A model generated the notes under the pieces. That model was not told the origin of the DNA. It did no database searches and was given only the letters and a program-made list of their open reading frames with translations. The translations under genes and the position numbers were made by a program. A stretch of 64,000 nucleotides of DNA from Daejeonella oryzae DSM 19973 (GTDB taxonomy: Bacteria; Bacteroidota; Bacteroidia; Sphingobacteriales; Sphingobacteriaceae): NCBI RefSeq assembly GCF_000422945.1, contig NZ_AUHA01000003.1, forward strand, positions 186,001 through 250,000. Reading direction: 5' to 3'. Positions 1-64,000 of the stretch are shown here, piece after piece (positions within the stretch are counted from its first letter, which is position 1; every line of letters starts with the position of its first letter).

Positions 1-3000
1 TTTAATTTTGCATAGGTGGAGGTAGCCGGATCAAAGGAAAAAATAACACCATAACCCAGGGTTCCCCCCAAGGTGGTCATACCATACAGTTTCCCATTGT
101 TAGCCCGTACCAAACTCCCTGTCACCTGGCTCCCTTCCTGATTGAGCCCGGACTCGTGAAGTATGTTATAGCTGTAATCAGAAAGATCAAAGGAAAAAAT
201 TACACCTTGTTGGAAGAATCCTGCCCTGCTTCCGGTGCCGTAAAGCTTCCCATCCTTTGCCTGGAGCAGCCGGCCTGCCGGGCTATTATTCTTATTCCCA
301 AAGTTCTTTAGGATTCGATATTCAGAGGTCAAAGGATCAAAAGAAAATAGAATAGAATCGGCCACGCCAACGAGCTTACCGTCATTTATTAAAGTGAAAG
401 TGCTGCCTGGGTTAGTTGTACTAAAATCCTTTTCATTGGTAAATTTCTGGGAACTGGGGTTGATGGAAAAAAGAACTCCTCTTTCATTTTTGCCGCCACC
501 AGCAAAACCATATAAATTTCCGTTCGCCGCCTGAACCAGACTTCCACCAGCGAAACCAGACTCACCTCCATTAATATGATCGAAGTCGTGAATTTTGATA
601 TAGGTAGAGTTAGAAGGATCAAAGGAGAAAACAACACCGAATCCATTACTTCCTCCCCTAAAGGATGCGCCATACAACTTTCCATCTGTTGCTTGCAACA
701 GGCTTGCATAAGGATTAGCTCCGTCAGTCTCATTAAAATCCTTAAGTTTAGTAAAGGCAGAAGAGGACGGATCGAATGAAAAAATAACCCCGTCACGATT
801 AGTTCCGCCGCCAAGTGTTAAACCATATAATTTTCCGTCCCTCGCTTGTATCAGGCTCCCTGTAGGCTGACTGCCGTTTAAGCCGTCAAAGTCCACTAAT
901 TTTTTATATGTTGATGAGGAGAGGTCAAAAGAAAAGATGACTCCCAGGTTATTGACCCCTCCCGAGCTAGTTACGCCATAGAGTTTCCCGTCACTTGCTT
1001 GTAGCAGATAACCTTCAGAAGCTCCATTTATGCTATCGAAGTCCGAGAGTCTAATATATATTTTAGTGAGCGGATCAAAGGAAAAGATAACGCCCCTGTC
1101 AATACTTCCTCCTGCGACCATTCCATATAACTTTCCATCGCTGGCTTGAATTAATCGGGAGGTCCCTAAGGCAAGGCCTTCAAAGGATTTAACTACCGAT
1201 AGCTCATTACTACCTGGTACAAATTTTATAATCGTTCCGCCATCTTCTGTCCCTCCCTTAGGGGTTGTGCTATATAAAGCCCCTGATTTTGCGTTTTCGG
1301 GATTTATGGTAATGGAAAAAGTAAGAGGGCTTTGATCTATGCCGCCATTCGTAGTACCACCATCATCTTTGAGAATAACAGTGACTTTAGCTGTTCCTGT
1401 CGCATTTTTAGCGGCTGTAAATTTCAATGTTCCACTTGTATCAATAGATGGCTGAATTGAAAATAACCTGTTATTATTATTGCTGACTAAAAACTGGAGC
1501 TTCTGTCCAGACTCGTTTTCAGGGCCTTTCGAAAGTTCAGACGCCCATTCTTTTACAGACTGGGGGCCACTATTAACCTTTGTTACAAAGCTGATGCTAT
1601 TTAATGCAAAGGTCGGAGGATCATTAACTGGTAATACCGTTATGATAAAAGTTTGCGGGTTGCTTTGATCAATTCCTCCATTATCTGTCCCTCCATTGTC
1701 TTTTAAAATTAACGTTATGGTGTCAGAGCCATTTGTATTTAATTTCGGTTCTAACGATAAAGTTCCCAACTCATCAATATATAACCTTTGGAATAAATCT
1801 ATATTTTTTCTATTAATGATAAAACTTAGTCTTTGATTATCCTCGCCTTTGCCTGCAGTTATGTTTGTTGCCCAATTATTTAAATATTCTCTATGATCTT
1901 CTAATAGTATCGGATTAACTCCTATTGTAAAGCTTGGTGGTAAATTAGCTTGAGAGATGCTATTATCAGAAATCAGTCTTGCCAGGGCAGGAGCACGACT
2001 TGCTGCACCACCTACAACAATTTTTTCGTCCGGTTGAATAAGCACACCAAATCCCCAGTTTGAAGTACCAAAATCCAATAATCGCTTTCCGTCTATATCA
2101 AAAGCAGTGTCCAAATTTCCATCTGGCAATAGTCGCACTATTCCAATTTTTAACTCAGAGATATTAGGTGAAGGTCCAATGCCGGTAGGCGTAGATCCGA
2201 CCATAATAATACTTCCGTTTTTTTGAACGGCTACGCTGCTCCCCTGATCGTCGGCATTAGAGAAGTCAATTGTTTTTCTACCATTTACCGCAAAGCTACT
2301 GTCTAAAGTTCCGTTCGCATTTATCCTAGCTAATGCGTAATCACTAATACCAGTCGACGTATTTTTAATGTATGTGGTTCCGGACACAAGTATTTTCCCA
2401 TCATCCTGAATTACCAGGTCATATACGTAATCATTATTTCCGTCGAAATCAATATACGTTTTTCCTCCGGAACCAAAACTGGTATCCGGACTTCCGTCAG
2501 GATTCAAACGAACGATTGCGAAGTCGTCATTTGAGTCTCCGGAAATCACTATTTTTTTATCTGGTTGTAATCTAATTTTTCGACCTGTGCCCATAATGCC
2601 AATAAAAAGTATTCCATTGTCGCCAAAACCAGTATCAATAGATCCATTTTCATTGAGATGTATAATTTTAAAATCATAATCATTGGTTTTTGGATTAACG
2701 CCGTAGCCAGCCAGCAAAAGTTTACCATCATCCTGTACAGCTACGCTGGTGCTAAATTCACCTCTTTTAGCTTCGTCAAGCAAAACGATACCGTTACCAT
2801 CAAAACTCTTGTCAAGCGTGCCGTCGACATTAAAACGAACGGCTGCAAACCTGTGCAACTCCTCTCCATTTGAGGAGGAGTTCCTTACATCACCGGTCAC
2901 AATTATTTTTCCATCAGGAGCTATGCACATGTCCCAGGGATTCGCATATGAGTTGGCGACTTCTGCAAAAGCTTTTCCGTCATCGCTGAAGCTTTTATCC

Positions 3001-3272
3001 AATGATCCATCAGGATTTATGCGCACAACTGCAAAACCCTTCATGTTTGTAGCATAATTAACAGCACCTCCGGCTATTAAAATTTTCCCATCCTTTTGAA
3101 TGGCTATCGACCCAAATCCATTACTACTATAACGATATTGATTAGTTCCTGAAACGATAACACGGCCGTCATCTCCAAAGCTTTTATCAAGCGTGCCAGG
3201 TTGCGAAAAAACGATGTTAGGTACGCACATTGCTAATGTTAAGCAAATGAAACTTAGTAAAATCTTTTTCAT
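1..3272 (-). CDS. Giant secreted delta-60 / GloVer repeat protein, C-terminal part off the window
   Basis: An uninterrupted reading frame of about 1,090 codons runs from an ATG at 3272 out of the left edge, so the C-terminus is missing. It starts with the same MKKILLS signal peptide as its two neighbours. Residues about 24-430 carry delta-60-type repeats (pattern G-T-L-D-K-S-F-G-D-D-G, then IQ-D-G-K-I-L-V-x-G). About 430-650 are two Ig/cadherin-like stretches with the D-N-G-G-T motif. From about residue 660 GloVer repeats (TIGR03803 type, 'G-K-L-Y-G-x-T ... G-V-I-F-S-F-D') begin. Family knowledge points to an extracellular or surface beta-propeller-like protein, presumably with a T9SS sorting domain beyond the edge, as in the two paralogues upstream. 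Substrate and role are unknown. Large open frame certain; function unresolved. Confidence 0.88.
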   Translation of the reverse strand, partial: MKKILLSFICLTLAMCVPNIVFSQPGTLDKSFGDDGRVIVSGTNQYRYSSNGFGSIAIQKDGKILIAGGAVNYATNMKGFAVVRINPDGSLDKSFSDDGKAFAEVANSYANPWDMCIAPDGKIIVTGDVRNSSSNGEELHRFAAVRFNVDGTLDKSFDGNGIVLLDEAKRGEFSTSVAVQDDGKLLLAGYGVNPKTNDYDFKIIHLNENGSIDTGFGDNGILFIGIMGTGRKIRLQPDKKIVISGDSNDDFAIVRLNPDGSPDTSFGSGGKTYIDFDGNNDYVYDLVIQDDGKILVSGTTYIKNTSTGISDYALARINANGTLDSSFAVNGRKTIDFSNADDQGSSVAVQKNGSIIMVGSTPTGIGPSPNISELKIGIVRLLPDGNLDTAFDIDGKRLLDFGTSNWGFGVLIQPDEKIVVGGAASRAPALARLISDNSISQANLPPSFTIGVNPILLEDHREYLNNWATNITAGKGEDNQRLSFIINRKNIDLFQRLYIDELGTLSLEPKLNTNGSDTITLILKDNGGTDNGGIDQSNPQTFIITVLPVNDPPTFALNSISFVTKVNSGPQSVKEWASELSKGPENESGQKLQFLVSNNNNRLFSIQPSIDTSGTLKFTAAKNATGTAKVTVILKDDGGTTNGGIDQSPLTFSITINPENAKSGALYSTTPKGGTEDGGTIIKFVPGSNELSVVKSFEGLALGTSRLIQASDGKLYGMVAGGSIDRGVIFSFDPLTKIYIRLSDFDSINGASEGYLLQASDGKLYGVTSSGGVNNLGVIFSFDLSSSTYKKLVDFDGLNGSQPTGSLIQARDGKLYGLTLGGGTNRDGVIFSFDPSSSAFTKLKDFNETDGANPYASLLQATDGKLYGASFRGGSNGFGVVFSFDPSNSTYIKIHDFDHINGGESGFAGGSLVQAANGNLYGFAGGGKNERGVLFSINPSSQKFTNEKDFSTTNPGSTFTLINDGKLVGVADSILFSFDPLTSEYRILKNFGNKNNSPAGRLLQAKDGKLYGTGSRAGFFQQGVIFSFDLSDYSYNILHESGLNQEGSQVTGSLVRANNGKLYGMTTLGGTLGYGVIFSFDPATSTYAKL

Positions 3273-3385
3273 AATACAGGTTTTAATAATGAATAATTAA
3301 GTACAGCGGCTTTTAGAAAGGCTTGTAAATATTCTGTATCGGAAATCAAAAATGTTCAGAATGAACCTTAGAAAGAGATCATGAT
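3273..3385 (-). repeat. Duplicated 5' leader, copy 1
   Basis: The roughly 110 bases before the partial gene closely match the leaders at 6780-6890 and 11766-11870, including the block that reads tctgtatcggaaat on the plus strand. The copies are presumably shared promoter/leader DNA carried along by tandem gene duplication. I could not assign exact promoter elements. Confidence 0.75.
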
Positions 3386-3389
3386 TTCT

Positions 3390-4556
3390 TCATTCCGTCA
3401 TCATCAGTTTAAAATTTTCAATCTGTTTTGAAGTTGCTAAGCGAAGAAAATACATTCCGGCAGAAAGCTGTGATCCGTCAAATTCAAATTTCAAGGTTTG
3501 ATTGGCATTGGCTCTGCCTTCATACATTCGTTTCACCCTTGATCCTTTCAAATCATAAACATCGAGAATAACCAGATTTTCATCTGCCGGTAAAGTAAAC
3601 GTAACCATGGCATTTTTGCCGAACGGATTGGGATAGGCGCTTAACATGATTTTGGAAGTTTTTATAGTAATTGTAAAGGTTTGGGGCGGACTCTGATTGA
3701 TTCCCCCAAATTCAGTTCCTCCGTTATCTTTTAAAATCACGTTTAGGGTAGCCGTACCGCATGCATTGATGGCGGGAGTGAAGCTCAATGTTCCGTCAGA
3801 AGATATGGATGGTTGAGCAGAGAATAAATTTTTATTCGTATTGGAAACGATAAAGTGTACTGCCTGCGTTTCTTCTCCCGGATCACCTTTGGAAATATGA
3901 GTAGCCCATAAAGGAACCACCTGCGGACCTGCATTTTCATACAGGATCTGATCAGGTCCTTTAGTAAATGCAGGAGCTGAATTAACTTCATTCACGGTGA
4001 TCCGGATTTCTTCTGATACGGTACAGCTGCCATCTGAAACCACAATTTTAACGTGATAGATTCCGGGTCCCTGATCTTCTGATGGAGTCCAGGTAAACTG
4101 TCCCCCGGATGGATGGATTACGGCTAAGGTCGGGAAGTTACCCTGAGATGTTTTAGAAATTGAATAAGTCAGGATGTTGGCTGGCAGATCACTATCGGTA
4201 GCAGCAGCTGTAAAAGTGAGTTCAAAACCTTCGTTCACCGTTTTATTTCCAATAGCCGACAGAACGGGTTCCGCATTGATTTCACAAACCTGAATTTCAA
4301 TTTCTTCCGCATCGGTACAAGTTCCGTCCGAAACTTTAATTTTTACGCGGTATGTTCCCGGACCCTGTGCTTCGGTGGGTGTCCATGCAAATAAACCGGT
4401 GGATTCGTTGATTGTGGCTCCTTCCGGGAATTTACCCGTGGCAGCATGAGCAATAGAGAATTCTAATGTATTAGCCGGTATATCTTTATCGGTAGCTTTA
4501 GCAGTGAAGCTGAGTTTTTTCAGTTCATTGGCTGACTTATTTCCAATAGCTGTAAG
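3390..4556 (-). repeat. Near-identical 3' gene segment, copy 1
   Basis: This coding stretch (Ig-like modules plus T9SS domain) matches 7029-8200 at the DNA level with only scattered substitutions, unlike the more diverged repeat regions upstream. This points to recent duplication or gene conversion of the 3' module between neighbouring paralogues. Confidence 0.85.
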
Positions 4557-6779
4557 AAACGGAGCGGTGTTAATTGCAGAAGTATTTATCTCAATAAAAG
4601 CGTTTCCCTGACCAGGCCAGCGGCCATTAATACCGTCAAAGTCTTTTAATTTTGTATATGAAGATGAGCCTGGATCATACGAAAAAACAATACCATAATC
4701 GTTACTTCCTCCGCTGTGGGTAGATCCATACAACTTTCCATCTTTAGCCTGTGTAAGGGATCCCCTGGGATAGGCGCCATTTGTTTTATCAAAATCAAAC
4801 AACTTGGTAAATAAGGAGGAGGATGGGTCTAATGAGAAAATAACGCCATAATTATAATTTCCTCCCATGTTTGTCATCCCGTATAATTTACCATCAGCAG
4901 TTTGTATGAGGTTCCCTATTGGCCCATGTCCATCAAGTAATTGTGGATAATGTTCAGCATAAAAAAGTTTCTCTTGCACAATAGTGGACGAGGCAGGGGC
5001 GAAAGAAAATATGGCTCCTCCTAGTCCAGGAGACCCTTTAGAAGTCATTCCATAAAGTTTACTGTCAGTAGCCAATACCAAACTTCCCATAGGTTCGAGC
5101 CCAAATCCTCTGTCCGATCCTTCATCGTTACCAAAAGACAGCTTCTTTCTATACACAGCTGAATATGGGTCGAAGGAAAAAATGGTGCCTTTGTCACCTT
5201 CGCCTCCATAAGCTGTCATCCCATACATTTTGCCCTCGTTTGTTTGTATCAGGCTTCCGTAAGAAGGACCATTAAAATTTATCAATTTATTGAATTGGTT
5301 TGATGCGGGATCAAATGAGAAAATAACGCCGTCTGAAGGAGTCATGCCATATACTGGAGTAGTCAGGCCATATAAAAGACCATCCTGAGCTAACAGTAGG
5401 CCGCCTTTGGGATATGCCCCGCTATTTTTATCAAAATCCCAGACCTTGTTATATTTTAAGGATACAGGGTCCAATGAGAAAATAACACCGCGTCCCATGC
5501 TTCCGCCATTGGTTGTTAAGCCATAAAGATTTCCATTGTTTGCCCGTACCAAACTCCCGGTTACATAGCTCCCATCCGCATTGACTCCAAAATCTTTGAG
5601 CGTGGTATATTGGCTATCAGATAGTTTAAGGGAAAAAATAACACCACGCTCGCTAATTCCACCTGAGCCTTTGGTGCCATATAGCTTGCCATCCTTTGCC
5701 TGGAGCATCGGGCCTCCTGGGCTATCATTATTCTTATTCCCAAAGTTCTTCAGTATTCGGTATTGAGAGGTTAACGGATCAAAAGAAAATAAAATAGAAT
5801 CTGCCGCTCCAACCAGTTTTCCATCGTTTGTTGAAGTGAAAGTGCTGCCGGGGTTAGTTTGGCTAAAATCCATTTCCTTGGTAAATTTCAAAGAAGAAGG
5901 ATTAATGGAAAAAAGAACTCCCAACTCATTCTTACCCCCCCGATCAGTAAAACCATATAAATTTCCGTTCGCCGCCTGGACCAGGCTTCCACGATCAACA
6001 CCCGGTCTGCTTCCATTAATATGATCGAAGTCATGAATTTTAGTGTAGGTAGAATTAGAGGGATCAAAAGAGAAAACAACACCAAATTCATTATTCCCAC
6101 CCCTATGGGTTGTGCCATACAACTTCCCATCTGTTGCCTGCAATAGGCTTACGTAAGGATTAGCTCCATCAGCCCCGGTAAAATCTTTAAGATTAACAAA
6201 GGCAGAAGAGGACGGATCAAATGAAAAGATAACCCCGTCATTATTGGTTCCACCCGTGAATGTCATCCCATACAATTTTCCATCCTTAGCCTGTACCAGG
6301 CCTCCTAGAGGCCTACTCCCATTTACGCCGTCAAAGTCTATTAATTTTTTATAGGTGGATGAGGACAGATCAAAAGAAAAGATTACTCCTCTGTCATTAA
6401 TCCCGCCCTGGGGAGTCATTCCATAGAGTTTCCCGTCGGTTGCTTGTAATAACATCCCTTGAGGGTATACTCCATTTTTTTGGTCGAAATCCCAAAGTTT
6501 TTTATATGTTTTAGCGAGAGGATCAAATGAAAAGATGACGCCGCTCTCTGTCATGCCGTATAACAATCCATTGCTGGCCTGGATTAATTTAGAGCTTGGA
6601 CCTTTGGCAAGACTTTCAAAAGATTTAACAACGGTGAGTTCATTTGTTTCAATTACAAATTTGTTAATCGTGCCCCCTCGGCCGTTTCCCCCGGCAGATG
6701 TGGTGCCAAATAGAATCTGTGCCTGCAGAGATGCCATACAAGCAAAGAAGTAAACCATACTGAGTAAAATCTTTTTCAT
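3390..6779 (-). CDS. Secreted GloVer-repeat protein with Ig-like domains and T9SS sorting domain
   Basis: 1,129 residues. Order: signal peptide (1-20, ending in LQAQ); about a dozen GloVer repeats (TIGR03803 type) over about 22-730, each with a 'DGKLYGMT..GG' and 'GVIFSFDP' core; two He_PIG/cadherin-like modules (beginning near 'AIGNKSANEL' and 'AIGNKTVNEG'); a third Ig-like stretch with a D-N-G-G-T-E-F-G-G-I-N motif; and a C-terminal type A T9SS domain of about 80 residues ('SAYPNPF...', 'VYDLKGSRV', 'SAGMYFLRL'). These features predict export by Sec and then through the type IX system to the cell surface. It lies 117 bases upstream of the partial paralogue. The last about 390 codons are nearly identical in DNA to those of the next gene. 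Ligand or enzymatic role cannot be read from the sequence. Confidence 0.93.
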   Translation of the reverse strand: MKKILLSMVYFFACMASLQAQILFGTTSAGGNGRGGTINKFVIETNELTVVKSFESLAKGPSSKLIQASNGLLYGMTESGVIFSFDPLAKTYKKLWDFDQKNGVYPQGMLLQATDGKLYGMTPQGGINDRGVIFSFDLSSSTYKKLIDFDGVNGSRPLGGLVQAKDGKLYGMTFTGGTNNDGVIFSFDPSSSAFVNLKDFTGADGANPYVSLLQATDGKLYGTTHRGGNNEFGVVFSFDPSNSTYTKIHDFDHINGSRPGVDRGSLVQAANGNLYGFTDRGGKNELGVLFSINPSSLKFTKEMDFSQTNPGSTFTSTNDGKLVGAADSILFSFDPLTSQYRILKNFGNKNNDSPGGPMLQAKDGKLYGTKGSGGISERGVIFSLKLSDSQYTTLKDFGVNADGSYVTGSLVRANNGNLYGLTTNGGSMGRGVIFSLDPVSLKYNKVWDFDKNSGAYPKGGLLLAQDGLLYGLTTPVYGMTPSDGVIFSFDPASNQFNKLINFNGPSYGSLIQTNEGKMYGMTAYGGEGDKGTIFSFDPYSAVYRKKLSFGNDEGSDRGFGLEPMGSLVLATDSKLYGMTSKGSPGLGGAIFSFAPASSTIVQEKLFYAEHYPQLLDGHGPIGNLIQTADGKLYGMTNMGGNYNYGVIFSLDPSSSLFTKLFDFDKTNGAYPRGSLTQAKDGKLYGSTHSGGSNDYGIVFSYDPGSSSYTKLKDFDGINGRWPGQGNAFIEINTSAINTAPFLTAIGNKSANELKKLSFTAKATDKDIPANTLEFSIAHAATGKFPEGATINESTGLFAWTPTEAQGPGTYRVKIKVSDGTCTDAEEIEIQVCEINAEPVLSAIGNKTVNEGFELTFTAAATDSDLPANILTYSISKTSQGNFPTLAVIHPSGGQFTWTPSEDQGPGIYHVKIVVSDGSCTVSEEIRITVNEVNSAPAFTKGPDQILYENAGPQVVPLWATHISKGDPGEETQAVHFIVSNTNKNLFSAQPSISSDGTLSFTPAINACGTATLNVILKDNGGTEFGGINQSPPQTFTITIKTSKIMLSAYPNPFGKNAMVTFTLPADENLVILDVYDLKGSRVKRMYEGRANANQTLKFEFDGSQLSAGMYFLRLATSKQIENFKLMMTE

Positions 6780-6890
6780 AATACAGGTTTTAATGAGTGA
6801 ATAATTAAGTACAGCGGCTTTTAGAAAGGCCTGTAAAAATTCTGTATCGGAAATGAAAAATGTTCAGGATGAACCTTAGAAAGAGGTCAT
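6780..6890 (-). repeat. Duplicated 5' leader, copy 2
   Basis: Leader of the 1,129-residue gene, almost the same as the one at 3273-3385. The rest of the 249-base gap up to 7028 shows no reading frame or clear terminator hairpin that I can support. Confidence 0.75.
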
Positions 6891-7028
6891 GAGAAGAACA
6901 GGAGATGGCAAAGAATCTTTACTGATCTTCTGATTAGTTGATAAATCAAGTTCTTTCAAGATTATTACCTATATAAGTTAGGAATTAATGATCTTATTTT
7001 TGCAATCCCTTGCCTATTTAAAAGTTCT

Positions 7029-8200
7029 TCATTCCGTCATCATCAGTTTAAAATTCTCAATCTGTTTTGAAGTTGCTAAGCGAAGAAAATACATTCCGGC
7101 AGAAAGCTGTGATCCGTCGAATTCAAATTTCAAGGTTTGATTTGCCTCGGCCCGGCCCTCATACATTCGTTTCACCCGGGATCCTTTCAAATCATAAACA
7201 TCGAGAATAACCAGATTTTCATCTGCCGGTAATGTAAATGTGACCATGGCATTTTTGCCAAACGGATTGGGATAGGCGCTAAGCAGGATTTTGGAAGATT
7301 TTACAGTAATTGTAAATGTTTGGGCCGGACTCTGATTTATACCCCCAAATTCAGTTCCTCCGTTATCTTTTAAAATCACGTTTAGGGTAGCCGAACCGCA
7401 TGCATTGATAGCGGGAGTGAAGCTCAATGTTCCATCAGGAGATATGGTGGGTTGAGCAGAGAATAAATTTTTATTCGTATTGGAAACGGTAAAGTGTACT
7501 GCCTGCGTTTCTTCTCCCGGATCACCTTTGGAAATATGAGTAGCCCATAAAGGAACCACCTGCGGACCTGCATTTTCATACAGGATCTGATCCGGTCCTT
7601 TGGTAAATGCAGGAGCTGAATTAACTTCATTCACGGTGATCCGGATTTCTTCTGATACGGTACAGCTGCCATCTGAAACCACAATTTTAACGTGATAGAT
7701 TCCGGGTCCCTGATCTTCTGATGGAGTCCAGGTAAACTGTCCCCCGGATGGATGGATCACGGCTCCGGTCGGGAAGTGACTCTGAGATGTTTTTGCCAAA
7801 GAATAAGTCAGGATATTGGCTGGCAGGTCACTATCTGTAGCAGCGGCTGTAAAAGAGAGTTCAAAACCTTCGTTCACCGTTTTATTTCCAATAGCCAACA
7901 GAACCGGTTCCGCATTAATTTCACAAACCTGGATCTCGATTTCTTCCTCATCAATACAAGTTCCATCCGAAACCTTAATTTTAACCCGATATGTTCCCGG
8001 ACCCTGTGCTTCGGTGGGTGTCCATGTAAATAAACCGGTAGATTTATTGATTGTTGCTCCTTCCGGGAATTGTCCCGTAGTAGCATTAGCCAGTGAGAAT
8101 TTAAGCTCGTCAGGTGCTGAATCTTTATCGATAGCTTTTACAATGAAGTTGAGTTTTTTCAGTTCGTTAATGGATTTATTGCCTATAGCTGCAAGAACCG
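7029..8200 (-). repeat. Near-identical 3' gene segment, copy 2
   Basis: Partner of 3390-4556. It covers the last Ig-like modules and the T9SS domain; the DNA conservation is higher than in the repeat blocks upstream. Confidence 0.85.
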
Positions 8201-11200
8201 GAGCGGATTTACATTCAATGCCACTTACCTCAATAAAGCTGGAGCCAATTTCCGGGTAAGCGCCGTTTGTTCCATCAAAATCTTTGCGTTTAATGAGAGT
8301 TCTGGTTGTTATATTATATGAAAAGATTACTCCTTTATCGTATGAACCTCCTGTGTTTGTGGTTCCGTACAGATTACCATCACCTGCCTGCATGAGGGTA
8401 CCTTTGGGACTTCTGCCTGTTTTTTCATCAAAGCTTGCCCGACTTGAAGCGATGTTCGAGTCAAGATTAATAGAAAAAATTTCCCCCCAACCTCGTCCTC
8501 CTCCTTCGAAGTTCATTCCATATAGTTTTCCGTCATTTGCCTGGATCAAACTGCCGAATGGATTTTCAAAGTCATTAAAATTAATAAAGTTATTATGCTG
8601 AAGTGTAGTAGGATCGAAGCTAAATACAGTTCCATAATCTTCAAATCCTCCCTCATGGGTCATGCCATACAGAATGCCATTATTGGCCTGAACAAGGCTG
8701 CCATATGGGCTCTTGCCCATATTATCATCAAAAAACGGTGTGATGAAATCTTTTAATTTGATGTAGGTAGCTGTAGTAATATTATAAGAGAATATCACGC
8801 CATATGAAAATTTAATATAGAAACCACCTTGTCCGTCACCTTCTGTACGGGTCATACCGTACAGTTTACCATCAGTAGCCTGGATGAGGCTTCCCCAAGG
8901 ATTAGCCCCGTCATCTCCTTTAAAATCTTTCAGCTTGGCATAAGTAGAATTAGAAGGATCAAAAGAAAAGATGACACCTTTATTATTTGTACCGCCTTTT
9001 TCAGTCATGCCGTACAATTTGTTGTTATTTGCCAGCATTAAACCACCCCGGGGATTGGCACCGTTTATATTGTCAAAATCCTTTAATTTGGTATAGGTTG
9101 ATGTTGCCGGGTCGAATGAAAAAATTACCCCAAATCCCATCTTTCCTCCAGAAGTTGTCATCCCGTATAATTTTTTGTCGTTCCCCTGAATAAGACTTCC
9201 GGTAACGCTGTAACCTTCTTTAGAGTTTAATTCAAATGACTTAACAACAGTTAGGCTGTTTGTAGATGGCAGAAATTTAATAATAGTACCTCCATTTCCT
9301 TTTCCGCCTGAAGAGGTGGTACTATAAAGAGTGGGGTGTAAATTTACTTCTCTAACATCGATCCCAAGTTCTTCTTCATCAATATTAGATCCATCTGAAA
9401 CCAAAATCGTGAGATAATATGTTCCCGGACCCTGCGCTTCGGTTGGTGTCCATGAGAATTCTCCTGTAAAAGCATCTATTTTTGCTCCGGTTGGAAAGGC
9501 TCCGCTTGAAGCTTGTGTCAACGAAAATTTAAGCAAGTTAGAAGGTGTATCCTTGTCGGTAGCTTTTGCAGTAAATTTGAGTTCCCTCAGTTCGTTAATC
9601 GATTTATTACCAATAGCTGCAAGAATAGGAGGAGTGCCGGATTTATATTCAATGAAAGGATATGGAGGAAAAGATGTGGGCCCATTATAATCTTTTAATT
9701 TCTTATACATTCCCGTAATTAGATCGTAGGAATAAAAAACACCCCTGTCGTATTCTCCCCCTCCAGCCATACCGTATAACTTTCCGTCACTATATTCTAT
9801 TAGTACACCGCTTGGACCATAAGCCCCCTTTTTGTTTAAGTCGAAATCTTTTAATTGGGTATATTGAGAGGTTAACGGATCAAAAGAAAATAGTACACCA
9901 TCACTATATTTTCCTCCACTGTACATTGTACCATAAAATTTGCCATTTTTTGCCTGCATAAATCCCTGGTTTTGGAAGCCTTCATTTCTACCCAAGCTTT
10001 TCAGTATTTTATAATTTGGTTTGATAGGATCGAATAGAAAAATGTCACTTCTTATGATATTGCGACCCTGATAATTCGAAATACCATATAAATTTCCGTC
10101 CTTAGATTGGATGAATCTTCCGGGTGAACCTTCCAGTTTCTCAAAATCTTTCAGCTTTTTGTAAATGGAGGATACCGGATCAAACGAGAAAATAATTCCA
10201 CTGTCGTAATTTCCACCCGCAGCTCTACCATATATCAGTCCGTTTTCTGACTGGAAAATATGTGATGGATTTAGCCCCATGGTTTCATCATCAAAGTTCT
10301 TTAGTATTTCTAAATTTCCTGTAGAAGGATCGAATGAATACAGGAGTCCTCTTAAGTCGTTGCTTCCTGCTTCATGAGAAACTCCGTAAAACTTCCCATC
10401 GCTCGCCCAAATGATTTCTCCTGCTGAAATGCTATTAAAACGGTCAAATTCAATAAGTTCCTGGTAATCAAAAGTTGAGAGGTCGAAAGAATAGAGAACG
10501 CCGTCATCGTTGCGACCGCCCTTTCTGGTCATCCCGTATAATTTTCCATCGCCGCCCTGCACTAATCCTCCTGCAGGCACGTAGGCATTCTTTTTTACTT
10601 CCCAGACCTGTGAATAAGTAGAATTCGACGGATCGAAAGAAAAGATAAAACCCGCAACATTACCTTCGCCGTAAGCCATCCCATACAACTTGCCATTTGC
10701 CGCCTGCACAAGACTTCCGTGGGGAAGGTTGTTTTCAAAGACTTTTTGAATTTTAAGAGCGTCAGAGGTGGGGTCAAACGAAAAAATCACTCCTCTATTT
10801 ATATCAGCCGCGGCTGCCAACCCATAAATTACTCCATTATCTGCCTGAATTAATCTTCCAAGCTGATGGCCGGGGCCGATAGCCTGCAAATCATTCACTT
10901 TCTGAAGTTCAAGAGTCGAAAGGTCAAAGGAAAATATAACTCCCAGGTTTGATGCTCCTCCTAAAGAGGTTTGTCCATATAATTTCCCGTCCGTTGCCTG
11001 TAGCAGGCTTCCATAGGGCCGGCTACCGATTGTGCCGTCAAACTCTTTTAAAATAGTATAAACGAGGGAGACAGGGTCGAAGACGAACACAAATCCCCTA
11101 TCCCTTTTGCCGCCCCTTGAATTAACTCCATATAGTTTTCCATCCCGCCCTCTTATCAAGTCTCCACTTGAAATTTTACCAATGCGGTATTGTGTAAATT

Positions 11201-11765
11201 TAGAAGAAGCAATATCAAATGAAAATATTAGATCACCATTCCGCGGGGCTTCTATCATTCCATAGAGTTTGCCATCATCTGTTTGCACCAGGCCCCCACG
11301 AGCGGAGGAACCGTCCGTTCCGTCAAATTCTATTACTTTGCGATATACAGAGGTCGTAGGATCAAATGAAAAGATGGTGCCCAGCATTTGATCAGTCACG
11401 CCATAGAACTTTCCATCTTTGGCGAGCGTTAATTTTCCCATGGGGCTACCATAGACAGTTTGACCAAACTCATATACACTTGTGAGGGTTGAGGTAGATG
11501 GGTCAAAACAATAAATGGCATAAGGGCCGGGGTATGAGCTCAATCCATAGAGCTTGCCGTCCGGAGCCTCTACGAAATCTGAAACGTTCGGACGAACTCC
11601 ATTGAAAGACTTTAGAATAGTTATTGTGCTGGTAGGGGGATTAAACTTTATAATTGTTCCACCCCCGTCTTTCCCTCCACTTGAGGTAGTGCTGTAAAGA
11701 TCCTGTGCCTGTACAAAAACTACAAATAACAAAAAGTAACTGATACTGAGTAAAATCTTTTTCAT
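7029..11765 (-). CDS. Very large secreted protein with two GloVer blocks, Ig-like domains and T9SS domain
   Basis: 1,578 residues. Signal peptide 1-20 (ends FVQAQ), GloVer block 1 to about 690, a He_PIG/cadherin-like module ('AIGNKSINELRELKF'), then a second GloVer block that restarts with the same sequence as the mature N-terminus (LYSTTSSGGK...GGTIIKF). Two more cadherin-like modules, an Ig-like stretch and a C-terminal T9SS type A domain follow. The restart in mid-protein suggests that two once separate repeat proteins fused, or that a repeat block was duplicated inside the gene. Predicted to be exported and anchored or released at the cell surface. It is the first gene of the three-paralogue array in transcription order; specific function unknown. 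Confidence 0.93.
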   Translation of the reverse strand: MKKILLSISYFLLFVVFVQAQDLYSTTSSGGKDGGGTIIKFNPPTSTITILKSFNGVRPNVSDFVEAPDGKLYGLSSYPGPYAIYCFDPSTSTLTSVYEFGQTVYGSPMGKLTLAKDGKFYGVTDQMLGTIFSFDPTTSVYRKVIEFDGTDGSSARGGLVQTDDGKLYGMIEAPRNGDLIFSFDIASSKFTQYRIGKISSGDLIRGRDGKLYGVNSRGGKRDRGFVFVFDPVSLVYTILKEFDGTIGSRPYGSLLQATDGKLYGQTSLGGASNLGVIFSFDLSTLELQKVNDLQAIGPGHQLGRLIQADNGVIYGLAAAADINRGVIFSFDPTSDALKIQKVFENNLPHGSLVQAANGKLYGMAYGEGNVAGFIFSFDPSNSTYSQVWEVKKNAYVPAGGLVQGGDGKLYGMTRKGGRNDDGVLYSFDLSTFDYQELIEFDRFNSISAGEIIWASDGKFYGVSHEAGSNDLRGLLYSFDPSTGNLEILKNFDDETMGLNPSHIFQSENGLIYGRAAGGNYDSGIIFSFDPVSSIYKKLKDFEKLEGSPGRFIQSKDGNLYGISNYQGRNIIRSDIFLFDPIKPNYKILKSLGRNEGFQNQGFMQAKNGKFYGTMYSGGKYSDGVLFSFDPLTSQYTQLKDFDLNKKGAYGPSGVLIEYSDGKLYGMAGGGEYDRGVFYSYDLITGMYKKLKDYNGPTSFPPYPFIEYKSGTPPILAAIGNKSINELRELKFTAKATDKDTPSNLLKFSLTQASSGAFPTGAKIDAFTGEFSWTPTEAQGPGTYYLTILVSDGSNIDEEELGIDVREVNLHPTLYSTTSSGGKGNGGTIIKFLPSTNSLTVVKSFELNSKEGYSVTGSLIQGNDKKLYGMTTSGGKMGFGVIFSFDPATSTYTKLKDFDNINGANPRGGLMLANNNKLYGMTEKGGTNNKGVIFSFDPSNSTYAKLKDFKGDDGANPWGSLIQATDGKLYGMTRTEGDGQGGFYIKFSYGVIFSYNITTATYIKLKDFITPFFDDNMGKSPYGSLVQANNGILYGMTHEGGFEDYGTVFSFDPTTLQHNNFINFNDFENPFGSLIQANDGKLYGMNFEGGGRGWGEIFSINLDSNIASSRASFDEKTGRSPKGTLMQAGDGNLYGTTNTGGSYDKGVIFSYNITTRTLIKRKDFDGTNGAYPEIGSSFIEVSGIECKSAPVLAAIGNKSINELKKLNFIVKAIDKDSAPDELKFSLANATTGQFPEGATINKSTGLFTWTPTEAQGPGTYRVKIKVSDGTCIDEEEIEIQVCEINAEPVLLAIGNKTVNEGFELSFTAAATDSDLPANILTYSLAKTSQSHFPTGAVIHPSGGQFTWTPSEDQGPGIYHVKIVVSDGSCTVSEEIRITVNEVNSAPAFTKGPDQILYENAGPQVVPLWATHISKGDPGEETQAVHFTVSNTNKNLFSAQPTISPDGTLSFTPAINACGSATLNVILKDNGGTEFGGINQSPAQTFTITVKSSKILLSAYPNPFGKNAMVTFTLPADENLVILDVYDLKGSRVKRMYEGRAEANQTLKFEFDGSQLSAGMYFLRLATSKQIENFKLMMTE

Positions 11766-12174
11766 AACACAAGTTTTAATAATGAATAATTTGTTTCAGA
11801 AGCTATTAGAAAGGCTTTTAAATTATTCTGTATCGGAAATGAAAAATGTTCAGGATGAACCTAATGAAGCAGTAAATAATTATGATTTCTGTTAAATAAT
11901 CCGGAGCGAGAGTTTTTTAAATCATTCTTAATTAAGATAAAACCCCAAATTTATCGCCAGATTTTTCCTTACTTAAGTTAAGTATTTAATGGCTAAATAC
12001 TTCCTCTATTATTAAATTGCCTGTAAATTGAATTTTAATTATACGTCCCTACAATTCATCCTCAGCCTCAATAATATTTCAATATTGTTGATAAGCTTTT
12101 TTTGAAATCATAGCATATTAATCCAAATTCGCGTTTGAAGTAAGTGCAGTCATTCTTCAGATTAATCTAAAAAT
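11766..12174. other. 409-base divergent intergenic region with leader copy 3
   Basis: The first about 105 bases (11766-11870) are the third, more diverged copy of the leader shared with 3273-3385 and 6780-6890. The remaining about 300 bases are AT-rich and must hold the promoters of the divergent giant gene and tex. I see no small gene and no confident -33/-7 pair. Confidence 0.6.
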
Positions 12175-14448
12175 ATGATCTCCCATTTAAAAATAATATC
12201 TAAAGAACTTTCAATTTCTGAAAAACAGGTTGATACTACTATTGAACTTTTAGACGGCGGAGCAACTGTTCCTTTTATTTCCCGTTACCGGAAAGAATTA
12301 ACCGGACTTTTAGATGAAGTGCAGGTAGCTGCAATCCGCGACCGCATTCAACAACTCCGCGATCTGGATAAACGCAGAGAGGCCATTTTAAAATCGCTGA
12401 CGGAATCAGGAAAATTAACTCCTGAACTGGAAAAGCAAATTAAGAATGCAGAAACCTTAACAGTTCTGGAAGATATTTATCTTCCGTATCGTCCGAAAAG
12501 GAAAACACGGGCAGCAGCAGCCCGGGAAAAGGGTTTGCAGCCTTTGGCTGACCGCATACTGGAGCAGGAAAAATTTGATCTGAACAAGGAAGCTGAGAAA
12601 TATATCAATGAAGAGAAAGGTGTTTTAACAGTTGATGATGCACTTGCCGGAGCAAGAGATATTCTTGCAGAATGGATGGTCGAAATCCCGGAAATTAGAG
12701 CAGCAGTTAGGGAAATATTTCTTCAGAAAGGGATTATGCAATCTAAGGTTATTAAAGGAAAGGAGCAGGAAGGTATAAAGTACCAGGATTATTTTGACTG
12801 GTCTGAGCCCTTAAAATCCGCTCCTTCTCATCGAATTCTGGCTATTAGAAGAGGAGAAAAAGAGGTTATGCTTTCGATGGATATTGTTATTCCTGAGGAA
12901 GAAGTTATAGTGTTGATGGAGAACAAGTTTATTAAATCAAATAATTCAGCCTCAATTCAGGTGCAACTTGCAATAGCTGATGGATATAAACGGCTTCTTA
13001 AACCATCGATGGAAACAGAGATTCGCCTGCTGACTAAGAAAAAAGCAGACGATGAAGCGATCCGGGTTTTTGCCGACAATGCGCATGCATTATTATTGGC
13101 GGCACCAATGGGACAGAAAAGAGTTTTAGCTATTGATCCCGGATTCAGGACAGGCTGCAAAGTTGTTTGTCTGGATGAACAGGGTAAGCTTTTGGAAAAT
13201 ACAGCTATTTATCCGCACTCAGGAGCTGCAAATGTGAAAGAGGCTGAAAAAACAATTCGTCATCTTGTAGATAAATATAAAATTGAAGCTGTTGCTATTG
13301 GCAATGGTACCGCAGGGCGTGAAACGGAATCATTTATCCGGGGTCTCAATTTAGAGGAAATACTCATAGTGATGGTTAATGAAAGTGGCGCCTCCATTTA
13401 TTCTGCCTCACAGGTTGCCCGGGATGAATTTCCAGGCCAGGATATCACTGTAAGGGGAGCGGTTTCTATTGGAAGAAGATTAATGGATCCTTTAGCCGAA
13501 CTGGTAAAGATTGATCCGAAATCAATAGGGGTAGGGCAATACCAGCATGATGTGGATCAGGTTAAATTACAGTCTTCGCTGGATGATACGGTTATTAGCT
13601 GTGTGAATGCAATTGGTGTTGAATTAAATACTGCATCAAAGGAAATATTATCTTACATATCAGGTCTCGGACCGCAGCTTGCTCAGAATGTTGTGGATTA
13701 CCGAAATAAAAACGGAGCTTTTAAGCGCCGTTCTGAGCTAAAGAAAATTCCAAGATTAGGTGAAAAAGCATTTGAGCAGGCGGCCGGTTTCCTGCGAATA
13801 CGGAATGCAGAAAATCCTCTTGATAGTAGTGCGGTCCATCCCGAAAGGTATGCACTTGTGGAGCAAATGGCCAAAGATCTGGGCTGCAAGGTAAATGATC
13901 TGATGAAAAATGAAGTGTTTAGAAAACAGATTAATCTGAATAAATATATTTCTGCCGAAGTTGGACTTCCTACTCTGAAAGATATCCTGGAAGAATTAGC
14001 CAGGCCAGGCCGGGATCCGCGTGAAGCGTTTGAAACTTTCAGTTTTACCGAAGGTGTAAACGCTATTACCGATTTAAAAGTTGGGATGAAACTACCTGGC
14101 ATCATTACGAATATTACTGCGTTCGGAGCATTTGTTGATATTGGTGTCCATCAGGATGGTTTAGTACATTTAAGCCAGATGGCTAACCGATTTATTAAAG
14201 ATCCGAATGAAGTTGTGAAAGTTAGTCAGCAGGTAATGGTTACAGTTACCGAAATTGACATTTCCAGAAAAAGAATTGCACTTTCGATGAAGAGTGATGA
14301 ACCGGCCGAAAAAACAGTTTCTCAAAAAAAACCTGTACGTGATTCTCACAAAACTCCGGTTCAGAAATATCAGAATTCTAATAAAAAAGCAGAACCAAAG
14401 CAGGATATGGAAAGTATGCTTGCTGCATTGAAGAATAAATTCAAGTAA
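12175..14448 (+). CDS. tex: Tex-family RNA-binding transcription accessory protein
   Basis: 757 residues, the usual length. Tex N-terminal helical domain at about 1-190 (with 'GATVPFISRYRKE'), a YqgF/RuvX-like RNase H fold at about 320-455 ('AIDPGFRTGCKV', 'AIGNGTAGRETE'), helix-hairpin-helix repeats at about 490-560 ('ISGLGPQLAQNVV', 'RIPRLGEKAFEQAAGF'-type), and an S1 RNA-binding domain at about 645-720 ('GAFVDIGVHQDGLVH'). A basic tail follows. In other bacteria Tex is a cytoplasmic nucleic-acid-binding factor affecting transcription. It stands alone, divergent from the giant repeat genes and followed by a hairpin terminator. ATG at 12175 gives the canonical MISHLKIISKEL start. Confidence 0.97.
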   Translation: MISHLKIISKELSISEKQVDTTIELLDGGATVPFISRYRKELTGLLDEVQVAAIRDRIQQLRDLDKRREAILKSLTESGKLTPELEKQIKNAETLTVLEDIYLPYRPKRKTRAAAAREKGLQPLADRILEQEKFDLNKEAEKYINEEKGVLTVDDALAGARDILAEWMVEIPEIRAAVREIFLQKGIMQSKVIKGKEQEGIKYQDYFDWSEPLKSAPSHRILAIRRGEKEVMLSMDIVIPEEEVIVLMENKFIKSNNSASIQVQLAIADGYKRLLKPSMETEIRLLTKKKADDEAIRVFADNAHALLLAAPMGQKRVLAIDPGFRTGCKVVCLDEQGKLLENTAIYPHSGAANVKEAEKTIRHLVDKYKIEAVAIGNGTAGRETESFIRGLNLEEILIVMVNESGASIYSASQVARDEFPGQDITVRGAVSIGRRLMDPLAELVKIDPKSIGVGQYQHDVDQVKLQSSLDDTVISCVNAIGVELNTASKEILSYISGLGPQLAQNVVDYRNKNGAFKRRSELKKIPRLGEKAFEQAAGFLRIRNAENPLDSSAVHPERYALVEQMAKDLGCKVNDLMKNEVFRKQINLNKYISAEVGLPTLKDILEELARPGRDPREAFETFSFTEGVNAITDLKVGMKLPGIITNITAFGAFVDIGVHQDGLVHLSQMANRFIKDPNEVVKVSQQVMVTVTEIDISRKRIALSMKSDEPAEKTVSQKKPVRDSHKTPVQKYQNSNKKAEPKQDMESMLAALKNKFK

Positions 14449-14465
14449 AATTTACAACAAACAAC

Positions 14466-14499
14466 AAAAAAGACCGGGTCAATTAAGCTGGTCTTTTTT
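14466..14499. terminator. Bidirectional terminator between tex and the DUF3570 gene
   Basis: Arms aaaaaagacc (14466-14475) and ggtctttttt (14490-14499) form a 10-bp stem with A and T tracts on both sides. It lies between two convergent genes, so it can end transcription from both strands. Confidence 0.85.
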
Positions 14500-14515
14500 A
14501 TGGTTTAAAGCTGAT

Positions 14516-15700
14516 TTATTTAAATTTTAAAGCTAAAGTTATATTATTGGAATTTAAGCCGTTGCTTCTATTGTAATGGCCATATCTCAATTCAAAAGTA
14601 TTGAATTTTTTCATTCCCAAAATTCCGTCAGTGGAAGTAAAACGAAGATTTAATCCTGCATACTGACTGGTGAATTTTGACAGATCATAATCACTGCTAT
14701 AAAAATTATGTTGTGAAGTATGCTGCTGAAAACCGGCAAATTGATCTGCTGATGTTTGAGTGTAATACCTGTAGAAAGGACTTAAAGAGAAAAAAGGGGT
14801 GATTTTATACGGGGCTTCCATTTCAATGCTGTGAGCGTTAATTCCCCAGTCATCTGTATAAAATCTATATAATGATCTTATTATAAATCGATCGCCGGCA
14901 AAGTAATTCAGCCTTAAGCCAAGAGGGATTTTAAATCTGCTCTCTGGCAATTTTTCGGCATGCACCGAATTATCTCTGAAATAAACACGTTGATATAAAG
15001 TTCCTAACTGACCTTGCTGGTAAGCCAGATCAAGGAGCATTGACATTTGTAAACGTGTATTTATTATTTGAGACAGTGAGAATGATGCATTGAATGAATT
15101 TCTGGGTTTGTAACCCCCATTTCCCAGATTGCCCCTTAATTCTATTGGATAAATTACTTTCCAGGAATCCAGAAAGGCCATTAATTTTATGCCCAGCTCA
15201 CGATTATTATCTTTAGAAAATTTCGAAAAATTAATATTTCCGCCTATTGATGAATAATCATATTCCTGGGAATAAGAGGCACCTGCTCCAAAAGAATAAT
15301 GCTTTATATCATCTTTTACTGACCAATTTACAGAAGGATATATACGGGTATCGGCCGCAGAGGCAGATGAAATGGTAGTGGGATCTATTTTATCCGAAGA
15401 AGCAGAGGTATAGTGGTCAACTCCAAATTCAAAATCAAAAGTATGAAGCCGGTTTGTTTTGTCGAAACGGGTGAGTGTTACATCAAAACTATTTGCAAAA
15501 TCCGAAAGCTTTTCTGTGCCAATTCCTCCGGTTACTGCCGAATTATTTCCTTCCTGATGGTAATAGCTTGATACAAAATTGGCTTCTTCTACTTTTAATT
15601 TTCTGTTTTTGTACAGCGAATTTTCTGTTGAATCTGTTTGAGCAAATGCACCTAATACAGAGAGGTATAAAAATGCTACACCTAAATAAATCTTCTTCAT
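14516..15700 (-). CDS. DUF3570 outer-membrane beta-barrel protein
   Basis: 394 residues. N-terminal signal peptide (MKKIYLG... ending AFAQ), then alternating aromatic/polar beta strands ending in a C-terminal 'ITLALKFK' strand, as expected for an outer-membrane barrel. The sequence matches the DUF3570 pattern I know ('FEFGVDHYTSASSDKID', 'YPSVNWS', 'YRFYTDDWGI'). It is the last gene of a thioredoxin - ApbE - DUF4266 - DUF3570 operon. Family function is not established; its position suggests it is the outer-membrane part of a periplasmic flavin- or thiol-linked process (inference). Confidence 0.88.
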   Translation of the reverse strand: MKKIYLGVAFLYLSVLGAFAQTDSTENSLYKNRKLKVEEANFVSSYYHQEGNNSAVTGGIGTEKLSDFANSFDVTLTRFDKTNRLHTFDFEFGVDHYTSASSDKIDPTTISSASAADTRIYPSVNWSVKDDIKHYSFGAGASYSQEYDYSSIGGNINFSKFSKDNNRELGIKLMAFLDSWKVIYPIELRGNLGNGGYKPRNSFNASFSLSQIINTRLQMSMLLDLAYQQGQLGTLYQRVYFRDNSVHAEKLPESRFKIPLGLRLNYFAGDRFIIRSLYRFYTDDWGINAHSIEMEAPYKITPFFSLSPFYRYYTQTSADQFAGFQQHTSQHNFYSSDYDLSKFTSQYAGLNLRFTSTDGILGMKKFNTFELRYGHYNRSNGLNSNNITLALKFK

Positions 15701-15715
15701 AAATTGATAAACAGA

Positions 15716-15946
15716 TTAATTGCAACCACAGCCACCACCAGTTTTACCTCCATTACCACCAGATGCACCTTCGCGGTAAAGCATAAAATTCATTTCTGAT
15801 TTTTGGATTTTCCTGGCCGATAGCCCCATTTCAGAATCATTTAAATACATCTTATTGTATTCTTTAACTGAAGTACATGAGGTAAAAGTTAGGCCAATAA
15901 TTCCCGTAAAAAAAGTAAAGAGCAATAATTTGCTAATTTTATTCAT
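15716..15946 (-). CDS. DUF4266 small lipoprotein
   Basis: 76 residues. Hydrophobic signal with a lipobox ending at C24 (LTFTSC), then a short 'SVKEYNKMYLNDSEMGLSAR' type segment and a glycine-rich tail, E59-G-A-S-G-G, that ends GGGCGCN. This tail is the family hallmark as I know it. The start overlaps the ApbE stop by 4 bases (translational coupling). With ApbE beside it, the E-G-A-S-G-G piece is worth comparing with the D-G-x-S/T-G-A-T flavinylation motif, but it does not match it exactly. The paired cysteines C73 and C75 could bind metal or be thioredoxin substrates. Function unknown. Confidence 0.88.
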   Translation of the reverse strand: MNKISKLLLFTFFTGIIGLTFTSCTSVKEYNKMYLNDSEMGLSARKIQKSEMNFMLYREGASGGNGGKTGGGCGCN

Positions 15947-16959
15947 CTGGCTAATTTAATGTTATTTGAGGTGTGAATCTGGTTAGAATCATCAATTATA
16001 ATACAGGCTATTTTTTGCATCTGGTTAATCATTCCTAATCCAACTTTTGCGCCCATAATCATAACAGGCGTAGCCATTGCATCTGCAAATTCTGCATTCG
16101 GACAAATGATTGTTACACTTTTAATTCCTGACACCGGAAAACCTGTTTTCGGATCAATAGTATGAGAATATTTTTTACCCCTGATGACTGCAAATTTTTC
16201 ATAATTACCTGAAGTGGCAACTGCGGCATCTGTGATATTTAAAGTTGAAAAGGGCTGATTTCGGCTTTCCGGATCAGCAATTCCTATCGTCCAGGGCTGG
16301 CCACTGGATTGAAATCCCCATGCCGTTAAATCTCCGGCAGCGTTAACAATGCCGCTCTTAATTCCCTGATGCTTTAATAGTAGTTTTGCTCTTTCGGCTG
16401 CATACCCTTTACCAATTCCCCCAAATCCAATCCGCATTCCTTTTTCTTTCAGAAAAACGGTTTTATTTTGATCATTGAGAATTATATTTCTGTAATTAAC
16501 CAACCGAACTGTTTCTTTTGCAAGCTCCGCATCGGGTAATTCTGTCATATTTAGATCGAAATTCCAGAAACGTTTATCAATTGACCCGTAGGTAATATCA
16601 AATGCGCCCTGGGTAAGTTCAGAAATACGCCGGCATCGGCAAATCAGATCGTAAATTTCACTGCAAACTTTAACCGGAGAAATGCCTGCATATTTATTAA
16701 TCAGGTTTGTTTCGCTATCTTCTCTAAAAGTGGTTAATAAAGATTCAATCCTCTGAATTTCAACAACAACAGATTGAATGCAATCATCGGCATATATATT
16801 ATTATCGGAAAGCACACTGATTTCAAAGCGATTTCCCATCAGCTTTAAAACCTTTTTAAAGAGTATCAATTCATCAGACAATGCAGAAGGAATTTGAATT
16901 AATGCTTTTTTATCTGGGCAACAAATTCTGATGGATTGGCTTTGGGAAGTCCTTCCCAT
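15943..16959 (-). CDS. apbE: ApbE-family FAD:protein FMN transferase
   Basis: ApbE transfers FMN from FAD to a Ser/Thr of exported proteins in the periplasm, using Mg2+. Seen here: 'LMGNRFEISV' at the N-terminal side, 'GGIGKGYAAERAK', 'VNAAGDLTAWG', 'AVATSGNYEKF', 'YSHTIDPKTGFPV' and 'EFADAMATPVMIMG', all in family order. The longest frame begins inside the thioredoxin gene (61-base overlap), and its first about 26 residues only read that gene out of frame. The real start is therefore probably TTG at 16881 or ATG at 16839, the latter preceded by aaaaagg. No clear signal peptide is visible with either start. It is coupled to DUF4266 downstream, the candidate substrate or partner. Confidence 0.92.
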   Translation of the reverse strand: MGRTSQSQSIRICCPDKKALIQIPSALSDELILFKKVLKLMGNRFEISVLSDNNIYADDCIQSVVVEIQRIESLLTTFREDSETNLINKYAGISPVKVCSEIYDLICRCRRISELTQGAFDITYGSIDKRFWNFDLNMTELPDAELAKETVRLVNYRNIILNDQNKTVFLKEKGMRIGFGGIGKGYAAERAKLLLKHQGIKSGIVNAAGDLTAWGFQSSGQPWTIGIADPESRNQPFSTLNITDAAVATSGNYEKFAVIRGKKYSHTIDPKTGFPVSGIKSVTIICPNAEFADAMATPVMIMGAKVGLGMINQMQKIACIIIDDSNQIHTSNNIKLAR

Positions 16960-17324
16960 TTTTTTATAACTTTTCCATTTTCGTCAAGCAAAAGTGTGAG
17001 CGGGAAAATACCTTCTTTATTATACTTATCGGCCAATGCCGAATTTAAAGCCAGTTGTTTCTTATCAGGCTGGTTTTTTTTCATCCTTGGGAAATCAACG
17101 TTTACCAAAACCAGGTTTTCTTTTGAGTAATCCAAAAATTCCTGACTGTCAAATAATTGTTTGTGCATTTTTATACATGGTCCGCACCAGTCTGATCCTG
17201 AAAAGTTTAATACAATAAGTTTGTGATCAGCTTTGGCTTTTAATTTGGCTTCATCCAGGTTGTTAAACCAGGGAGAGATATTTAAGGTAAAATAACTCAT
17301 CATCAGCACTAAGAAGATTTTCAT
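16899..17324 (-). CDS. Thioredoxin-fold protein, probably periplasmic
   Basis: 141 residues. N-terminal hydrophobic segment (1-16), then a thioredoxin fold with the active-site motif W46-C-G-P-C50 and 'FPLTLLLDENGKVI' with the cis-proline before the strand. It resembles small DsbD-gamma/YbbN-like thioredoxins that handle disulfides outside the cytoplasm. First gene of the operon with apbE, DUF4266 and DUF3570. A plausible job is reducing the C73/C75 pair of the DUF4266 tail or another exported partner (inference). Confidence 0.9.
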   Translation of the reverse strand: MKIFLVLMMSYFTLNISPWFNNLDEAKLKAKADHKLIVLNFSGSDWCGPCIKMHKQLFDSQEFLDYSKENLVLVNVDFPRMKKNQPDKKQLALNSALADKYNKEGIFPLTLLLDENGKVIKKWEGLPKANPSEFVAQIKKH

Positions 17325-17629
17325 AATATGATTTATCAGCTAATTTCTCATTAATAGTTATACAAACTAACAAGAGTCATAAATGTAATTGTTGTTTATG
17401 AAGAAATGATGAATATTAAGAATTGTTATTTTAAAGATTCACCTGAAATTGGATACCTTCTTCGGATTAAAGAACGAGTATATGAAAAGAAAATTTTTAG
17501 CAGCTAATTAATTCTGACTGTAAGTGAGAAGAGTACTACAAGAGTGATGTGTATATTCCTTTAAAACTTAAATATATTTTAATTTGCAAAATGAGGATAC
17601 AAACAATATATCTGTTCTAGATAATTTTA
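17325..17629. other. About 305-base intergenic region
   Basis: AT-rich, with the promoter side of the thioredoxin operon. A plus-strand frame starts in it at 17584 but overlaps the more convincing minus-strand gene. Nothing else is supported. Confidence 0.4.
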
Positions 17630-17887
17630 TTAATCAATTATTGCCATGGGCGAAAAACTGGGTTGATTTACCAGCGAGTAAACCGTTTTTAATTTCAGAG
17701 CCTGGAAAATATAAGCACAAAATTCATATTCTTCCAGATCTTCGCATAACTTCAGCATTCCGGTTAAGGTGTTTGAAGACATCTTTGAAAAATAAGAAAT
17801 AGATTGTTCATCGGTATAAACCCGAGGACCGTAACTGCTCATCATTATATATTCTGTTAACAGATGTGATAATTCTTCCTGACTCAT
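17630..17887 (-). CDS. Small hypothetical protein
   Basis: 85 residues, MSQEELSHLL..., acidic and helical with three aromatic-rich stretches (for example 'DLEEYEFCAYIFQALKLKT'). No signal peptide or membrane segment, and no family recognised. The overlapping plus-strand frame (17584-17802) is basic and low in protein-like features, so I prefer this strand. Existence uncertain. Confidence 0.5.
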   Translation of the reverse strand: MSQEELSHLLTEYIMMSSYGPRVYTDEQSISYFSKMSSNTLTGMLKLCEDLEEYEFCAYIFQALKLKTVYSLVNQPSFSPMAIID

Positions 17888-18093
17888 TGCTGTAAATTTT
17901 ATTTCTGTTACGAATCCCGAAGAATTAGGTTCAGGTTTTTTTATTTTTTTTGCCTGATTTGAAGCTGAATAGCATTATTGAGAATAGTAATTATTCTTTT
18001 GAAGTTATTTTCATCATTAATTTTTAAATCCCTTTTTTATAAACGGCGTTCCCTGAAACTAAAAGCATTGTATCTTCGCTTTTTAATTGATTT

Positions 18094-19290
18094 ATGAATA
18101 CATACGATGCGGTAATTATTGGGGGAGGAGCATGTGGATTAATGTGTGCGGTGCAGGCCGGATTTTTAGGAAAAAGAACACTTATCCTCGAAAAAAATGA
18201 AAAGGTGGGTGCCAAAATTTTAATTTCAGGAGGAGGAAGATGTAACTACACAAATTTGTATTCTACCGGCTCAAATTTTATATCAGAAAATGAGCATTTT
18301 AGTAAATCAGCTTTTTCGCAATGGACGGTAGAAGATACCATCAGTTTTTTTGAAACCTACGGAATCAAAGGAAAGGAAAAAACCCTTGGCCAATTATTTC
18401 CGGAAAGTAATAATGCCAAAGATATTGTGAAAGTTTTTACTGATTTGTGTTCGGAGTTAGATCAGGAAATAATCTGTTCTGCAGAAGTAAATACCGTTGA
18501 ACAAAAAGCTGATGGTACTTTTCAGGTTAGTTTTCAATATCACGGAAAGGCAAAAGAAATCACAACTCCAAAGCTGGTTATTGCTTCCGGCGGATTACCA
18601 ATTCAAAAAATGGGCGCTACCGATTTCGGTTTAAAAGTAGCCAGACAATTTGGTTTGCGAATAACCGAAACAGCTCCGGCATTAGTCCCTTTAACCATTA
18701 CGGGCAAAGACGCCGAGTGGTATGCTCAGTTAGCAGGAAACAGTATTTTCTGCCGGGTTTCTAATGATGAGATCAATTTTGAAGAAAATATACTTTTTAC
18801 TCATTGGGGATTAAGCGGTCCGGCTATTCTCCAGATTTCATCGTACTGGAAACCGGGTGAAAGTATTGTTATCAATTTGCTACCTCACGATGATATTACC
18901 GGTTTAATAGAATTAGAAAGAAAAAGGAATGGCCGCAAAACTCTTTTAAATTTTTTAGCTGATTTATACACAAGAAAATTTGCCGAAGCACTGCAAAAAT
19001 TTCTTCCGGTTGAAAAGAATCTGGCTTCGTTAACACGAGATGATTTAAATGAAATTGACCACTTAATTCATCATTTTAGCGTTAAACCTGCGGGCGACAA
19101 AGGATATGATAAAGCTGAGGTGATGCGTGGAGGAATTTCTACTGATGAACTGTCGTCAAAAACGTTGCAATCCAAAAAGATTAATGGCTTATTTTTTGGA
19201 GGTGAGTGTGTGGATGTTACAGGCTGGCTTGGAGGTTATAATTTTCAATGGGCCTGGGCAAGCGGTTTTGTAATTGCAAAACAATTATAA
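18094..19290 (+). CDS. BaiN/RdsA-family NAD(P)/FAD-dependent oxidoreductase
   Basis: 398 residues, the usual length of the HI0933/YhiN/BaiN family. Rossmann motif 'VIIGGGACGLMCAVQAG' at 6-22, the family signature 'NEKVGAKILISGGGRCNYTN' just after, 'ASGGLPIQKMGATDFG' in the middle and the C-terminal 'GGECVDVTGWLGGYNFQWAWASG' FAD-binding stretch. It is a cytoplasmic flavoprotein; members have been linked to bile-acid dehydroxylation or rRNA-related roles, but the substrate here is not known. It starts its own plus-strand unit, followed 33 bases later by a META lipoprotein. Confidence 0.94.
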   Translation: MNTYDAVIIGGGACGLMCAVQAGFLGKRTLILEKNEKVGAKILISGGGRCNYTNLYSTGSNFISENEHFSKSAFSQWTVEDTISFFETYGIKGKEKTLGQLFPESNNAKDIVKVFTDLCSELDQEIICSAEVNTVEQKADGTFQVSFQYHGKAKEITTPKLVIASGGLPIQKMGATDFGLKVARQFGLRITETAPALVPLTITGKDAEWYAQLAGNSIFCRVSNDEINFEENILFTHWGLSGPAILQISSYWKPGESIVINLLPHDDITGLIELERKRNGRKTLLNFLADLYTRKFAEALQKFLPVEKNLASLTRDDLNEIDHLIHHFSVKPAGDKGYDKAEVMRGGISTDELSSKTLQSKKINGLFFGGECVDVTGWLGGYNFQWAWASGFVIAKQL

Positions 19291-19323
19291 ATCCTAAATT
19301 AGATTACACATAAAAAATTTAAT

Positions 19324-19734
19324 ATGATAAAAAATTTACTTTCTCTTGGTATTGTTGCATGCATTATTCTCAGCAGTTGCAGCATAATGAATCAGCAGGC
19401 AGACCGACAGAATCTGGGAGAATCTACCTGGAAATTAATAGCCATCAAACAAAACAGGGAAAATTTGGGTGACAAGGCAATTTTAAAATTTGATGTAAAG
19501 AAAAATGAGGTTAGTGGCGTTGCGGCTTGTAATTCATTTACAGGTGAAATTGAAACTATCAGAAACCTGATTACATTTGCTGATATTGCATCCACAAAAA
19601 TGTATTGCGAGGGCAAAATGGATGAAGAAATTCAAATTCTTTCCAATCTGGAGAAAGTTAGCCGTTTTGAGGTAAAGTCTGATATTCTATATCTTTACAG
19701 TAAAGATGAATTGTTGCTGACTTATAAAAGATAG
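19324..19734 (+). CDS. META-domain lipoprotein (HslJ-like)
   Basis: 136 residues. Lipobox with C19 (IILSSC), then a META domain from about 35: 'STWKLIAIKQ', 'GVAACNSFTGEIE', 'FADIASTKMYCEGKMDEE'. META/HslJ-type proteins are small envelope lipoproteins, in some species tied to heat shock or antibiotic resistance; activity is unknown. The conserved A-C-N-x-F/Y motif and the later M-Y-C are both present. Confidence 0.9.
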   Translation: MIKNLLSLGIVACIILSSCSIMNQQADRQNLGESTWKLIAIKQNRENLGDKAILKFDVKKNEVSGVAACNSFTGEIETIRNLITFADIASTKMYCEGKMDEEIQILSNLEKVSRFEVKSDILYLYSKDELLLTYKR

Positions 19735-19878
19735 AATTTTGCTTGTGTCAAAATTTGCTCTTGGAATTAAAAGGAAAACATATTTTTATAAGCTGTAGAT
19801 TTTTGCTGTAACTTTAGGAAAGCTGTGACTATCGTCGCATCTTTATACTTTATCTGCATATGAGTAATTAATATTTTT

Positions 19879-20043
19879 ATGGAAATAAATTACACGTTGC
19901 TCGGTATAATATTGATACTATCAATTCTACTGATCATATTCCTGATATGGAAAAACAGAAAAGATCAGAAAGAATATGAACAGCAAAAGTTCCGCTCAGA
20001 AATTGAACCGCCAAAACACCGGGATCCTGAAACCAAAATCTGA
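19879..20043 (+). CDS. Small single-span membrane protein (54 residues)
   Basis: ATG at 19879, TGA at 20041-20043. The product starts MEINYTLLGIILILSILLI, a single membrane helix at about 7-25 (ending near LIWKN), followed by a charged tail (RKDQKEYEQQKF, then EPPKHRDPETKI). The pattern of a short exported helix plus K/E-rich tail with a final P-K-H/D-rich end recurs in Sphingobacteria as a small hypothetical protein. It is too short for common gene-size cut-offs. Function unknown. Confidence 0.75.
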   Translation: MEINYTLLGIILILSILLIIFLIWKNRKDQKEYEQQKFRSEIEPPKHRDPETKI

Positions 20044-20215
20044 TTGGTAAATGAGGCATGTGTTTCTATGAGCTAAATTTTTGAATAAATTTTTCTTCTC
20101 AAGTTATTATGGTAAGGATTACTATCTGTGTTTAATATCCGGAGACACTTTCTGTAAATAATTATTTTGAAATAGGGAATACCTTTTCATAATATTATAA
20201 TGACATATCACGAAC

Positions 20216-20230
20216 TTGTAGTACCTACAA
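20216..20230. promoter_or_regulatory. Inverted repeat, possible operator
   Basis: ttgtag-tac-ctacaa, a perfect 6-bp palindrome 22 bases before the start at 20253. It could bind a dimeric regulator; no family can be named. The surrounding 20044-20252 stretch shows no other gene apart from a 23-codon frame at 20200-20271 that I do not support. Confidence 0.35.
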
Positions 20231-20252
20231 AGCAATTTAAATCACCTAAGAA

Positions 20253-20621
20253 ATGGCCATTACTTATTTAAATTGCATTTTGAAAAGTGGGTTATCCTTA
20301 AGGATAATCCCTGATAGTGATATTCATTTGGATGGTCATCCGGTTTTAACCTGGACATACAGTATTTACCGAAATAAAGCGAATAATAGTTCGGATAATG
20401 AATATGAAATAGGGAATGATCAGGAAAAAAAATCTCTTAATGAAGATCAATCCGGGTTGAAAAAAGATGATAGTTACTTAGGTTACATTACGGTTGAGCA
20501 ACCTCAAGTTAAAATTGTATACATGCCTGAAGGGGAAGAAGCATTGTCGGCACGGGAAGTAGAGGAAGTTATTGAAAGAATTATAAATTACCGGAATAAC
20601 CCGCAGCTTTGGAAATATTAA
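20253..20621 (+). CDS. Hypothetical protein beside the DACNV gene
   Basis: 122 residues, no signal peptide. Two recognisable parts: an N-terminal beta-rich piece ('YLNCILKSGLSLRIIPDSD') and, after a charged low-complexity linker (about 45-80), a C-terminal segment ('ARYVEE'-like 'SAREVEEVIERIINYRNNP') that looks helical. I recognise no family. It precedes the diadenylate-cyclase-like gene by 56 bases on the same strand, so the two may be co-transcribed. Confidence 0.65.
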   Translation: MAITYLNCILKSGLSLRIIPDSDIHLDGHPVLTWTYSIYRNKANNSSDNEYEIGNDQEKKSLNEDQSGLKKDDSYLGYITVEQPQVKIVYMPEGEEALSAREVEEVIERIINYRNNPQLWKY

Positions 20622-20677
20622 TTGGCATTCTGTAATTATTTCCGATTTTTACCCCTTAATATGTATTTCCTATTAAC

Positions 20678-21814
20678 ATGTTTAACAATTCAACGTACCA
20701 GGCAGCCCGTATAGTTGCTCCAGTTGTCGAAGCTCACTTTGCAGCTCATCAATCTGCCGCAAAATCAAGGGGTGAAGATGAATTTCTAACCTCACCAAAC
20801 GTGAGGCTAATTGAAAGTCTTATCGATACCGCTTTTTGGGCTAGTTTGCGCAGAGAAGAGGGAAATTCTCCTAAAATATCACTTGCATTTCTGCCTCCCG
20901 ATAAAGCCGGGAATCCTCTAATTTTTGAACAAACCATTCCTTTTAATTCAGGCAATCTGACCAAACTTGCACCGGGTGTTGAACGTCCCGGCATTCATTT
21001 AGGAGTCTGGCATCAAAATGAAGAACTATATATCTGGGGAACCACTTATAATATTCCAAATTACTGCTTTGTGCTTGATGTTTCTGAACCCGGCTTACTG
21101 GTAATTAAGCATCGCCGCATTTTTGGGTTTGGTAAATTTGTAAATATTGCTGTTTTAAAAGGAGATCAGATAAAGGTTGTTGATGAAGATAGCGCCTATT
21201 TACCTGACTGTCCGGCTCTTTTGACCTCATTATTAGGTTTCCATTCTTCGGGCGGAGAATCTGTAAATGTGCTTATACAGCTTGCTGTTTCTATGCGGGC
21301 TCATAAACAGGGAGGGTCATTGCTGGTGGTTCCTTCAAGGAGTGATGCCTGGCGGGATTCGATATTGCATCCGGTAAAATATTCTATTTCTCCGGGTTTT
21401 TCAGCTCTTGAGGAATTAATGCAACAAGCGGATATGGAAAGAACTAAAAGTTCATGGCAAAATGGATTAAGTCGTGAAATTAGCAGTATTGCCGGACTAA
21501 CAGCAATAGACGGTGCTACGATTATTTCCGACAGGCATGCATTACTTGCTTTTGGTGCCAAAATCATTCGCCCGCTTGAAAATGCCATGGTTGAAAAAAT
21601 ACTAATTACAGAACCTGTAGTGGGAGTAGGGGCAGTTATTGCCGATCCCGCCAACAGCGGCGGAACTCGACATTTGTCTGCAGCTCAATTTGTTTTTGAT
21701 CAGCGTGATGCCCTGGCACTGGTTGCATCTCAGGACGGACATTTTACTATTTTTACCTGGTCGCCATGCGAAAATATGGTTCACGCCCACAGAATTGATT
21801 CTCTGCTGGTTTAA
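20678..21814 (+). CDS. DACNV-type sensor protein with C-terminal DisA_N-like (diadenylate cyclase) domain
   Basis: 378 residues. The N-terminal about 240 residues look like the putative sensor domain named DACNV. The C-terminal part (about 255-365) follows the diadenylate cyclase fold: 'IAGLTAIDGATII' with D278-G-A280, then 'GGTRHLSAAQFVFDQRDALA' at 328-347. In established cyclases (DisA, CdaA) the motifs are D-G-A and R-H-R; here the second reads R-H-L, so one basic residue is lost. It may make c-di-AMP or a different nucleotide, or may only bind one. Cytoplasmic, no membrane segment. Stops 15 bases before the convergent phosphorylase gene. Confidence 0.82.
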   Translation: MFNNSTYQAARIVAPVVEAHFAAHQSAAKSRGEDEFLTSPNVRLIESLIDTAFWASLRREEGNSPKISLAFLPPDKAGNPLIFEQTIPFNSGNLTKLAPGVERPGIHLGVWHQNEELYIWGTTYNIPNYCFVLDVSEPGLLVIKHRRIFGFGKFVNIAVLKGDQIKVVDEDSAYLPDCPALLTSLLGFHSSGGESVNVLIQLAVSMRAHKQGGSLLVVPSRSDAWRDSILHPVKYSISPGFSALEELMQQADMERTKSSWQNGLSREISSIAGLTAIDGATIISDRHALLAFGAKIIRPLENAMVEKILITEPVVGVGAVIADPANSGGTRHLSAAQFVFDQRDALALVASQDGHFTIFTWSPCENMVHAHRIDSLLV

Positions 21815-21829
21815 TCAGAGTCGAATCAT

Positions 21830-23494
21830 TTATAAATTAGCTTTTTGACTGTACATTTTTTCATAATATTCGATTGCCATTCTGCCTGATTCAAATGCCG
21901 GAATTATATCCTGAGCGGCTTTTTTAACTGCTTGCAGCCATTTTTGCGGCTCATTATAATACATAGGCAATACTTTAGTCTCTAAAGTATCCATTAGGGA
22001 ATTAGCTTCCATTTTATCTTTTTCTTCAACTGAAAGGCTGTCGGGAGCAGGCTGTATTAGAAAACAATTTTCCCCGTCTACCGCAAATTCAGGAATCCAA
22101 CCATCAGGTAACGAAAGATTCAGGCTACCATTCATCGCAGCAGACATTCCGCTGGTTCCCGATGCTTCCCGATACATACGGGGTGTGTTTAACCAAACAT
22201 CAGAGCCTTTTTTAAGCAGGGATGATAATTCTAATTCGTAACCGGTAAGTACGGCACAATTGGGTATAAACTTAACCTGGCTGATAATATGATTAAACAA
22301 TCCGATAGCGCCATGATCCCCGGGATATGGCTTGCCCGCCCAAATAATTTGTACTGGATATTTTGCGTTGGACGTTAATTTTACAAACCGATCCCAGTCA
22401 TAAAAGAGCATATCGGCTCTTTTATATCCTGCAAAACGACGTGCCCAAATGATGGTTAGGATATTGGGGTCGAATATTTTGCCGCACTGATTAGCAACTT
22501 CCTTAAAAAGCCGGCTTTTCATTTCCTTTTTTCTGGTGGTGATGGCATCATTATCATCCGCGGTAAACGCTATTTCAAGAGCATGATCCTTCCAGTAGTT
22601 TTTGTTTTGCGCATTTGTAATTGATGTAATCTCACAGATATCCGTGTTCCCGTTCCACATTTGATTGGCAACCTCTCCGTGTAATTTAGAAACGCCGTTT
22701 GCTTTACGTGCAAACTTCAACGCTGCAAGGGTATAATTAAACGTATGACCATGCAGGCCCAAAAGATGTTTCACTTCATGTTCCTGCAGATGATAGAAGA
22801 AGGACATTTTTTTAAGTAAATAAAAACTATGCTCTTCGTTACCAGCTTCTTCGGGAGTATGGGTTGTAAATACAACTCTCTTTTTAACTTCATCGAGGTT
22901 TTTATATTTAGAATAGAGGTAAAAATTAAGAGAAACAGAATGCCCCTCATTCATATGGTAAATATCTGTTTGATAACCTATAACATCCAGGAGCATGGCA
23001 CCTCCGGTTCCTAAAAGGATAGATTGTGCGATCCGGGTGGCCTCATTCGCGTCATATAAATGATTACTGATGCTTCTTGAAACTTCATCATTTTCTGGAA
23101 TATCGGTGCTGAGGAGGAAAAGTGGGGCACTTTTAAATGTCTCAGGCTTAAGAAGCCAGACTTTTACATGTACCGGTGCATCATGTATGATAATGCTAAA
23201 AGTAATTCCCGTATCTTCTAAAAAGGAATAATTTTTCTCTACAAACACTGCCTTCATGCTTGCGTCGGTATCACGCAGTTGTTCGTAGTAGCCATATTTC
23301 CAAAGTATGCCGATACCGACAAGGTTTTGTTTTAATTCATAAGCACTTCGTAGATGTGAGCCTGCCAGATATCCTAATCCACCGCTGTAAATTTTTAATG
23401 CCTGATCAATAGCGAACTCCATAGAGAAATAAGCTACTGATATATCGTAATTTTTATCAGGAATGTAACCGAAAATATCTTGTTTACTCAACAT
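21830..23494 (-). CDS. glgP: Alpha-glucan phosphorylase-family (GT35, short form) protein
   Basis: 554 residues, close to the short phosphorylase form (TIGR02094 type). Seen: 'YFSMEFAIDQALKIYSGGLG' near the N-terminus, 'TDIYHMNEGHSV' and 'TTHTPEEAGNEEHSF', 'IIWARRFAGYKRADML', and the C-terminal 'REASGTSGMSAAMNG'. In classic phosphorylases this last motif is G-T-G-N-M-K-F and its lysine holds the pyridoxal phosphate cofactor; here the aligned residue is S451. The gene could still code for a glucan-binding or glycosyltransferase-like enzyme, or the subfamily may use another arrangement. Monocistronic, convergent with the DACNV gene. Confidence 0.86.
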   Translation of the reverse strand: MLSKQDIFGYIPDKNYDISVAYFSMEFAIDQALKIYSGGLGYLAGSHLRSAYELKQNLVGIGILWKYGYYEQLRDTDASMKAVFVEKNYSFLEDTGITFSIIIHDAPVHVKVWLLKPETFKSAPLFLLSTDIPENDEVSRSISNHLYDANEATRIAQSILLGTGGAMLLDVIGYQTDIYHMNEGHSVSLNFYLYSKYKNLDEVKKRVVFTTHTPEEAGNEEHSFYLLKKMSFFYHLQEHEVKHLLGLHGHTFNYTLAALKFARKANGVSKLHGEVANQMWNGNTDICEITSITNAQNKNYWKDHALEIAFTADDNDAITTRKKEMKSRLFKEVANQCGKIFDPNILTIIWARRFAGYKRADMLFYDWDRFVKLTSNAKYPVQIIWAGKPYPGDHGAIGLFNHIISQVKFIPNCAVLTGYELELSSLLKKGSDVWLNTPRMYREASGTSGMSAAMNGSLNLSLPDGWIPEFAVDGENCFLIQPAPDSLSVEEKDKMEANSLMDTLETKVLPMYYNEPQKWLQAVKKAAQDIIPAFESGRMAIEYYEKMYSQKANL

Positions 23495-23595
23495 ATACCA
23501 AAACTTAAGATTATGTATTTTTTCTTAAGTTAAGATATTAGTGGCGTAGAAACCACTCATAATTGAAAATGAAATTTTTTGATCCGGATGGATTA

Positions 23596-24000
23596 CTATC
23601 CGATCATAATACCCGGTTTATTAAGGATTGGAATACGAATCATATTGGAATCGACAATACTTTCAGGAAGGAAAATAAATTTTTTATCGTAAATCTGACC
23701 ATTAATATAATAGCTTAACCAATATTCATTAGTTAAGCCAAAAACCTGTTCATCAATTATTTCAATTAGTGCGAAACTTTTAGCGCTAACATCACCAATA
23801 GAATGGCGAAGAATGGAAGTTTTAACACTTTTTCCTTCTTTTTGACCATACCCCTTAGAACTTACAAGCACGGTTTCAATAGTCTCTTCTTTTAAATTGA
23901 TTAAATAAACGTTCCAGTTTTTTGCTTCGGGCGTGGCGCTTTCTAAAACTATTGCCACTGAAATATTTTCTACAATATTTTCAGGAAGATCTTTTTTCAT
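23596..24000 (-). CDS. Conserved hypothetical protein upstream of glgP, downstream of topA
   Basis: 134 residues from the ATG at 24000 (MKKDLPENIVENISVAIV); a longer frame to 24030 adds ten residues unlike a normal start. Mostly beta strands with W39-N-V-Y-L-I-N-L and 'VLVSSKGYGQKEGKSVKTS'; no signal or membrane segment. I recall similar proteins beside topA in Sphingobacteria but no function. It lies 69 bases after the topA stop on the same strand, so co-transcription is likely. Confidence 0.75.
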   Translation of the reverse strand: MKKDLPENIVENISVAIVLESATPEAKNWNVYLINLKEETIETVLVSSKGYGQKEGKSVKTSILRHSIGDVSAKSFALIEIIDEQVFGLTNEYWLSYYINGQIYDKKFIFLPESIVDSNMIRIPILNKPGIMIG

Positions 24001-24069
24001 AGAGTAAATTGTAGGTGATAACAACTGCAAAAATAACGATTCGAAAAAAGCAATTACAGAATTTTGGTC

Positions 24070-26658
24070 CTATTTTTTCTTCGCTGGAGCTTTCTTCGCA
24101 GGAGCTTTTTTAACTGCTTTTTTTACAACTTTTTTGGCTTTAGCTGTAAATGCATCAGGCAACTGATCTGTAATTAATTTCTTTACCGTATCTAAAGGTA
24201 AATTTGCTAATTCTTCAGGTGTATATTTATCCTTGGTAGCCGGATTTTTAGAAAATTTAAGCATCAATTTTCCAAAACGAATAAACGGTCCCCATCTGCC
24301 GTTTTCTATTGCAATTTTTTCTTCAGGCCATTGCTGAATAAATCGGTTGGCTTCTTTTTCAATTTTTAAACCAATTAATTCATCAATCTCTGCTTTCCCA
24401 AGCGTTTCGAAATTATATCTTACCGGAACGTTTATATATAGATTATTCCATTTAATAAACGGTCCGAAACGTCCTTTACCTTTTGTTACAGGCAAGTCCT
24501 GATAATGCGCTACCGGCGCATCGGCGATATTTTTCTCATTAATAATTTCAATCGCCCGCTCTAAATTTATAGAAAGTGGATCTTCGCCTTTAGGCAGAGA
24601 AATAAAACTTTCTCCCCATTTGATATAAGGCCCGAAACGTCCAACGCCCACACTTACTTCTTTGCCTTCAAAATCCTCTAACTGAAAAGGAAGTTTAAAA
24701 AGATCAAAAGCCTCATCCAGGGTAATGGTTTCAATACTTTGACCGGAACGAAGGCTGGCGTAACGTGGTTTTTCAGCTTCATCATTTTCTGCCGTTTCGC
24801 CAATTTGTACGAAAGGGCCGTAGCGACCAATTCTGACAGATATTTTTTTACCTGTTTCCGGATCAAAGCCTAAATCGCGTCCGCCATTTGCTCTTTCTGC
24901 ATTAAGTGTGGTGCTTTCTACTTCAGCATGAAATGGACTGTAAAATGCTTTCAGCATTTCGGTCCAGTTTTTTAATCCCTGAGCGATTTCGTCAAACTCT
25001 TTTTCAACAGTCGCTGTAAAGTTGAAATCAACAATTCCTTTGAAATGTTCAACCAGAAAATCATTAACTACAGCCCCAATATCGGTCGGGAATAATTTAT
25101 TCTTTTCTGCTCCTGTAATTTCTGTTTTCTCCTGCGAGATAATTTGTCCGTTGTTAAGCGATAAAACTTTAAATGAACGGGATTTTCCTTCACGTTCTTC
25201 TTTTACAACATACCCGCGATTCTGAATTGTTGAAATAGTTGGAGCATAAGTAGAAGGTCTTCCTATACCCAGTTCCTCGAGCTTTTTAACCAGGCTTGCC
25301 TCTGTATAACGTGATGGAGGACGAGAGAAGCGTTCGGTTGCGTTCATCTCGCGAAGGTTTAAAACTTGTCCCTGGCGCAGCGGAGGTAAAATAGAATTGT
25401 CTGAATCTTCATCCAGTTTTACATCCGTTTCATCTTCATCTGTTGATTCCATATATACTTTCAGGAATCCATCGAATTTCATTACCTCACCATTTGCTAC
25501 AAATTCTTCTTTGCGTGTAGAAATTGAAATTTTAGCCGTGGTTTTTTCAAACTGAGCTTCGCTCATTTGAGAAGCAATAGCTCTTTTCCAGATCAGTTCA
25601 TATAAGCGCTGCTCAGAAGGATCGCCACCGGTTGTATGCTGGTCAAAATAGGTAGGGCGAATGGCCTCGTGAGCTTCCTGCGCACCTGCAGATTTGGTTT
25701 TATACTTTCTTAGCTGATGATATTTTTCCCCGTAAGCTGAATTGATTTCTGCTGCTGCAGCAGTTAATGCTGTATCTGACAAATTTACAGAATCTGTACG
25801 CATGTAGGTGATCTTACCATGTTCGTACAATTTTTGTGCAACTGACATGGTTCTCGCTACCGAGAAACCTAGTTTTCTGCTGGCTTCCTGCTGTAAGGTA
25901 GAGGTGGTGAACGGAGCCGCCGGGTTACGTTTTGTTGGGCGGGTGTCCAGACTTTTAATTGTAAAAACAGCGTCAGGACAAGCTTTAAGGAAATCTTCTG
26001 CTTGAAGGGCTGTTTCAAATCTTTCGGGCAATTCTGCCCTGAATAATTCTTTTTGTTTATCGGTAGAAAAAATGGCAACAATTCTGAAAGCCGCTACCGA
26101 TTTGAATTTATTTATTTCTCTTTCGCGATCTACAATCAGGCGTACAGCCACCGACTGCACCCGACCGGCAGACAGGGAAGGTTTAACTTTTTTCCATAAA
26201 ACCGGCGAAAGTTCAAATCCAACCAGCCTGTCTAAAACACGGCGTGCCTGCTGAGCATTCACTAAATTATAATCAATTTTTCTGGGCGAGTCAATTGCTT
26301 TGAGAATTGCAGGTTTGGTAATTTCATGAAAAACGATACGCTTGGTCTTATCTTCTTTGAGTCCAAGAGTTTCGAATAAATGCCAGGAAATGGCTTCTCC
26401 CTCACGGTCCTCGTCTGATGCAAGCCAGACCATTTCGGCTTCTTTAGCAAGCTTTTTTAACTCGTTAACAATGGCTTTTTTATCAGCCGGTACTTCGTAT
26501 CGCTGGGCAAAATTATTGTTTACATCAATTGCATCATCGGTTTTCGCCAAATCACGGATATGTCCATAACTGGACTTAACCAGGAAGTCTTTACCAAGGT
26601 AACCTTCAATTGTTTTGGCCTTGGCCGGTGACTCGACAATGAGTAGATTTTTCGCCAT
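24070..26658 (-). CDS. topA: DNA topoisomerase I (type IA)
   Basis: 862 residues. TOPRIM domain at 1-115 ('LLIVESPAKAKTIEGYLG', 'ASDEDREGEAISWH' with the D-x-D Mg2+ site), then the type IA core with the nucleophile motif 'GKITYMRTDSVNLS' (catalytic Tyr in Y-M-R-T-D-S). 'RPPSRYTEASLVKKLEELGIGRPSTYA' follows. The C-terminal half has repeated zinc-free modules of the pattern G-R-F/W-G-P-F/Y-I-K/R, and the protein ends in a Lys/Ala-rich tail (KKAVKKAPAKK). It relaxes negative supercoils in the cytoplasm. ATG at 26658 gives MAKNLLIVESPAK, the normal start. Confidence 0.97.
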   Translation of the reverse strand: MAKNLLIVESPAKAKTIEGYLGKDFLVKSSYGHIRDLAKTDDAIDVNNNFAQRYEVPADKKAIVNELKKLAKEAEMVWLASDEDREGEAISWHLFETLGLKEDKTKRIVFHEITKPAILKAIDSPRKIDYNLVNAQQARRVLDRLVGFELSPVLWKKVKPSLSAGRVQSVAVRLIVDREREINKFKSVAAFRIVAIFSTDKQKELFRAELPERFETALQAEDFLKACPDAVFTIKSLDTRPTKRNPAAPFTTSTLQQEASRKLGFSVARTMSVAQKLYEHGKITYMRTDSVNLSDTALTAAAAEINSAYGEKYHQLRKYKTKSAGAQEAHEAIRPTYFDQHTTGGDPSEQRLYELIWKRAIASQMSEAQFEKTTAKISISTRKEEFVANGEVMKFDGFLKVYMESTDEDETDVKLDEDSDNSILPPLRQGQVLNLREMNATERFSRPPSRYTEASLVKKLEELGIGRPSTYAPTISTIQNRGYVVKEEREGKSRSFKVLSLNNGQIISQEKTEITGAEKNKLFPTDIGAVVNDFLVEHFKGIVDFNFTATVEKEFDEIAQGLKNWTEMLKAFYSPFHAEVESTTLNAERANGGRDLGFDPETGKKISVRIGRYGPFVQIGETAENDEAEKPRYASLRSGQSIETITLDEAFDLFKLPFQLEDFEGKEVSVGVGRFGPYIKWGESFISLPKGEDPLSINLERAIEIINEKNIADAPVAHYQDLPVTKGKGRFGPFIKWNNLYINVPVRYNFETLGKAEIDELIGLKIEKEANRFIQQWPEEKIAIENGRWGPFIRFGKLMLKFSKNPATKDKYTPEELANLPLDTVKKLITDQLPDAFTAKAKKVVKKAVKKAPAKKAPAKKK

Positions 26659-26743
26659 TCAATACTTTGCTTATTTGCAAATAAAGGTAATATATAAGGG
26701 AAACCCAAATATAGCATCGGAAATGCCTAAACATTCAGACTTC

Positions 26744-26791
26744 AAAATCAGGTTTTTTAAACCGCCATCCTGAAAATTAAATCCTGATTTT
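26744..26791. repeat. Inverted repeat upstream of topA
   Basis: aaaatcagg (26744-26752) and cctgatttt (26783-26791) can pair across a 30-base loop between the divergent topA and arsR genes. It is neither a typical terminator nor a clear operator; role unknown. Confidence 0.35.
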
Positions 26792-26933
26792 TGATAAGCA
26801 ACAAGTTAAGCCGGAGGCTGAATTATTTAGAAAAATCAGATTCCTCTGCAGGGAATTTAATGGATAAATGATTGATCTTTTTAGTGTCATTTAATTTTAA
26901 GTTTTTAAAAGACTGAAGCAATCCAAATTATTT

Positions 26934-26949
26934 ATCGTAATATTGCGTT
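26934..26949 (+). promoter_or_regulatory. Putative ArsR operator 1
   Basis: atcgtaatattgcgtt ends 4 bases before the arsR start. It matches the reverse complement of the site at 27302-27317 at 13 of 16 positions. Recurrence before both arsR and the next gene suggests autoregulation by ArsR, relieved by arsenite. Binding is inferred, not shown. Confidence 0.6.
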
Positions 26950-26953
26950 AGAT

Positions 26954-27283
26954 ATGGGAGCAACAAAATCACTGGAATTTAGTATGGATGAAAATAGGCT
27001 GGCAAAATATGCCAAAGCCCTGGCTCATCCGGCACGAATTGCCATTTTGAAATTATTGGCCAGTAAGCAAACCTGTATTTGCGGCGACCTGGTTGAAGAA
27101 TTACCCCTGTCACAAAGCACGGTTTCTCAGCATCTCAAAGAATTGAAAGAGGCCGGACTTATAAAGAGTACAATTGACGGCGTAAAAGTCTGTTATTGTA
27201 TTGATGAGCAAGAATGGAAATTAGCTCAGATTTGGATAAATCAATTATTCGATAGTAAGAATAATTGCAACGAATGCTGTTGA
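26954..27283 (+). CDS. arsR: ArsR/SmtB-family arsenite-responsive repressor
   Basis: 109 residues. Winged helix with '[21 protein letters not shown]', recognition region '[21 protein letters not shown]' and the wing '[10 protein letters not shown]'. C41-I-C43 sits where ArsR proteins bind As(III) (C-x-C in helix 3); the C-terminus adds N-C-N-E-C-C, possibly a second thiol site. It represses its own operon in the absence of arsenite. First gene of arsR - DUF6428 - acr3 - phosphoesterase. An internal ATG at 26984 is possible but the longer start keeps the N-terminal helix. Confidence 0.93.
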
Positions 27284-27301
27284 TTTTTTTTGACTTAATT
27301 C

Positions 27302-27317
27302 ATCGATATATTACGAT
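27302..27317 (+). promoter_or_regulatory. Putative ArsR operator 2
   Basis: atcgatatattacgat, an imperfect palindrome with ATCG/CGAT ends in the 79-base gap between arsR and the DUF6428 gene. It resembles the site before arsR read on the other strand. It implies a second ArsR-controlled promoter for the pump genes. Confidence 0.55.
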
Positions 27318-27362
27318 TGTATTTGAATTATAATGTATTGTTAACACTAAAAAACGATAAAA

Positions 27363-27833
27363 ATGAAACTATCAGATTTTAAAAAACATTTAAGCGTTGC
27401 CAACGCAGTAAATTTTGAACTTCCAAACGGTGAATTAATTCCTCTTCATTTTCATATTACAGAAGTAGGTTTGCTCACCAAGCATTTTATTGATTGTGGC
27501 GGAGATATTCATGCTGACAAATTGGTAAGCATGCAAATTTGGGTGGCTGATGATCTTGATCACCGGTTGAAACCAATCAGTTTGTTAAAAATTATCGATC
27601 TCTCTAAGCCGGTGCTGGGCGATGAAGATCTGGAAATTGAAGTGGAGTATCAAAACGAAACCATTGGCAAATATAGCCTTGGTATTTCAGGCGATCATTT
27701 TTCACTTATTGCGAAACAAACAGATTGCCTGGCTAAAGTGAAATGCAATATTCCTCAGCCCAAGCAAATCATAAAATTGAATCAACTGGTTAATTCTGAA
27801 AACAGCTGTACTCCGGGTGGCGGATGTTGCTAA
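27363..27833 (+). CDS. DUF6428 protein of the arsenic operon
   Basis: 156 residues, cytoplasmic. N-terminal 'KLSDFKKHLSVANAVNFELPNGELIPLHFHITEVG' matches the DUF6428 pattern; cysteines C46, C119/C125 region and the C-terminal C-T-P-G-G-G-C-C offer soft-metal ligands. The family is regularly found in arsenic operons of Bacteroidetes; the biochemical role is not known to me. It lies between arsR and acr3, and the trailing GGGCC is consistent with arsenite binding or delivery (inference). Confidence 0.85.
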   Translation: MKLSDFKKHLSVANAVNFELPNGELIPLHFHITEVGLLTKHFIDCGGDIHADKLVSMQIWVADDLDHRLKPISLLKIIDLSKPVLGDEDLEIEVEYQNETIGKYSLGISGDHFSLIAKQTDCLAKVKCNIPQPKQIIKLNQLVNSENSCTPGGGCC

Positions 27834-27873
27834 GTTTGAAATACGCTTTTTCCAATAAAATCTTATAAAATAT

Positions 27874-28959
27874 ATGTCTGCCACTAACTGTGCTCCGGCA
27901 CTCGAACGGAAGAAGTTAAGTTTTCTGGACCGCTACCTTACTTTATGGATCTTTCTTGCTATGGCTCTTGGAGTAGCTATCGGGTATATTATACCTTCGT
28001 CCTCCGGTTTTATTAACTCCTTTTCAAGCGGTACCACTAATATTCCTTTAGCAATTGGCCTTATATTAATGATGTATCCTCCTCTAGCTAAAGTGAATTA
28101 TGAAAAAATGGGAGAAGTATTTAAAGATACCAAAGTGCTGACTGCTTCGCTGGTGCTTAACTGGATTATTGGGCCCGTTTTAATGTTTGTGCTGGCAATC
28201 AGTTTTCTTCGTGATTATCCGGAGTATATGATCGGTGTAATTTTAATCGGTCTTGCCCGGTGCATCGCAATGGTGGTTGTGTGGAATGAACTTGCAGAAG
28301 GTAACCGGGAATATGCTGCCGGCCTTATTGCACTGAACAGCATTTTCCAGGTTTTACTTTATAGTGTGTATGCGTATATTTTCATTACTGTACTACCTCC
28401 ATTATTTGGATTGCAAGGTTTGGATATTGATATTACTATCAGCCAGATTGCTGAAAGCGTAGGAATTTATTTAGGAATTCCCTTTACTTTGGGTGTCATC
28501 AGCAGATATTCACTTTTGAAATTAAAAGGCGAAGAATGGTTTAAAAATAAATTTATCCCGTTTATTTCCCCGGTTACACTTATTGCACTGCTTTTTACAA
28601 TTGTGATCATGTTTAGTTTAAAAGGGGAGCTGATCATTCAGATTCCGATGGACGTAGTACGAATCGCTGTTCCATTGCTTATTTATTTTACGCTCATGTT
28701 CCTGCTAAGTTTTTTTATTGGAAAATATTTCGGTGCCGATTATTCAAAAAGCACGTCAATAGCATTTACTGCGACAGGCAATAATTTTGAATTAGCCATT
28801 GCAGTAGCTATCGGAGTTTTCGGAATTAATTCAGGTCAGGCTTTTGCCGGTGTCATTGGACCTTTGGTTGAAGTACCTGCATTAATTGCTCTCGTAAATG
28901 TTGCTTTCTGGATCAGAAATAAATATTACAAAAAAGAGATACTAAAACCTGCAGTTTAA
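27874..28959 (+). CDS. acr3: ACR3-family arsenite efflux permease
   Basis: 361 residues with about ten membrane helices. Signature stretches: '[21 protein letters not shown]' at the start, '[20 protein letters not shown]' (the catalytic Cys of ACR3 in helix 4) and '[19 protein letters not shown]' followed by '[10 protein letters not shown]'. It exports As(OH)3 across the inner membrane using the proton motive force. Preceded by DUF6428, with no arsenate reductase gene in the operon, so As(V) reduction would need a gene elsewhere. Confidence 0.96.
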
Positions 28960-28997
28960 TCTCAATCATTTTTAAAATCAACACTGAGCAAAATTAT

Positions 28998-29771
28998 ATG
29001 AAAATTGCCCTGTTCTCCGATATTCATGCTAATCTGCCAGCCCTGGAAGCTTTTTTTAAGGATGTAGATTCAAAAAATCCAGATTTTATTTACTGCCTGG
29101 GCGACCTTGTTGGTTATAATATCTGGCCCAATGAAGTTATAAATGAGATCCGGAAACGGAAAATTCCAACAATTGCCGGTAATTATGATTTTGGCATCGG
29201 AAGAAACAGCGATGAATGCGGCTGCGCTTATAAAACTGATGACGAAAAGAACATGGGGAAAATTTCAATTTCATTTACAAACTCTTTGCTTAATGAAGAT
29301 GAGCGGTCGTATTTAAGAAGCCTGCCGGCACATATTAAACTGGAGTTTCAGTTGAATGAAGATAAACTCAAATTGTTGCTGGTGCATGGAAGCCCCCGAA
29401 AAATTAATGAATATCTCTTTGAAGATCGGGATGAAAAGAGTTTAAAACGCATTATGGTGCAGGCAGATGCGGATATTATGTGTTTTGGACATACACACAA
29501 ACCGTATCACCGGGTCTTAAATCCAAATTTTGAGAATCAAAACAACTTTCGCCATGCCATTAATATCGGATCAGTTGGTAAGCCAAAAGACGGAGATCCG
29601 AGAGGAAATTATGTGATGTTAACAATCGATGAGCAAAGTTCAGCTTTGGTGAGGGATAGTATATCAGTAGAGTTCATACGTTTTGAATACGATGTGGAGA
29701 AGGCTGCTAAAGCAATTGAAAACAGTCCCTTGCCAGATAAATACGCTGCCATGCTGAGAAATGGAGGCTGA
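28998..29771 (+). CDS. Calcineurin-like metallophosphoesterase
   Basis: 257 residues. Metal-binding motifs in order: 'FSDIHANLPALE' (D-x-H), 'LGDLVGYN' (G-D), 'GNYDF' (usually G-N-H-D/E), 'LLVHGSP' and 'GHTHKPYH'. These fit the YfcE/MJ0936-like diesterase subgroup. Substrate unknown. It follows acr3 after 38 bases on the same strand and so may belong to the arsenic unit; a link with arsenic is only positional. Confidence 0.88.
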   Translation: MKIALFSDIHANLPALEAFFKDVDSKNPDFIYCLGDLVGYNIWPNEVINEIRKRKIPTIAGNYDFGIGRNSDECGCAYKTDDEKNMGKISISFTNSLLNEDERSYLRSLPAHIKLEFQLNEDKLKLLLVHGSPRKINEYLFEDRDEKSLKRIMVQADADIMCFGHTHKPYHRVLNPNFENQNNFRHAINIGSVGKPKDGDPRGNYVMLTIDEQSSALVRDSISVEFIRFEYDVEKAAKAIENSPLPDKYAAMLRNGG

Positions 29772-29830
29772 TAACTAATTAAATAATATTAACCGGATCT
29801 TTAAAAGGATAATTCTTTTTATCATAAAAG

Positions 29831-29844
29831 GTGATTCACGTCAT
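29831..29844 (+). promoter_or_regulatory. Weak FNR-like site before the ferredoxin gene
   Basis: gtgattcacgtcat: the core TGAT-N4-GTCA has one mismatch to TGAT-N4-ATCA. Its center is about 59 bases before the start. It may put the ferredoxin under the Crp/Fnr regulator encoded at 43621-44688, but a single mismatched box can arise by chance. Confidence 0.3.
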
Positions 29845-29895
29845 TTTTATATGGTTTGATATTTAGCTTCTTTGTCATAAATAGTTTTTGCTTTT

Positions 29896-30231
29896 ATGAT
29901 CAGTTTTCAGGTAGAAGATCTCAATAATCAAATCGACAATATTGAATTTCCTGAGGAAGTCAGTTTAAGTTTGATGGAAGTTTTAAGGGCATGGAATTAT
30001 CCTATTCCAGCAATTTGCGGAGGTAAAGGCTTGTGCGCTACCTGTCATGTAATAGTTAAAAATGGATTACACCAGTTACAGGAACCCACCGAAAGAGAAC
30101 TGGATTTATTAGATATTCTACCCGATGCAACTTATAGAAGCCGTTTAGCTTGCCAGATACGAATAAGCAATCTTATTGAAGGATGTTTATTCCACCTGCA
30201 GGCAAATAAAAAATCCTACAGTCCATGTTAG
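29896..30231 (+). CDS. [2Fe-2S] ferredoxin, plant/adrenodoxin fold
   Basis: 111 residues, cytoplasmic. Cluster ligands C41, C47, C50 in 'AICGGKGLCATCH' and C86 in 'RLACQI'; spacing C-x5-C-x2-C ... C is the normal [2Fe-2S] pattern. Electron donor role; partner not identifiable. Single gene between the arsenic region and the oxidase island, with a weak FNR-like site upstream. Confidence 0.9.
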   Translation: MISFQVEDLNNQIDNIEFPEEVSLSLMEVLRAWNYPIPAICGGKGLCATCHVIVKNGLHQLQEPTERELDLLDILPDATYRSRLACQIRISNLIEGCLFHLQANKKSYSPC

Positions 30232-30249
30232 TCAGTCTCGGTTAAATCT

Positions 30250-30462
30250 TTAAGGTTTCTTGCTTTTTACAAGTACAATAATTCCTCCGGCCAGCAAGAT
30301 TATCCCTAAATAAGGAGGCCAGTTGACACGTTCCTGTCTATCTGCTGTGATTTGAATAGGGCCTGCATCAATTATTTTTTCTTTTTTAGTATAATTAAAG
30401 CCAGTCCATACAAGCATTGAAATTCCAAGAATTATCAATACAATTCCAATTGTTCTGTTCAT
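30250..30462 (-). CDS. Small two-helix membrane protein (DUF3185-like)
   Basis: 70 residues: helix 1 at about 5-23 (GIVLIILGISMLVWTG), a short polar loop rich in charged residues ('IQITADRQERVNWPP') and helix 2 at about 50-66, then a K-S-K-K-P tail. It resembles the small DUF3185-type proteins of Bacteroidetes. Convergent with the ferredoxin gene. Function unknown. Confidence 0.7.
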   Translation of the reverse strand: MNRTIGIVLIILGISMLVWTGFNYTKKEKIIDAGPIQITADRQERVNWPPYLGIILLAGGIIVLVKSKKP

Positions 30463-30541
30463 AATAGTTAGTTTAAAAAATAAATACTAAAACTTCAATT
30501 AAATAGAATGATTTATGCGTATAGGGCATATTAGTTAATTT

Positions 30542-31228
30542 TTAACAAATCGGTGCCGAAGGATCTGATATTACCGGTGATGTTATCAATGGGATATTTA
30601 GGTTGAGTCCTCTGGTTATCAGAAAAAATCCTGCTATCATAAAAAGTGCAGGAATCAGTAATCGCGGAGCTCTGAATTTCTTTAAAAAAAATGGTAGTAC
30701 AGAGGCAATTATTAATAAAGGAGTGGTTCCTAATCCAAAGAAAAACATAAACCTGCTACCATCAAAGGGAGTTTCGGAATTCAGAGATCCGGCAATGGCC
30801 ATGTAGACCATTCCGCAGGGAATCAAACCGTGTAAAGCTCCTGCAAATAGTCCGCCATATGATTTTGATAACCAGTAACCCATTTTGGATGCGATTGGTG
30901 CTACCATCCTGGTCTGGATTCGCGTAAACATATTATCTTTTTTGCCTGAGAAATGATACACGGCTATCAAAACCAATATAATACCTGTTATTAAACTTAA
31001 AAATTGTTGTAAGCCCAGAATATTAAAACCGCTGCCAATGTATCCGGCAATAAAACCAAGGAAAGAATAGGTTAAAATTCGCCCAAACTGATAAAGAATT
31101 TTTTGAGCAGTACTGAACCAAAAAGATCTTCCGCTGAAAGGAAGAGCCATTACTAAAGGTCCGCACATTACCACGCAATGCAGGCTGCCAAACAATCCGG
31201 TAAAAAAAGCTAGGGCTTCATTACTCAT
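30542..31228 (-). CDS. SafE/TauE-like membrane protein of the cbb3 cluster
   Basis: 228 residues with about six membrane helices; begins with 'ALAFFTGLFGSLHCVVMCGPLV', the C-x-x-x-C-G-P type motif seen in the CcoS-linked SafE/UreH-like family ('urease accessory protein UreH-like transmembrane domain'). Similar proteins follow ccoG-fixH in Bacteroidetes and are thought to help copper handling or oxidase assembly (role inferred). Overlaps fixH by 4 bases, so translated in the same operon. Confidence 0.85.
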   Translation of the reverse strand: MSNEALAFFTGLFGSLHCVVMCGPLVMALPFSGRSFWFSTAQKILYQFGRILTYSFLGFIAGYIGSGFNILGLQQFLSLITGIILVLIAVYHFSGKKDNMFTRIQTRMVAPIASKMGYWLSKSYGGLFAGALHGLIPCGMVYMAIAGSLNSETPFDGSRFMFFFGLGTTPLLIIASVLPFFLKKFRAPRLLIPALFMIAGFFLITRGLNLNIPLITSPVISDPSAPIC

Positions 31229-31650
31229 TTTAGCAAAATTTTATCCTCGTAAAGATAGTTTTTCCCGTTTACACTATATTCAATACGGATTAGCCAGGGC
31301 CCCGTTTGCAATTCTTCTTTCGGTATTTTAATCTGATGATCCGAATCTGTTATCCCGGTATAATCCTTATCCATCAGCTGGTCTGATAAGCGTTTTAAAG
31401 ATAATTTATAATTTACCGAAACCGGAAAGCTTATTAGAAGACCATTTTCTGTATCGAAAGCAGGTAAAAGCTTTTCATCCAATGCTTTTTGTTTCGCATC
31501 ATAATCCTGGTTAAATGCCTGACCTTTTTCATAATAATTGTCTTCAATAAGTGAATCAGTTTTGCTGCTTCTGAACATGAGCACTCCAAGTGTCGTGATA
31601 AAAAGCATAAATGCAGACAGGCCTATAATAATTTTGGTTCCCCAGTTCAT
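31225..31650 (-). CDS. fixH: FixH-family oxidase assembly protein
   Basis: 141 residues. Membrane anchor at about 6-26 ('TKIIIGLSAFMLFITTLGVLMF'), then an extracytoplasmic domain with 'LIEDNYYEKGQAFNQDYDAKQKAL' (the FixH Y-Y-E/K-G signature) and a beta-rich end. FixH is encoded next to ccoG and ccoI and supports cbb3 oxidase maturation. Lies 4 bases downstream of ccoG. Confidence 0.92.
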   Translation of the reverse strand: MNWGTKIIIGLSAFMLFITTLGVLMFRSSKTDSLIEDNYYEKGQAFNQDYDAKQKALDEKLLPAFDTENGLLISFPVSVNYKLSLKRLSDQLMDKDYTGITDSDHQIKIPKEELQTGPWLIRIEYSVNGKNYLYEDKILLK

Positions 31651-31654
31651 CGTT

Positions 31655-33034
31655 TTACAAGTTAGGAGGCGCTATGAAAGTTGTTTTGGCAGTGCTGATT
31701 ACCTTGCCTTTAGATAAAATATTCAGAGTGATGCCCGATTTATATTTATTAACACGCTTTTGCGGAAGAATGATAAAAAAAGTAAGCTTAACTGTGCCTC
31801 CCTTTTCTACTTTTTCAGCTTTGTTTATATACTGAATAGTGGCCTGCGGATCGGAAACCCTGATCTCAAACTGCATGTCTTCAGGAGTTTTATTAATCAG
31901 TTCGGCATTATAGAGGTTGCTGACTGTACCGTTTTCTCTAAGCTGATAAAGTGTTCCGGAAGCACGAAGAATTGTTGCACTGATATCAGACCTCTGGATT
32001 AATAAGGTGCTGAGTGTGCTAATCAGGATAACTAATATAATACTGTATGCATAAATCCGCTTGCTGAATTTAAATGGTTTTCCTTCAGCAATATGTTCTT
32101 CAGATTTAAAGCCGATTAAACGGGTAGGCCGATGGGTTTTTTCCATAACCATATCGCATGCATCAATGCAAAGCGTGCAATTGATACATTCAAGCTGTGT
32201 TCCCTTCCGGATATCAATCCCGGTAGGACAAACCTGTACGCAAAGGCCGCAATCAACACAATCTCCTTTTGGGGATTCATCTGATTTGCTGATATGCCCT
32301 CTTGGTTCACCTCTTAAATAATCGTAAGCTACAACAAGTGTTTTTCTATCTAGTAAAACACCTTGCAGCCGTCCGTAAGGACAGATAACGGTACAAACCA
32401 ATTCCCTTACTTTTGCGAAAACGAGGTAAAATACAGCGGTGAAAATGCAGATTGCCAGAAAACCATAAATATGCTGATTTACAGGATCTTTTATTATTTG
32501 AAGTAAAGCATCAGACCCGATGGTGTAAGCCAGAAAGATGTTTGCTATAAAAAACGAAATCACAATAAAAATGAAGTGTTTCAATCCCTTTTTGAATATT
32601 TTGTCAGGATTTAGGGGAGAAGCATCCAGCTTTTTTTGCTGTTGGGCATCTCCTTCAATCCAGTATTCAATTTTGCGGAAAACCATTTCCATGAAAATGG
32701 TTTGGGGACAAGCCCAGCCACACCAAAGTCGGCCGAATATGGCAGTAAATAATATAATGAAAACAATAAAAGTTAGAATCGCTAAGGCAAAGAGGTAAAA
32801 ATCCTGAGGCATAAATACGACTCCGAAAAGCACAAATTTTCTTTCCAGGATATTTAAAAGGATTAGCTGCTCGCCGTTTATCTTTAAAAAAGGGCCCGTA
32901 AAAAGTAATGCAAGAAGAAAATAACTTACTATGTTACGATACTGGTAAAGCTTTCCTTTGATGAGTTTCGGGTAAATCCAAACCCTTCCGTTTCTGCTTG
33001 TATCCGTGATTTTTTTCTTATTAACTTCTGACAT
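31655..33034 (-). CDS. ccoG: CcoG, cbb3 oxidase accessory ferredoxin (Cu reduction)
   Basis: 459 residues. N-terminal membrane segments with 'RLWCGWACPQTIFMEMVF' (C-G-W-A-C-P-Q), a pair of [4Fe-4S] sites 'CVDCGLCVQVCPTGIDI' and 'CINCTLCIDACD', and a C-terminal Ig-like periplasmic domain. CcoG reduces Cu(II) for insertion into the oxidase. Positioned right after ccoP with 73 bases between, followed by fixH. Normal length. Confidence 0.96.
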   Translation of the reverse strand: MSEVNKKKITDTSRNGRVWIYPKLIKGKLYQYRNIVSYFLLALLFTGPFLKINGEQLILLNILERKFVLFGVVFMPQDFYLFALAILTFIVFIILFTAIFGRLWCGWACPQTIFMEMVFRKIEYWIEGDAQQQKKLDASPLNPDKIFKKGLKHFIFIVISFFIANIFLAYTIGSDALLQIIKDPVNQHIYGFLAICIFTAVFYLVFAKVRELVCTVICPYGRLQGVLLDRKTLVVAYDYLRGEPRGHISKSDESPKGDCVDCGLCVQVCPTGIDIRKGTQLECINCTLCIDACDMVMEKTHRPTRLIGFKSEEHIAEGKPFKFSKRIYAYSIILVILISTLSTLLIQRSDISATILRASGTLYQLRENGTVSNLYNAELINKTPEDMQFEIRVSDPQATIQYINKAEKVEKGGTVKLTFFIILPQKRVNKYKSGITLNILSKGKVISTAKTTFIAPPNL

Positions 33035-33107
33035 CGTATTTCCTTTCTTCCTGTTCTTTAATGTTTAATGTCAGTGGCTGCAGATCTACTGATTTAGTTA
33101 TTCCATT

Positions 33108-33995
33108 TTATCCTTCCTTATCGCCCTGGGGGGCTTTTCCACTTGGCGGATTGCTTCCCTTAATCGAAAGAATGTAGTTGCTTACTTCCGAAATTTGTTT
33201 CGCAGTAAGGATTTTTTCCCAGGAGATCATGCCTTTTTCGGGTACACCATATTTAATTGTTTTAAACACGCTGTTTACTTTTCCGCCATGAAGCCAGAAT
33301 TGATCTGTTAAATTAGGTCCAACTGTTCCCTGACCCTTATCTCCATGACAGGCCACGCAATTGGCTGTGTAAACGGCCTGCCCGGCAGCAATTATTTTAG
33401 GATCTTTATTTTCTTTAACTGAATTTTCGTCAATGTTATTAGCAGATTTAGAAAGGAATGCAGTTTGCTCAATTTTCGCCTGTTTCATTTCAATAGCATA
33501 CTCTTCATCCTGTAAAGGACCCCAGTTAAATACATGAAAATACAAGAGGTATACAAAAGCCCAGCCGATACTGCCATAAAAAAGCCACATAAACCATGCA
33601 GGTATAGGATTGTCAAGCTCGGTAATGCCGTCGAATTCGTGTTCCATCATTAAATCTTTCTCTTCCTCTATAGGTTTGAGACCCAATATTTTGATCCAAA
33701 TACTTGGTCTTGATTTTTTGATGGCTTCGTATTCTTCATAAGTTAATAAAGGAACAGAAACAGGTGCTGCAAACGGAACCGGATTGCTCAGTTCGTTAAC
33801 AATTACTTTATAAGCTTTCAGGATAGCAAATGAGGCCAGCAATACCAATAGGGAAGTGATGATCAGAACCGCTATCAATAGATGCTGATGTGTATTTCCT
33901 GGACTAACAGCTTGAGTAATTTCTGCAGGTTGTTCCTGTGCGAAAGCCCCGCCTGCCGGCAGAAGCACTGATAAAATGTATAACAGCCTTTTCAT
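33108..33995 (-). CDS. ccoP: CcoP, mono-heme c-type subunit of cbb3 oxidase
   Basis: 295 residues. Signal/anchor segment (1-20), second anchor at about 38-60, a third hydrophobic segment at about 133-153, and one c-type heme site C213-V-A-C-H217, with a distal Met near 'EKGMISWEK'. Proteobacterial CcoP has two hemes; the single-heme form is what I see here and is common in Bacteroidetes. It carries electrons to CcoNO. Its ATG overlaps the ccoQ stop. Confidence 0.95.
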   Translation of the reverse strand: MKRLLYILSVLLPAGGAFAQEQPAEITQAVSPGNTHQHLLIAVLIITSLLVLLASFAILKAYKVIVNELSNPVPFAAPVSVPLLTYEEYEAIKKSRPSIWIKILGLKPIEEEKDLMMEHEFDGITELDNPIPAWFMWLFYGSIGWAFVYLLYFHVFNWGPLQDEEYAIEMKQAKIEQTAFLSKSANNIDENSVKENKDPKIIAAGQAVYTANCVACHGDKGQGTVGPNLTDQFWLHGGKVNSVFKTIKYGVPEKGMISWEKILTAKQISEVSNYILSIKGSNPPSGKAPQGDKEG

Positions 33996-34165
33996 ATGTT
34001 TTCTTCGTTTTCCTTTAAGGGAAGTTCACTCATGTATTTGATATGATTTTTATTCATCCTAATAAGCATTACAGCCACCAGAATAAAGAATATCAGAAAC
34101 AGCCAAAGGGATGAAATCAGATATATACGGCTGTCGGTAAAATCTTGAATAAATTGCTTGAACAT
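33992..34165 (-). CDS. ccoQ: CcoQ/FixQ-like small subunit
   Basis: 57 residues: ATG at 34165, TGA overlapping the ccoP ATG. One membrane helix (about 18-36, 'ISSLWLFLIFFILVAVML') followed by a charged end ('RMNKNHIKYMSELPLKENEEN'). Size and position between ccoNO and ccoP match CcoQ, which stabilises the oxidase. Too short for common size limits and easily missed. Confidence 0.85.
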   Translation of the reverse strand: MFKQFIQDFTDSRIYLISSLWLFLIFFILVAVMLIRMNKNHIKYMSELPLKENEENI

Positions 34166-34198
34166 ATATTTCTATTTTTCAGGTGTTTGGATAGTTCA

Positions 34199-36322
34199 CT
34201 AATTCTTATTGCTTACTTTGATATCGGTTCCCAGACGCTGCAGATAGGCAATAATTGCAATAATTTCACGGTCGCTTTTTACTTTAATATCATTTTGGGA
34301 CAAGTTCTCGCTAATTTTCTGAGCCTGCATATTCAGATCTTTATTGGCCAGTTTTTCGAAACCTTCGTCATACGGAACACCAAGCGTTCTCATGGCATTA
34401 ATTTTCGATTCTGTAGTTGTAATATCCAGTTTCTGCTCAATTAACCAGGGGTAGGGTGGCATAATACTTCCCGGTGACATGGTTGTAGGATCCATCATGT
34501 GATTAAAATGCCATGCGTTTGAATATTTTCCGCCCTGGCGATGAAGATCAGGACCGGTACGTTTTGATCCCCACAGAAATGGATGATCATACACAAATTC
34601 CCCGGCTTTACTATACTCACCATAGCGCTCTGTTTCTGATCTGAAAGGGCGCACAGTTTGAGAATGGCAGTTTACGCAACCCTCACGGATATAAATATCC
34701 CGGCCCTGCAATTCAAGCGGAGAATAAGGCTTTACGCTGGAAATGGTGGGAACATTTGATGAAATAATAAACGTAGGCATCATTTCAACCATACCTCCAA
34801 TCAGGATAACGATGATTGACAATACCATAAACGCCATAGGCTTGCGCTCCAAACTGCGATGCCAGGTTTTTTCACTGCTATGCGGAGTAAACGCAGGCAT
34901 TAATGCCATGGCTTCTGCAGGTTCATTTGACAGTAGTTTTCCCTTGGCAACTGTTTTAAGAAGATTGTAAGTCATTACAATTACCCCCACTAAATACAAT
35001 GCTCCGCCAATTGCACGAAACATGTGCATAGGAAGTAGTATTAAAGTTGTTTGAAGAAATGCAGGATACTTTAATGTGCCTTCCGGAGTAAATTCTTTAA
35101 GCATTAATCCCTGTGCAAAACCAGATAAATACATAGGTATTGCATAAAACAGAATTCCCAGTGTTCCAATCCAGAAGTGGAAAGAAGTTAATTTCTTTGA
35201 AAAAATCTCCGTTTGATAAATGCGTGGAATCAGCCAGTAAAGAATTGCAAAGGTGAGGAATCCATTCCAGCCTAAGGCTCCAACGTGTACGTGAGCAACA
35301 ATCCAGTCTGTAAAATGAGCAATTCCATTGATTTGTTTAAGAGACAGCATAGGCCCCTCAAAAGTGGCCATTCCGTAAGACGTTAGACCAACCACCATGA
35401 ATTTCAGAATGGCATCATCTCTTACTTTATCCCAGGCTCCGCGTAAGGTTAATAAACCGTTGATCATACCTCCCCAGCTTGGAGCAATCAGCATGAGCGA
35501 AAAAGCAACGCCAAGTGATTGGGCCCATCCAGGTAAGGATGTGTATAATAAGTGGTGAGGGCCGGCCCATATGTAAATAAATATAAGTGACCAGAAATGC
35601 AGAATACTTAATTTATAAGAATAAACCGGTCGGTTTGCCATTTTAGGAAGGAAATAATACATCATCCCTAAATAGGGAGTTGTAAGAAAAAATGCTACTG
35701 CATTGTGTCCGTACCACCACTGTACCAGTGCATCCTGAACGCCGGAATATAAATAGTAACTTTTAAATGCTGAAATTGGCAGCTGCGCTGAGTTAACAAT
35801 ATGAAGAACAGCAATAGTAACAAATGTGGCAATGTAAAACCAGATGGCTACATACATATGCCGCTCACGTCTTTTAATGATTGTACCGAACATATTTACA
35901 CCAAATACAACCCATATTACTGTGATAGCTATATCTATCGGCCATTCCAGTTCGGCGTATTCATGCGAAGTTGTAAATCCAAGCGGTAATGAAATTGCGG
36001 CTGAAACTATAATAAGCTGCCAGCCCCAGAAATGGATCTTGCTAAGCAAATCACTAAACATTCTTGCTTTAAGCAGACGCTGAAGTGAATAATACACGCC
36101 CATAAATATTCCGTTGCCTACAAATGCAAAAATTACTGCATTTGTATGCAGCGGTCTGATACGGCCGAAAGAGCTGTATTGATTTCCCATATTCATTGCA
36201 GGTTCAAATAGTTGGAAGGCAATGAGTAAGCCTACGGTCATACCAATGAGGCCCCATACTACGGTGGCTATTGCAAAGTTCCTAACGATCTTGTTGTCGT
36301 AATTAAATTTTTCAAGCTGCAT
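34199..36322 (-). CDS. ccoNO: Fused CcoN-CcoO subunit of cbb3-type cytochrome c oxidase
   Basis: 707 residues. The first about 480 residues are the heme-copper catalytic subunit (many helices, His-rich stretches such as 'VQWWYGHNAVAFFL', 'AGPHHLLYTSLP' and 'DWIVAHVHVGALGWNG'). The C-terminal about 200 residues are a membrane-anchored cytochrome c with 'IREGCVNCHSQT' (CcoO). Fusion of N and O is typical of Bacteroidetes. It reduces O2 to water at low O2 and pumps protons. Heads the operon with ccoQ, ccoP, ccoG, fixH. FNR-type site and a perfect palindrome lie upstream. Confidence 0.97.
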   Translation of the reverse strand: MQLEKFNYDNKIVRNFAIATVVWGLIGMTVGLLIAFQLFEPAMNMGNQYSSFGRIRPLHTNAVIFAFVGNGIFMGVYYSLQRLLKARMFSDLLSKIHFWGWQLIIVSAAISLPLGFTTSHEYAELEWPIDIAITVIWVVFGVNMFGTIIKRRERHMYVAIWFYIATFVTIAVLHIVNSAQLPISAFKSYYLYSGVQDALVQWWYGHNAVAFFLTTPYLGMMYYFLPKMANRPVYSYKLSILHFWSLIFIYIWAGPHHLLYTSLPGWAQSLGVAFSLMLIAPSWGGMINGLLTLRGAWDKVRDDAILKFMVVGLTSYGMATFEGPMLSLKQINGIAHFTDWIVAHVHVGALGWNGFLTFAILYWLIPRIYQTEIFSKKLTSFHFWIGTLGILFYAIPMYLSGFAQGLMLKEFTPEGTLKYPAFLQTTLILLPMHMFRAIGGALYLVGVIVMTYNLLKTVAKGKLLSNEPAEAMALMPAFTPHSSEKTWHRSLERKPMAFMVLSIIVILIGGMVEMMPTFIISSNVPTISSVKPYSPLELQGRDIYIREGCVNCHSQTVRPFRSETERYGEYSKAGEFVYDHPFLWGSKRTGPDLHRQGGKYSNAWHFNHMMDPTTMSPGSIMPPYPWLIEQKLDITTTESKINAMRTLGVPYDEGFEKLANKDLNMQAQKISENLSQNDIKVKSDREIIAIIAYLQRLGTDIKVSNKN

Positions 36323-36364
36323 AATCAGATTTAATCGTATTGTTTTCAGATTGTAAAATTACCG

Positions 36365-36383
36365 TCATCCGATAATCGGATGA
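36365..36383. promoter_or_regulatory. Perfect 19-base palindrome in the ccoNO leader
   Basis: tcatccgat-a-atcggatga, 9-bp arms around one base, 43 bases before ccoNO. It sits downstream of the FNR box, near where the transcript would begin, so it may be an operator for a second (probably repressing) regulator or an mRNA hairpin. Uncommon GC-rich symmetry in an AT-rich gap. Confidence 0.6.
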
Positions 36384-36405
36384 GTGATAAAAGTTTTTCA
36401 AAAAA

Positions 36406-36419
36406 TTGATCTTCATCAC
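36406..36419 (-). promoter_or_regulatory. FNR-type box upstream of ccoNO
   Basis: ttgatcttcatcac: TTGAT-N4-ATCA(C), 9 of 10 consensus positions of TTGAT-N4-ATCAA. Center about 90 bases before the ccoNO start. Likely target of the receiver-Crp/Fnr regulator at 43621-44688. Confidence 0.75.
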
Positions 36420-36460
36420 TTTTTTGAGAATCGTCACTGGATATTAAATGAGCATGCTGC

Positions 36461-36622
36461 TTAATCTTTTGGATTATCAGGCTGGTCATCTTCAAATAGA
36501 ATGCGGATGGCGGGGGTTTCCAAATCATCATTCTGCCCGTTTCTCATCGCCCAGAAAAAAGCTGCCAGAAAGATTAGTGCTATCAGGATGCTGACAGCTA
36601 TCAGAAAATAAAGAATTCCCAT
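36461..36622 (-). CDS. ccoS: CcoS, cbb3 oxidase assembly protein
   Basis: 53 residues: ATG at 36622, TAA at 36461-36463. One N-terminal helix ('ILYFLIAVSILIALIFLAAFFWAM') with the CcoS-like 'WAMRNGQNDDLETPAIRILFEDD' after it (G-Q-x-D-D-L-E/D-x-P motif). In other bacteria CcoS is needed for cofactor insertion into CcoN. It lies between ccoI and ccoNO. Missed by typical size cut-offs. Confidence 0.9.
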   Translation of the reverse strand: MGILYFLIAVSILIALIFLAAFFWAMRNGQNDDLETPAIRILFEDDQPDNPKD

Positions 36623-36696
36623 TTTTATGAATAAAAATTGTGATGCGCCAAGCTATGATATTTGTTTAGGATATAGCTTTTTTAAAATATTAATAA

Positions 36697-39114
36697 TCAG
36701 ACTTTAAAAACCTGTTCAACAGGTGAATTTAATCTGTTTTTGCCGGCGAAATACCGTGCACTTACCGATGTGAAAATAATAATGGTAATGGTGCTTAATG
36801 GCATTAAAACAGCCGCAGTAAGCGGGGATAAAATTCCCTGAACAGCAAAATAAATTCCGACAAGATTATAGGATGCTGAAATTACCAGGCTCATGTGTAT
36901 CGTTTTGACAGCATCGGTTGCCTGAGTCATAAAACGGGATAAACTCATCATCGAACTTCCGTCGAGAATTGCGTCACAACCGGGATTGAAATTGTTTATG
37001 TTATCCGTTACCGCTACGCCTAAATTGCTTTGTTTTAATGCGCCGGCATCATTCAACCCATCGCCAAGCATCATTACTTTATGACCTTCCGACTGCAAAT
37101 TTTTTATATAATCCAGTTTGTTTTGCGGACTCTGTGCAAAGTGCATTTGTTCCGGAACCGGAAAAAAATGCGATAAATTCTCCCGCTCACTTTCATTATC
37201 TCCCGACAGTAAATGTAAATCGGCATGCTGTGAAAGCGTTTGTAAGAGTTGGTTCAGCCCGGACCTCCATTGCTGTTTGATTTTAAAACAACCTTTGTAA
37301 ATTCCATTGATATCCAGCTGTACCTGTGCAGAATCAATCTGACTAAGTTTTCCCGAAGAAACAAATGTGGATTTGCCCAACTTTAACTGCCGGCCATTAA
37401 CAGTTCCGCAAATACCTTTTCCCGCAATTTCGGTAAAATTCATAACCTCCCGGAAGGTGTTTACATCAAGCCATTTCACTATTTCCCTGCTCAGGGGATG
37501 ACTTGAATTTCTGGCAAGGGAAGCCACTAATATTTTTTCCTCAGCAGATAAATCTCCGGAGAAAGAAAGATGGATCAGATCTGCCGAAGTAATGGTGCCG
37601 GTTTTATCAAAAACGATGGTGTCAATTTTTGCAAGCTGCTCAACTACATCGGTATTTTTCAAATAAAAACGGTTTTTATCAAAGATGCTTAAAACCGCAG
37701 AAAGCGTAAAAGGTGTACTTAAAGCCAGCACACATGGGCAGGCAACAATTAAAACTGCGGTAAATGAACTCCACGCTTTGCTGCTATCTGAAGAATAGAT
37801 CCAGAAACCAGCAGCGCTGAAAGCGATGATAAAAGTTGCCAGACTGAAGTATTTGGCAATCATATCATTAAAATTCTGGAGCTTATTATCAGTAATTTTA
37901 AAGGTTTCGTTATTCCATAATCCCGTTAGGTAGCTTTGTGAAACAGGTTTTATTACTTCCAGTTCAATAGCTTCACCTATCTGACGACCGCCGGCGTAAA
38001 GCATTTCTCCTAATACTTTCCTAAGCGGCGCCGATTCTCCGGTAACGAAACTAAAATCCACATATGCTTCTCCTCTCATTAAGATCGCATCTGCGGGAAT
38101 AATCTCATTATTTCGGATAAGAATGCGGTCTCCGATACTTAATTCCTCAATTGCAACAGGTTTTTCCATTTCCTTTTTTAGTACAGTTACCGCTACCGGG
38201 AAATAAGAACGGTAATCTCTGTCGAAAGAAAGGTGATGATAGGTGCGCTGCTTCACCCAACGGCCCATTAACAGCAGAAAAATTAATCCCGTTAGCGTAT
38301 CTGTAAATCCCGGTCCGGTTGAGCTGATGATTTCAAATGCCGACCTGAGAAACAAAACGGCTATAATTAATGCCAGGGGTGCATCCAAATTGATTATTTT
38401 ATGTTTTAATCCCGCCCAGGCGGAGCTGAAAAATATGCGTCCGCAGTAAAAGGTAACAGGAATTGCAAAGGCAAGATTAAGCCATCCGAATAAGGATTTA
38501 AATTGCTGATCGAATGAAGAGAGCCCGAAATATTCGGGAAAGCTTAAAAGCATTACGTTTCCCATACAGAAACCGGCTACTGCAATTTTTTTGATCAGAT
38601 CGCGGTTATCTGTGTTTTGTTTATCCTTAACAACATCCTGTAAACTGATAAGGGGCTCATATCCCAAAGAAACTAAGAGTTCTACAAGCTTTCTCAAAGA
38701 AAATTGCTGCTGTTTAAATGTTATGGATACCTGCTTTTTTAAAAAATCTATGCGGGAGTTTACCACTGCAGCATTTAACTTATGTAAATGTTCCAGTAGC
38801 CAGATGCAGGAACTGCAGTGTATGGCGGGTATGTAAAATGTAACAGTAGTTATGTTTTCATCGCTGTAATCAATCAGCCTGGTAATTATTCCGGATTCAT
38901 CCAGGTATTCAAAATGCTTTGATTCTGAATGTTGAGTTTGTCCCGGAGAATCATTATAACTGTAATAACTGCAAAGATTATTTGAATTTAATACCTGATA
39001 AACACTCTGGCAGCCAATACAGCAGAAATTTTTTTCATCCAGTATATAACCTGTACTCGTTATTGCGGTTCCGCAATGGTAGCATTGGTTATCTGTTAAG
39101 GTATATGTAGCCAT
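36697..39114 (-). CDS. ccoI: CcoI/FixI copper-transporting P1B-type ATPase
   Basis: 805 residues. N-terminal Cys-rich segment (C11-x2-C14, C31-C32-x2-C35), HMA-like metal domain with C100-S-S-C103, membrane helices, phosphatase loop T358-G-E, translocation motif C459-P-C461, phosphorylation D503-K-T-G-T and 'GDGLNDAGAL'. CcoI exports/loads copper for cbb3 oxidase assembly. 75 bases upstream of ccoS in transcription order; its own FNR box is at 39186-39199. Confidence 0.96.
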   Translation of the reverse strand: MATYTLTDNQCYHCGTAITSTGYILDEKNFCCIGCQSVYQVLNSNNLCSYYSYNDSPGQTQHSESKHFEYLDESGIITRLIDYSDENITTVTFYIPAIHCSSCIWLLEHLHKLNAAVVNSRIDFLKKQVSITFKQQQFSLRKLVELLVSLGYEPLISLQDVVKDKQNTDNRDLIKKIAVAGFCMGNVMLLSFPEYFGLSSFDQQFKSLFGWLNLAFAIPVTFYCGRIFFSSAWAGLKHKIINLDAPLALIIAVLFLRSAFEIISSTGPGFTDTLTGLIFLLLMGRWVKQRTYHHLSFDRDYRSYFPVAVTVLKKEMEKPVAIEELSIGDRILIRNNEIIPADAILMRGEAYVDFSFVTGESAPLRKVLGEMLYAGGRQIGEAIELEVIKPVSQSYLTGLWNNETFKITDNKLQNFNDMIAKYFSLATFIIAFSAAGFWIYSSDSSKAWSSFTAVLIVACPCVLALSTPFTLSAVLSIFDKNRFYLKNTDVVEQLAKIDTIVFDKTGTITSADLIHLSFSGDLSAEEKILVASLARNSSHPLSREIVKWLDVNTFREVMNFTEIAGKGICGTVNGRQLKLGKSTFVSSGKLSQIDSAQVQLDINGIYKGCFKIKQQWRSGLNQLLQTLSQHADLHLLSGDNESERENLSHFFPVPEQMHFAQSPQNKLDYIKNLQSEGHKVMMLGDGLNDAGALKQSNLGVAVTDNINNFNPGCDAILDGSSMMSLSRFMTQATDAVKTIHMSLVISASYNLVGIYFAVQGILSPLTAAVLMPLSTITIIIFTSVSARYFAGKNRLNSPVEQVFKV

Positions 39115-39185
39115 TCAACTTTATTATAAAAAACAAAGGTGTTGTAAGATAGTGCAATCTGAAATGATAATTCTTATTGCTATTA

Positions 39186-39199
39186 ATGATTTAGATCAC
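39186..39199 (-). promoter_or_regulatory. FNR-type box upstream of ccoI
   Basis: atgatttagatcac: perfect TGAT-N4-ATCA core, about 72 bases before the ccoI start, in a 127-base gap. Same arrangement as upstream of ccoNO. Confidence 0.72.
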
Positions 39200-39241
39200 A
39201 TTCAAAAACCCAAATTTGATATCTGCACTACTCATATTTAA

Positions 39242-41044
39242 TTATTTAGGTAGGAGCGGTGCAGGAAAATTAATCCGATTTACAAGTTGTTTGATTTGTT
39301 CCAGATCATTTATAAAACGGTCATTAAAGGCTGTTGAATTTTTTTTGAGTTCTGGAACCAATGTCGCGTAATAATCAACTCCAATCAAAAGCTGTTCTTT
39401 AAAACGAATCAATTGCTTAACTTTTTTGTCTGTTAATGTTTTGATATTCATTTCAATATCTTTTTTAAGATAACTTACATACAAACTCAACTCATTTACA
39501 AAAACATGCGGCCTTTCTACTCCCTCTAAAAGATTTAATTTACCATAAATATTCTTGACCATATTTTCCAGTGAATAAATCTTTGAGAAATAACCGGTAT
39601 TTGGGCCTGGACAAATTGCTACTGCATTGTTTTCACGGGATTTTAAAATATCATTTTTTATATAAACGGCAGTAGCTAATCCCTGGCAAAGGCAGGTTTT
39701 CTCCGTTATCAGATTATATTCCTGCTGATATTTTTCTTCAGAAATCATTCTGGATTTTAGCTCTTTTAATTTCAGATTCTGGTATTCCCTTGATGCCGTG
39801 CAAATGGGAATTGCTGTGAATTCTGTATTGGACACCAGGAATTTTTTAGTGCAGGGACTACCGGGTTTTCCTTTTGCTATGCGTTCTAATCGCTGAGTCT
39901 CGGCTGTACTTTTGCGGAAATTATTAAACGGAATTCCAAGCGGCGATGCACCGCTGATATAAAAATCTTCTTTGCCTGCACCGGCCAGCAGTTGCAGGGT
40001 ATCAGCATCAACATTAGTAGCTTCAGGAACCAGTAAAAACGGACTTCCCCAGCCGGTGCCATCCAGATTATAATATTTTTGAAGAAAGTCATCTTCCAGA
40101 AAAGTGCCGATTCCACCCTGTACGGTTATCCGGGTAGCAGGAATTTTAAGTCCTGAAATTCCTTTTGCGTTTAGTGCTTTGCTGTAAATTTCAGAAAGCT
40201 CCTGAACAAGCTCTGCTCTTTTTTGCTTAAACTCTTCCAGGATGGGGCCAAGCAGCAAGCCTTCTGTTGCAAAAGCATGACCCCCGCAATTCAATCCCGA
40301 TTCTATTCTGAATTCATGAATCCAAATCCCTTTTTTTGCAAGAAATTTAGCCTGAATAGAAGCAGATCTGAAATCGCTCACTTTGAGGATTACTTTTTTA
40401 AGTGCTGATTCATCCCCGGATGGGAAAAAGTCTGGAAATTCTTCCAGATAGCTGTATAATCTCGGGTTCATTCCGGCCGAAAGAACCAGTGAAGAGTTTA
40501 GTTTTGATTTAGCGAAACCCCGTAAAGCAGCCAAAGCATCAGAAAACTGATCGCCGAATGAATTTCCGTTTTTATCGTAATTAATCCGGTCTACTTTTGA
40601 CATGAGGTTTACATCTATAGAACCTTTGGTTATTAGAGTGCGTAAATGTTCCTGATAGCTTAATTTCTGATCTTCATTTTTTTCATCAAGCATTTGTAAA
40701 TACAAAATTTTGCTTGCGGATGTATCCGGAAGAAGGTCAAAATATTTGCTCAGGTCTGTTCCGGGAAGAAAGGGAAGATTTTTAAGAGTTTCAAATTGCT
40801 CATCTACCAGATCAGAAACCAGGTCAAGATATGCGGTAATACGTTTTGCACGATGATCATCCTCTGTTTTTTTGATAGCGGCGTAAACCTTATTTACCTG
40901 CTTCAGATAAAATTCCCTCATTCGCTCGATCAGTTCATCATCAACAATGGAAATCACAGATGAAATACCGTAACGGGCTACTTTAACAGGTGTATCAATA
41001 GAAAAGGAGAGACCAAGAACCGGAATATGGAATGTATGACTCAT
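39242..41044 (-). CDS. Uncharacterised 600-residue protein in the microaerobic island
   Basis: No signal peptide or membrane segment. Family not recognised with certainty; it is a conserved protein I recall without a function. Visible: a long alpha-helical N-terminal third, 'ESGLNCGGHAF' (C253), 'TVQGGIGTFLEDDF', 'LAGAGKEDFYISGASPLGIP', and a cysteine set C398, C415, C451-L-C453, C478 in the last third ('KTCLCQGLATA', 'VAICPGPNTGYFSK'). The glycine stretches weakly recall FMN-binding TIM-barrel (nitronate monooxygenase-like) enzymes; the cysteines could carry a cluster. Sits between hemN and ccoI on the same strand, 113 bases after hemN. Real gene; role open. Confidence 0.85.
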   Translation of the reverse strand: MSHTFHIPVLGLSFSIDTPVKVARYGISSVISIVDDELIERMREFYLKQVNKVYAAIKKTEDDHRAKRITAYLDLVSDLVDEQFETLKNLPFLPGTDLSKYFDLLPDTSASKILYLQMLDEKNEDQKLSYQEHLRTLITKGSIDVNLMSKVDRINYDKNGNSFGDQFSDALAALRGFAKSKLNSSLVLSAGMNPRLYSYLEEFPDFFPSGDESALKKVILKVSDFRSASIQAKFLAKKGIWIHEFRIESGLNCGGHAFATEGLLLGPILEEFKQKRAELVQELSEIYSKALNAKGISGLKIPATRITVQGGIGTFLEDDFLQKYYNLDGTGWGSPFLLVPEATNVDADTLQLLAGAGKEDFYISGASPLGIPFNNFRKSTAETQRLERIAKGKPGSPCTKKFLVSNTEFTAIPICTASREYQNLKLKELKSRMISEEKYQQEYNLITEKTCLCQGLATAVYIKNDILKSRENNAVAICPGPNTGYFSKIYSLENMVKNIYGKLNLLEGVERPHVFVNELSLYVSYLKKDIEMNIKTLTDKKVKQLIRFKEQLLIGVDYYATLVPELKKNSTAFNDRFINDLEQIKQLVNRINFPAPLLPK

Positions 41045-41157
41045 TTTATAATAGGATTATTTGAGGTTATATAATAGTAGGGTTTGAGCTTGCAGAAATC
41101 AACCGGGATTGTATATGCCTTTAAAAGAAATCATTGCTGCCTTTTCAATTAATTTTT

Positions 41158-42510
41158 CTAAACGGAAGTACTGAATATCTGACTTTCAGGCTGCTTTTCC
41201 CATAGCCTTTCATCAAATGCCATGCATATGTTTCTTAAAAAAGCTTGTCCGGCAATTGTTACCTGTAAGCGATTATCTTCCAGATGAATAAGCCGATCTT
41301 TTTGAAGGGAACTTAAACGAACTAAAATATCCAGTAACTGAGGATCTTCTAAATCTAACTCAGCAAATCCTCTGCACATAATATGCAAAATGATTTTGCG
41401 GTATTTGAGATCGTTTGAGGTGAGAATGTGACCTTTAAAGAGGGGTAATTTACCATCAGAAATTAGATTTAAATAGGAATCTAGCTGCTTTACATTCTGT
41501 GCAAAACCGTACCAGCTATCACTAATGGAAGAAACGCCAAGTCCGATGGAAAGCTGTGTGTATTGATGGGTGTATCCCATGAAATTACGGTGGAGTGTTT
41601 GGTTTTTAGCGGCTGTGTATAAGCTGTCGGTTTTCAGCGCAAAGTGATCCATGCCGATATCAGCATAACCTGCTTCTTTCAACAGACTTAGCCCTTTTTC
41701 GTATAAGGCTCTTTTCTCATCGGCGGCGGGTAAATCGTTTTCAGTAAAGCGGCGCTGTCCTGGTTTTAGCCAGGGAACATGCGCATAGCTGTAAAACGAA
41801 ATGCGATCGGGCATCAACTTTATCACTTCTCGGATTGTATTTTCTACACTTGATAATTGCTGTAAAGGCAATCCGTAGATAAGATCGTAATTGATGGATG
41901 TATAACCCAGGTTTCGGGCCTGTGAAGTAACCTGCTGAACCTGTTCAACAGATTGTTTTCTGTTAATTATCTCCTGAACTTTGGGATCAAAATCCTGTAT
42001 TCCCAAACTCAATCTTCTGAAGCCCAGATTATATAGCGTTACTAAATGTTCCAATGTTGTATTTGCAGGATGCGCTTCAAATGAAAACTCTGCATCTGCT
42101 GTAACTTCTGCCTCATTTAAAATCCCCAATGTTAATTTTTCGAGATTATTGGGATTGAAGAAAGTTGGAGTTCCGCCTCCCAGATGAATTTCCCGGATAA
42201 GCGGTTTGCATTTTAATACCTCGCAATACATTTTCCACTCTTTAATAACCGCAATCAGATAAGGATCTTCAACCGTATGATTTTTGGTGATACGGGTATT
42301 GCAGCCGCAATACGTACAAAGACTTTCACAAAATGGCAGATGAATATATAAACTGATGCCCTCTGAACCGCCCTCGCGGTAGGATCTCTTTACTGAGATA
42401 AGCCATTCCTCCTCAGTCCATGCTTCTGTTTCCCAATAGGGAACTGTAGGATAACTGGTATATCTGGGAGCTGCTACATTGTATTTTTTGATCAGTTCAG
42501 AAGTGGTCAT
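41158..42510 (-). CDS. hemN: Oxygen-independent coproporphyrinogen III dehydrogenase (radical SAM)
   Basis: 450 residues, normal length. 'IHLPFCESLCTYCGCNTRI' contains the radical SAM C-x3-C-x2-C with the extra C typical of HemN, 'EIHLGGGTPTFFNPN' and 'FEAHPANTT' follow, and C-terminal 'MGYTHQYTQLSIGLGVSSIS'. It makes protoporphyrinogen IX without O2, supplying heme for the oxidase at low oxygen. Placed next to ccoI and the FixL-like regulators, 34 bases after ldhA. Confidence 0.96.
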   Translation of the reverse strand: MTTSELIKKYNVAAPRYTSYPTVPYWETEAWTEEEWLISVKRSYREGGSEGISLYIHLPFCESLCTYCGCNTRITKNHTVEDPYLIAVIKEWKMYCEVLKCKPLIREIHLGGGTPTFFNPNNLEKLTLGILNEAEVTADAEFSFEAHPANTTLEHLVTLYNLGFRRLSLGIQDFDPKVQEIINRKQSVEQVQQVTSQARNLGYTSINYDLIYGLPLQQLSSVENTIREVIKLMPDRISFYSYAHVPWLKPGQRRFTENDLPAADEKRALYEKGLSLLKEAGYADIGMDHFALKTDSLYTAAKNQTLHRNFMGYTHQYTQLSIGLGVSSISDSWYGFAQNVKQLDSYLNLISDGKLPLFKGHILTSNDLKYRKIILHIMCRGFAELDLEDPQLLDILVRLSSLQKDRLIHLEDNRLQVTIAGQAFLRNICMAFDERLWEKQPESQIFSTSV

Positions 42511-42544
42511 TGTATTTTGTTAATAGAGATAGGCAATAGGGTTT

Positions 42545-43537
42545 TTAAGCAGAAGCCAGCATTTCTGTGTTTTTATCTTCTTTCCAGTTATCCAGGTTTT
42601 CGATAGTTTTTTCTGCAATTACCTGCAGGGCTTCTTTAGTCAGAAAAGCCTGGTGAGGAGTGATCAGTACCCTTGAATTTTGTATAAATGCTTTAAGCAT
42701 CAGGTCTGAGATGGGTTTGTGGCTATGATCAAAAAAGAAATATTCATGTTCAAATTCATAAACATCCATCCCGATCTTACTGATCTTATCATTTTGAAGT
42801 GCAGTAAGTACGTCTTCAGAATTAAAAAGTGCTCCGCGACTTACATTGATCAGCATGACTCCATCTTTCATTTTAGAGATAGATTCTGAATTAATCATAT
42901 GCCTGGTTTGATCATTGAGCGGAAGATGGAGTGAAATGATATCAGACTGGCTGAGTAATTCATTGTAAGAAACCTGCTCTGCACCTAACTCATCACATTG
43001 TTGTTTTACGTCCTGCGGTTCAAACACAATAACTCTTGAACCAAATCCCCGAAGTATGCGGGCCAGCGAACGACCTGATTCTCCGCACCCGATAATACCT
43101 ATGGTTTTATTGCCTATGGTTGTGCCAACCAGATTATCGAGAGAGAAATCATATTCCAGCATCTGCTGATGTGCAGGAATAATATTACGGGAAAGGGAAA
43201 GTATTAATGTAATTGCATGTTCTGCGATAGATTGAGGAGAGTAAGCCGGGATATTTGCAACCTTAATTCCCAGTCGACTGGCTTCTGCAAGGTCTATATT
43301 ATCAGTTCCGGTAGATCTGATTGAAATATATTTTACGCCCAGTTCTTTGAGTTTTTGAATAACTGGAGCTGACAGATCGTCGCTGGAAAATACTATTACC
43401 GCATCTTTTCCAGCCGAATAAGAAGCTGTGTCAATTGTTAACCTGTTAGATATAAGCGTTATATCGTGCTTTTTCTTATTAGCCTTAATAAGAATTTCTT
43501 TCTCACACGTCTTAATGCTATATGCTACCGCCTTCAT
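42545..43537 (-). CDS. ldhA: D-2-hydroxyacid dehydrogenase, probably D-lactate dehydrogenase
   Basis: 330 residues. NAD-binding 'TIGIIGCGESGRSLARIL' and the catalytic set: R ('VMLINVSRGALFNSE'), E ('MDVYEFEHEYF') and H ('ITPHQAFLTKEA'). The 'IRSTGTDNIDLAEAS' stretch is the usual one for D-lactate dehydrogenases. It reduces pyruvate to D-lactate with NADH. 34 bases before hemN; a weak FNR-like site lies upstream. Substrate specificity is inferred from the family and context. Confidence 0.9.
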   Translation of the reverse strand: MKAVAYSIKTCEKEILIKANKKKHDITLISNRLTIDTASYSAGKDAVIVFSSDDLSAPVIQKLKELGVKYISIRSTGTDNIDLAEASRLGIKVANIPAYSPQSIAEHAITLILSLSRNIIPAHQQMLEYDFSLDNLVGTTIGNKTIGIIGCGESGRSLARILRGFGSRVIVFEPQDVKQQCDELGAEQVSYNELLSQSDIISLHLPLNDQTRHMINSESISKMKDGVMLINVSRGALFNSEDVLTALQNDKISKIGMDVYEFEHEYFFFDHSHKPISDLMLKAFIQNSRVLITPHQAFLTKEALQVIAEKTIENLDNWKEDKNTEMLASA

Positions 43538-43584
43538 GTAATCAATATTTACATCAAAATTAAGCGGATGCAGATACTATAGCC

Positions 43585-43598
43585 ATGAGGCTAATCAA
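43585..43598 (-). promoter_or_regulatory. Weak FNR-like site before ldhA
   Basis: atgaggctaatcaa: TGAG-N4-ATCA, one mismatch in the core. Located about 55 bases upstream of ldhA and just after the regulator gene. Supportive but not strong on its own. Confidence 0.4.
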
Positions 43599-43620
43599 GT
43601 GAAAAAATGACCTTCGTTAC

Positions 43621-44688
43621 TTATTGTTTTACGTTTTTAAGCTTGCTTAATGATAGAATTTTAATTTTGCTGCCTTCTTTTTCTATCAGGTGCTCATCTT
43701 TAAAATCAGCAAGAGTTCGGCTTATTGTTTCATTTGCCGTGCCAACCATGGCGGCCAGATCATCGCGTGAAACTTTAATTATCCGGAGATCAGAATTGGG
43801 CTCACCAAATTTTTCTGCCAAACTCACCAGTGCATCTGCTACACGTTTCCGAACGGAGTTATAGGCTAACTTTAATAGTTGATCCTGTTTTTCCTGAACA
43901 CTGCCGGATAGCAGCTGAATAAATTTTTTGGATATTCCGGGATTCTTAAAAAGCAAATTGTTGAATTCATCGCGGGAAATTAAATATAGTTCTGAGGCTT
44001 CCAGAGTTTCTGCGTTTTCTGCTCCGGGTTTATTAAGTAAAACAGAATCGTATCCAAAAAACTCGCCCAGCGAAAAAATACCCGTTGATATTTCGCGGCC
44101 ATCTTTGTATATCATGTAAGTTCTGATGCTTCCGCTTTTAACCATGTATACACTAGAGGGATGATCGCCATCCATATAAACACTTTGCTTCTTTTTATAG
44201 CTGCGGATGCGGCTGTTTTCGGAGAGTTCATTTAACAATTTTGCAGATCGAGCTTCGTTTAGCAAGCCGTCAAGTGAAGCAGAATTGCCTGCATTCTTTT
44301 TAATCTGCGCTCTTTTCTGTAACCTGGTTTCAATGGCATTTAAAAGCTCCATATCGTCAAAAGGTTTGGTCAGGTAATCATCAGCACCCATTTCCATTCC
44401 TTTCCGAAAATCTGTTCTTTCTGCCTTTGCAGTTAGAAATATGAAAGGAATATCTGATGTCTGAGGATTCTTGTTCACCAGGTAAAGCACGCCGTAACCA
44501 TCAAGCTCGGGCATCATAATGTCACAGAGAATAATATCCGGAAGGTGAATTTGAGCCAGTTCTACACCTTTTTTACCATTTTCTGCGGTATAAACCTTGT
44601 AGTCTGCAAGATCAAGTATTTCGGCAGTACTTTCGCGGATATCCTGGTTATCTTCAATTAATAAAACGGTTTTAGTGGGAGCTTTCAT
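43621..44688 (-). CDS. Response regulator fused to Crp/Fnr-type DNA-binding protein
   Basis: 355 residues. Receiver domain 1-125 with E12-D13, phosphoacceptor D56 ('IILCDIMMP'), T86 and K108; linker; cyclic-nucleotide-binding fold about 155-265 ('GSIRTYMIYKDGREI'); helix-turn-helix about 285-355 with the Fnr-type recognition motif E320-T-I-S-R324. The N-terminal cysteines of oxygen-sensing FNR are absent (only C55, in the receiver), so O2 signalling would come from the kinase. Stop/start overlap of 4 bases with the kinase gene. Predicted activator of the TGAT-N4-ATCA boxes in this island. A receiver directly joined to the effector is unlike the separate FixJ and FixK of rhizobia. Confidence 0.93.
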   Translation of the reverse strand: MKAPTKTVLLIEDNQDIRESTAEILDLADYKVYTAENGKKGVELAQIHLPDIILCDIMMPELDGYGVLYLVNKNPQTSDIPFIFLTAKAERTDFRKGMEMGADDYLTKPFDDMELLNAIETRLQKRAQIKKNAGNSASLDGLLNEARSAKLLNELSENSRIRSYKKKQSVYMDGDHPSSVYMVKSGSIRTYMIYKDGREISTGIFSLGEFFGYDSVLLNKPGAENAETLEASELYLISRDEFNNLLFKNPGISKKFIQLLSGSVQEKQDQLLKLAYNSVRKRVADALVSLAEKFGEPNSDLRIIKVSRDDLAAMVGTANETISRTLADFKDEHLIEKEGSKIKILSLSKLKNVKQ

Positions 44689-45869
44689 TGTTTAAACATT
44701 AAAGTAATTGTGGTTCCGCGATTTTGGGCACTTTTATAAATAACTTCTCCGCCCATTAATTCAGCGTATCTCTTAACTATGTTTAAGCCCAATCCGGTTC
44801 CGGGAATATTGCCGGTATTATTTGCTCTGAAAAACGGCTCAAACAAATATTTTTGCTCTTCCTGAGGAATACCGATTCCATTATCCTTTACCATAATGCA
44901 TAGTTCAGTTTCTGTTAGCTCTGTATTAAACTCTATAAAAGTATTTTCACCCGAATATTTTATTGCATTTGATACCAGATTAATAACCGAATTTTTCAGA
45001 AGAGCCGGATCAAGATTAACTTTGCTCGAAACGCCCGTATGCTGGTAAACAATATTTTGGTTTTGCTTGGCTAATAATTGCATTTCTTCAATCAAATCTT
45101 CAGAGAATTTTACAATATCAAATTGCTGGAATTCTGCTTCAGTTTTACCGGCTTCCAGTTTTTCCAGCGATAGGAAATCATTTAAAATGCCCGTAAGATG
45201 GCCTACCGAAGTTTTAATTTTGCCGGTATGTTTATGGATATTTTCAAAATCAGGCTTTTGTGCATATTTGTCAATTAGAGAGGCAGAGAGCTGCACCGAA
45301 CTGAGAGGCGTTCTGAATTCATGCGAAGCCATGGAAACAAACCTGGTTTTTAACTGGTTCAGTTCCTTTTCTTTTTCCAAAGATATACTTACATCTTCTT
45401 TGGCTTTTTCAAGCTCATTAACCAGCGTTTGTAAAACCTGGGTGCGTTCCAGGATGCGTTGTTCTAATTCTTCGGTATATTTTTTAAGGTTGTATTCAGC
45501 CGCTTTTTCTTTTGAAAGATCATGAACAAAACCGGTGTAAATTCTCCTGTTTTCATATTTCACTTCTCCCACAGCAAGCCTGAAAGGAAAAGTTGATCCA
45601 TCTTTCCTTAATCCTAAAACTTCTCTTCCGATACCAATTATTTTTCTTTCTCCCGTGGTTTGATGATGATGAAGATAGCCGTTGTGTGCACTTTTATAAG
45701 GCTCAGGCATTAATACCGAAACATTACTACCTGTTATTTCTTTTTCCTGATATCCAAAAAGACTTAATGCAGCCGGGTTGATGGATTCAATTATTCCCCG
45801 CTCATCAATAGTTATAATTCCATCAATTGCCGAATTGATAATTGCGTATAAGAGTTTTGCTTCTTCCAT
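44685..45869 (-). CDS. FixL-like PAS sensor histidine kinase
   Basis: 394 residues. PAS domain about 8-120 with the FixL pattern: H62-N-G-Y, I77-I-G-I-G-R82 and 'GLRKDGSTFPFRLAVGE'. By alignment from memory with Bradyrhizobium FixL, H62 equals the heme ligand H200, I77 equals I215 and R82 equals R220, while R206 is H68 and H214 is K76. After a coiled-coil (about 125-170) comes HisKA with H183 ('SMASHEFRTPLS') and HATPase (N301, D329-N-G-I-G, G357-T-G-L-G). No membrane segment, so cytoplasmic. Predicted to sense O2 or NO through heme; many PAS domains share this pattern without heme, so this needs test. Confidence 0.9.
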   Translation of the reverse strand: MEEAKLLYAIINSAIDGIITIDERGIIESINPAALSLFGYQEKEITGSNVSVLMPEPYKSAHNGYLHHHQTTGERKIIGIGREVLGLRKDGSTFPFRLAVGEVKYENRRIYTGFVHDLSKEKAAEYNLKKYTEELEQRILERTQVLQTLVNELEKAKEDVSISLEKEKELNQLKTRFVSMASHEFRTPLSSVQLSASLIDKYAQKPDFENIHKHTGKIKTSVGHLTGILNDFLSLEKLEAGKTEAEFQQFDIVKFSEDLIEEMQLLAKQNQNIVYQHTGVSSKVNLDPALLKNSVINLVSNAIKYSGENTFIEFNTELTETELCIMVKDNGIGIPQEEQKYLFEPFFRANNTGNIPGTGLGLNIVKRYAELMGGEVIYKSAQNRGTTITLMFKQ

Positions 45870-45962
45870 TTAGAGGGTAAAGTACAAACATAATAGAATT
45901 CTTTGCAGAAATATTATTGAATGGTGTTCGTGAACTGTAAGCCCTGATGAAATATTTTGAAA

Positions 45963-47174
45963 TTAATTCTTAAATTCCTTATTTAAAAGGTCAACACATT
46001 GATTTGCAATTTCAAGTTCTTCGTTGGTAGGAATGATGAGAATTTTTGTCCTTGCACCCTCTAAACTTACATCCCTCAAAGAACCCGATCTTACAGAATT
46101 TTTTTCAATGTCCAGGTTAATGCCGAAAAATTCCATTTCCTCGCATATTAACTCTCTGATGAGAATATCATTTTCGCCAACTCCGGCAGTAAAAACAATA
46201 GCGTCAATCCCGTTTAATGCGGCTGCATAAGATCCAATGTATTTTTTAATCCTGTAGGCATACATTTCATAGGCCAGAAGAGATTTCTCATCCCCATTTT
46301 TAATAGAAGATGTAATATCCCGCATATCACTGTTTCCGGTAAGGCCAATCATTCCGCTATGCTTGTTAAGCAGGGTGTTTACTTCCTGTATATCCAGCCC
46401 AAGTTGAGAAACCATATGGAAAATTACAGATGCGTCAATATTTCCGCATCGTGTACCCATAATTAAACCATCCAGGGGCGTAAGTCCCATGCTGGTATCC
46501 ATGCATTGTCCACCGTTTACGGCGGCCATGCTGCATCCATTTCCCAAATGGATGGTAATAATTTTAGCCTGCGGTTGATTCAGGTATTTTCTGGCCTGTT
46601 CATCTACATATTTGTGGCTTGTTCCGTGAAATCCATAAACACGAATTCCATGGTTTGTATAGTACGAATTTGGAATAGCATAGCGAAATGCTTTTTCGGG
46701 CATACTCTGATGAAAAGCAGTATCAAAAACAGCCACCTGTGTAGCATTTGTAAATATCTTTTCTGTTACCCCGATTCCTAAATAATTGCCCGGATTATGA
46801 AGAGGGGCCAGTTGGAAAAGGTTTTTGATTTCTTTTTTTACTTCCGGAGTTATAACAGCCGTTTTAGAAAATTTTTCGCCCCCATGTACCACACGATGGC
46901 CAACAATTTCTATTTCTCCCGGATTTTGAATCACGCCAATACCGGGTTCTGTGAGTAATCTTCCAACCTCCAGAATTCCGGCTTCGTGGTCTTTCAGATC
47001 TAAAGTAAGACTGATTACTTTTTCATTTCCCTTAGTATAAATTTTATGGGTAATTACCGAATCCTTTAAGCCGATTCGTTCAATCAGCCCGTTACAGATT
47101 GGCGCCTCTGAAGGCATTTTAAAAAGCTGGTATTTAATAGAACTGCTGCCCGAATTAATTACTAGTATGTTCAT
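45963..47174 (-). CDS. ackA: Acetate kinase
   Basis: 403 residues. 'ILVINSGSSSIKYQLF' (N-terminal phosphate loop), 'VVHGGEKFSKTAVI', 'VAVFDTAFHQSMP' (catalytic D), 'GFHGTSHKYV', 'TIHLGNGCSMAAVNGG' and 'VFTAGVGENDI'. It converts acetyl phosphate and ADP to acetate and ATP. It overlaps the pta stop by 20 bases, so the pair is translated together. With ldhA it provides fermentative ATP and NADH balance at low oxygen. Confidence 0.97.
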   Translation of the reverse strand: MNILVINSGSSSIKYQLFKMPSEAPICNGLIERIGLKDSVITHKIYTKGNEKVISLTLDLKDHEAGILEVGRLLTEPGIGVIQNPGEIEIVGHRVVHGGEKFSKTAVITPEVKKEIKNLFQLAPLHNPGNYLGIGVTEKIFTNATQVAVFDTAFHQSMPEKAFRYAIPNSYYTNHGIRVYGFHGTSHKYVDEQARKYLNQPQAKIITIHLGNGCSMAAVNGGQCMDTSMGLTPLDGLIMGTRCGNIDASVIFHMVSQLGLDIQEVNTLLNKHSGMIGLTGNSDMRDITSSIKNGDEKSLLAYEMYAYRIKKYIGSYAAALNGIDAIVFTAGVGENDILIRELICEEMEFFGINLDIEKNSVRSGSLRDVSLEGARTKILIIPTNEELEIANQCVDLLNKEFKN

Positions 47175-49296
47175 TAATGTTAGTCTGATTATGGTTAAGG
47201 GTTGATAATTCCTGGCTTTGAATGGCAGTTATTAAAACGGTGTTAAAAATATCATCAACTGTACAGCCCCGGCTTAAATCATTAACCGGTTTGTTAAGTC
47301 CCTGCAGCATCGGCCCGATAGCCAAAGCTCCGGTTTCACGCTGAACGGCTTTATACGTATTGTTTCCGGTATTCAGATCAGGGAAAATAAGCACGCTTGC
47401 CTGGCCGGCAACCTGCGAATTGGGAAGTTTTTGTTTTCCTACAATGGGATCAACTGCTGCATCATACTGTATCGGGCCTTCCACTTTAAGGTCGGGACGA
47501 TTTGCTTTAACAAGTTCAGTAGCACGCCTTACTTTTTCTACTTCTTCCCCTGATCCGGAAGTTCCTGAAGAATACGAAAGCATGGCTATACGGGGTTCAA
47601 TGCCAAAGCGTTTGCTTGTATCCGCAGATGAAATAGCAATTTCTGCCAATTGTTCGGCAGTAGGATTAGGATTGACAGCACAGTCGCCAAAAACAGAAAC
47701 CCGATCTTCCAGACACATGAAAAATACCGATGAAACAGTGGATATTCCGGGTTTAGTTTTAACAAACTGTAAAGCCGGCCGTATGGTATGCTGGGTGGTA
47801 TGGGTTGCTCCCGAAACCATTCCATCGACCTGACCTTTGAAAACCATCATCGTTCCAAAGTAAGAAACATCAGTCATTAAGTCGCGGGCCATTTCCATGG
47901 TTACATTCTTGTCTTTACGTAACTCATACAAGGTCTCTACATATTCTTCATAATATTCTGAAGTAGCCGGATCAATAATTCTGACTTTGCTGAAATCCAT
48001 ATTCAAGCCTAAGCGTTTGATGGATGCGGCTATTTCTGCAGGATTTCCTAATAAAGTTAAGTTTACAATTTCCTGTGATGTCAGTCGTGCTGCCGCTCTA
48101 AGAATTCTTTCATCATTTCCTTCGGGCAGTACAATGTTTTTTAACTGGCTTTTGGCCCATTTTTTAAGTTTGTACTGAAACATGTGAGGTGTAATGGTCT
48201 CTGATTCATACGTTACTATCTTTTTATCCAGATCCAGAACGTTTACATATTTGTTGAAGGTATCAATTGCCAGTTGTATCTTTTTTGTATCTCCGGGACC
48301 AATCCGGGGTTTAATAGATGCTATCTGAGTAATAGTTTGAAATGTTAATGTTTTAACGAAAATAATAGGTACCACATTCTGAAGGCCTTCAATTAAACGC
48401 ATGATAGGTTCTTCGGGCTCTGAACCGGCAGTAAGTACAATGCCTGCAACTTTAGGATAGCTTGAAGAAAGGTTTGCCTGTAATGAACAAATGATAATAT
48501 CCCCGCGGTCTCCGGGAGTTACAATCAATACATTTTCGGTAATATGATTCAAGAAATTTGGTACCTGCATGGCGCCGGTAACAAAATTATCTACCTGGTT
48601 AGAAAGGTGTTCCTGGCCAAATAATATCTTACCTCCAATAACATCATAAATATCTTTAATGGTGGGGCTCGACAAACCTTTATCAGCAGGAATTATGGAG
48701 AGGATAATATCAGAAGGAAGCTGCGACTTTAACAATTCGTCAACATCCTGAACCTGTTCGGGATTTACTTTATTTACAACAATTGCTAGTACCTGTATTT
48801 CACGTGTTTCAAAATTATGAAAGATGTTTAATGCCGCCTGAATTATTTGAGCTGTTGATTTATTCTCTCCTGAAACAACCAGAATGGCAGGAGCGGAGAG
48901 GTTTTTGGCAATTAGGACATTCGATTCAAATTCAAAAGCCGCACCTTCCCCGATAAAATCGCTTCCTTCCAGTACGATAAAGTCGTATTTATCTTCCAGC
49001 TTTTTAAATTTGCTGATAATGGTATCGATCATTTCGCCCTGACTTTCGCCCTCCAGATGCTGCATGGCCTCCTGTCGGGTATACGCATACGCCTCGTCAA
49101 ATTTTATGGAAAGTCCGAAATGCTCTATAATGGTTTGAATGTGGACATCTTTTTTTTCTCTCGGATCCTGATTGATGATAGGTTTAAAATATCCGATCTT
49201 TTGAGCTTTTCCCAGAAGCATGTTCATCAGTCCCAAAGCAATCAATGATTTGCCGCTGTAAGATTCTGCTGATGCTATAAAAATTGTGTTCGTCAT
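47155..49296 (-). CDS. pta: Phosphate acetyltransferase (long form)
   Basis: 713 residues from ATG at 49296 (MTNTIFIASAESYSGKSLI); a longer frame to 49347 adds a poor 17-residue lead. N-terminal P-loop BioD-like domain ('SAESYSGKS'), a DRTGG-type middle domain ('TPGDRGDIIICSL') and the C-terminal phosphotransacetylase domain ('VLPEGNDERILRAA', 'MVSGATHTTQHTIRPALQ', 'SYSSGTSGSGEEVEKVR'). It makes acetyl phosphate from acetyl-CoA. Upstream partner of ackA and at the 5' end of the island. Confidence 0.96.
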   Translation of the reverse strand: MTNTIFIASAESYSGKSLIALGLMNMLLGKAQKIGYFKPIINQDPREKKDVHIQTIIEHFGLSIKFDEAYAYTRQEAMQHLEGESQGEMIDTIISKFKKLEDKYDFIVLEGSDFIGEGAAFEFESNVLIAKNLSAPAILVVSGENKSTAQIIQAALNIFHNFETREIQVLAIVVNKVNPEQVQDVDELLKSQLPSDIILSIIPADKGLSSPTIKDIYDVIGGKILFGQEHLSNQVDNFVTGAMQVPNFLNHITENVLIVTPGDRGDIIICSLQANLSSSYPKVAGIVLTAGSEPEEPIMRLIEGLQNVVPIIFVKTLTFQTITQIASIKPRIGPGDTKKIQLAIDTFNKYVNVLDLDKKIVTYESETITPHMFQYKLKKWAKSQLKNIVLPEGNDERILRAAARLTSQEIVNLTLLGNPAEIAASIKRLGLNMDFSKVRIIDPATSEYYEEYVETLYELRKDKNVTMEMARDLMTDVSYFGTMMVFKGQVDGMVSGATHTTQHTIRPALQFVKTKPGISTVSSVFFMCLEDRVSVFGDCAVNPNPTAEQLAEIAISSADTSKRFGIEPRIAMLSYSSGTSGSGEEVEKVRRATELVKANRPDLKVEGPIQYDAAVDPIVGKQKLPNSQVAGQASVLIFPDLNTGNNTYKAVQRETGALAIGPMLQGLNKPVNDLSRGCTVDDIFNTVLITAIQSQELSTLNHNQTNINEHTSN

Positions 49297-49497
49297 TTTT
49301 GAAAGATTGTGTGGAACGGATGATCGGGCGATGTTGAATGAGGCCAAAAATAATCAAATCAGCGGAGAATGGCTTAACTCTTTTTATCATCCCGAGAGGA
49401 ATGAACGTTTGTTTTCAGGAATAATTTTCTACAATCAAAACTAGCAGAAAGGCTGTTTGAAGAAAATTGGGATTATGTTTAAAGCAAAATAAGCCAG

Positions 49498-49540
49498 GTT
49501 AATGATCAGAAAATTTATATCTTTTTCATGGATCATTAAC
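49498..49540. repeat. Inverted repeat downstream of the 135-residue gene
   Basis: gttaatgatc (49498-49507) and gatcattaac (49531-49540), a perfect 10-bp pair with a 23-base loop, just after the stop at 49561. No T-tract follows on the minus strand, so a terminator is uncertain. It could be a regulator site. Confidence 0.4.
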
Positions 49541-49560
49541 TTCTAAAATCACGGATCTTT

Positions 49561-49968
49561 TCAGGGATTTGTTTTTGCAAAAATTAATCCTGCTACAATC
49601 GCTTGCATTAAACCGAATAAAAACCAGCTTAATATCATTGTAAATGTAATGTCTAAAGAACTGAAGGTTATCCACATTGCCGGAAGCAATGAAACGATAG
49701 CATAAACCAACCCGAACTCAAAACCCCGTAAAATTGCCGGACCTTTAAATAATATTTTGAATCTGTCCCAAAACCATGAAAGCGCCATGCTGATTACAAA
49801 TGCGTGCAGGTAAAAAAGAATATCCCTGCTTCCATCAGAATTGAATAATGGATTATTATATTCAATAAACAAGCTTGGGAAAAATTGTACAGCAAGAAAT
49901 AACCCTCCATAGCTCAGGATAAATAAAGTGATTCCTGCTATCAGTCCGGAAATTAAAATTTTTTTCAT
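49561..49968 (-). CDS. Small integral membrane protein, unknown
   Basis: 135 residues with four predicted helices (about 5-27, 48-66, 84-104 and 108-130); the loop between the first two includes 'IEYNNPLFNSDGSRD'. No family recognised; resembles DUF1761-like small membrane proteins only in outline. Lies 8 bases after the next upstream gene, so likely co-transcribed with it. Confidence 0.75.
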   Translation of the reverse strand: MKKILISGLIAGITLFILSYGGLFLAVQFFPSLFIEYNNPLFNSDGSRDILFYLHAFVISMALSWFWDRFKILFKGPAILRGFEFGLVYAIVSLLPAMWITFSSLDITFTMILSWFLFGLMQAIVAGLIFAKTNP

Positions 49969-49976
49969 TTTGAATA

Positions 49977-50411
49977 TTAATTTTTAACAGGATGAGTATT
50001 AGAATTAATTGCCAGTTCTGCACCTGTAATGTCTTTGTATATCAAGAAAATTTCTTTTTTAATTTTCTTAAAGTGTTTGTTTAAATCCTTTATTTCATCC
50101 TCAATTCTGCCATTTTCAAGTTGCAGGAAATCTATACTTTTGGGTAGTAAATTCTTGATTTTTGACTGCAGGTTTCCCTGGTGTTTCAATACATCAGCAG
50201 TGATGTTTACTTTTACCATGTTTAATTGATAAAGCTCAGAATTAATCATCTGAGCCCTGTTTACATGAATATCTTTTAGCAGGGCAAGGAATTTTTTATC
50301 AAATAAACTTTTAAGAAACTTCACTTCATCGTCAAAGAACACAAGCTCTGATAGTTGTTGTCTGCTTAGCTTATAAAGTTTTTGTAATTGCAATTCGTGT
50401 TCTGAATTCAT
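49977..50411 (-). CDS. Small coiled-coil protein, unknown
   Basis: 144 residues, highly charged and helical with Leu/Ile heptads over about 5-130 ('LQLQKLYKLSRQQLSEL', 'IEDEIKDLNKHFKKIKKEI'). No signal or membrane segment, no family recognised. Followed by the small membrane protein on the same strand. Confidence 0.7.
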   Translation of the reverse strand: MNSEHELQLQKLYKLSRQQLSELVFFDDEVKFLKSLFDKKFLALLKDIHVNRAQMINSELYQLNMVKVNITADVLKHQGNLQSKIKNLLPKSIDFLQLENGRIEDEIKDLNKHFKKIKKEIFLIYKDITGAELAINSNTHPVKN

Positions 50412-50476
50412 GCTGGTTTAGTTTATATTATTAGCGTACTACGACTTTTAAACAGATATTCTGAGGCAGAAAAATT

Positions 50477-51085
50477 TTAGTCTATCACCTTCATATTTAA
50501 ATTGAATTCAACATCCAGTTCATTATTGGTTTGAATCATACCCCCGATTCTTCTGGGCGGTACTATGTCAAAATCAGAAAATTTTACCTGTCGACGGGCA
50601 ATCAGATTTATAGACTTAATTCCGTCGGATACAAATCGGTAATCAACTTCAAAGCGTTTGGTAGTTCCGGCTAATTCTATTGTAACCACCCCTTTAATGG
50701 TATTTAACTTGTTATTAAATTCGGGATAACGGCTTAAGCTTAAAAGCCTGATAGTTAGTTTTGGGAATTCTTTCGATTTTAAAGTTTTCCGTAAATCTCC
50801 GGTCATAACCGGATTAAAGCAATTAAAATTCTGTACATCCAGCTTTAGAGAACCGGTAATTTTTAATGATTCTGAAGTATTATTACTGTAGAAAGTTAAG
50901 GTATCCGGCTTTGAATAATTGGCGATAATGCAGTTAAACTTGTTAATATTAGTACTGCCTCCAACCTTTAATGAGCAGCCTTTAGTAACTACCCATTTAG
51001 TTAAATAAGCCGGCTTCTTGTTTTCCAGGCTAAAACCCGAAAATAAGATTAACAGAAGAATTAAAACTGGCTTTAAATAAATCAT
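50477..51085 (-). CDS. YceI-like secreted protein
   Basis: 202 residues. Signal-like hydrophobic start, then the lipocalin-like YceI beta-barrel pattern: 'CSLKVGGSTNINKFNC', 'LDVQNFNCFNPVMTGDLRKTLKSKEFPKLT' and the ending 'VEFNLNMKVID'. YceI proteins bind lipophilic ligands such as isoprenoid quinones. The cysteines C37 and C53 may form a disulfide. It lies beyond the terminator of the neighbouring porin unit and so may be transcribed separately. Confidence 0.87.
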   Translation of the reverse strand: MIYLKPVLILLLILFSGFSLENKKPAYLTKWVVTKGCSLKVGGSTNINKFNCIIANYSKPDTLTFYSNNTSESLKITGSLKLDVQNFNCFNPVMTGDLRKTLKSKEFPKLTIRLLSLSRYPEFNNKLNTIKGVVTIELAGTTKRFEVDYRFVSDGIKSINLIARRQVKFSDFDIVPPRRIGGMIQTNNELDVEFNLNMKVID

Positions 51086-51105
51086 AATAAAAGCTGTAAC
51101 TGAAA

Positions 51106-51142
51106 AAAAAAGCAGCCTGATTTTTCATCAGACTGCTTTTTT
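51106..51142. terminator. Rho-independent terminator after the outer-membrane protein gene
   Basis: Arms 51106-51121 and 51127-51142 (aaaaaagcag...ctgat / atcag...ctgctttttt) with one mismatch and a ttttc loop; T tract follows on the minus strand. It ends the YceI-porin unit read from 53133. Confidence 0.9.
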
Positions 51143-51151
51143 AATTTTGTT

Positions 51152-52492
51152 TTAGAAACCAACTACTGCCTGAACAACATACCCGTTAAATTCTCCACCG
51201 TTACGGAAATCTGCAACCGGTATATTTTTAAACTGTTGTTTAACATATTCGCCTTTTAATAAAACGTTTTTAGTAACAAACCATCCTGCTCCAAAAGCCA
51301 TACGATCAATATTGATATCATCGTTGTAGGTAATGGCCGGGCTTGTTCCAACTGCAGCCACATTGGCTAACCTTACCTGAACTGCATTGTAACGAACACC
51401 GAAGAACAAATTTTCTGCTTTTCCGAATCTGTATACAGCATCCATAGCGTATTGGGTAGCTTTTCTGTCGGATGTTTCAGTTTTAGTTCTTCCCTGTGCG
51501 GCTTCGTAGGTACCGTACAATTCTAATCCTTGTAATTTCACAAAACCGTTAAGCTGGAACGCATCTACTTTTTTACTGAAGCCCGGATTTACACGACCAG
51601 ATGTAAAGTTTGCTGAGGCTGTGCTTCCTAATTTCTCCATGGTCATGAAGTAATTAGAACCTGTACGGTCACCTGCATATAGTGTCTGGCCGCCAGAACT
51701 TTTGTTTGTGTAGTAAGATGCTGCAAAACGTACACGAAGCAGATCATTTACTTGTTTATCTATACCACCTTTAAAATAAACTGCTGGTGATTTATGGATA
51801 TTATCATCTTGAAGTGTAGGAGTAAGGCTGTCAATATTTCCTTTGATCATACCATTAGAAACTCCAAGCATTCCGAATAAACCATTTTTTCTAACCAATA
51901 CTTCTCCGCCAATTTCTGTTGTGAAGCCGTCCAGAATATAATTTTCAACAAATGGGTTATAAAGAGTGTGGCCACCATCTGATCTGCGGAAATGCTGATC
52001 GCCATAATTAATTTCCATGTGTCCAACTTTGATGGTGGTAACTTTCATGATATTTTCCCAAACCTGTCCTTTAAAGGGAAGTTTATCGAATTGAATATAA
52101 CCGCCTTTTACCCAGGTTTCGTTATGGTGACGGGCAGATAAATAACTTGTTAAATTTAAACGGATACCGTCTGCCAGCTGCACATCCATATATAAATTGG
52201 CATTTGCAGTATTAAATCCCGGAGACATACGGTATAAGCCGCCGCCGGTATTTTCATGTTTTAGTCCCTGGAAAGATTGAGTAAAACCGGCTCCAAAATC
52301 AACTTTAAGACGATTAAAAACCGCATTGGTATCTTTTGGGGACTCAAAAACATTGATGCCGGATTTATCGTAAGGACGTAGGTTGGCAACCTCAGTCTGT
52401 TCAGGTGTAACCTGTGCAGCAGCTATTCCGGTACTTAAGCAGGCAAGCATTAATGCTGATGCTTTTAAGAGGGTAAAAGTTTTAGCTTTCAT
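51152..52492 (-). CDS. Outer-membrane beta-barrel protein, porin-like
   Basis: 446 residues. Signal peptide (to about 27, ending IAAAQ), then a mature part of alternating beta strands; the chain ends with F as outer-membrane barrels often do ('GYVVQAVVGF'). Contains 'INYGDQHFRRSDGGHTLYNPFVENYILDGF', as in Bacteroidetes porin-like proteins of unknown substrate. Its neighbour on the 5' side is a YceI lipoprotein 32 bases upstream, suggesting joint handling of a hydrophobic compound (inference). Confidence 0.85.
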   Translation of the reverse strand: MKAKTFTLLKASALMLACLSTGIAAAQVTPEQTEVANLRPYDKSGINVFESPKDTNAVFNRLKVDFGAGFTQSFQGLKHENTGGGLYRMSPGFNTANANLYMDVQLADGIRLNLTSYLSARHHNETWVKGGYIQFDKLPFKGQVWENIMKVTTIKVGHMEINYGDQHFRRSDGGHTLYNPFVENYILDGFTTEIGGEVLVRKNGLFGMLGVSNGMIKGNIDSLTPTLQDDNIHKSPAVYFKGGIDKQVNDLLRVRFAASYYTNKSSGGQTLYAGDRTGSNYFMTMEKLGSTASANFTSGRVNPGFSKKVDAFQLNGFVKLQGLELYGTYEAAQGRTKTETSDRKATQYAMDAVYRFGKAENLFFGVRYNAVQVRLANVAAVGTSPAITYNDDINIDRMAFGAGWFVTKNVLLKGEYVKQQFKNIPVADFRNGGEFNGYVVQAVVGF

Positions 52493-52524
52493 ATCATTAG
52501 TATTAATTATTGTTTGATTAATGT

Positions 52525-53133
52525 TTAGTTTTTAAGTTTTAACAGAAGATCAATGATCACTTCGTCGCCTGTTTTAAGTGCACCCATCATAAATGAAGGA
52601 GCTTTTATCTTGTAATCACTCATCTTGATTGATTTAGATCCTTTACAGGTAATGCTTTCATCTGCATTCAAAACATATGATGTTTGAAGAGCAATTTTAT
52701 TTGTTACTCCGCCAATGGTAAGGTTTCCGATTGCCTTAATAAGTTTTTGACCGGGAACAACAGTAGCCTCAAGAAGCTTAAAAGTTATTTTATTAAACTG
52801 TTCTGCTTTCAATGCTTTATAAGCTCTTGTATCCATCAGTTTATCTTTACTTTTTAGATTGTTAACCTGAAGAATAAAATTGAGAGAGCTGATGTCATGT
52901 AATTGTCCGGCTTTCATTATAAAGTTTCCTTCAGATAAAAAGCTTTTTGACTGCATTTCCCAATCGTGCATGTTAGATGTTCCGGATACTTTTATATGCG
53001 ATCCATCTGAAAGCTTATATGCAGTTTGACTTTGAGCCTGAGAACAGGCAGTAATGCCAATTACCATAAATAGTGTTAGAGCTTTGAAAATATATCCATT
53101 GACTTTTTTCGGTGCATTATTTAGTTGTTTCAT
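52525..53133 (-). CDS. YceI-family lipoprotein
   Basis: 202 residues. Lipobox with C30 ('VIGITACSQAQ'), then the YceI fold: 'SHIKVSGTSNMHDWEMQSKS', 'LKSKDKLMDTRAYKALKAEQFNKITFKL', and 'CKGSKSIKMSDYKIKAPSFMMG'. H49-D-W is the family's characteristic H-x-W area. Likely periplasmic, bound to a membrane by lipid, binding a lipid ligand. First gene of a unit with the barrel protein. Confidence 0.9.
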   Translation of the reverse strand: MKQLNNAPKKVNGYIFKALTLFMVIGITACSQAQSQTAYKLSDGSHIKVSGTSNMHDWEMQSKSFLSEGNFIMKAGQLHDISSLNFILQVNNLKSKDKLMDTRAYKALKAEQFNKITFKLLEATVVPGQKLIKAIGNLTIGGVTNKIALQTSYVLNADESITCKGSKSIKMSDYKIKAPSFMMGALKTGDEVIIDLLLKLKN

Positions 53134-53494
53134 GTCGCTTTAATTAATTGCTTATTATTTATAATCCAAAGGTATCTACTGGCCCTCTGCCAGATAATGA
53201 CATGCGGACTGAAAAAAAGTAATCTTCAGCACATATTGAGTTTTTTATTAATTAAATATGTGTACCAAAAGCCTGAAAACCCGGTTTTTTTAAAATATTT
53301 GATTCTTATTTAAAAAAGCGAATTCTATTTGCGGGTAATCGCATTAGGGAGCAGGAATTCACTAATAGGAGATAGTGTCCGTCTGTAAATATTTAAGTTT
53401 GATTTGCTTAAGCAGGTATAGAATGTTGTAAACCTTTTCAAAAAATTATATAAAATTTAATAAGATTTTTTAATAATATTTGTGGCTGATTATA
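53134..53494. other. About 360-base divergent intergenic region
   Basis: AT-rich gap between the YceI lipoprotein and the copper-efflux cluster, with promoters on both sides. No supported small gene, clear operator or FNR box was found. Confidence 0.4.
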
Positions 53495-53887
53495 ATGAAG
53501 AAGTTAGTCGTCACCATATTAGCTGTTTTTTATCTGGGTGTTTCATCCGGTGCGACGGTGCATTTTCATTATTGCATGGGGGAGCTTTTTGAGTGGGGAC
53601 TTTCTAAAAACAAGGCTGCCAATTGCGATAATTGTTCCATGAAAAAGGCCGCAGCACAAGATTGCTGCAAGGACCAGCATCAGCAGTTTAAAGTTGAAAA
53701 ATCTCAAAAAGCATCACAAACTCTATTTCAGTTTAACCAGCCTTCTTTAGATATTCCTATACTATCTTATCAGATCGTTTCTGAACAATTTACCGGTATA
53801 AGTGCTCAGGGTCATCCTTACGGGAACGCACCTCCCAGAACAAATCAGATTCCTGTTTTCATCCGCAACTGTACCTACCTTATTTAA
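53495..53887 (+). CDS. HYC_CC_PP-family secreted protein of the copper cluster
   Basis: 130 residues from ATG at 53495 (MKKLVVTILAVF), preceded by a short extra frame. Signal peptide to about 20, then the three family marks: 'VHFHYCMGE', 'DCCKDQHQ' and 'APPRTNQIPVFIRNCTYLI'. Additional cysteines in 'NCDNCSM' could bind copper. It opens the plus-strand copper cluster. Role: likely periplasmic metal handling (inference from position). Confidence 0.9.
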   Translation: MKKLVVTILAVFYLGVSSGATVHFHYCMGELFEWGLSKNKAANCDNCSMKKAAAQDCCKDQHQQFKVEKSQKASQTLFQFNQPSLDIPILSYQIVSEQFTGISAQGHPYGNAPPRTNQIPVFIRNCTYLI

Positions 53888-54017
53888 TACCCTTCTTTAT
53901 TTTTCCGGATTTCTTCCGGCCTGATCTGGGCTATAACAGCCTTTTCTTAATGTATTCTATTTAATAATTTTCCTTATTCACGATATGAAATTCTCATATC
54001 CTAAATCATCAATTGCT

Positions 54018-54269
54018 ATGAAATCTTTTTTGATTGTATTCTTCGCCACTATTTCCATCTTATTTTTCGCATGTACGTCTTCAGAAAAAAAAACCAATAC
54101 TTCTGCTGACAGCAATGCTGTTCAAACTGCCGGATTAACGTATACATGCCCCATGCATCCTGAAGTGATTAGTAACAAACCTGGTCAATGTCCTCAATGC
54201 AATATGGATCTGGTTGAAAAGAAAGCAGAAGCTTCAACAGATAACTCTCATGATGGTCATCAGCATTAA
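54018..54269 (+). CDS. Heavy-metal-binding lipoprotein
   Basis: 83 residues from the ATG at 54018 (a longer frame starts at 53985). Lipobox near C19 ('SILFFAC'), then the heavy-metal-binding motif 'YTCPMHPEVISNKPGQCPQC' and 'MDLVE'. The C-x-M-H-P...C-x-x-C-x-M-D-L pattern binds Cu/Ag. The His-rich tail ('DGHQH') adds ligands. Directly upstream of cusA and likely co-transcribed; may trap copper in the periplasm. Confidence 0.88.
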   Translation: MKSFLIVFFATISILFFACTSSEKKTNTSADSNAVQTAGLTYTCPMHPEVISNKPGQCPQCNMDLVEKKAEASTDNSHDGHQH

Positions 54270-54274
54270 TAGAA

Positions 54275-55579
54275 ATGATTGAAAAATTAATTTCATTTTC
54301 ATTACGAAACAGGTTCCTCATCCTGCTAATTGCATGCGGAATATTTACCTGGGGGGTGTATTCGGTAAACACCTCTAAAATTGATGCAATACCAGACCTG
54401 TCAGAAAATCAGGTAATTGTATTTACCGAATGGATGGGACGAAGTCCGCAGATTATTGAGGATCAGGTCACATATCCCCTGGTAACTAATCTGCAGGGAA
54501 TCCCGAAAGTTAAATATGTGCGGGCAAATTCCATGTTTGGGATGAGTTTTATATATATAATTTTTGAGGATAATGTAGATGTCTACTGGGCCCGTTCTCG
54601 GGTTCTTGAGCGTCTGAATTCCCTTGGAAATACTTTGCCCGAAGGTGTAAATCCCAATATGGGACCCGACGGAACAGGAGTGGGACATGTATTGTGGTAT
54701 ACTCTTGATGCAAAAGGCATGGACCTTGGCGAGCAGCGTGCGGTGCAGGATTGGTATATTAAATTTGCCCTGCAGAATGTTCAGGGAGTGAGTGAAATTG
54801 CCTCTTTTGGAGGTTTCCAGAAACAATATCAGATCAACATCGATCCCAATAAACTCACCTATTATAAGCTGACGCTGAACGATATTATGCGTTCAGTAAA
54901 ATCCAATAATAACGAAGCCGGCGGACGGAAGTTTGAGATGAGTAATATGGGGTATATTATTAAAACCACCGGCTATCTTAAATCCATACGGGAAATTGAA
55001 AACCTGGCTGTGCGTACTCAAAATTCTATTCCTGTTAAAATCCGCGATGTAGCAACCGTGCAAATGGCGGGAGAAAGCAGGCTTGGCATATTTGATTATA
55101 ATGGAGAGGGCGAGGCCGTTGGTGGCATTGTGGTTTTGCGTTACGGTGAAAACGCTGATGAAGTTATCAAGAGCGTTAAAGCAAAAATGATTGAAGTGGG
55201 AAAAGGTCTTCCCGAAGGAATGAGCTTTAATATTGTTTATGATCGTGGTAAACTGATTGAAGAATCCATATCATCCATAAAGACAACACTTTTTGAAGAA
55301 ATGATTGTGGTTTCGCTAATTGTTATCATTTTTCTTTTTCACTGGAGAAGTGCTGTCAGCATCATAATCCAGATTCCGATTACTATTGCGGCCAGTTTCA
55401 TTATTCTCAATGCTTTTGATATTACATCCAATATTATGTCATTAACGGGTATAGCACTTGCCATTGGGGTGATTGTTGACAACGGAATAATCATGGCAGA
55501 AAATGCGTACAAGCATCTTTCCATCCGCCAGGCGGAACTAAATGAATTAAGAAAGGGGGAAATAACAAATGCAGAGTAA
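54275..55579 (+). CDS. cusA: CusA-type RND efflux permease, N-terminal part of split gene
   Basis: 434 residues: helix 1, the first periplasmic lobe ('IPDLSENQVIVFTEW', 'NNNEAGGRKFE'), then helices 2-4 with proton-relay D ('AIGVIVDNGIIMAENAYKH'). It ends in the cytoplasmic loop after helix 4. The next frame, shifted by one base and overlapping by 11 bases, continues the same protein. Heavy-metal RND pumps are normally a single chain of about 1,040 residues, so this is a split gene, either a frameshift or two coupled subunits. Confidence 0.9.
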   Translation: MIEKLISFSLRNRFLILLIACGIFTWGVYSVNTSKIDAIPDLSENQVIVFTEWMGRSPQIIEDQVTYPLVTNLQGIPKVKYVRANSMFGMSFIYIIFEDNVDVYWARSRVLERLNSLGNTLPEGVNPNMGPDGTGVGHVLWYTLDAKGMDLGEQRAVQDWYIKFALQNVQGVSEIASFGGFQKQYQINIDPNKLTYYKLTLNDIMRSVKSNNNEAGGRKFEMSNMGYIIKTTGYLKSIREIENLAVRTQNSIPVKIRDVATVQMAGESRLGIFDYNGEGEAVGGIVVLRYGENADEVIKSVKAKMIEVGKGLPEGMSFNIVYDRGKLIEESISSIKTTLFEEMIVVSLIVIIFLFHWRSAVSIIIQIPITIAASFIILNAFDITSNIMSLTGIALAIGVIVDNGIIMAENAYKHLSIRQAELNELRKGEITNAE

Positions 55580-57518
55580 ATTCAAAAGCTTTTTCAGTCG
55601 GGAAAAGAAATCGCCGGATTATGTAAAACTAAGTGACCAAGAGCGATTAAGCATTATCGAAAAAGCCTGTCAGCAAGTTTCACGAGGTGTTTTTTATTCC
55701 ACAGTAATTATTATTGCCTCATTTTTGCCGGTATTTCTTTTAACAGGGCAGGAGGGAAAACTGTTCCATCCGCTGGCATTTACTAAAACGTTTATTCTCA
55801 TTATCGATGCCATTCTTGTAGTGACACTGGCCCCTGTACTGATCTCCTTTTTTATGAAAGGCCGCTTTCGTTCTGAACAGGAGAATCCAGTAAACCGCAG
55901 ACTTGAAAAGATTTACGAACCAGTCATTCGGGCTTGCTTAAAACATCGTAAAACAACTGTGGGAATAAATATTCTGGCTTTATTAATCAGCATTCCCTTA
56001 GTTTTCAGTTTGGGAAGAGAATTTATGCCTCCGCTTGATGAGCAATCCATATTATTTATGCCGGTAACCCTGCCGGATGTTTCAAATGCGGAAGTAAAAC
56101 GAATTCTACAGGTTCAGGATAAGATTATAAAATCTGTTCCGGAAGTAGATCATGTTTTAGGAAAAGCAGGAAGGGCAAGTTCTGCAACAGATAATTCTCC
56201 AATCAGCATGATAGAAACTATCATTTCACTTAAACCTAAAAGTGAGTGGCGTGCCGGAATTACCAAGAAGGATATCATCACCGAACTGGATAACAAATTG
56301 CAAATTCCCGGGGTGGTAAATGGCTGGACGCAACCCATTATAAACCGTATTAATATGCTTTCAACCGGCATACGTACCGATGTTGGTGTAAAAGTTTACG
56401 GACAGGATTTAAGAGAGATTGATCAGGTTTCTAAAAAGGTACAGACAATTCTGCAGAATATAGAAGGAGTAAAAGATTTGTATGTAGAGCCGGTTACAGG
56501 AGGAAAATATCTGGAAATTAATATTAAAAGAGAACAATTAGAACGCTATGGTTTAACAGTAGATGATATTAATGCGACTGTAGAAACGGCAATCGGCGGA
56601 GCCCCTTTTGCTACAACAATTGAAGGCAGACAGCGATTTAACATTAATTTGCGCCTGGGCCAGGATTTCCGCAACAGCCTGGATAAGTTGAAACGTATTC
56701 CCTTGGTTTCTCCGGATGCAGGTACTATTCCTCTGTCGGCTGTAACCGATATCAGTTTTGTGGACGGCCCGCCCATGATCACTTCAGAAAACGCTATTCT
56801 ACGAGGAGCGGTTATGTTTAATGTTCGGGAACGGGATTTAGGTCATACCGTTCAGGAAGCCATAAATAAATTAAACAAAGACCTAAAACTGCCGAACGGA
56901 TATTTTGTAGAATGGAGCGGCCAGTATGAAAATCTGATTCGTGGTCAAAAGACATTATTGTATGTTTTGCCTATCGTATTGTTTATCATTTTTCTTTCCC
57001 TTTACCTGGCTTTTAAATCTGCCAGAGAAGCATTCTTAAGTCTGGTAACTATTCCCTTTGCATTAATTGGAGGAGCTTTTCTGGTGTACTTCTGGGGAGT
57101 TAATTTATCTGTAGCGGTTGCTGTAGGCTTCATTGCCCTATTCGGTATTGCGGTAGAAACAGGCGTTGTAATGGTTATTTATCTCAATGATTCTATGAGA
57201 CAATTAATTGCCTTAAAGGGTAACTCAAGAGAAACCATAACGAATGAGGATTTACGTGAATATGTTATCAATGGAGCTGCCAAAAGACTTCGCCCCAAAT
57301 TAATGACCGTATGCGTGGCATTATTCGGATTGATTCCTGTTTTATGGTCTCAGGGGGTTGGCAGTGATGTGATGCAGCCCATTGTTTTACCCATGATCGG
57401 AGGAGTTTTAACCTCTTCTACGCATATTCTTCTGGTAACACCGCTTATATTTTTGATGACGAAAGAATATGAATTGAAAAAATTTGGAAAACTGGAGGTA
57501 CACGATGCAACACATTAA
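55569..57518 (+). CDS. cusA: CusA-type RND efflux permease, C-terminal part of split gene
   Basis: 649 residues: helices 5-6 ('VIIIASFLPVFLLTGQEGKLF'), the second periplasmic lobe with 'EFMPPLDEQSILFMPVTLPD', and helices 7-12 ('PIVLFIIFLSLYLAF', 'VAVGFIALFGIAVETGVV'). The ATG at 55569 overlaps the end of the first part and lies about 11 bases after a strong aagggggaaa stretch, so it may be made as a separate coupled chain. If one A of the run at 55567-55569 were removed, both parts would read as one protein. Confidence 0.9.
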   Translation: MQSKFKSFFSREKKSPDYVKLSDQERLSIIEKACQQVSRGVFYSTVIIIASFLPVFLLTGQEGKLFHPLAFTKTFILIIDAILVVTLAPVLISFFMKGRFRSEQENPVNRRLEKIYEPVIRACLKHRKTTVGINILALLISIPLVFSLGREFMPPLDEQSILFMPVTLPDVSNAEVKRILQVQDKIIKSVPEVDHVLGKAGRASSATDNSPISMIETIISLKPKSEWRAGITKKDIITELDNKLQIPGVVNGWTQPIINRINMLSTGIRTDVGVKVYGQDLREIDQVSKKVQTILQNIEGVKDLYVEPVTGGKYLEINIKREQLERYGLTVDDINATVETAIGGAPFATTIEGRQRFNINLRLGQDFRNSLDKLKRIPLVSPDAGTIPLSAVTDISFVDGPPMITSENAILRGAVMFNVRERDLGHTVQEAINKLNKDLKLPNGYFVEWSGQYENLIRGQKTLLYVLPIVLFIIFLSLYLAFKSAREAFLSLVTIPFALIGGAFLVYFWGVNLSVAVAVGFIALFGIAVETGVVMVIYLNDSMRQLIALKGNSRETITNEDLREYVINGAAKRLRPKLMTVCVALFGLIPVLWSQGVGSDVMQPIVLPMIGGVLTSSTHILLVTPLIFLMTKEYELKKFGKLEVHDATH

Positions 57519-58752
57519 GAAATTTATTCTGATCATAATTCTATTGAATTCAGGCCTGTTATACGGCCAGGAAATCCTTAGTCTGAATGAAATACTTCTG
57601 GAAATTGAAAGGAATAATCCTGCCTTAAGATCTTTTGAAAACCGGATTAAAAGTCAGGATGCCAAAGTAGAGGGTGCCGGGGCATGGATGGCTCCAATGG
57701 TTGGCGCAGGTACGTTTATGACTCCATATCCGGGTCAGAAAGTAATGGAAGCCGGTGATAAAGGCGCATTTATGATTTCTGCCGAGCAGGATATTCCAAA
57801 TCCTGCTAAGACCAAAGCCAAAGCCGGATATCTGGCGGCTCAGTCTTCCATTACAAGATCTGAACAGGGGGTATTGGCTAACCAGCTACGGGCAAAGGCT
57901 AAAGAACTTTATTATGATTTATTAATCGCTCATAAGCTGATTGCTTACCAGAAAGAAAACCTGGCAATTATGCAAACAATGAGGAAACTCGGAGAGATCA
58001 GGTATCAGTATAATCAGGGTGCTTTAAACCAGGTTTTTAAAGCCGAAGGTCGTTTTTATGAAGCGGATAATATGATCGTTATGACGCAAAGTTCTGTTCG
58101 GTCTTATAAAATTGCTTTAAACAGCCTGATGAACCGGCCCGCTTCCACTGACTTTGCTATTGATACCCTATATAAGGTTGAATTTAATCCTTTACCTCAA
58201 CTTGATACGGCGTATCTGGCTTCAAAACGAAGTGATATTTTACAAATGGAACGTTCGATAACTGCTATGTCATTAAACATTAACCAGGTTAAACAGGATT
58301 TTAAGCCTGATTTCCGGCTGAGGTTTGACCATATGTCTAGTTATTCATCCATGATGCCCCGTCAATTTACAGTAATGGGTATGCTTTCTATTCCAATTGC
58401 TCCATGGTCATCAAAAATGTATAAATCTGAAATTAAATCCATGAATTTTGAGCAGGAGGCCATGAGGCAGCAGAAACAAGCGATGCTAAATGAAATGCTC
58501 GGAATGACCAAAATGCTTGAGAACGAAACCCATACCATGCATCATCACCTCGAAAACTATGAGAATAAAATACTTCCTGCTTTAAGTAAAAACATGAAAG
58601 TCTCCATGCTCTCTTATCAGGAAAACAAGGCGGATTTAAATACGGTAATTGATGCCTGGGAAACGGTGAATATGGCGCAGGTGAATTATCTGGATCAGTT
58701 AAAAAAGTTTTATAAAATGATTGTGGACTATGAAAAGAATATTGAAAGGTAG
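57505..58752 (+). CDS. cusC: TolC-family outer-membrane efflux channel
   Basis: 415 residues from ATG at 57505 (MQHIKKFILIIIL), overlapping the permease stop; the longer frame from 57484 has an unlikely start. Signal peptide to about 20, then long helices with the TolC-type repeats ('AKAGYLAAQSSITRSEQG', 'MRKLGEIRYQYNQGALNQVFKAEGR'). Forms the outer-membrane exit of the CusABC-type pump. Confidence 0.92.
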   Translation: MQHIKKFILIIILLNSGLLYGQEILSLNEILLEIERNNPALRSFENRIKSQDAKVEGAGAWMAPMVGAGTFMTPYPGQKVMEAGDKGAFMISAEQDIPNPAKTKAKAGYLAAQSSITRSEQGVLANQLRAKAKELYYDLLIAHKLIAYQKENLAIMQTMRKLGEIRYQYNQGALNQVFKAEGRFYEADNMIVMTQSSVRSYKIALNSLMNRPASTDFAIDTLYKVEFNPLPQLDTAYLASKRSDILQMERSITAMSLNINQVKQDFKPDFRLRFDHMSSYSSMMPRQFTVMGMLSIPIAPWSSKMYKSEIKSMNFEQEAMRQQKQAMLNEMLGMTKMLENETHTMHHHLENYENKILPALSKNMKVSMLSYQENKADLNTVIDAWETVNMAQVNYLDQLKKFYKMIVDYEKNIER

Positions 58753-60067
58753 TTTTCATGTTAGTTTTTTTCTGGCAGTTGTTATGCTCCTGAGCTGCAA
58801 TTTAAATAATGAAAAGCATGCCCATGAGGGAGAAGGAACAAAGTATACCTGTCCTATGCATCCTCAGATTGTAGGTGATGAGCCCGGGATTTGTCCGATT
58901 TGTAAAATGGATCTGGTTGTCGTAAAAGCTGATTCAGGCCATGCAGCTAATGATAGTTTGTCTATGCTGGTAAAACCTACCGATGAAAGCATTTTGTCTT
59001 CCATCAAAACTGTGCAGCCGCAAAAAGGCAATCGTTTTTCTGAAAGCAGTGTAAAAGGCGTTATTAATTATAATACAAATAACTGGAACTCTGTTTCTGC
59101 GAGAGTTGGCGGAAGAATAGAACGCTTATATGTAAAATACAATTATCAGGCTGTAAATAAGGGTCAGAAATTGATGGATATTTATAGTCCGGATCTGGTG
59201 AATGCTCAGCAGGAATTACTTTTCCTGAAAAATAACAATGAGCCGGAGTTAATGAATGCTGCAAAAAGTAAACTTCGTTTACTGGGTTTTACACAACAGC
59301 AAATAAATCGACTCATCAGAACCGGAAAAATAAATTATTCGGTAACTATATATAGTCCGTACAGCGGATATGTTGCTGAACAGCAAAATTCCGCAGCTTC
59401 AGGCGGTATTCCACCATCAGCAGGCGGCACGGTTATCAGTTCTTCATCAGCTGATCAGGCTGTTTCTATGGGATCAATGGGCTCCTCAGCAAATTCCGGG
59501 AATCCTCCTCCTGTTCCGGATGTAAATCAGGGAACGCCTTTACAATTAAAGGAAGGTCAGTATATTTCTGCAGGTCAAAAACTTTTTAGCCTGATGAATG
59601 CCAATCAGGTTTGGGCGGAATTTTATGTTACTCCTGAGCAAATTGGTGAATATAAAAGAGGAAGTATTGTCAAAGTGCAGGCAATTGACAATCCGGCTCA
59701 AAATGTTAAAGCATCGGTCAGTCTCATTCAGCCTTACTATAATCAGGGGTCAAATTATTCGCTGGTGAGAGCAACAGTTCCCAATCCGGGAAAAAATTGG
59801 AAAGTAGGTCAGCTGATTAGTGTGGGGAAAGAGCTTCAGGGTAAACCGGGTATCTGGCTGCCACGAACAGCTGTACTTCAGCTCGGAACGCGGTATGTCT
59901 CATTTATTAAAAAAAATGGAGCATTTGCAGCAGTTTACGTGGAAGTACGAACCATAAATGATGATTGGGTGGATGTTGGAAATAGCCTGGAAAAAGATGA
60001 GGAAGTTGCAGAAAATGCCTGGTTCCTGGTAGACAGCGAAAGTTTTATTAAAGTGAACCGCTTATAA
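58730..60067 (+). CDS. cusB: RND efflux periplasmic adaptor with metal-binding domain, first copy
   Basis: 445 residues from ATG at 58730 (MKRILKGSFHV), overlapping the TolC gene by 23 bases. Lipoprotein-like start with cysteine ('LLSCNL'), then heavy-metal-binding 'YTCPMHPQIVGDEPGICPIC', a barrel-sandwich part ('YSPYSGYVAEQQNSAASGG') with an unusual Gly/Ser/Pro-rich insert of about 40 residues (about 225-265), and beta-barrel domain ('KRGSIVKVQAI'). Links the permease to the outer-membrane channel. Tandem with a second adaptor. Confidence 0.92.
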   Translation: MKRILKGSFHVSFFLAVVMLLSCNLNNEKHAHEGEGTKYTCPMHPQIVGDEPGICPICKMDLVVVKADSGHAANDSLSMLVKPTDESILSSIKTVQPQKGNRFSESSVKGVINYNTNNWNSVSARVGGRIERLYVKYNYQAVNKGQKLMDIYSPDLVNAQQELLFLKNNNEPELMNAAKSKLRLLGFTQQQINRLIRTGKINYSVTIYSPYSGYVAEQQNSAASGGIPPSAGGTVISSSSADQAVSMGSMGSSANSGNPPPVPDVNQGTPLQLKEGQYISAGQKLFSLMNANQVWAEFYVTPEQIGEYKRGSIVKVQAIDNPAQNVKASVSLIQPYYNQGSNYSLVRATVPNPGKNWKVGQLISVGKELQGKPGIWLPRTAVLQLGTRYVSFIKKNGAFAAVYVEVRTINDDWVDVGNSLEKDEEVAENAWFLVDSESFIKVNRL

Positions 60068-61293
60068 TGAATTCTATAATGAGAAATAAAATTTTATATA
60101 TTTTCCTTGGATTTGCAGTTCTATCTGCTTCAGTTTTTTTATCCTCATGCACTGATAAAAAAGCAAAAGAGAACTCAATCCAGAAGCATACTTGTCCGAT
60201 GCATCCGCAGATTATAAAAGAGGGGCCTGGTACATGTCCTATTTGCGGGATGGATCTGGTTCCGGTTAATAGCAAAGGAACGAGTAAGGAAATTATTCTG
60301 AGTGAAAGCCAGGTGCAGCTTGCAAATATCAAAACAGCAATGGTAAGCAGCGGAGATTTTAAAAGTTCCAAAGTTTTAAATGGCCGTTTGCTAAACAATC
60401 CGGAACTGACAGAAGTTGTTTCAAGCCGGTATGCGGGAAGAATAGAAAAGCTGTATATAAAAGAAACAGGTCGGCCGGTTTCTGTCGGACAGGCGCTTTT
60501 TGAAATTTACAGTGAGGAATTACAGACCCTTCAGCAGGATTATTTATTGCAGGTAAAACAAGCTGCGGCATTTCCTGATGAGCAGATTTATAAAACTCTG
60601 CGGGAAGGAGCAAAAAGTAAGCTTAGACTTTTTGGTTATTCAAACGCTCAGATTTCGGCATTAAACAATGGCGCCAAAGTTTCGCCAAACGTAACTGTTT
60701 TTGCAAAAGTTTCAGGCATTGTAAATGAATTGAGTGTGAACGAAGGACAGTATGTTTCTGAAGGAAGCCCGATTATGAGGCTAGAAAATTTTAATCAGCT
60801 TTGGGTCGAAGCAGATGTATACCCAGCAGAGGTTTCGCAGGTCAGGATAGGAAGTTTATTAAAAGTTTCTGTAAACGGATTAAATGCTCAGGAGCAAACG
60901 GTGAAAATAAATTATATCTCCCCGCAAATTGATCCTGCAAGTCAGCTTTTGAAAGTGAGGGCAGTGATACAAAATCCTGGTAATTTTCAACCGGGAATGC
61001 AGGCTACGGTTTTGTTGCCTGCAAGCCGGATAAAAGCAGCCATGAGCTTACCTCTCGAAGCAGTTATGAGAGATGCAAAAGGTGCACATGTATGGATTCA
61101 AACGGCAAAAAATACCTTTGAACCCCGAATGGTTACAACCGGAGAAGAAGATGAAACACAAATCATTATCACTTCAGGCTTGGAAAATGTTAAAGAAGTA
61201 GTAATCAGTGGAACCTATTTATTATCCAGTGAATTTATATTAAAAAAAGGATCTGATCCCACGGTAGGGCATAATACAATGAAGCATGATTAA
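60067..61293 (+). CDS. cusB: RND efflux periplasmic adaptor with metal-binding domain, second copy
   Basis: 408 residues; start overlaps the stop of the first adaptor by one base (taatg). An alternative start at 60079 (MRNKILYIFLG) leaves a clearer lipoprotein signal with cysteine 'FLSSCTDK'. Contains 'HTCPMHPQIIKEGPGTCPIC' and 'MDLVPV', a barrel-sandwich ('ETGRPVSVGQALFEIYSEEL') and beta-barrel part ('GSLLKVSVNGLN'). Less similar to the first copy than expected for a recent duplicate, so the two probably have separate tasks. Confidence 0.92.
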   Translation: MNSIMRNKILYIFLGFAVLSASVFLSSCTDKKAKENSIQKHTCPMHPQIIKEGPGTCPICGMDLVPVNSKGTSKEIILSESQVQLANIKTAMVSSGDFKSSKVLNGRLLNNPELTEVVSSRYAGRIEKLYIKETGRPVSVGQALFEIYSEELQTLQQDYLLQVKQAAAFPDEQIYKTLREGAKSKLRLFGYSNAQISALNNGAKVSPNVTVFAKVSGIVNELSVNEGQYVSEGSPIMRLENFNQLWVEADVYPAEVSQVRIGSLLKVSVNGLNAQEQTVKINYISPQIDPASQLLKVRAVIQNPGNFQPGMQATVLLPASRIKAAMSLPLEAVMRDAKGAHVWIQTAKNTFEPRMVTTGEEDETQIIITSGLENVKEVVISGTYLLSSEFILKKGSDPTVGHNTMKHD

Positions 61294-61325
61294 GTTTTAT
61301 TGAAAGGCTTACTCAGATGAAATAG

Positions 61326-62357
61326 TTATTGCATTACAAGAGTTTCATTACTTTTCTTCATGATGTTTGCAAAAATCTCATAGGAGCGGAGTCTTTCCTT
61401 GTGCTCATAAATATGAGATGTGATCATCAATTCATCAAGCTGATTTTCTATTATAAAATTATCAACTTCTTCTTTAATCTTATCTGGCCCGCCAATAAAT
61501 GAGCAGGAAAGCATCTGCTGAACCGCAGCTTCTTCATATTGCGACCATATAGAATCCATGCTGTCAATCGGCGGCTGCATCAGTCTGCGGTGCCCGTTTA
61601 TGATGCCCAGAAATAATTGTTGCATGGATGTAGCAAGCCTTTTAGCTTGTATGTCTGTATCAGCTGCTATTACATTTACACAAGCCATAACATAGGGCTG
61701 ACTAAGAAATTGTGAAGCTTTAAAACTTTGTCGGTATAGCTGAATTGCGGTTTGAAACTGCGCCGGTGCAAAGTGACTTGCAAAAGCATAGGGTAATCCC
61801 AGCATTCCGGCAAGGCGGGCGCTGTCTGTACTTGAACCTAAAATCCAGATGGGAATATCTAAGCCTTCTCCCGGAATAGCCCTAACCCGACCCTTACTAT
61901 TTTCTTTGCTGAAGTAGGTTTGCAGCTCAAGAATATCCTGCAGGAAATCATTTCCTGCGCCCATACGCTGTCCGCGGATAGCCATGGCGGTAATTTGATC
62001 CGTTCCCGGAGCTCTACCTAATCCTAAATCTATTCTACCCGGATATAAGGTGGCAAGAGTTCCAAATTGCTCTGCAATTACCAAAGGTGCATGATTGGGT
62101 AGCATAATTCCCCCAGAACCAACTCTAAGCGTATTGGTTCCTCCTGCGATGTGGCCAATAAGAACAGAAGTTGCAGAACTTGCCACACTTTCCATATTAT
62201 GATGTTCGGCAAGCCAGTAACGTGTATATCCCCAGTTTTCTACATTCCGGGCTAAGTCCAAACTGTTTCTAAAAGTATCAGCTGCTGTATGTCCTTCAGT
62301 AACTCCGGCTAGATCCAGAACAGATATTTTTATATCATTAAGCTTTTGTTTATTCAT
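61326..62357 (-). CDS. LLM-class flavin-dependent oxidoreductase (luciferase-like)
   Basis: 343 residues, bacterial luciferase-like TIM barrel: '[20 protein letters not shown]', '[20 protein letters not shown]' and '[15 protein letters not shown]'. Uses FMN and O2; substrate unknown. Convergent with the adaptor genes. No membrane or signal segment. Confidence 0.92.
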
Positions 62358-62786
62358 CTTAACTATTTTCTTGGCAGCCGCAAAAATACAGCCATGGAAA
62401 TGATTTTAAGTCTGAGAAATGTCTTTAATAGATTTTGATTTCTGAGAGATTTATCAATCGGGTGTATGTCTGATTATACAACTTGTGAAACTTCTTATTT
62501 AAGTAATCCGGTAGTTGCTTTTCCAATTTCGGAGTCGGTTCAGAATATAGCAACCGTCTTTTTGCCTGTAAATTTCAGGTATGCACATTTGCTTTAAATT
62601 AATTACAGTACTTTAACAGGATTTGAAGGATAGAATAGCAATCTGTATTATTATATTAATGATATTAGTCATAAAGTTTTAATAACTAAAACATTAGAAA
62701 AAAACAGGCGTTAAAGTTGAATAAGCAGATACTATTTTTATATAACTTAATAAATTCTACTAACCATTGAATACTATTCTATAAAG
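62358..62786. other. 429-base intergenic region
   Basis: AT-rich, with promoters for the divergent LLM gene and the surface lipoprotein. Nothing else supported. Confidence 0.4.
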
Positions 62787-64000
62787 ATGAAAAAGCTGGT
62801 ATACCTAATATTTTTTTCAAGCTCTCTTTTCTATTCCTGTAAAAAAGACCCAATCATAGTTGATGAACCGCGAAAAACCGAAGTACTTCAGGGAGCTATT
62901 ACCGAAGATAAAACTCTTAACAAAAACACAGATTATCTGCTAAAAGGGCAAGTGTATGTGAAAAATAATTCTACACTTACAATTCCGGAAGGAATTGAGG
63001 TTGTTGTAGAGAAAGCTGATAATCCATCAGACAAAGGGGCTTTGATCATCACAAAAGGATCAAAACTGAATATTGCCGGAACTCAGGATTTTCCGGTTGT
63101 ATTTACTTCATCAGCCATTAATAAAAATCCGGGCGACTGGATTGGAATTATCATTTTAGGCAAAGCGCCAACCAATTTGATAAACGCCCATATAAAAGGT
63201 TTAACAGAATCTACGGATACGGAATTTGGAGGAACTGTTTCTGATGATAATTCGGGTTCAATTAATTTTCTGCGTTTGGAATATACAGGCGGCTTAAATC
63301 CCAATCAGGAAGAAGAGTGGGAAATGGATATGGCCAGCGGATTAAGTTTAGAAGGAATAGGTTCTGCCACAAAAGTAGAGCATGTAATGGTTAAAAATTC
63401 TTTGGATGATGGTTTTCAATTTGTGGGAGGAACTGTTAACGGAAAGTACCTCATAAGTTTGAATAATCAGGATGATAATTTTGATTTTGACCGCGGTTAT
63501 ACCGGTAAATTACAATTTCTGATTTCTTATCATTCTGCCAGCTCAACTCACTCCATCCGTGCCAACGGTTTGGAAAGCTTAAACGATAAGGGAGCAACCG
63601 ATGCTCAGCCGTATACCAGACCAGTAATTTCGAATATGACCATTATTGGTCCGGATCATGATGAACTTTCAGGCAATCAAAGTCAGGGAATTTATATCAG
63701 AAGGAACACACGCTTTAATGTTCGAAACTCAATAATTGAAGGATATTCTAATGGTGGCCTGATGATGTGTCCAAAAACCAAACCGTTACTGCTCAATAAC
63801 CTGGGATCGCAATTTAAATACAACATGGTAAACAGTGATGACCGTTCGAGAGCATTTACCTATGATAATGGCCCTACAGGTATCAATATTATTCCTGATC
63901 CTGAAGTTGCAGCTTTGGCAGTTATAATGGATGATAATCTGATTACCAGACCGGCATTAAACAAAAATGTAATTATTGATAACACTCAGGAAATTGGGTT
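62787..64000 (+). CDS. Surface lipoprotein with right-handed beta-helix-like repeats, 3' end cut off
   Basis: ATG at 62787 and no stop to the window edge (404 codons visible). Lipobox at C18 (SLFYSC-KKD), then segments such as 'GQVYVKNNSTLTIPEGIEVVV', 'FGGTVSDDNSGSINFLRLEYTGG' and 'NRRNTRFNVRNSII'-like repeats typical of beta-helix proteins. Similar lipoproteins accompany TonB-dependent receptors in Bacteroidetes; no such partner is visible. Ligand unknown. It is not part of the copper cluster. Confidence 0.85.
   Translation, partial: MKKLVYLIFFSSSLFYSCKKDPIIVDEPRKTEVLQGAITEDKTLNKNTDYLLKGQVYVKNNSTLTIPEGIEVVVEKADNPSDKGALIITKGSKLNIAGTQDFPVVFTSSAINKNPGDWIGIIILGKAPTNLINAHIKGLTESTDTEFGGTVSDDNSGSINFLRLEYTGGLNPNQEEEWEMDMASGLSLEGIGSATKVEHVMVKNSLDDGFQFVGGTVNGKYLISLNNQDDNFDFDRGYTGKLQFLISYHSASSTHSIRANGLESLNDKGATDAQPYTRPVISNMTIIGPDHDELSGNQSQGIYIRRNTRFNVRNSIIEGYSNGGLMMCPKTKPLLLNNLGSQFKYNMVNSDDRSRAFTYDNGPTGINIIPDPEVAALAVIMDDNLITRPALNKNVIIDNTQEIG

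Follow-up and report, generated by a model that had tools for sequence, protein, structure and literature searches.

A FixL-like histidine kinase and a receiver-Crp/Fnr fusion protein, encoded side by side in the 64,000-nucleotide stretch analysed here (the window) of DNA from the soil-type bacterium Daejeonella oryzae DSM 19973, seem to constitute a route for sensing low oxygen, in which the DNA-binding protein that activates the high-affinity oxidase and fermentation genes receives its phosphate straight from a heme-type kinase. The data are probably best explained by an oxygen-responsive two-component system, the output of which is the FNR-type activator itself. Beyond what an earlier note on this DNA had proposed, the comparisons reported below established that the pair represents a family spread widely through the window's class, that its operator is often a 22 bp tandem set a constant number of nucleotides from the -7 box, and that cysteine-type FNRs occur with the same promoter layout in some relatives; each inferential step of the earlier reading is, as far as sequence comparison can judge, supported by comparative evidence.

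The kinase and its partner regulator

Both reading frames were confirmed where the earlier note had placed them (Table 1), on the minus strand and sharing a 4 nt ATGA overlap. The kinase comprises PAS, HisKA and HATPase_c domains, each scoring over its Pfam curated cut-off, and its catalytic residues were invariant across 50 aligned sequences (rows hand-picked from 90 candidates plus the window). When assessed against the FixL equivalog model NCBIfam NF041777.1 it scored 162.7 bits, the cut-off being 850, and on its sequence the enzyme is best classed as FixL-like in the PAS domain but no FixL equivalog. The structure model of the kinase, its middling confidence (pLDDT 77.8) being counted as a point against, matched histidine kinase structures and contributes little beyond the sequence evidence.

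The regulator combines Response_reg, cNMP_binding and HTH_Crp_2 domains, all over the Pfam curated cut-offs, and scores of 63.6 bits for PF00027 and 60.3 bits for PF13545 place it among the Crp/Fnr proteins. E12, D13, D56, T86 and K108 of the receiver, as befits a response regulator, were invariant in 52 aligned sequences (rows hand-picked from 99 candidates plus the window). The partner of the kinase is consequently not of the FixJ/NarL type, as the earlier note had recognised in describing a receiver joined to an Fnr-type regulator. Iron-sulfur oxygen sensors of the FNR kind ligate their cluster through three N-terminal cysteines and a central fourth. Inspection of the window protein sequence revealed no N-terminal C-x2-C, and a by-eye comparison showed Leu-Tyr where the short FNRs of relatives show Val/Ile-Cys, in agreement with the earlier claim that the cysteine set is missing. 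The E-T-I-S-R motif likewise claimed was located in the helix-turn-helix, the FNR recognition motif being E-x-x-S-R. The structure model (pLDDT 88.6, pTM 0.47) consists of the receiver, linker helices 112-136 and 139-157, and a Crp body, and matches Crp and FNR structures.

Table 1. Coordinates of the kinase-regulator pair, predicted operator and promoter elements, and neighbouring genes in the window.
Feature	Position	Strand	Basis or remark
Receiver-Crp/Fnr fusion, 355 aa	43621..44688	-	ORF, Pfam; 4 nt overlap with kinase stop
Receiver domain, residues 8-120	44329..44667	-	Pfam, alignment
cNMP-binding fold, residues 162-249, without FNR-type cysteines	43942..44205	-	Pfam, sequence
Crp-type helix-turn-helix, residues 281-352	43633..43848	-	Pfam
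E-T-I-S-R recognition motif	43717..43731	-	Sequence
FixL-like PAS histidine kinase, 394 aa	44685..45869	-	ORF, Pfam, PDB match
PAS domain, residues 7-117, ungapped match to FixL heme PAS	45519..45851	-	Pfam, PDB alignment
H62 codon, counterpart of FixL proximal heme ligand H200	45684..45686	-	Alignment, class conservation
ldhA tandem operator: distal 43604-43623, weaker proximal 43582-43601, 22 bp apart	43582..43623	-	Predicted
ldhA -7 box TAATTTTG, fixed offset	43555..43562	-	Predicted
ccoI tandem operator: strong 39183-39202, weak 39161-39180	39161..39202	-	Predicted
ccoI -7-box-like element CACCTTTG, fixed offset, one mismatch	39134..39141	-	Predicted
ccoNO strong operator, top score in 64 kb	36403..36422	-	Predicted
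ccoNO -7-box-like element TAATTTTA, fixed offset	36354..36361	-	Predicted
Single operator, second best of window	29828..29847	+	48 nt before 2Fe-2S ferredoxin gene
ccoNO, fused cbb3 oxidase subunits I/II, predicted target	34199..36322	-	NCBIfam above cut-off
ccoP-like, same direction as ccoNO	33108..33995	-	NCBIfam below cut-off
ccoG	31655..33034	-	NCBIfam above cut-off
ccoS/FixS, 53 aa	36461..36622	-	Pfam passed
P-type ATPase, ccoI by position, predicted target	36697..39114	-	General P-type ATPase model
orf39242, 600 aa	39242..41044	-	Operator before orthologues 28/29; none strong in window
hemN, oxygen-independent coproporphyrinogen III oxidase, without own operator	41158..42510	-	NCBIfam above cut-off
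D-2-hydroxyacid dehydrogenase (ldhA-like), predicted target	42545..43537	-	Pfam passed
2Fe-2S ferredoxin, possible target	29896..30231	+	ORF, domain scan

Distribution of the pair and conservation of the heme pocket

A full-length fusion match (E <= 1e-60) was recorded in 32 of 198 genomes sampled evenly over the phylum, all 32 belonging to the window's class or closer, and 37 of 60 relatives carried a full-length fusion. A scan of one genome per species returned at least 587 stretches with some relative, not all of them fusions, and the best 80 of the at least 587 were kept. Among the matches listed from named species, the regulators closest to that of the window came from Daejeonella, Desertivirga and one Adhaeribacter. 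The 110 fetched loci include five duplicates (L031, L033, L034, L074 and L097), which were kept in the neighbour and Ser/Ile class counts, the coupling count and the comparison with L002-L005, and left out of the operator, tandem, -7 box, weight-matrix, promoter-alignment, composite, pocket-residue, ldhA and preceding-base counts. The coupling of kinase and regulator was found to be general, the kinase lying directly upstream of the regulator in 108 of the 110 loci, with two of the 108 (L016 and L025) present as kinase fragments within the fetched stretch.

The residue before the recognition Arg was Ser at 84 of the 110 loci (the Ser class, which includes the window), Ile at 24 (the sister Ile class), Thr at one and unread at one (L091). 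A midpoint-rooted tree of 72 Crp parts, in which 28 chosen Ser-class rows of 79 were included and two plain Crp rows stood on very long branches, recovered the Ser class as one group (support 97/92), and a further branch (98/79, not starred) parted the fusions from the short FNRs with the exception of one long-branch row.

The top PDB match of the kinase PAS domain was 1d06 (E 6.5e-31), which we take to be FixL of S. meliloti, and a gapless alignment with an offset of +138 was obtained to 1dp6, presumably FixL of B. japonicum, the residue numbering of which is likewise assumed. The heme positions proposed in the earlier note (H62, I77 and R82 for H200, I215 and R220) were upheld by this alignment, as were the two differences that it had listed (H68 for R206 and K76 for H214), and L98 and V100 were found to correspond to L236 and I238. 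Both differences look tolerable, since the FixL of 1d06 itself has Arg at the 214 position and since the 78 Ser-class kinases vary at position 68 (R 34, N 36, H 3, others 5) and at position 76 (K 31, H 27, R 14, others 6). As a point against, position 68, which is His in the window, is occupied by Arg in its closest relatives (L002-L005).

The same 78 kinases proved almost uniform elsewhere in the pocket: H62, R82 and L98 were present in all 78, I77 and V100 in 77 and Y65 in 76. By way of contrast, the 22 aligned Ile-class kinases, a few of which differ in make-up and align poorly, kept H62 in 18 cases, R82 in six and I77 in none. Heme binding is thus well founded only for the Ser class, to which the window belongs.

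Neighbouring genes

The earlier note had set the pair in the middle of the oxidase, copper, heme and fermentation genes that it would control. In the model scans ccoNO, ccoG, hemN, FixS/CcoS and the 2-hydroxyacid dehydrogenase passed their cut-offs, the ccoP-like frame matched its model below the cut-off, and for the ccoI candidate the copper-ATPase models remained below their own cut-offs while the general P-type ATPase model exceeded its. The ackA and pta genes were named by eye from their ORFs. Neighbours identified by tblastn at the 110 loci amounted to at least 76 for ldhA-like genes, 71 for hemN, 59 for ccoI, 38 for ccoNO, 34 for ccoG, 33 for orf39242, 4 for ackA and 2 for pta, all of these being lower bounds because the flanks of L001-L030 are short. 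On these counts, adjacency to ackA or pta is rare. Scans for sigma-70 promoters and terminators across 43480-46000 gave background levels.

Operators and promoters

Upstream regions at the fetched loci were used only if the match extended to the start of the gene and spanned 35% of its length, a filter passed by 34 of 35 loci for ccoNO, 29 of 30 for orf39242, 51 of 57 for ccoI, 54 of 66 for hemN, 96 of 103 for the kinase and 19 of 71 for ldhA, the 52 ldhA loci that failed it (short genes) being counted separately afterwards. Of the 34 ccoNO loci, 32 had the palindrome TGA-N6-TCA upstream of the gene (3.0 expected from 20 shuffles), spacers of N4, N5, N7 or N8 occurring in 0-2 loci; upstream of orf39242 it was present in 28 of 29 (2.2 expected, 20 shuffles). 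Corresponding counts were 27 of 96 before the kinase (5.9 expected) and 9 of 51 before ccoI (3.9 expected), and background only was recorded upstream of hemN (5 of 54; 4.5 expected) and ccoG (0 of 32; 1.7 expected). Genes that have no site of their own may be read from promoters further upstream. For ldhA-like genes the palindrome was found in 57 of 71 loci (about 6 expected), comprising 18 of 19 full-length genes (1.95 expected) and 39 of 52 short ones (4.15 expected); the latter, at 52 of the 71 de-duplicated loci, extend over about 120-160 codons and match only the first hundred or so residues of ldhA.

The pooled operator consensus was AAAgTGA-N6-TCAcTTT. A spacing of exactly 22 bp separated 83 palindrome pairs in the 1.53 Mb that the loci comprise, compared with 0-2 pairs at any other spacing from 9 to 43 and six at 44 bp. 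Alignment of the ccoNO, orf39242 and ldhA promoters resolved a common composite arrangement, in which a strong distal site is followed at 22 bp by a weaker TRA-N6-TCA and, at a fixed place, by a TAnnTTTG element, which we take to be the Bacteroidota -7 box. The full composite preceded 15 of the 19 long and 18 of the 52 short ldhA-like genes (0.0 expected in each case). Of 97 TAnnTTTG boxes within 70 bases after 194 tandems (counted per strand), 87 started exactly 23 nt past the second site; any other gap had 0.15 boxes on average. This fixed gap places the operator centres near -62 and -40 if the -7 box is correctly assigned, and these are the classical activator positions for Crp/Fnr proteins.

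A full composite promoter was also located in the first 250 nt beyond the regulator gene, at 25 of the 78 Ser-class loci and 9 of the 24 Ile-class loci. The base preceding TGA tracked the recognition residue, the frequency of G being 0.42 with Ser (51 loci) and 0.08 with Ile (12 loci; p 6e-5), a comparison between what are essentially one clade and others, and hence not independent.

A weight matrix built from the sites of relatives, the window's own being left out, placed the ccoNO site at the top of the window's ranking (19.1), followed by those of the ferredoxin (17.3) and ccoI (15.5); ranks four to six were intragenic, and the ldhA distal site, which overlaps the regulator stop codon, came seventh (11.9). 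Single sites scoring at least 10 numbered 12 against 6.4 by chance, a point against. Tandems scoring at least 14 numbered four against 0.15 per shuffle, and the four top tandems were those of ccoI, ccoNO, ldhA and ferredoxin, with the partner sites of ccoNO and ferredoxin scoring below zero. The proximal partner 22 bp downstream of the strong ccoNO site is unrecognisable in the window, and the ferredoxin operator has no -7 box at the fixed offset; with one mismatch allowed, the composite pattern was present before ccoI and ldhA, ccoNO having only site and box. No strong site was detected by the matrix in the window before the kinase, hemN, ackA or pta. The earlier proposal that the pair controls its neighbours is supported by the Crp/Fnr-type operators conserved before several of them. 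Elsewhere in the window genome five composites were found at the same one-mismatch tolerance, before genes for a DUF892 protein, a baeRF protein and Hsp20, before a neighbouring ORF of opposite direction, and before a plain Crp gene near a nosZ-like gene.

The strict FNR box TTGA-N6-TCAA, allowing one mismatch, was also tried and gave no signal (51 matches in the window; 60.7 expected). TGA-N6-TCA itself occurs 32 times in the window against 21.2 expected, and gave a clear signal only upstream of orthologues.

Fusions and cysteine-bearing FNRs across genomes

In the 60 relatives, the 22 bp pattern was recorded 187 times in the 37 fusion genomes, 14 times in the eight with a cysteine FNR only and nine times in the 15 with neither, a 23 bp control giving 26, 2 and 7 respectively. 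The composite pattern was more sharply distributed, with 177 matches in the first group (33 of 37 genomes), 11 in the second (4 of 8) and 2 in the third (2 of 15), and its reversed-pattern control matched once in all 60 genomes. A ccoN gene was present in 33 of the 60. In raw counts with no shuffled control, 26 of the 27 fusion genomes, G022 being the exception, had a site no more than 500 bp from ccoN, as had all four cysteine-FNR-only genomes examined (G027 left out). A fusion or a cysteine FNR accompanied ccoN in 32 of 33 genomes, compared with 13 of 27 genomes lacking ccoN (Fisher p 1.3e-5), and a fusion alone in 27 of 33 compared with 10 of 27 (p 5e-4), p values that are indicative only because the genomes share ancestry.

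Six ccoN genomes have no fusion, and five of these have a short cysteine-bearing FNR, which adjoins ccoI (named by eye) in G023, G029 and G038, lies elsewhere in G040, and is on a 3.2 kb contig in G027; in the sixth, G057, a cysteine-free Crp adjoins ccoI. The three proteins beside ccoI have C-x2-C-x8-C plus a central Cys, which we take to be like the FNR ligand set. Short regulators with the four FNR cysteine positions were found in G023, G027, G029, G038 and others, and partial sets in G040, G046 and G059. With an FNR search threshold of E <= 1e-38, at which diverged FNRs could be missed, the 21 ccoN genomes of the window's family comprised 18 with a fusion and three with a cysteine FNR, none having both or neither, and the 12 outside it comprised seven with a fusion, two with a cysteine FNR, two with both and one with neither. 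Strict mutual exclusion of the two kinds of sensor is therefore true of the window's family only, two of the 12 genomes outside it carrying both.

Sites before ccoN in the cysteine-FNR-only genomes were tandem in G038 and G040 and single in G023 and G029. The idea that the 22 bp tandem is peculiar to the receiver fusion was rejected on this evidence, and receivers are evidently not needed for the layout. Taken with the distribution above, this suggests a sensor swap, in either direction, on one regulon.

Discussion

In the mechanism proposed, the PAS domain of the kinase would hold heme via H62, and departure of O2 would promote autophosphorylation at H183 followed by transfer of the phosphate to D56 of the receiver. 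The phosphorylated regulator would then bind as two side-by-side dimers to the tandem TGA-N6-TCA palindromes, 22 bp apart, the centres of which lie near -62 and -40 in promoters that have TAnnTTTG as their -7 box, thereby activating ccoNO, ccoI, the 2-hydroxyacid dehydrogenase-hemN genes and others. Binding would be nucleated at the strong site, which would help to occupy the weak site over the -33 region, possibly through cooperation between receivers.

The signal is the step most exposed to a different reading, since PAS domains are versatile and the window differs from 1dp6 FixL at R206 and H214: the domain might sense something besides O2 via heme (redox state, another ligand, or NO or CO at the heme), the regulator and operators being correctly described. 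Sister-class loci have tandem operators too despite a changed pocket (R220 in 6 of 22, I215 in 0 of 22), so the input is not fixed by the output. However, the remaining compared pocket positions are kept throughout the Ser class, and genes for an oxidase and for fermentation make up the predicted targets, on which grounds a signal other than O2 is unlikely. It is distinctly unlikely that a different Crp/Fnr protein occupies the operators while the receiver-Crp protein controls something else, given that the operators adjoin the fusion genes, as the composites past the regulator demonstrate, and that composites are concentrated in genomes with a fusion or a cysteine FNR. That reading draws on the cysteine-type FNRs that accompany the same layout in fusion-less genomes, and on three further HTH_Crp_2 proteins in the window genome (3.4 Mb), namely a second receiver-Crp protein and two plain Crp proteins; E-x-x-I-R motifs in the second receiver-Crp protein and in the plain Crp near nosZ might allow both to recognise sites of this kind. 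A repressor of the same targets, in place of an activator, is very improbable: although the site centres were placed only relative to a predicted -7 box, they are held in fixed phase to it at activator positions, and a repressor would need no single exact distance.

Returning to direct phosphorylation of an FNR-type activator by an oxygen-responsive kinase, a broader but tentative reading, which we rate as somewhat less likely than not, is that one low-oxygen regulon with one promoter grammar (22 bp, 23 nt) is served within one class by two interchangeable oxygen switches, a direct iron-sulfur FNR or a FixL-like kinase phosphorylating an FNR-type protein, the cco locus itself being where the swap took place and the pairing of Crp dimers passing from the iron-sulfur cluster to phosphorylated receivers. 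Confidence in both the preferred explanation and this sensor swap was slightly lowered by the finding of a short FNR beside ccoI in only three of six genomes, and by the second E-x-x-I-R protein.

FixK is an FNR-type activator without iron-sulfur cysteines, and the rhizobial FixL-FixJ-FixK cascade resembles the present system in its FixL-type PAS kinase, in a final activator of that type and in its cbb3 oxidase targets; by fusing the receiver to the FNR-type protein, the window system would drop one transcription step. FNR itself shares the Crp/Fnr fold, the E-x-x-S-R motif, a related half site and oxidase targets, but the window regulator is without its cysteine set and the signal would enter via receiver phosphorylation; relatives carry short cysteine-bearing FNRs in place of, or alongside, the fusion. 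Receiver-Crp fusions are entries in response-regulator censuses, and these proteins likewise have Response_reg, cNMP_binding and HTH_Crp domains in one chain. In R. leguminosarum, hFixL signals via FxkR, which induces fixK transcription, and FixK acts at a TTGAT-N4-ATCAA anaerobox (PMC7888657); the window operator differs from this in being gTGA-N6-TCAc, often as a 22 bp tandem. In a further study, Crp/Fnr proteins of Flavobacteriales and Saprospiraceae genomes were placed near MalR (PMC8510549). Among the matches listed from the open-access literature, none described a Bacteroidota system in which a FixL-type kinase acts on a receiver-Crp protein, and none was a functional study of the receiver-Crp architecture.

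What is described here joins two known kinds, FixL-type signalling and FNR-type activation, under a promoter grammar of unexpected rigidity. It offers a testable route by which members of the Bacteroidota may control their high-affinity oxidase, and indicates how a domain fusion could collapse a three-protein cascade to two and how a regulon could exchange its sensor yet retain its promoters. The exact layout of 22 bp plus 23 nt can serve as a search pattern by which low-oxygen regulons may be predicted throughout the class.

Genes associated with the predicted operator

The product of orf39242 was conserved adjacent to the cco genes and matched no Pfam or NCBIfam family at the thresholds used; the predicted operator, a TGA-N6-TCA palindrome, lay upstream in 28 of 29 loci. 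At 52 loci (e.g., L109 and L036), the gene following the receiver-Crp regulator, the position held in the window by an ldhA-like gene, coded for only about 120–160 residues, which corresponded to the initial portion of a 2-hydroxyacid dehydrogenase; both of the two products read ended in a Cys-containing tail. A predicted operator preceded this short gene in 39 of the 52.

Table. Coordinates of features in the window and on contigs C2 and C5 of the D. oryzae genome
Feature	Location	Description
orf39242	window 39242-41044	600 aa
Giant proteins	window 3390-6779; 7029-11765	adjacent, repeat-rich, secreted-looking
CusA-type RND pump (by eye)	window 54275-55579; 55569-57518	two overlapping ORFs, different frames
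L153	C5:35000-46000	second kinase and receiver-Crp pair
L170-L171 island	C2:342000-370000	UspA-like, PEP-synthase-like, FtsH-like, HtrA-like, BON-domain, alcohol-/pyruvate-dehydrogenase-like (names mostly by eye)

Elsewhere in the window, the C-terminal part was nearly identical in both giant proteins, and the CusA-type pump appears to be a split gene or a frameshift.

Taxonomic placement of receiver-Crp loci

A receiver-Crp locus of Bacteroidota type (L090) was located in a metagenome bin labelled Bifidobacterium breve, and is probably contamination. The regulator on L032, a 29 kb Adhaeribacter rhizoryzae contig, was 72% identical to that of the window and nearer to it than were the Pedobacter regulators among the matches listed, reflecting either transfer or a foreign contig.

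Further loci in the D. oryzae genome

The L153 kinase possessed two PAS domains with a pocket of another type, and the pair adjoined a nosZ-like gene (nos_propeller match) and a plain Crp gene, the latter preceded by the sequence pattern of the composite promoter (22-bp tandem operator plus TAnnTTTG box). Several predicted 22-bp tandem operators were also present in the L170-L171 gene island, which perhaps constitutes an anaerobic survival regulon.
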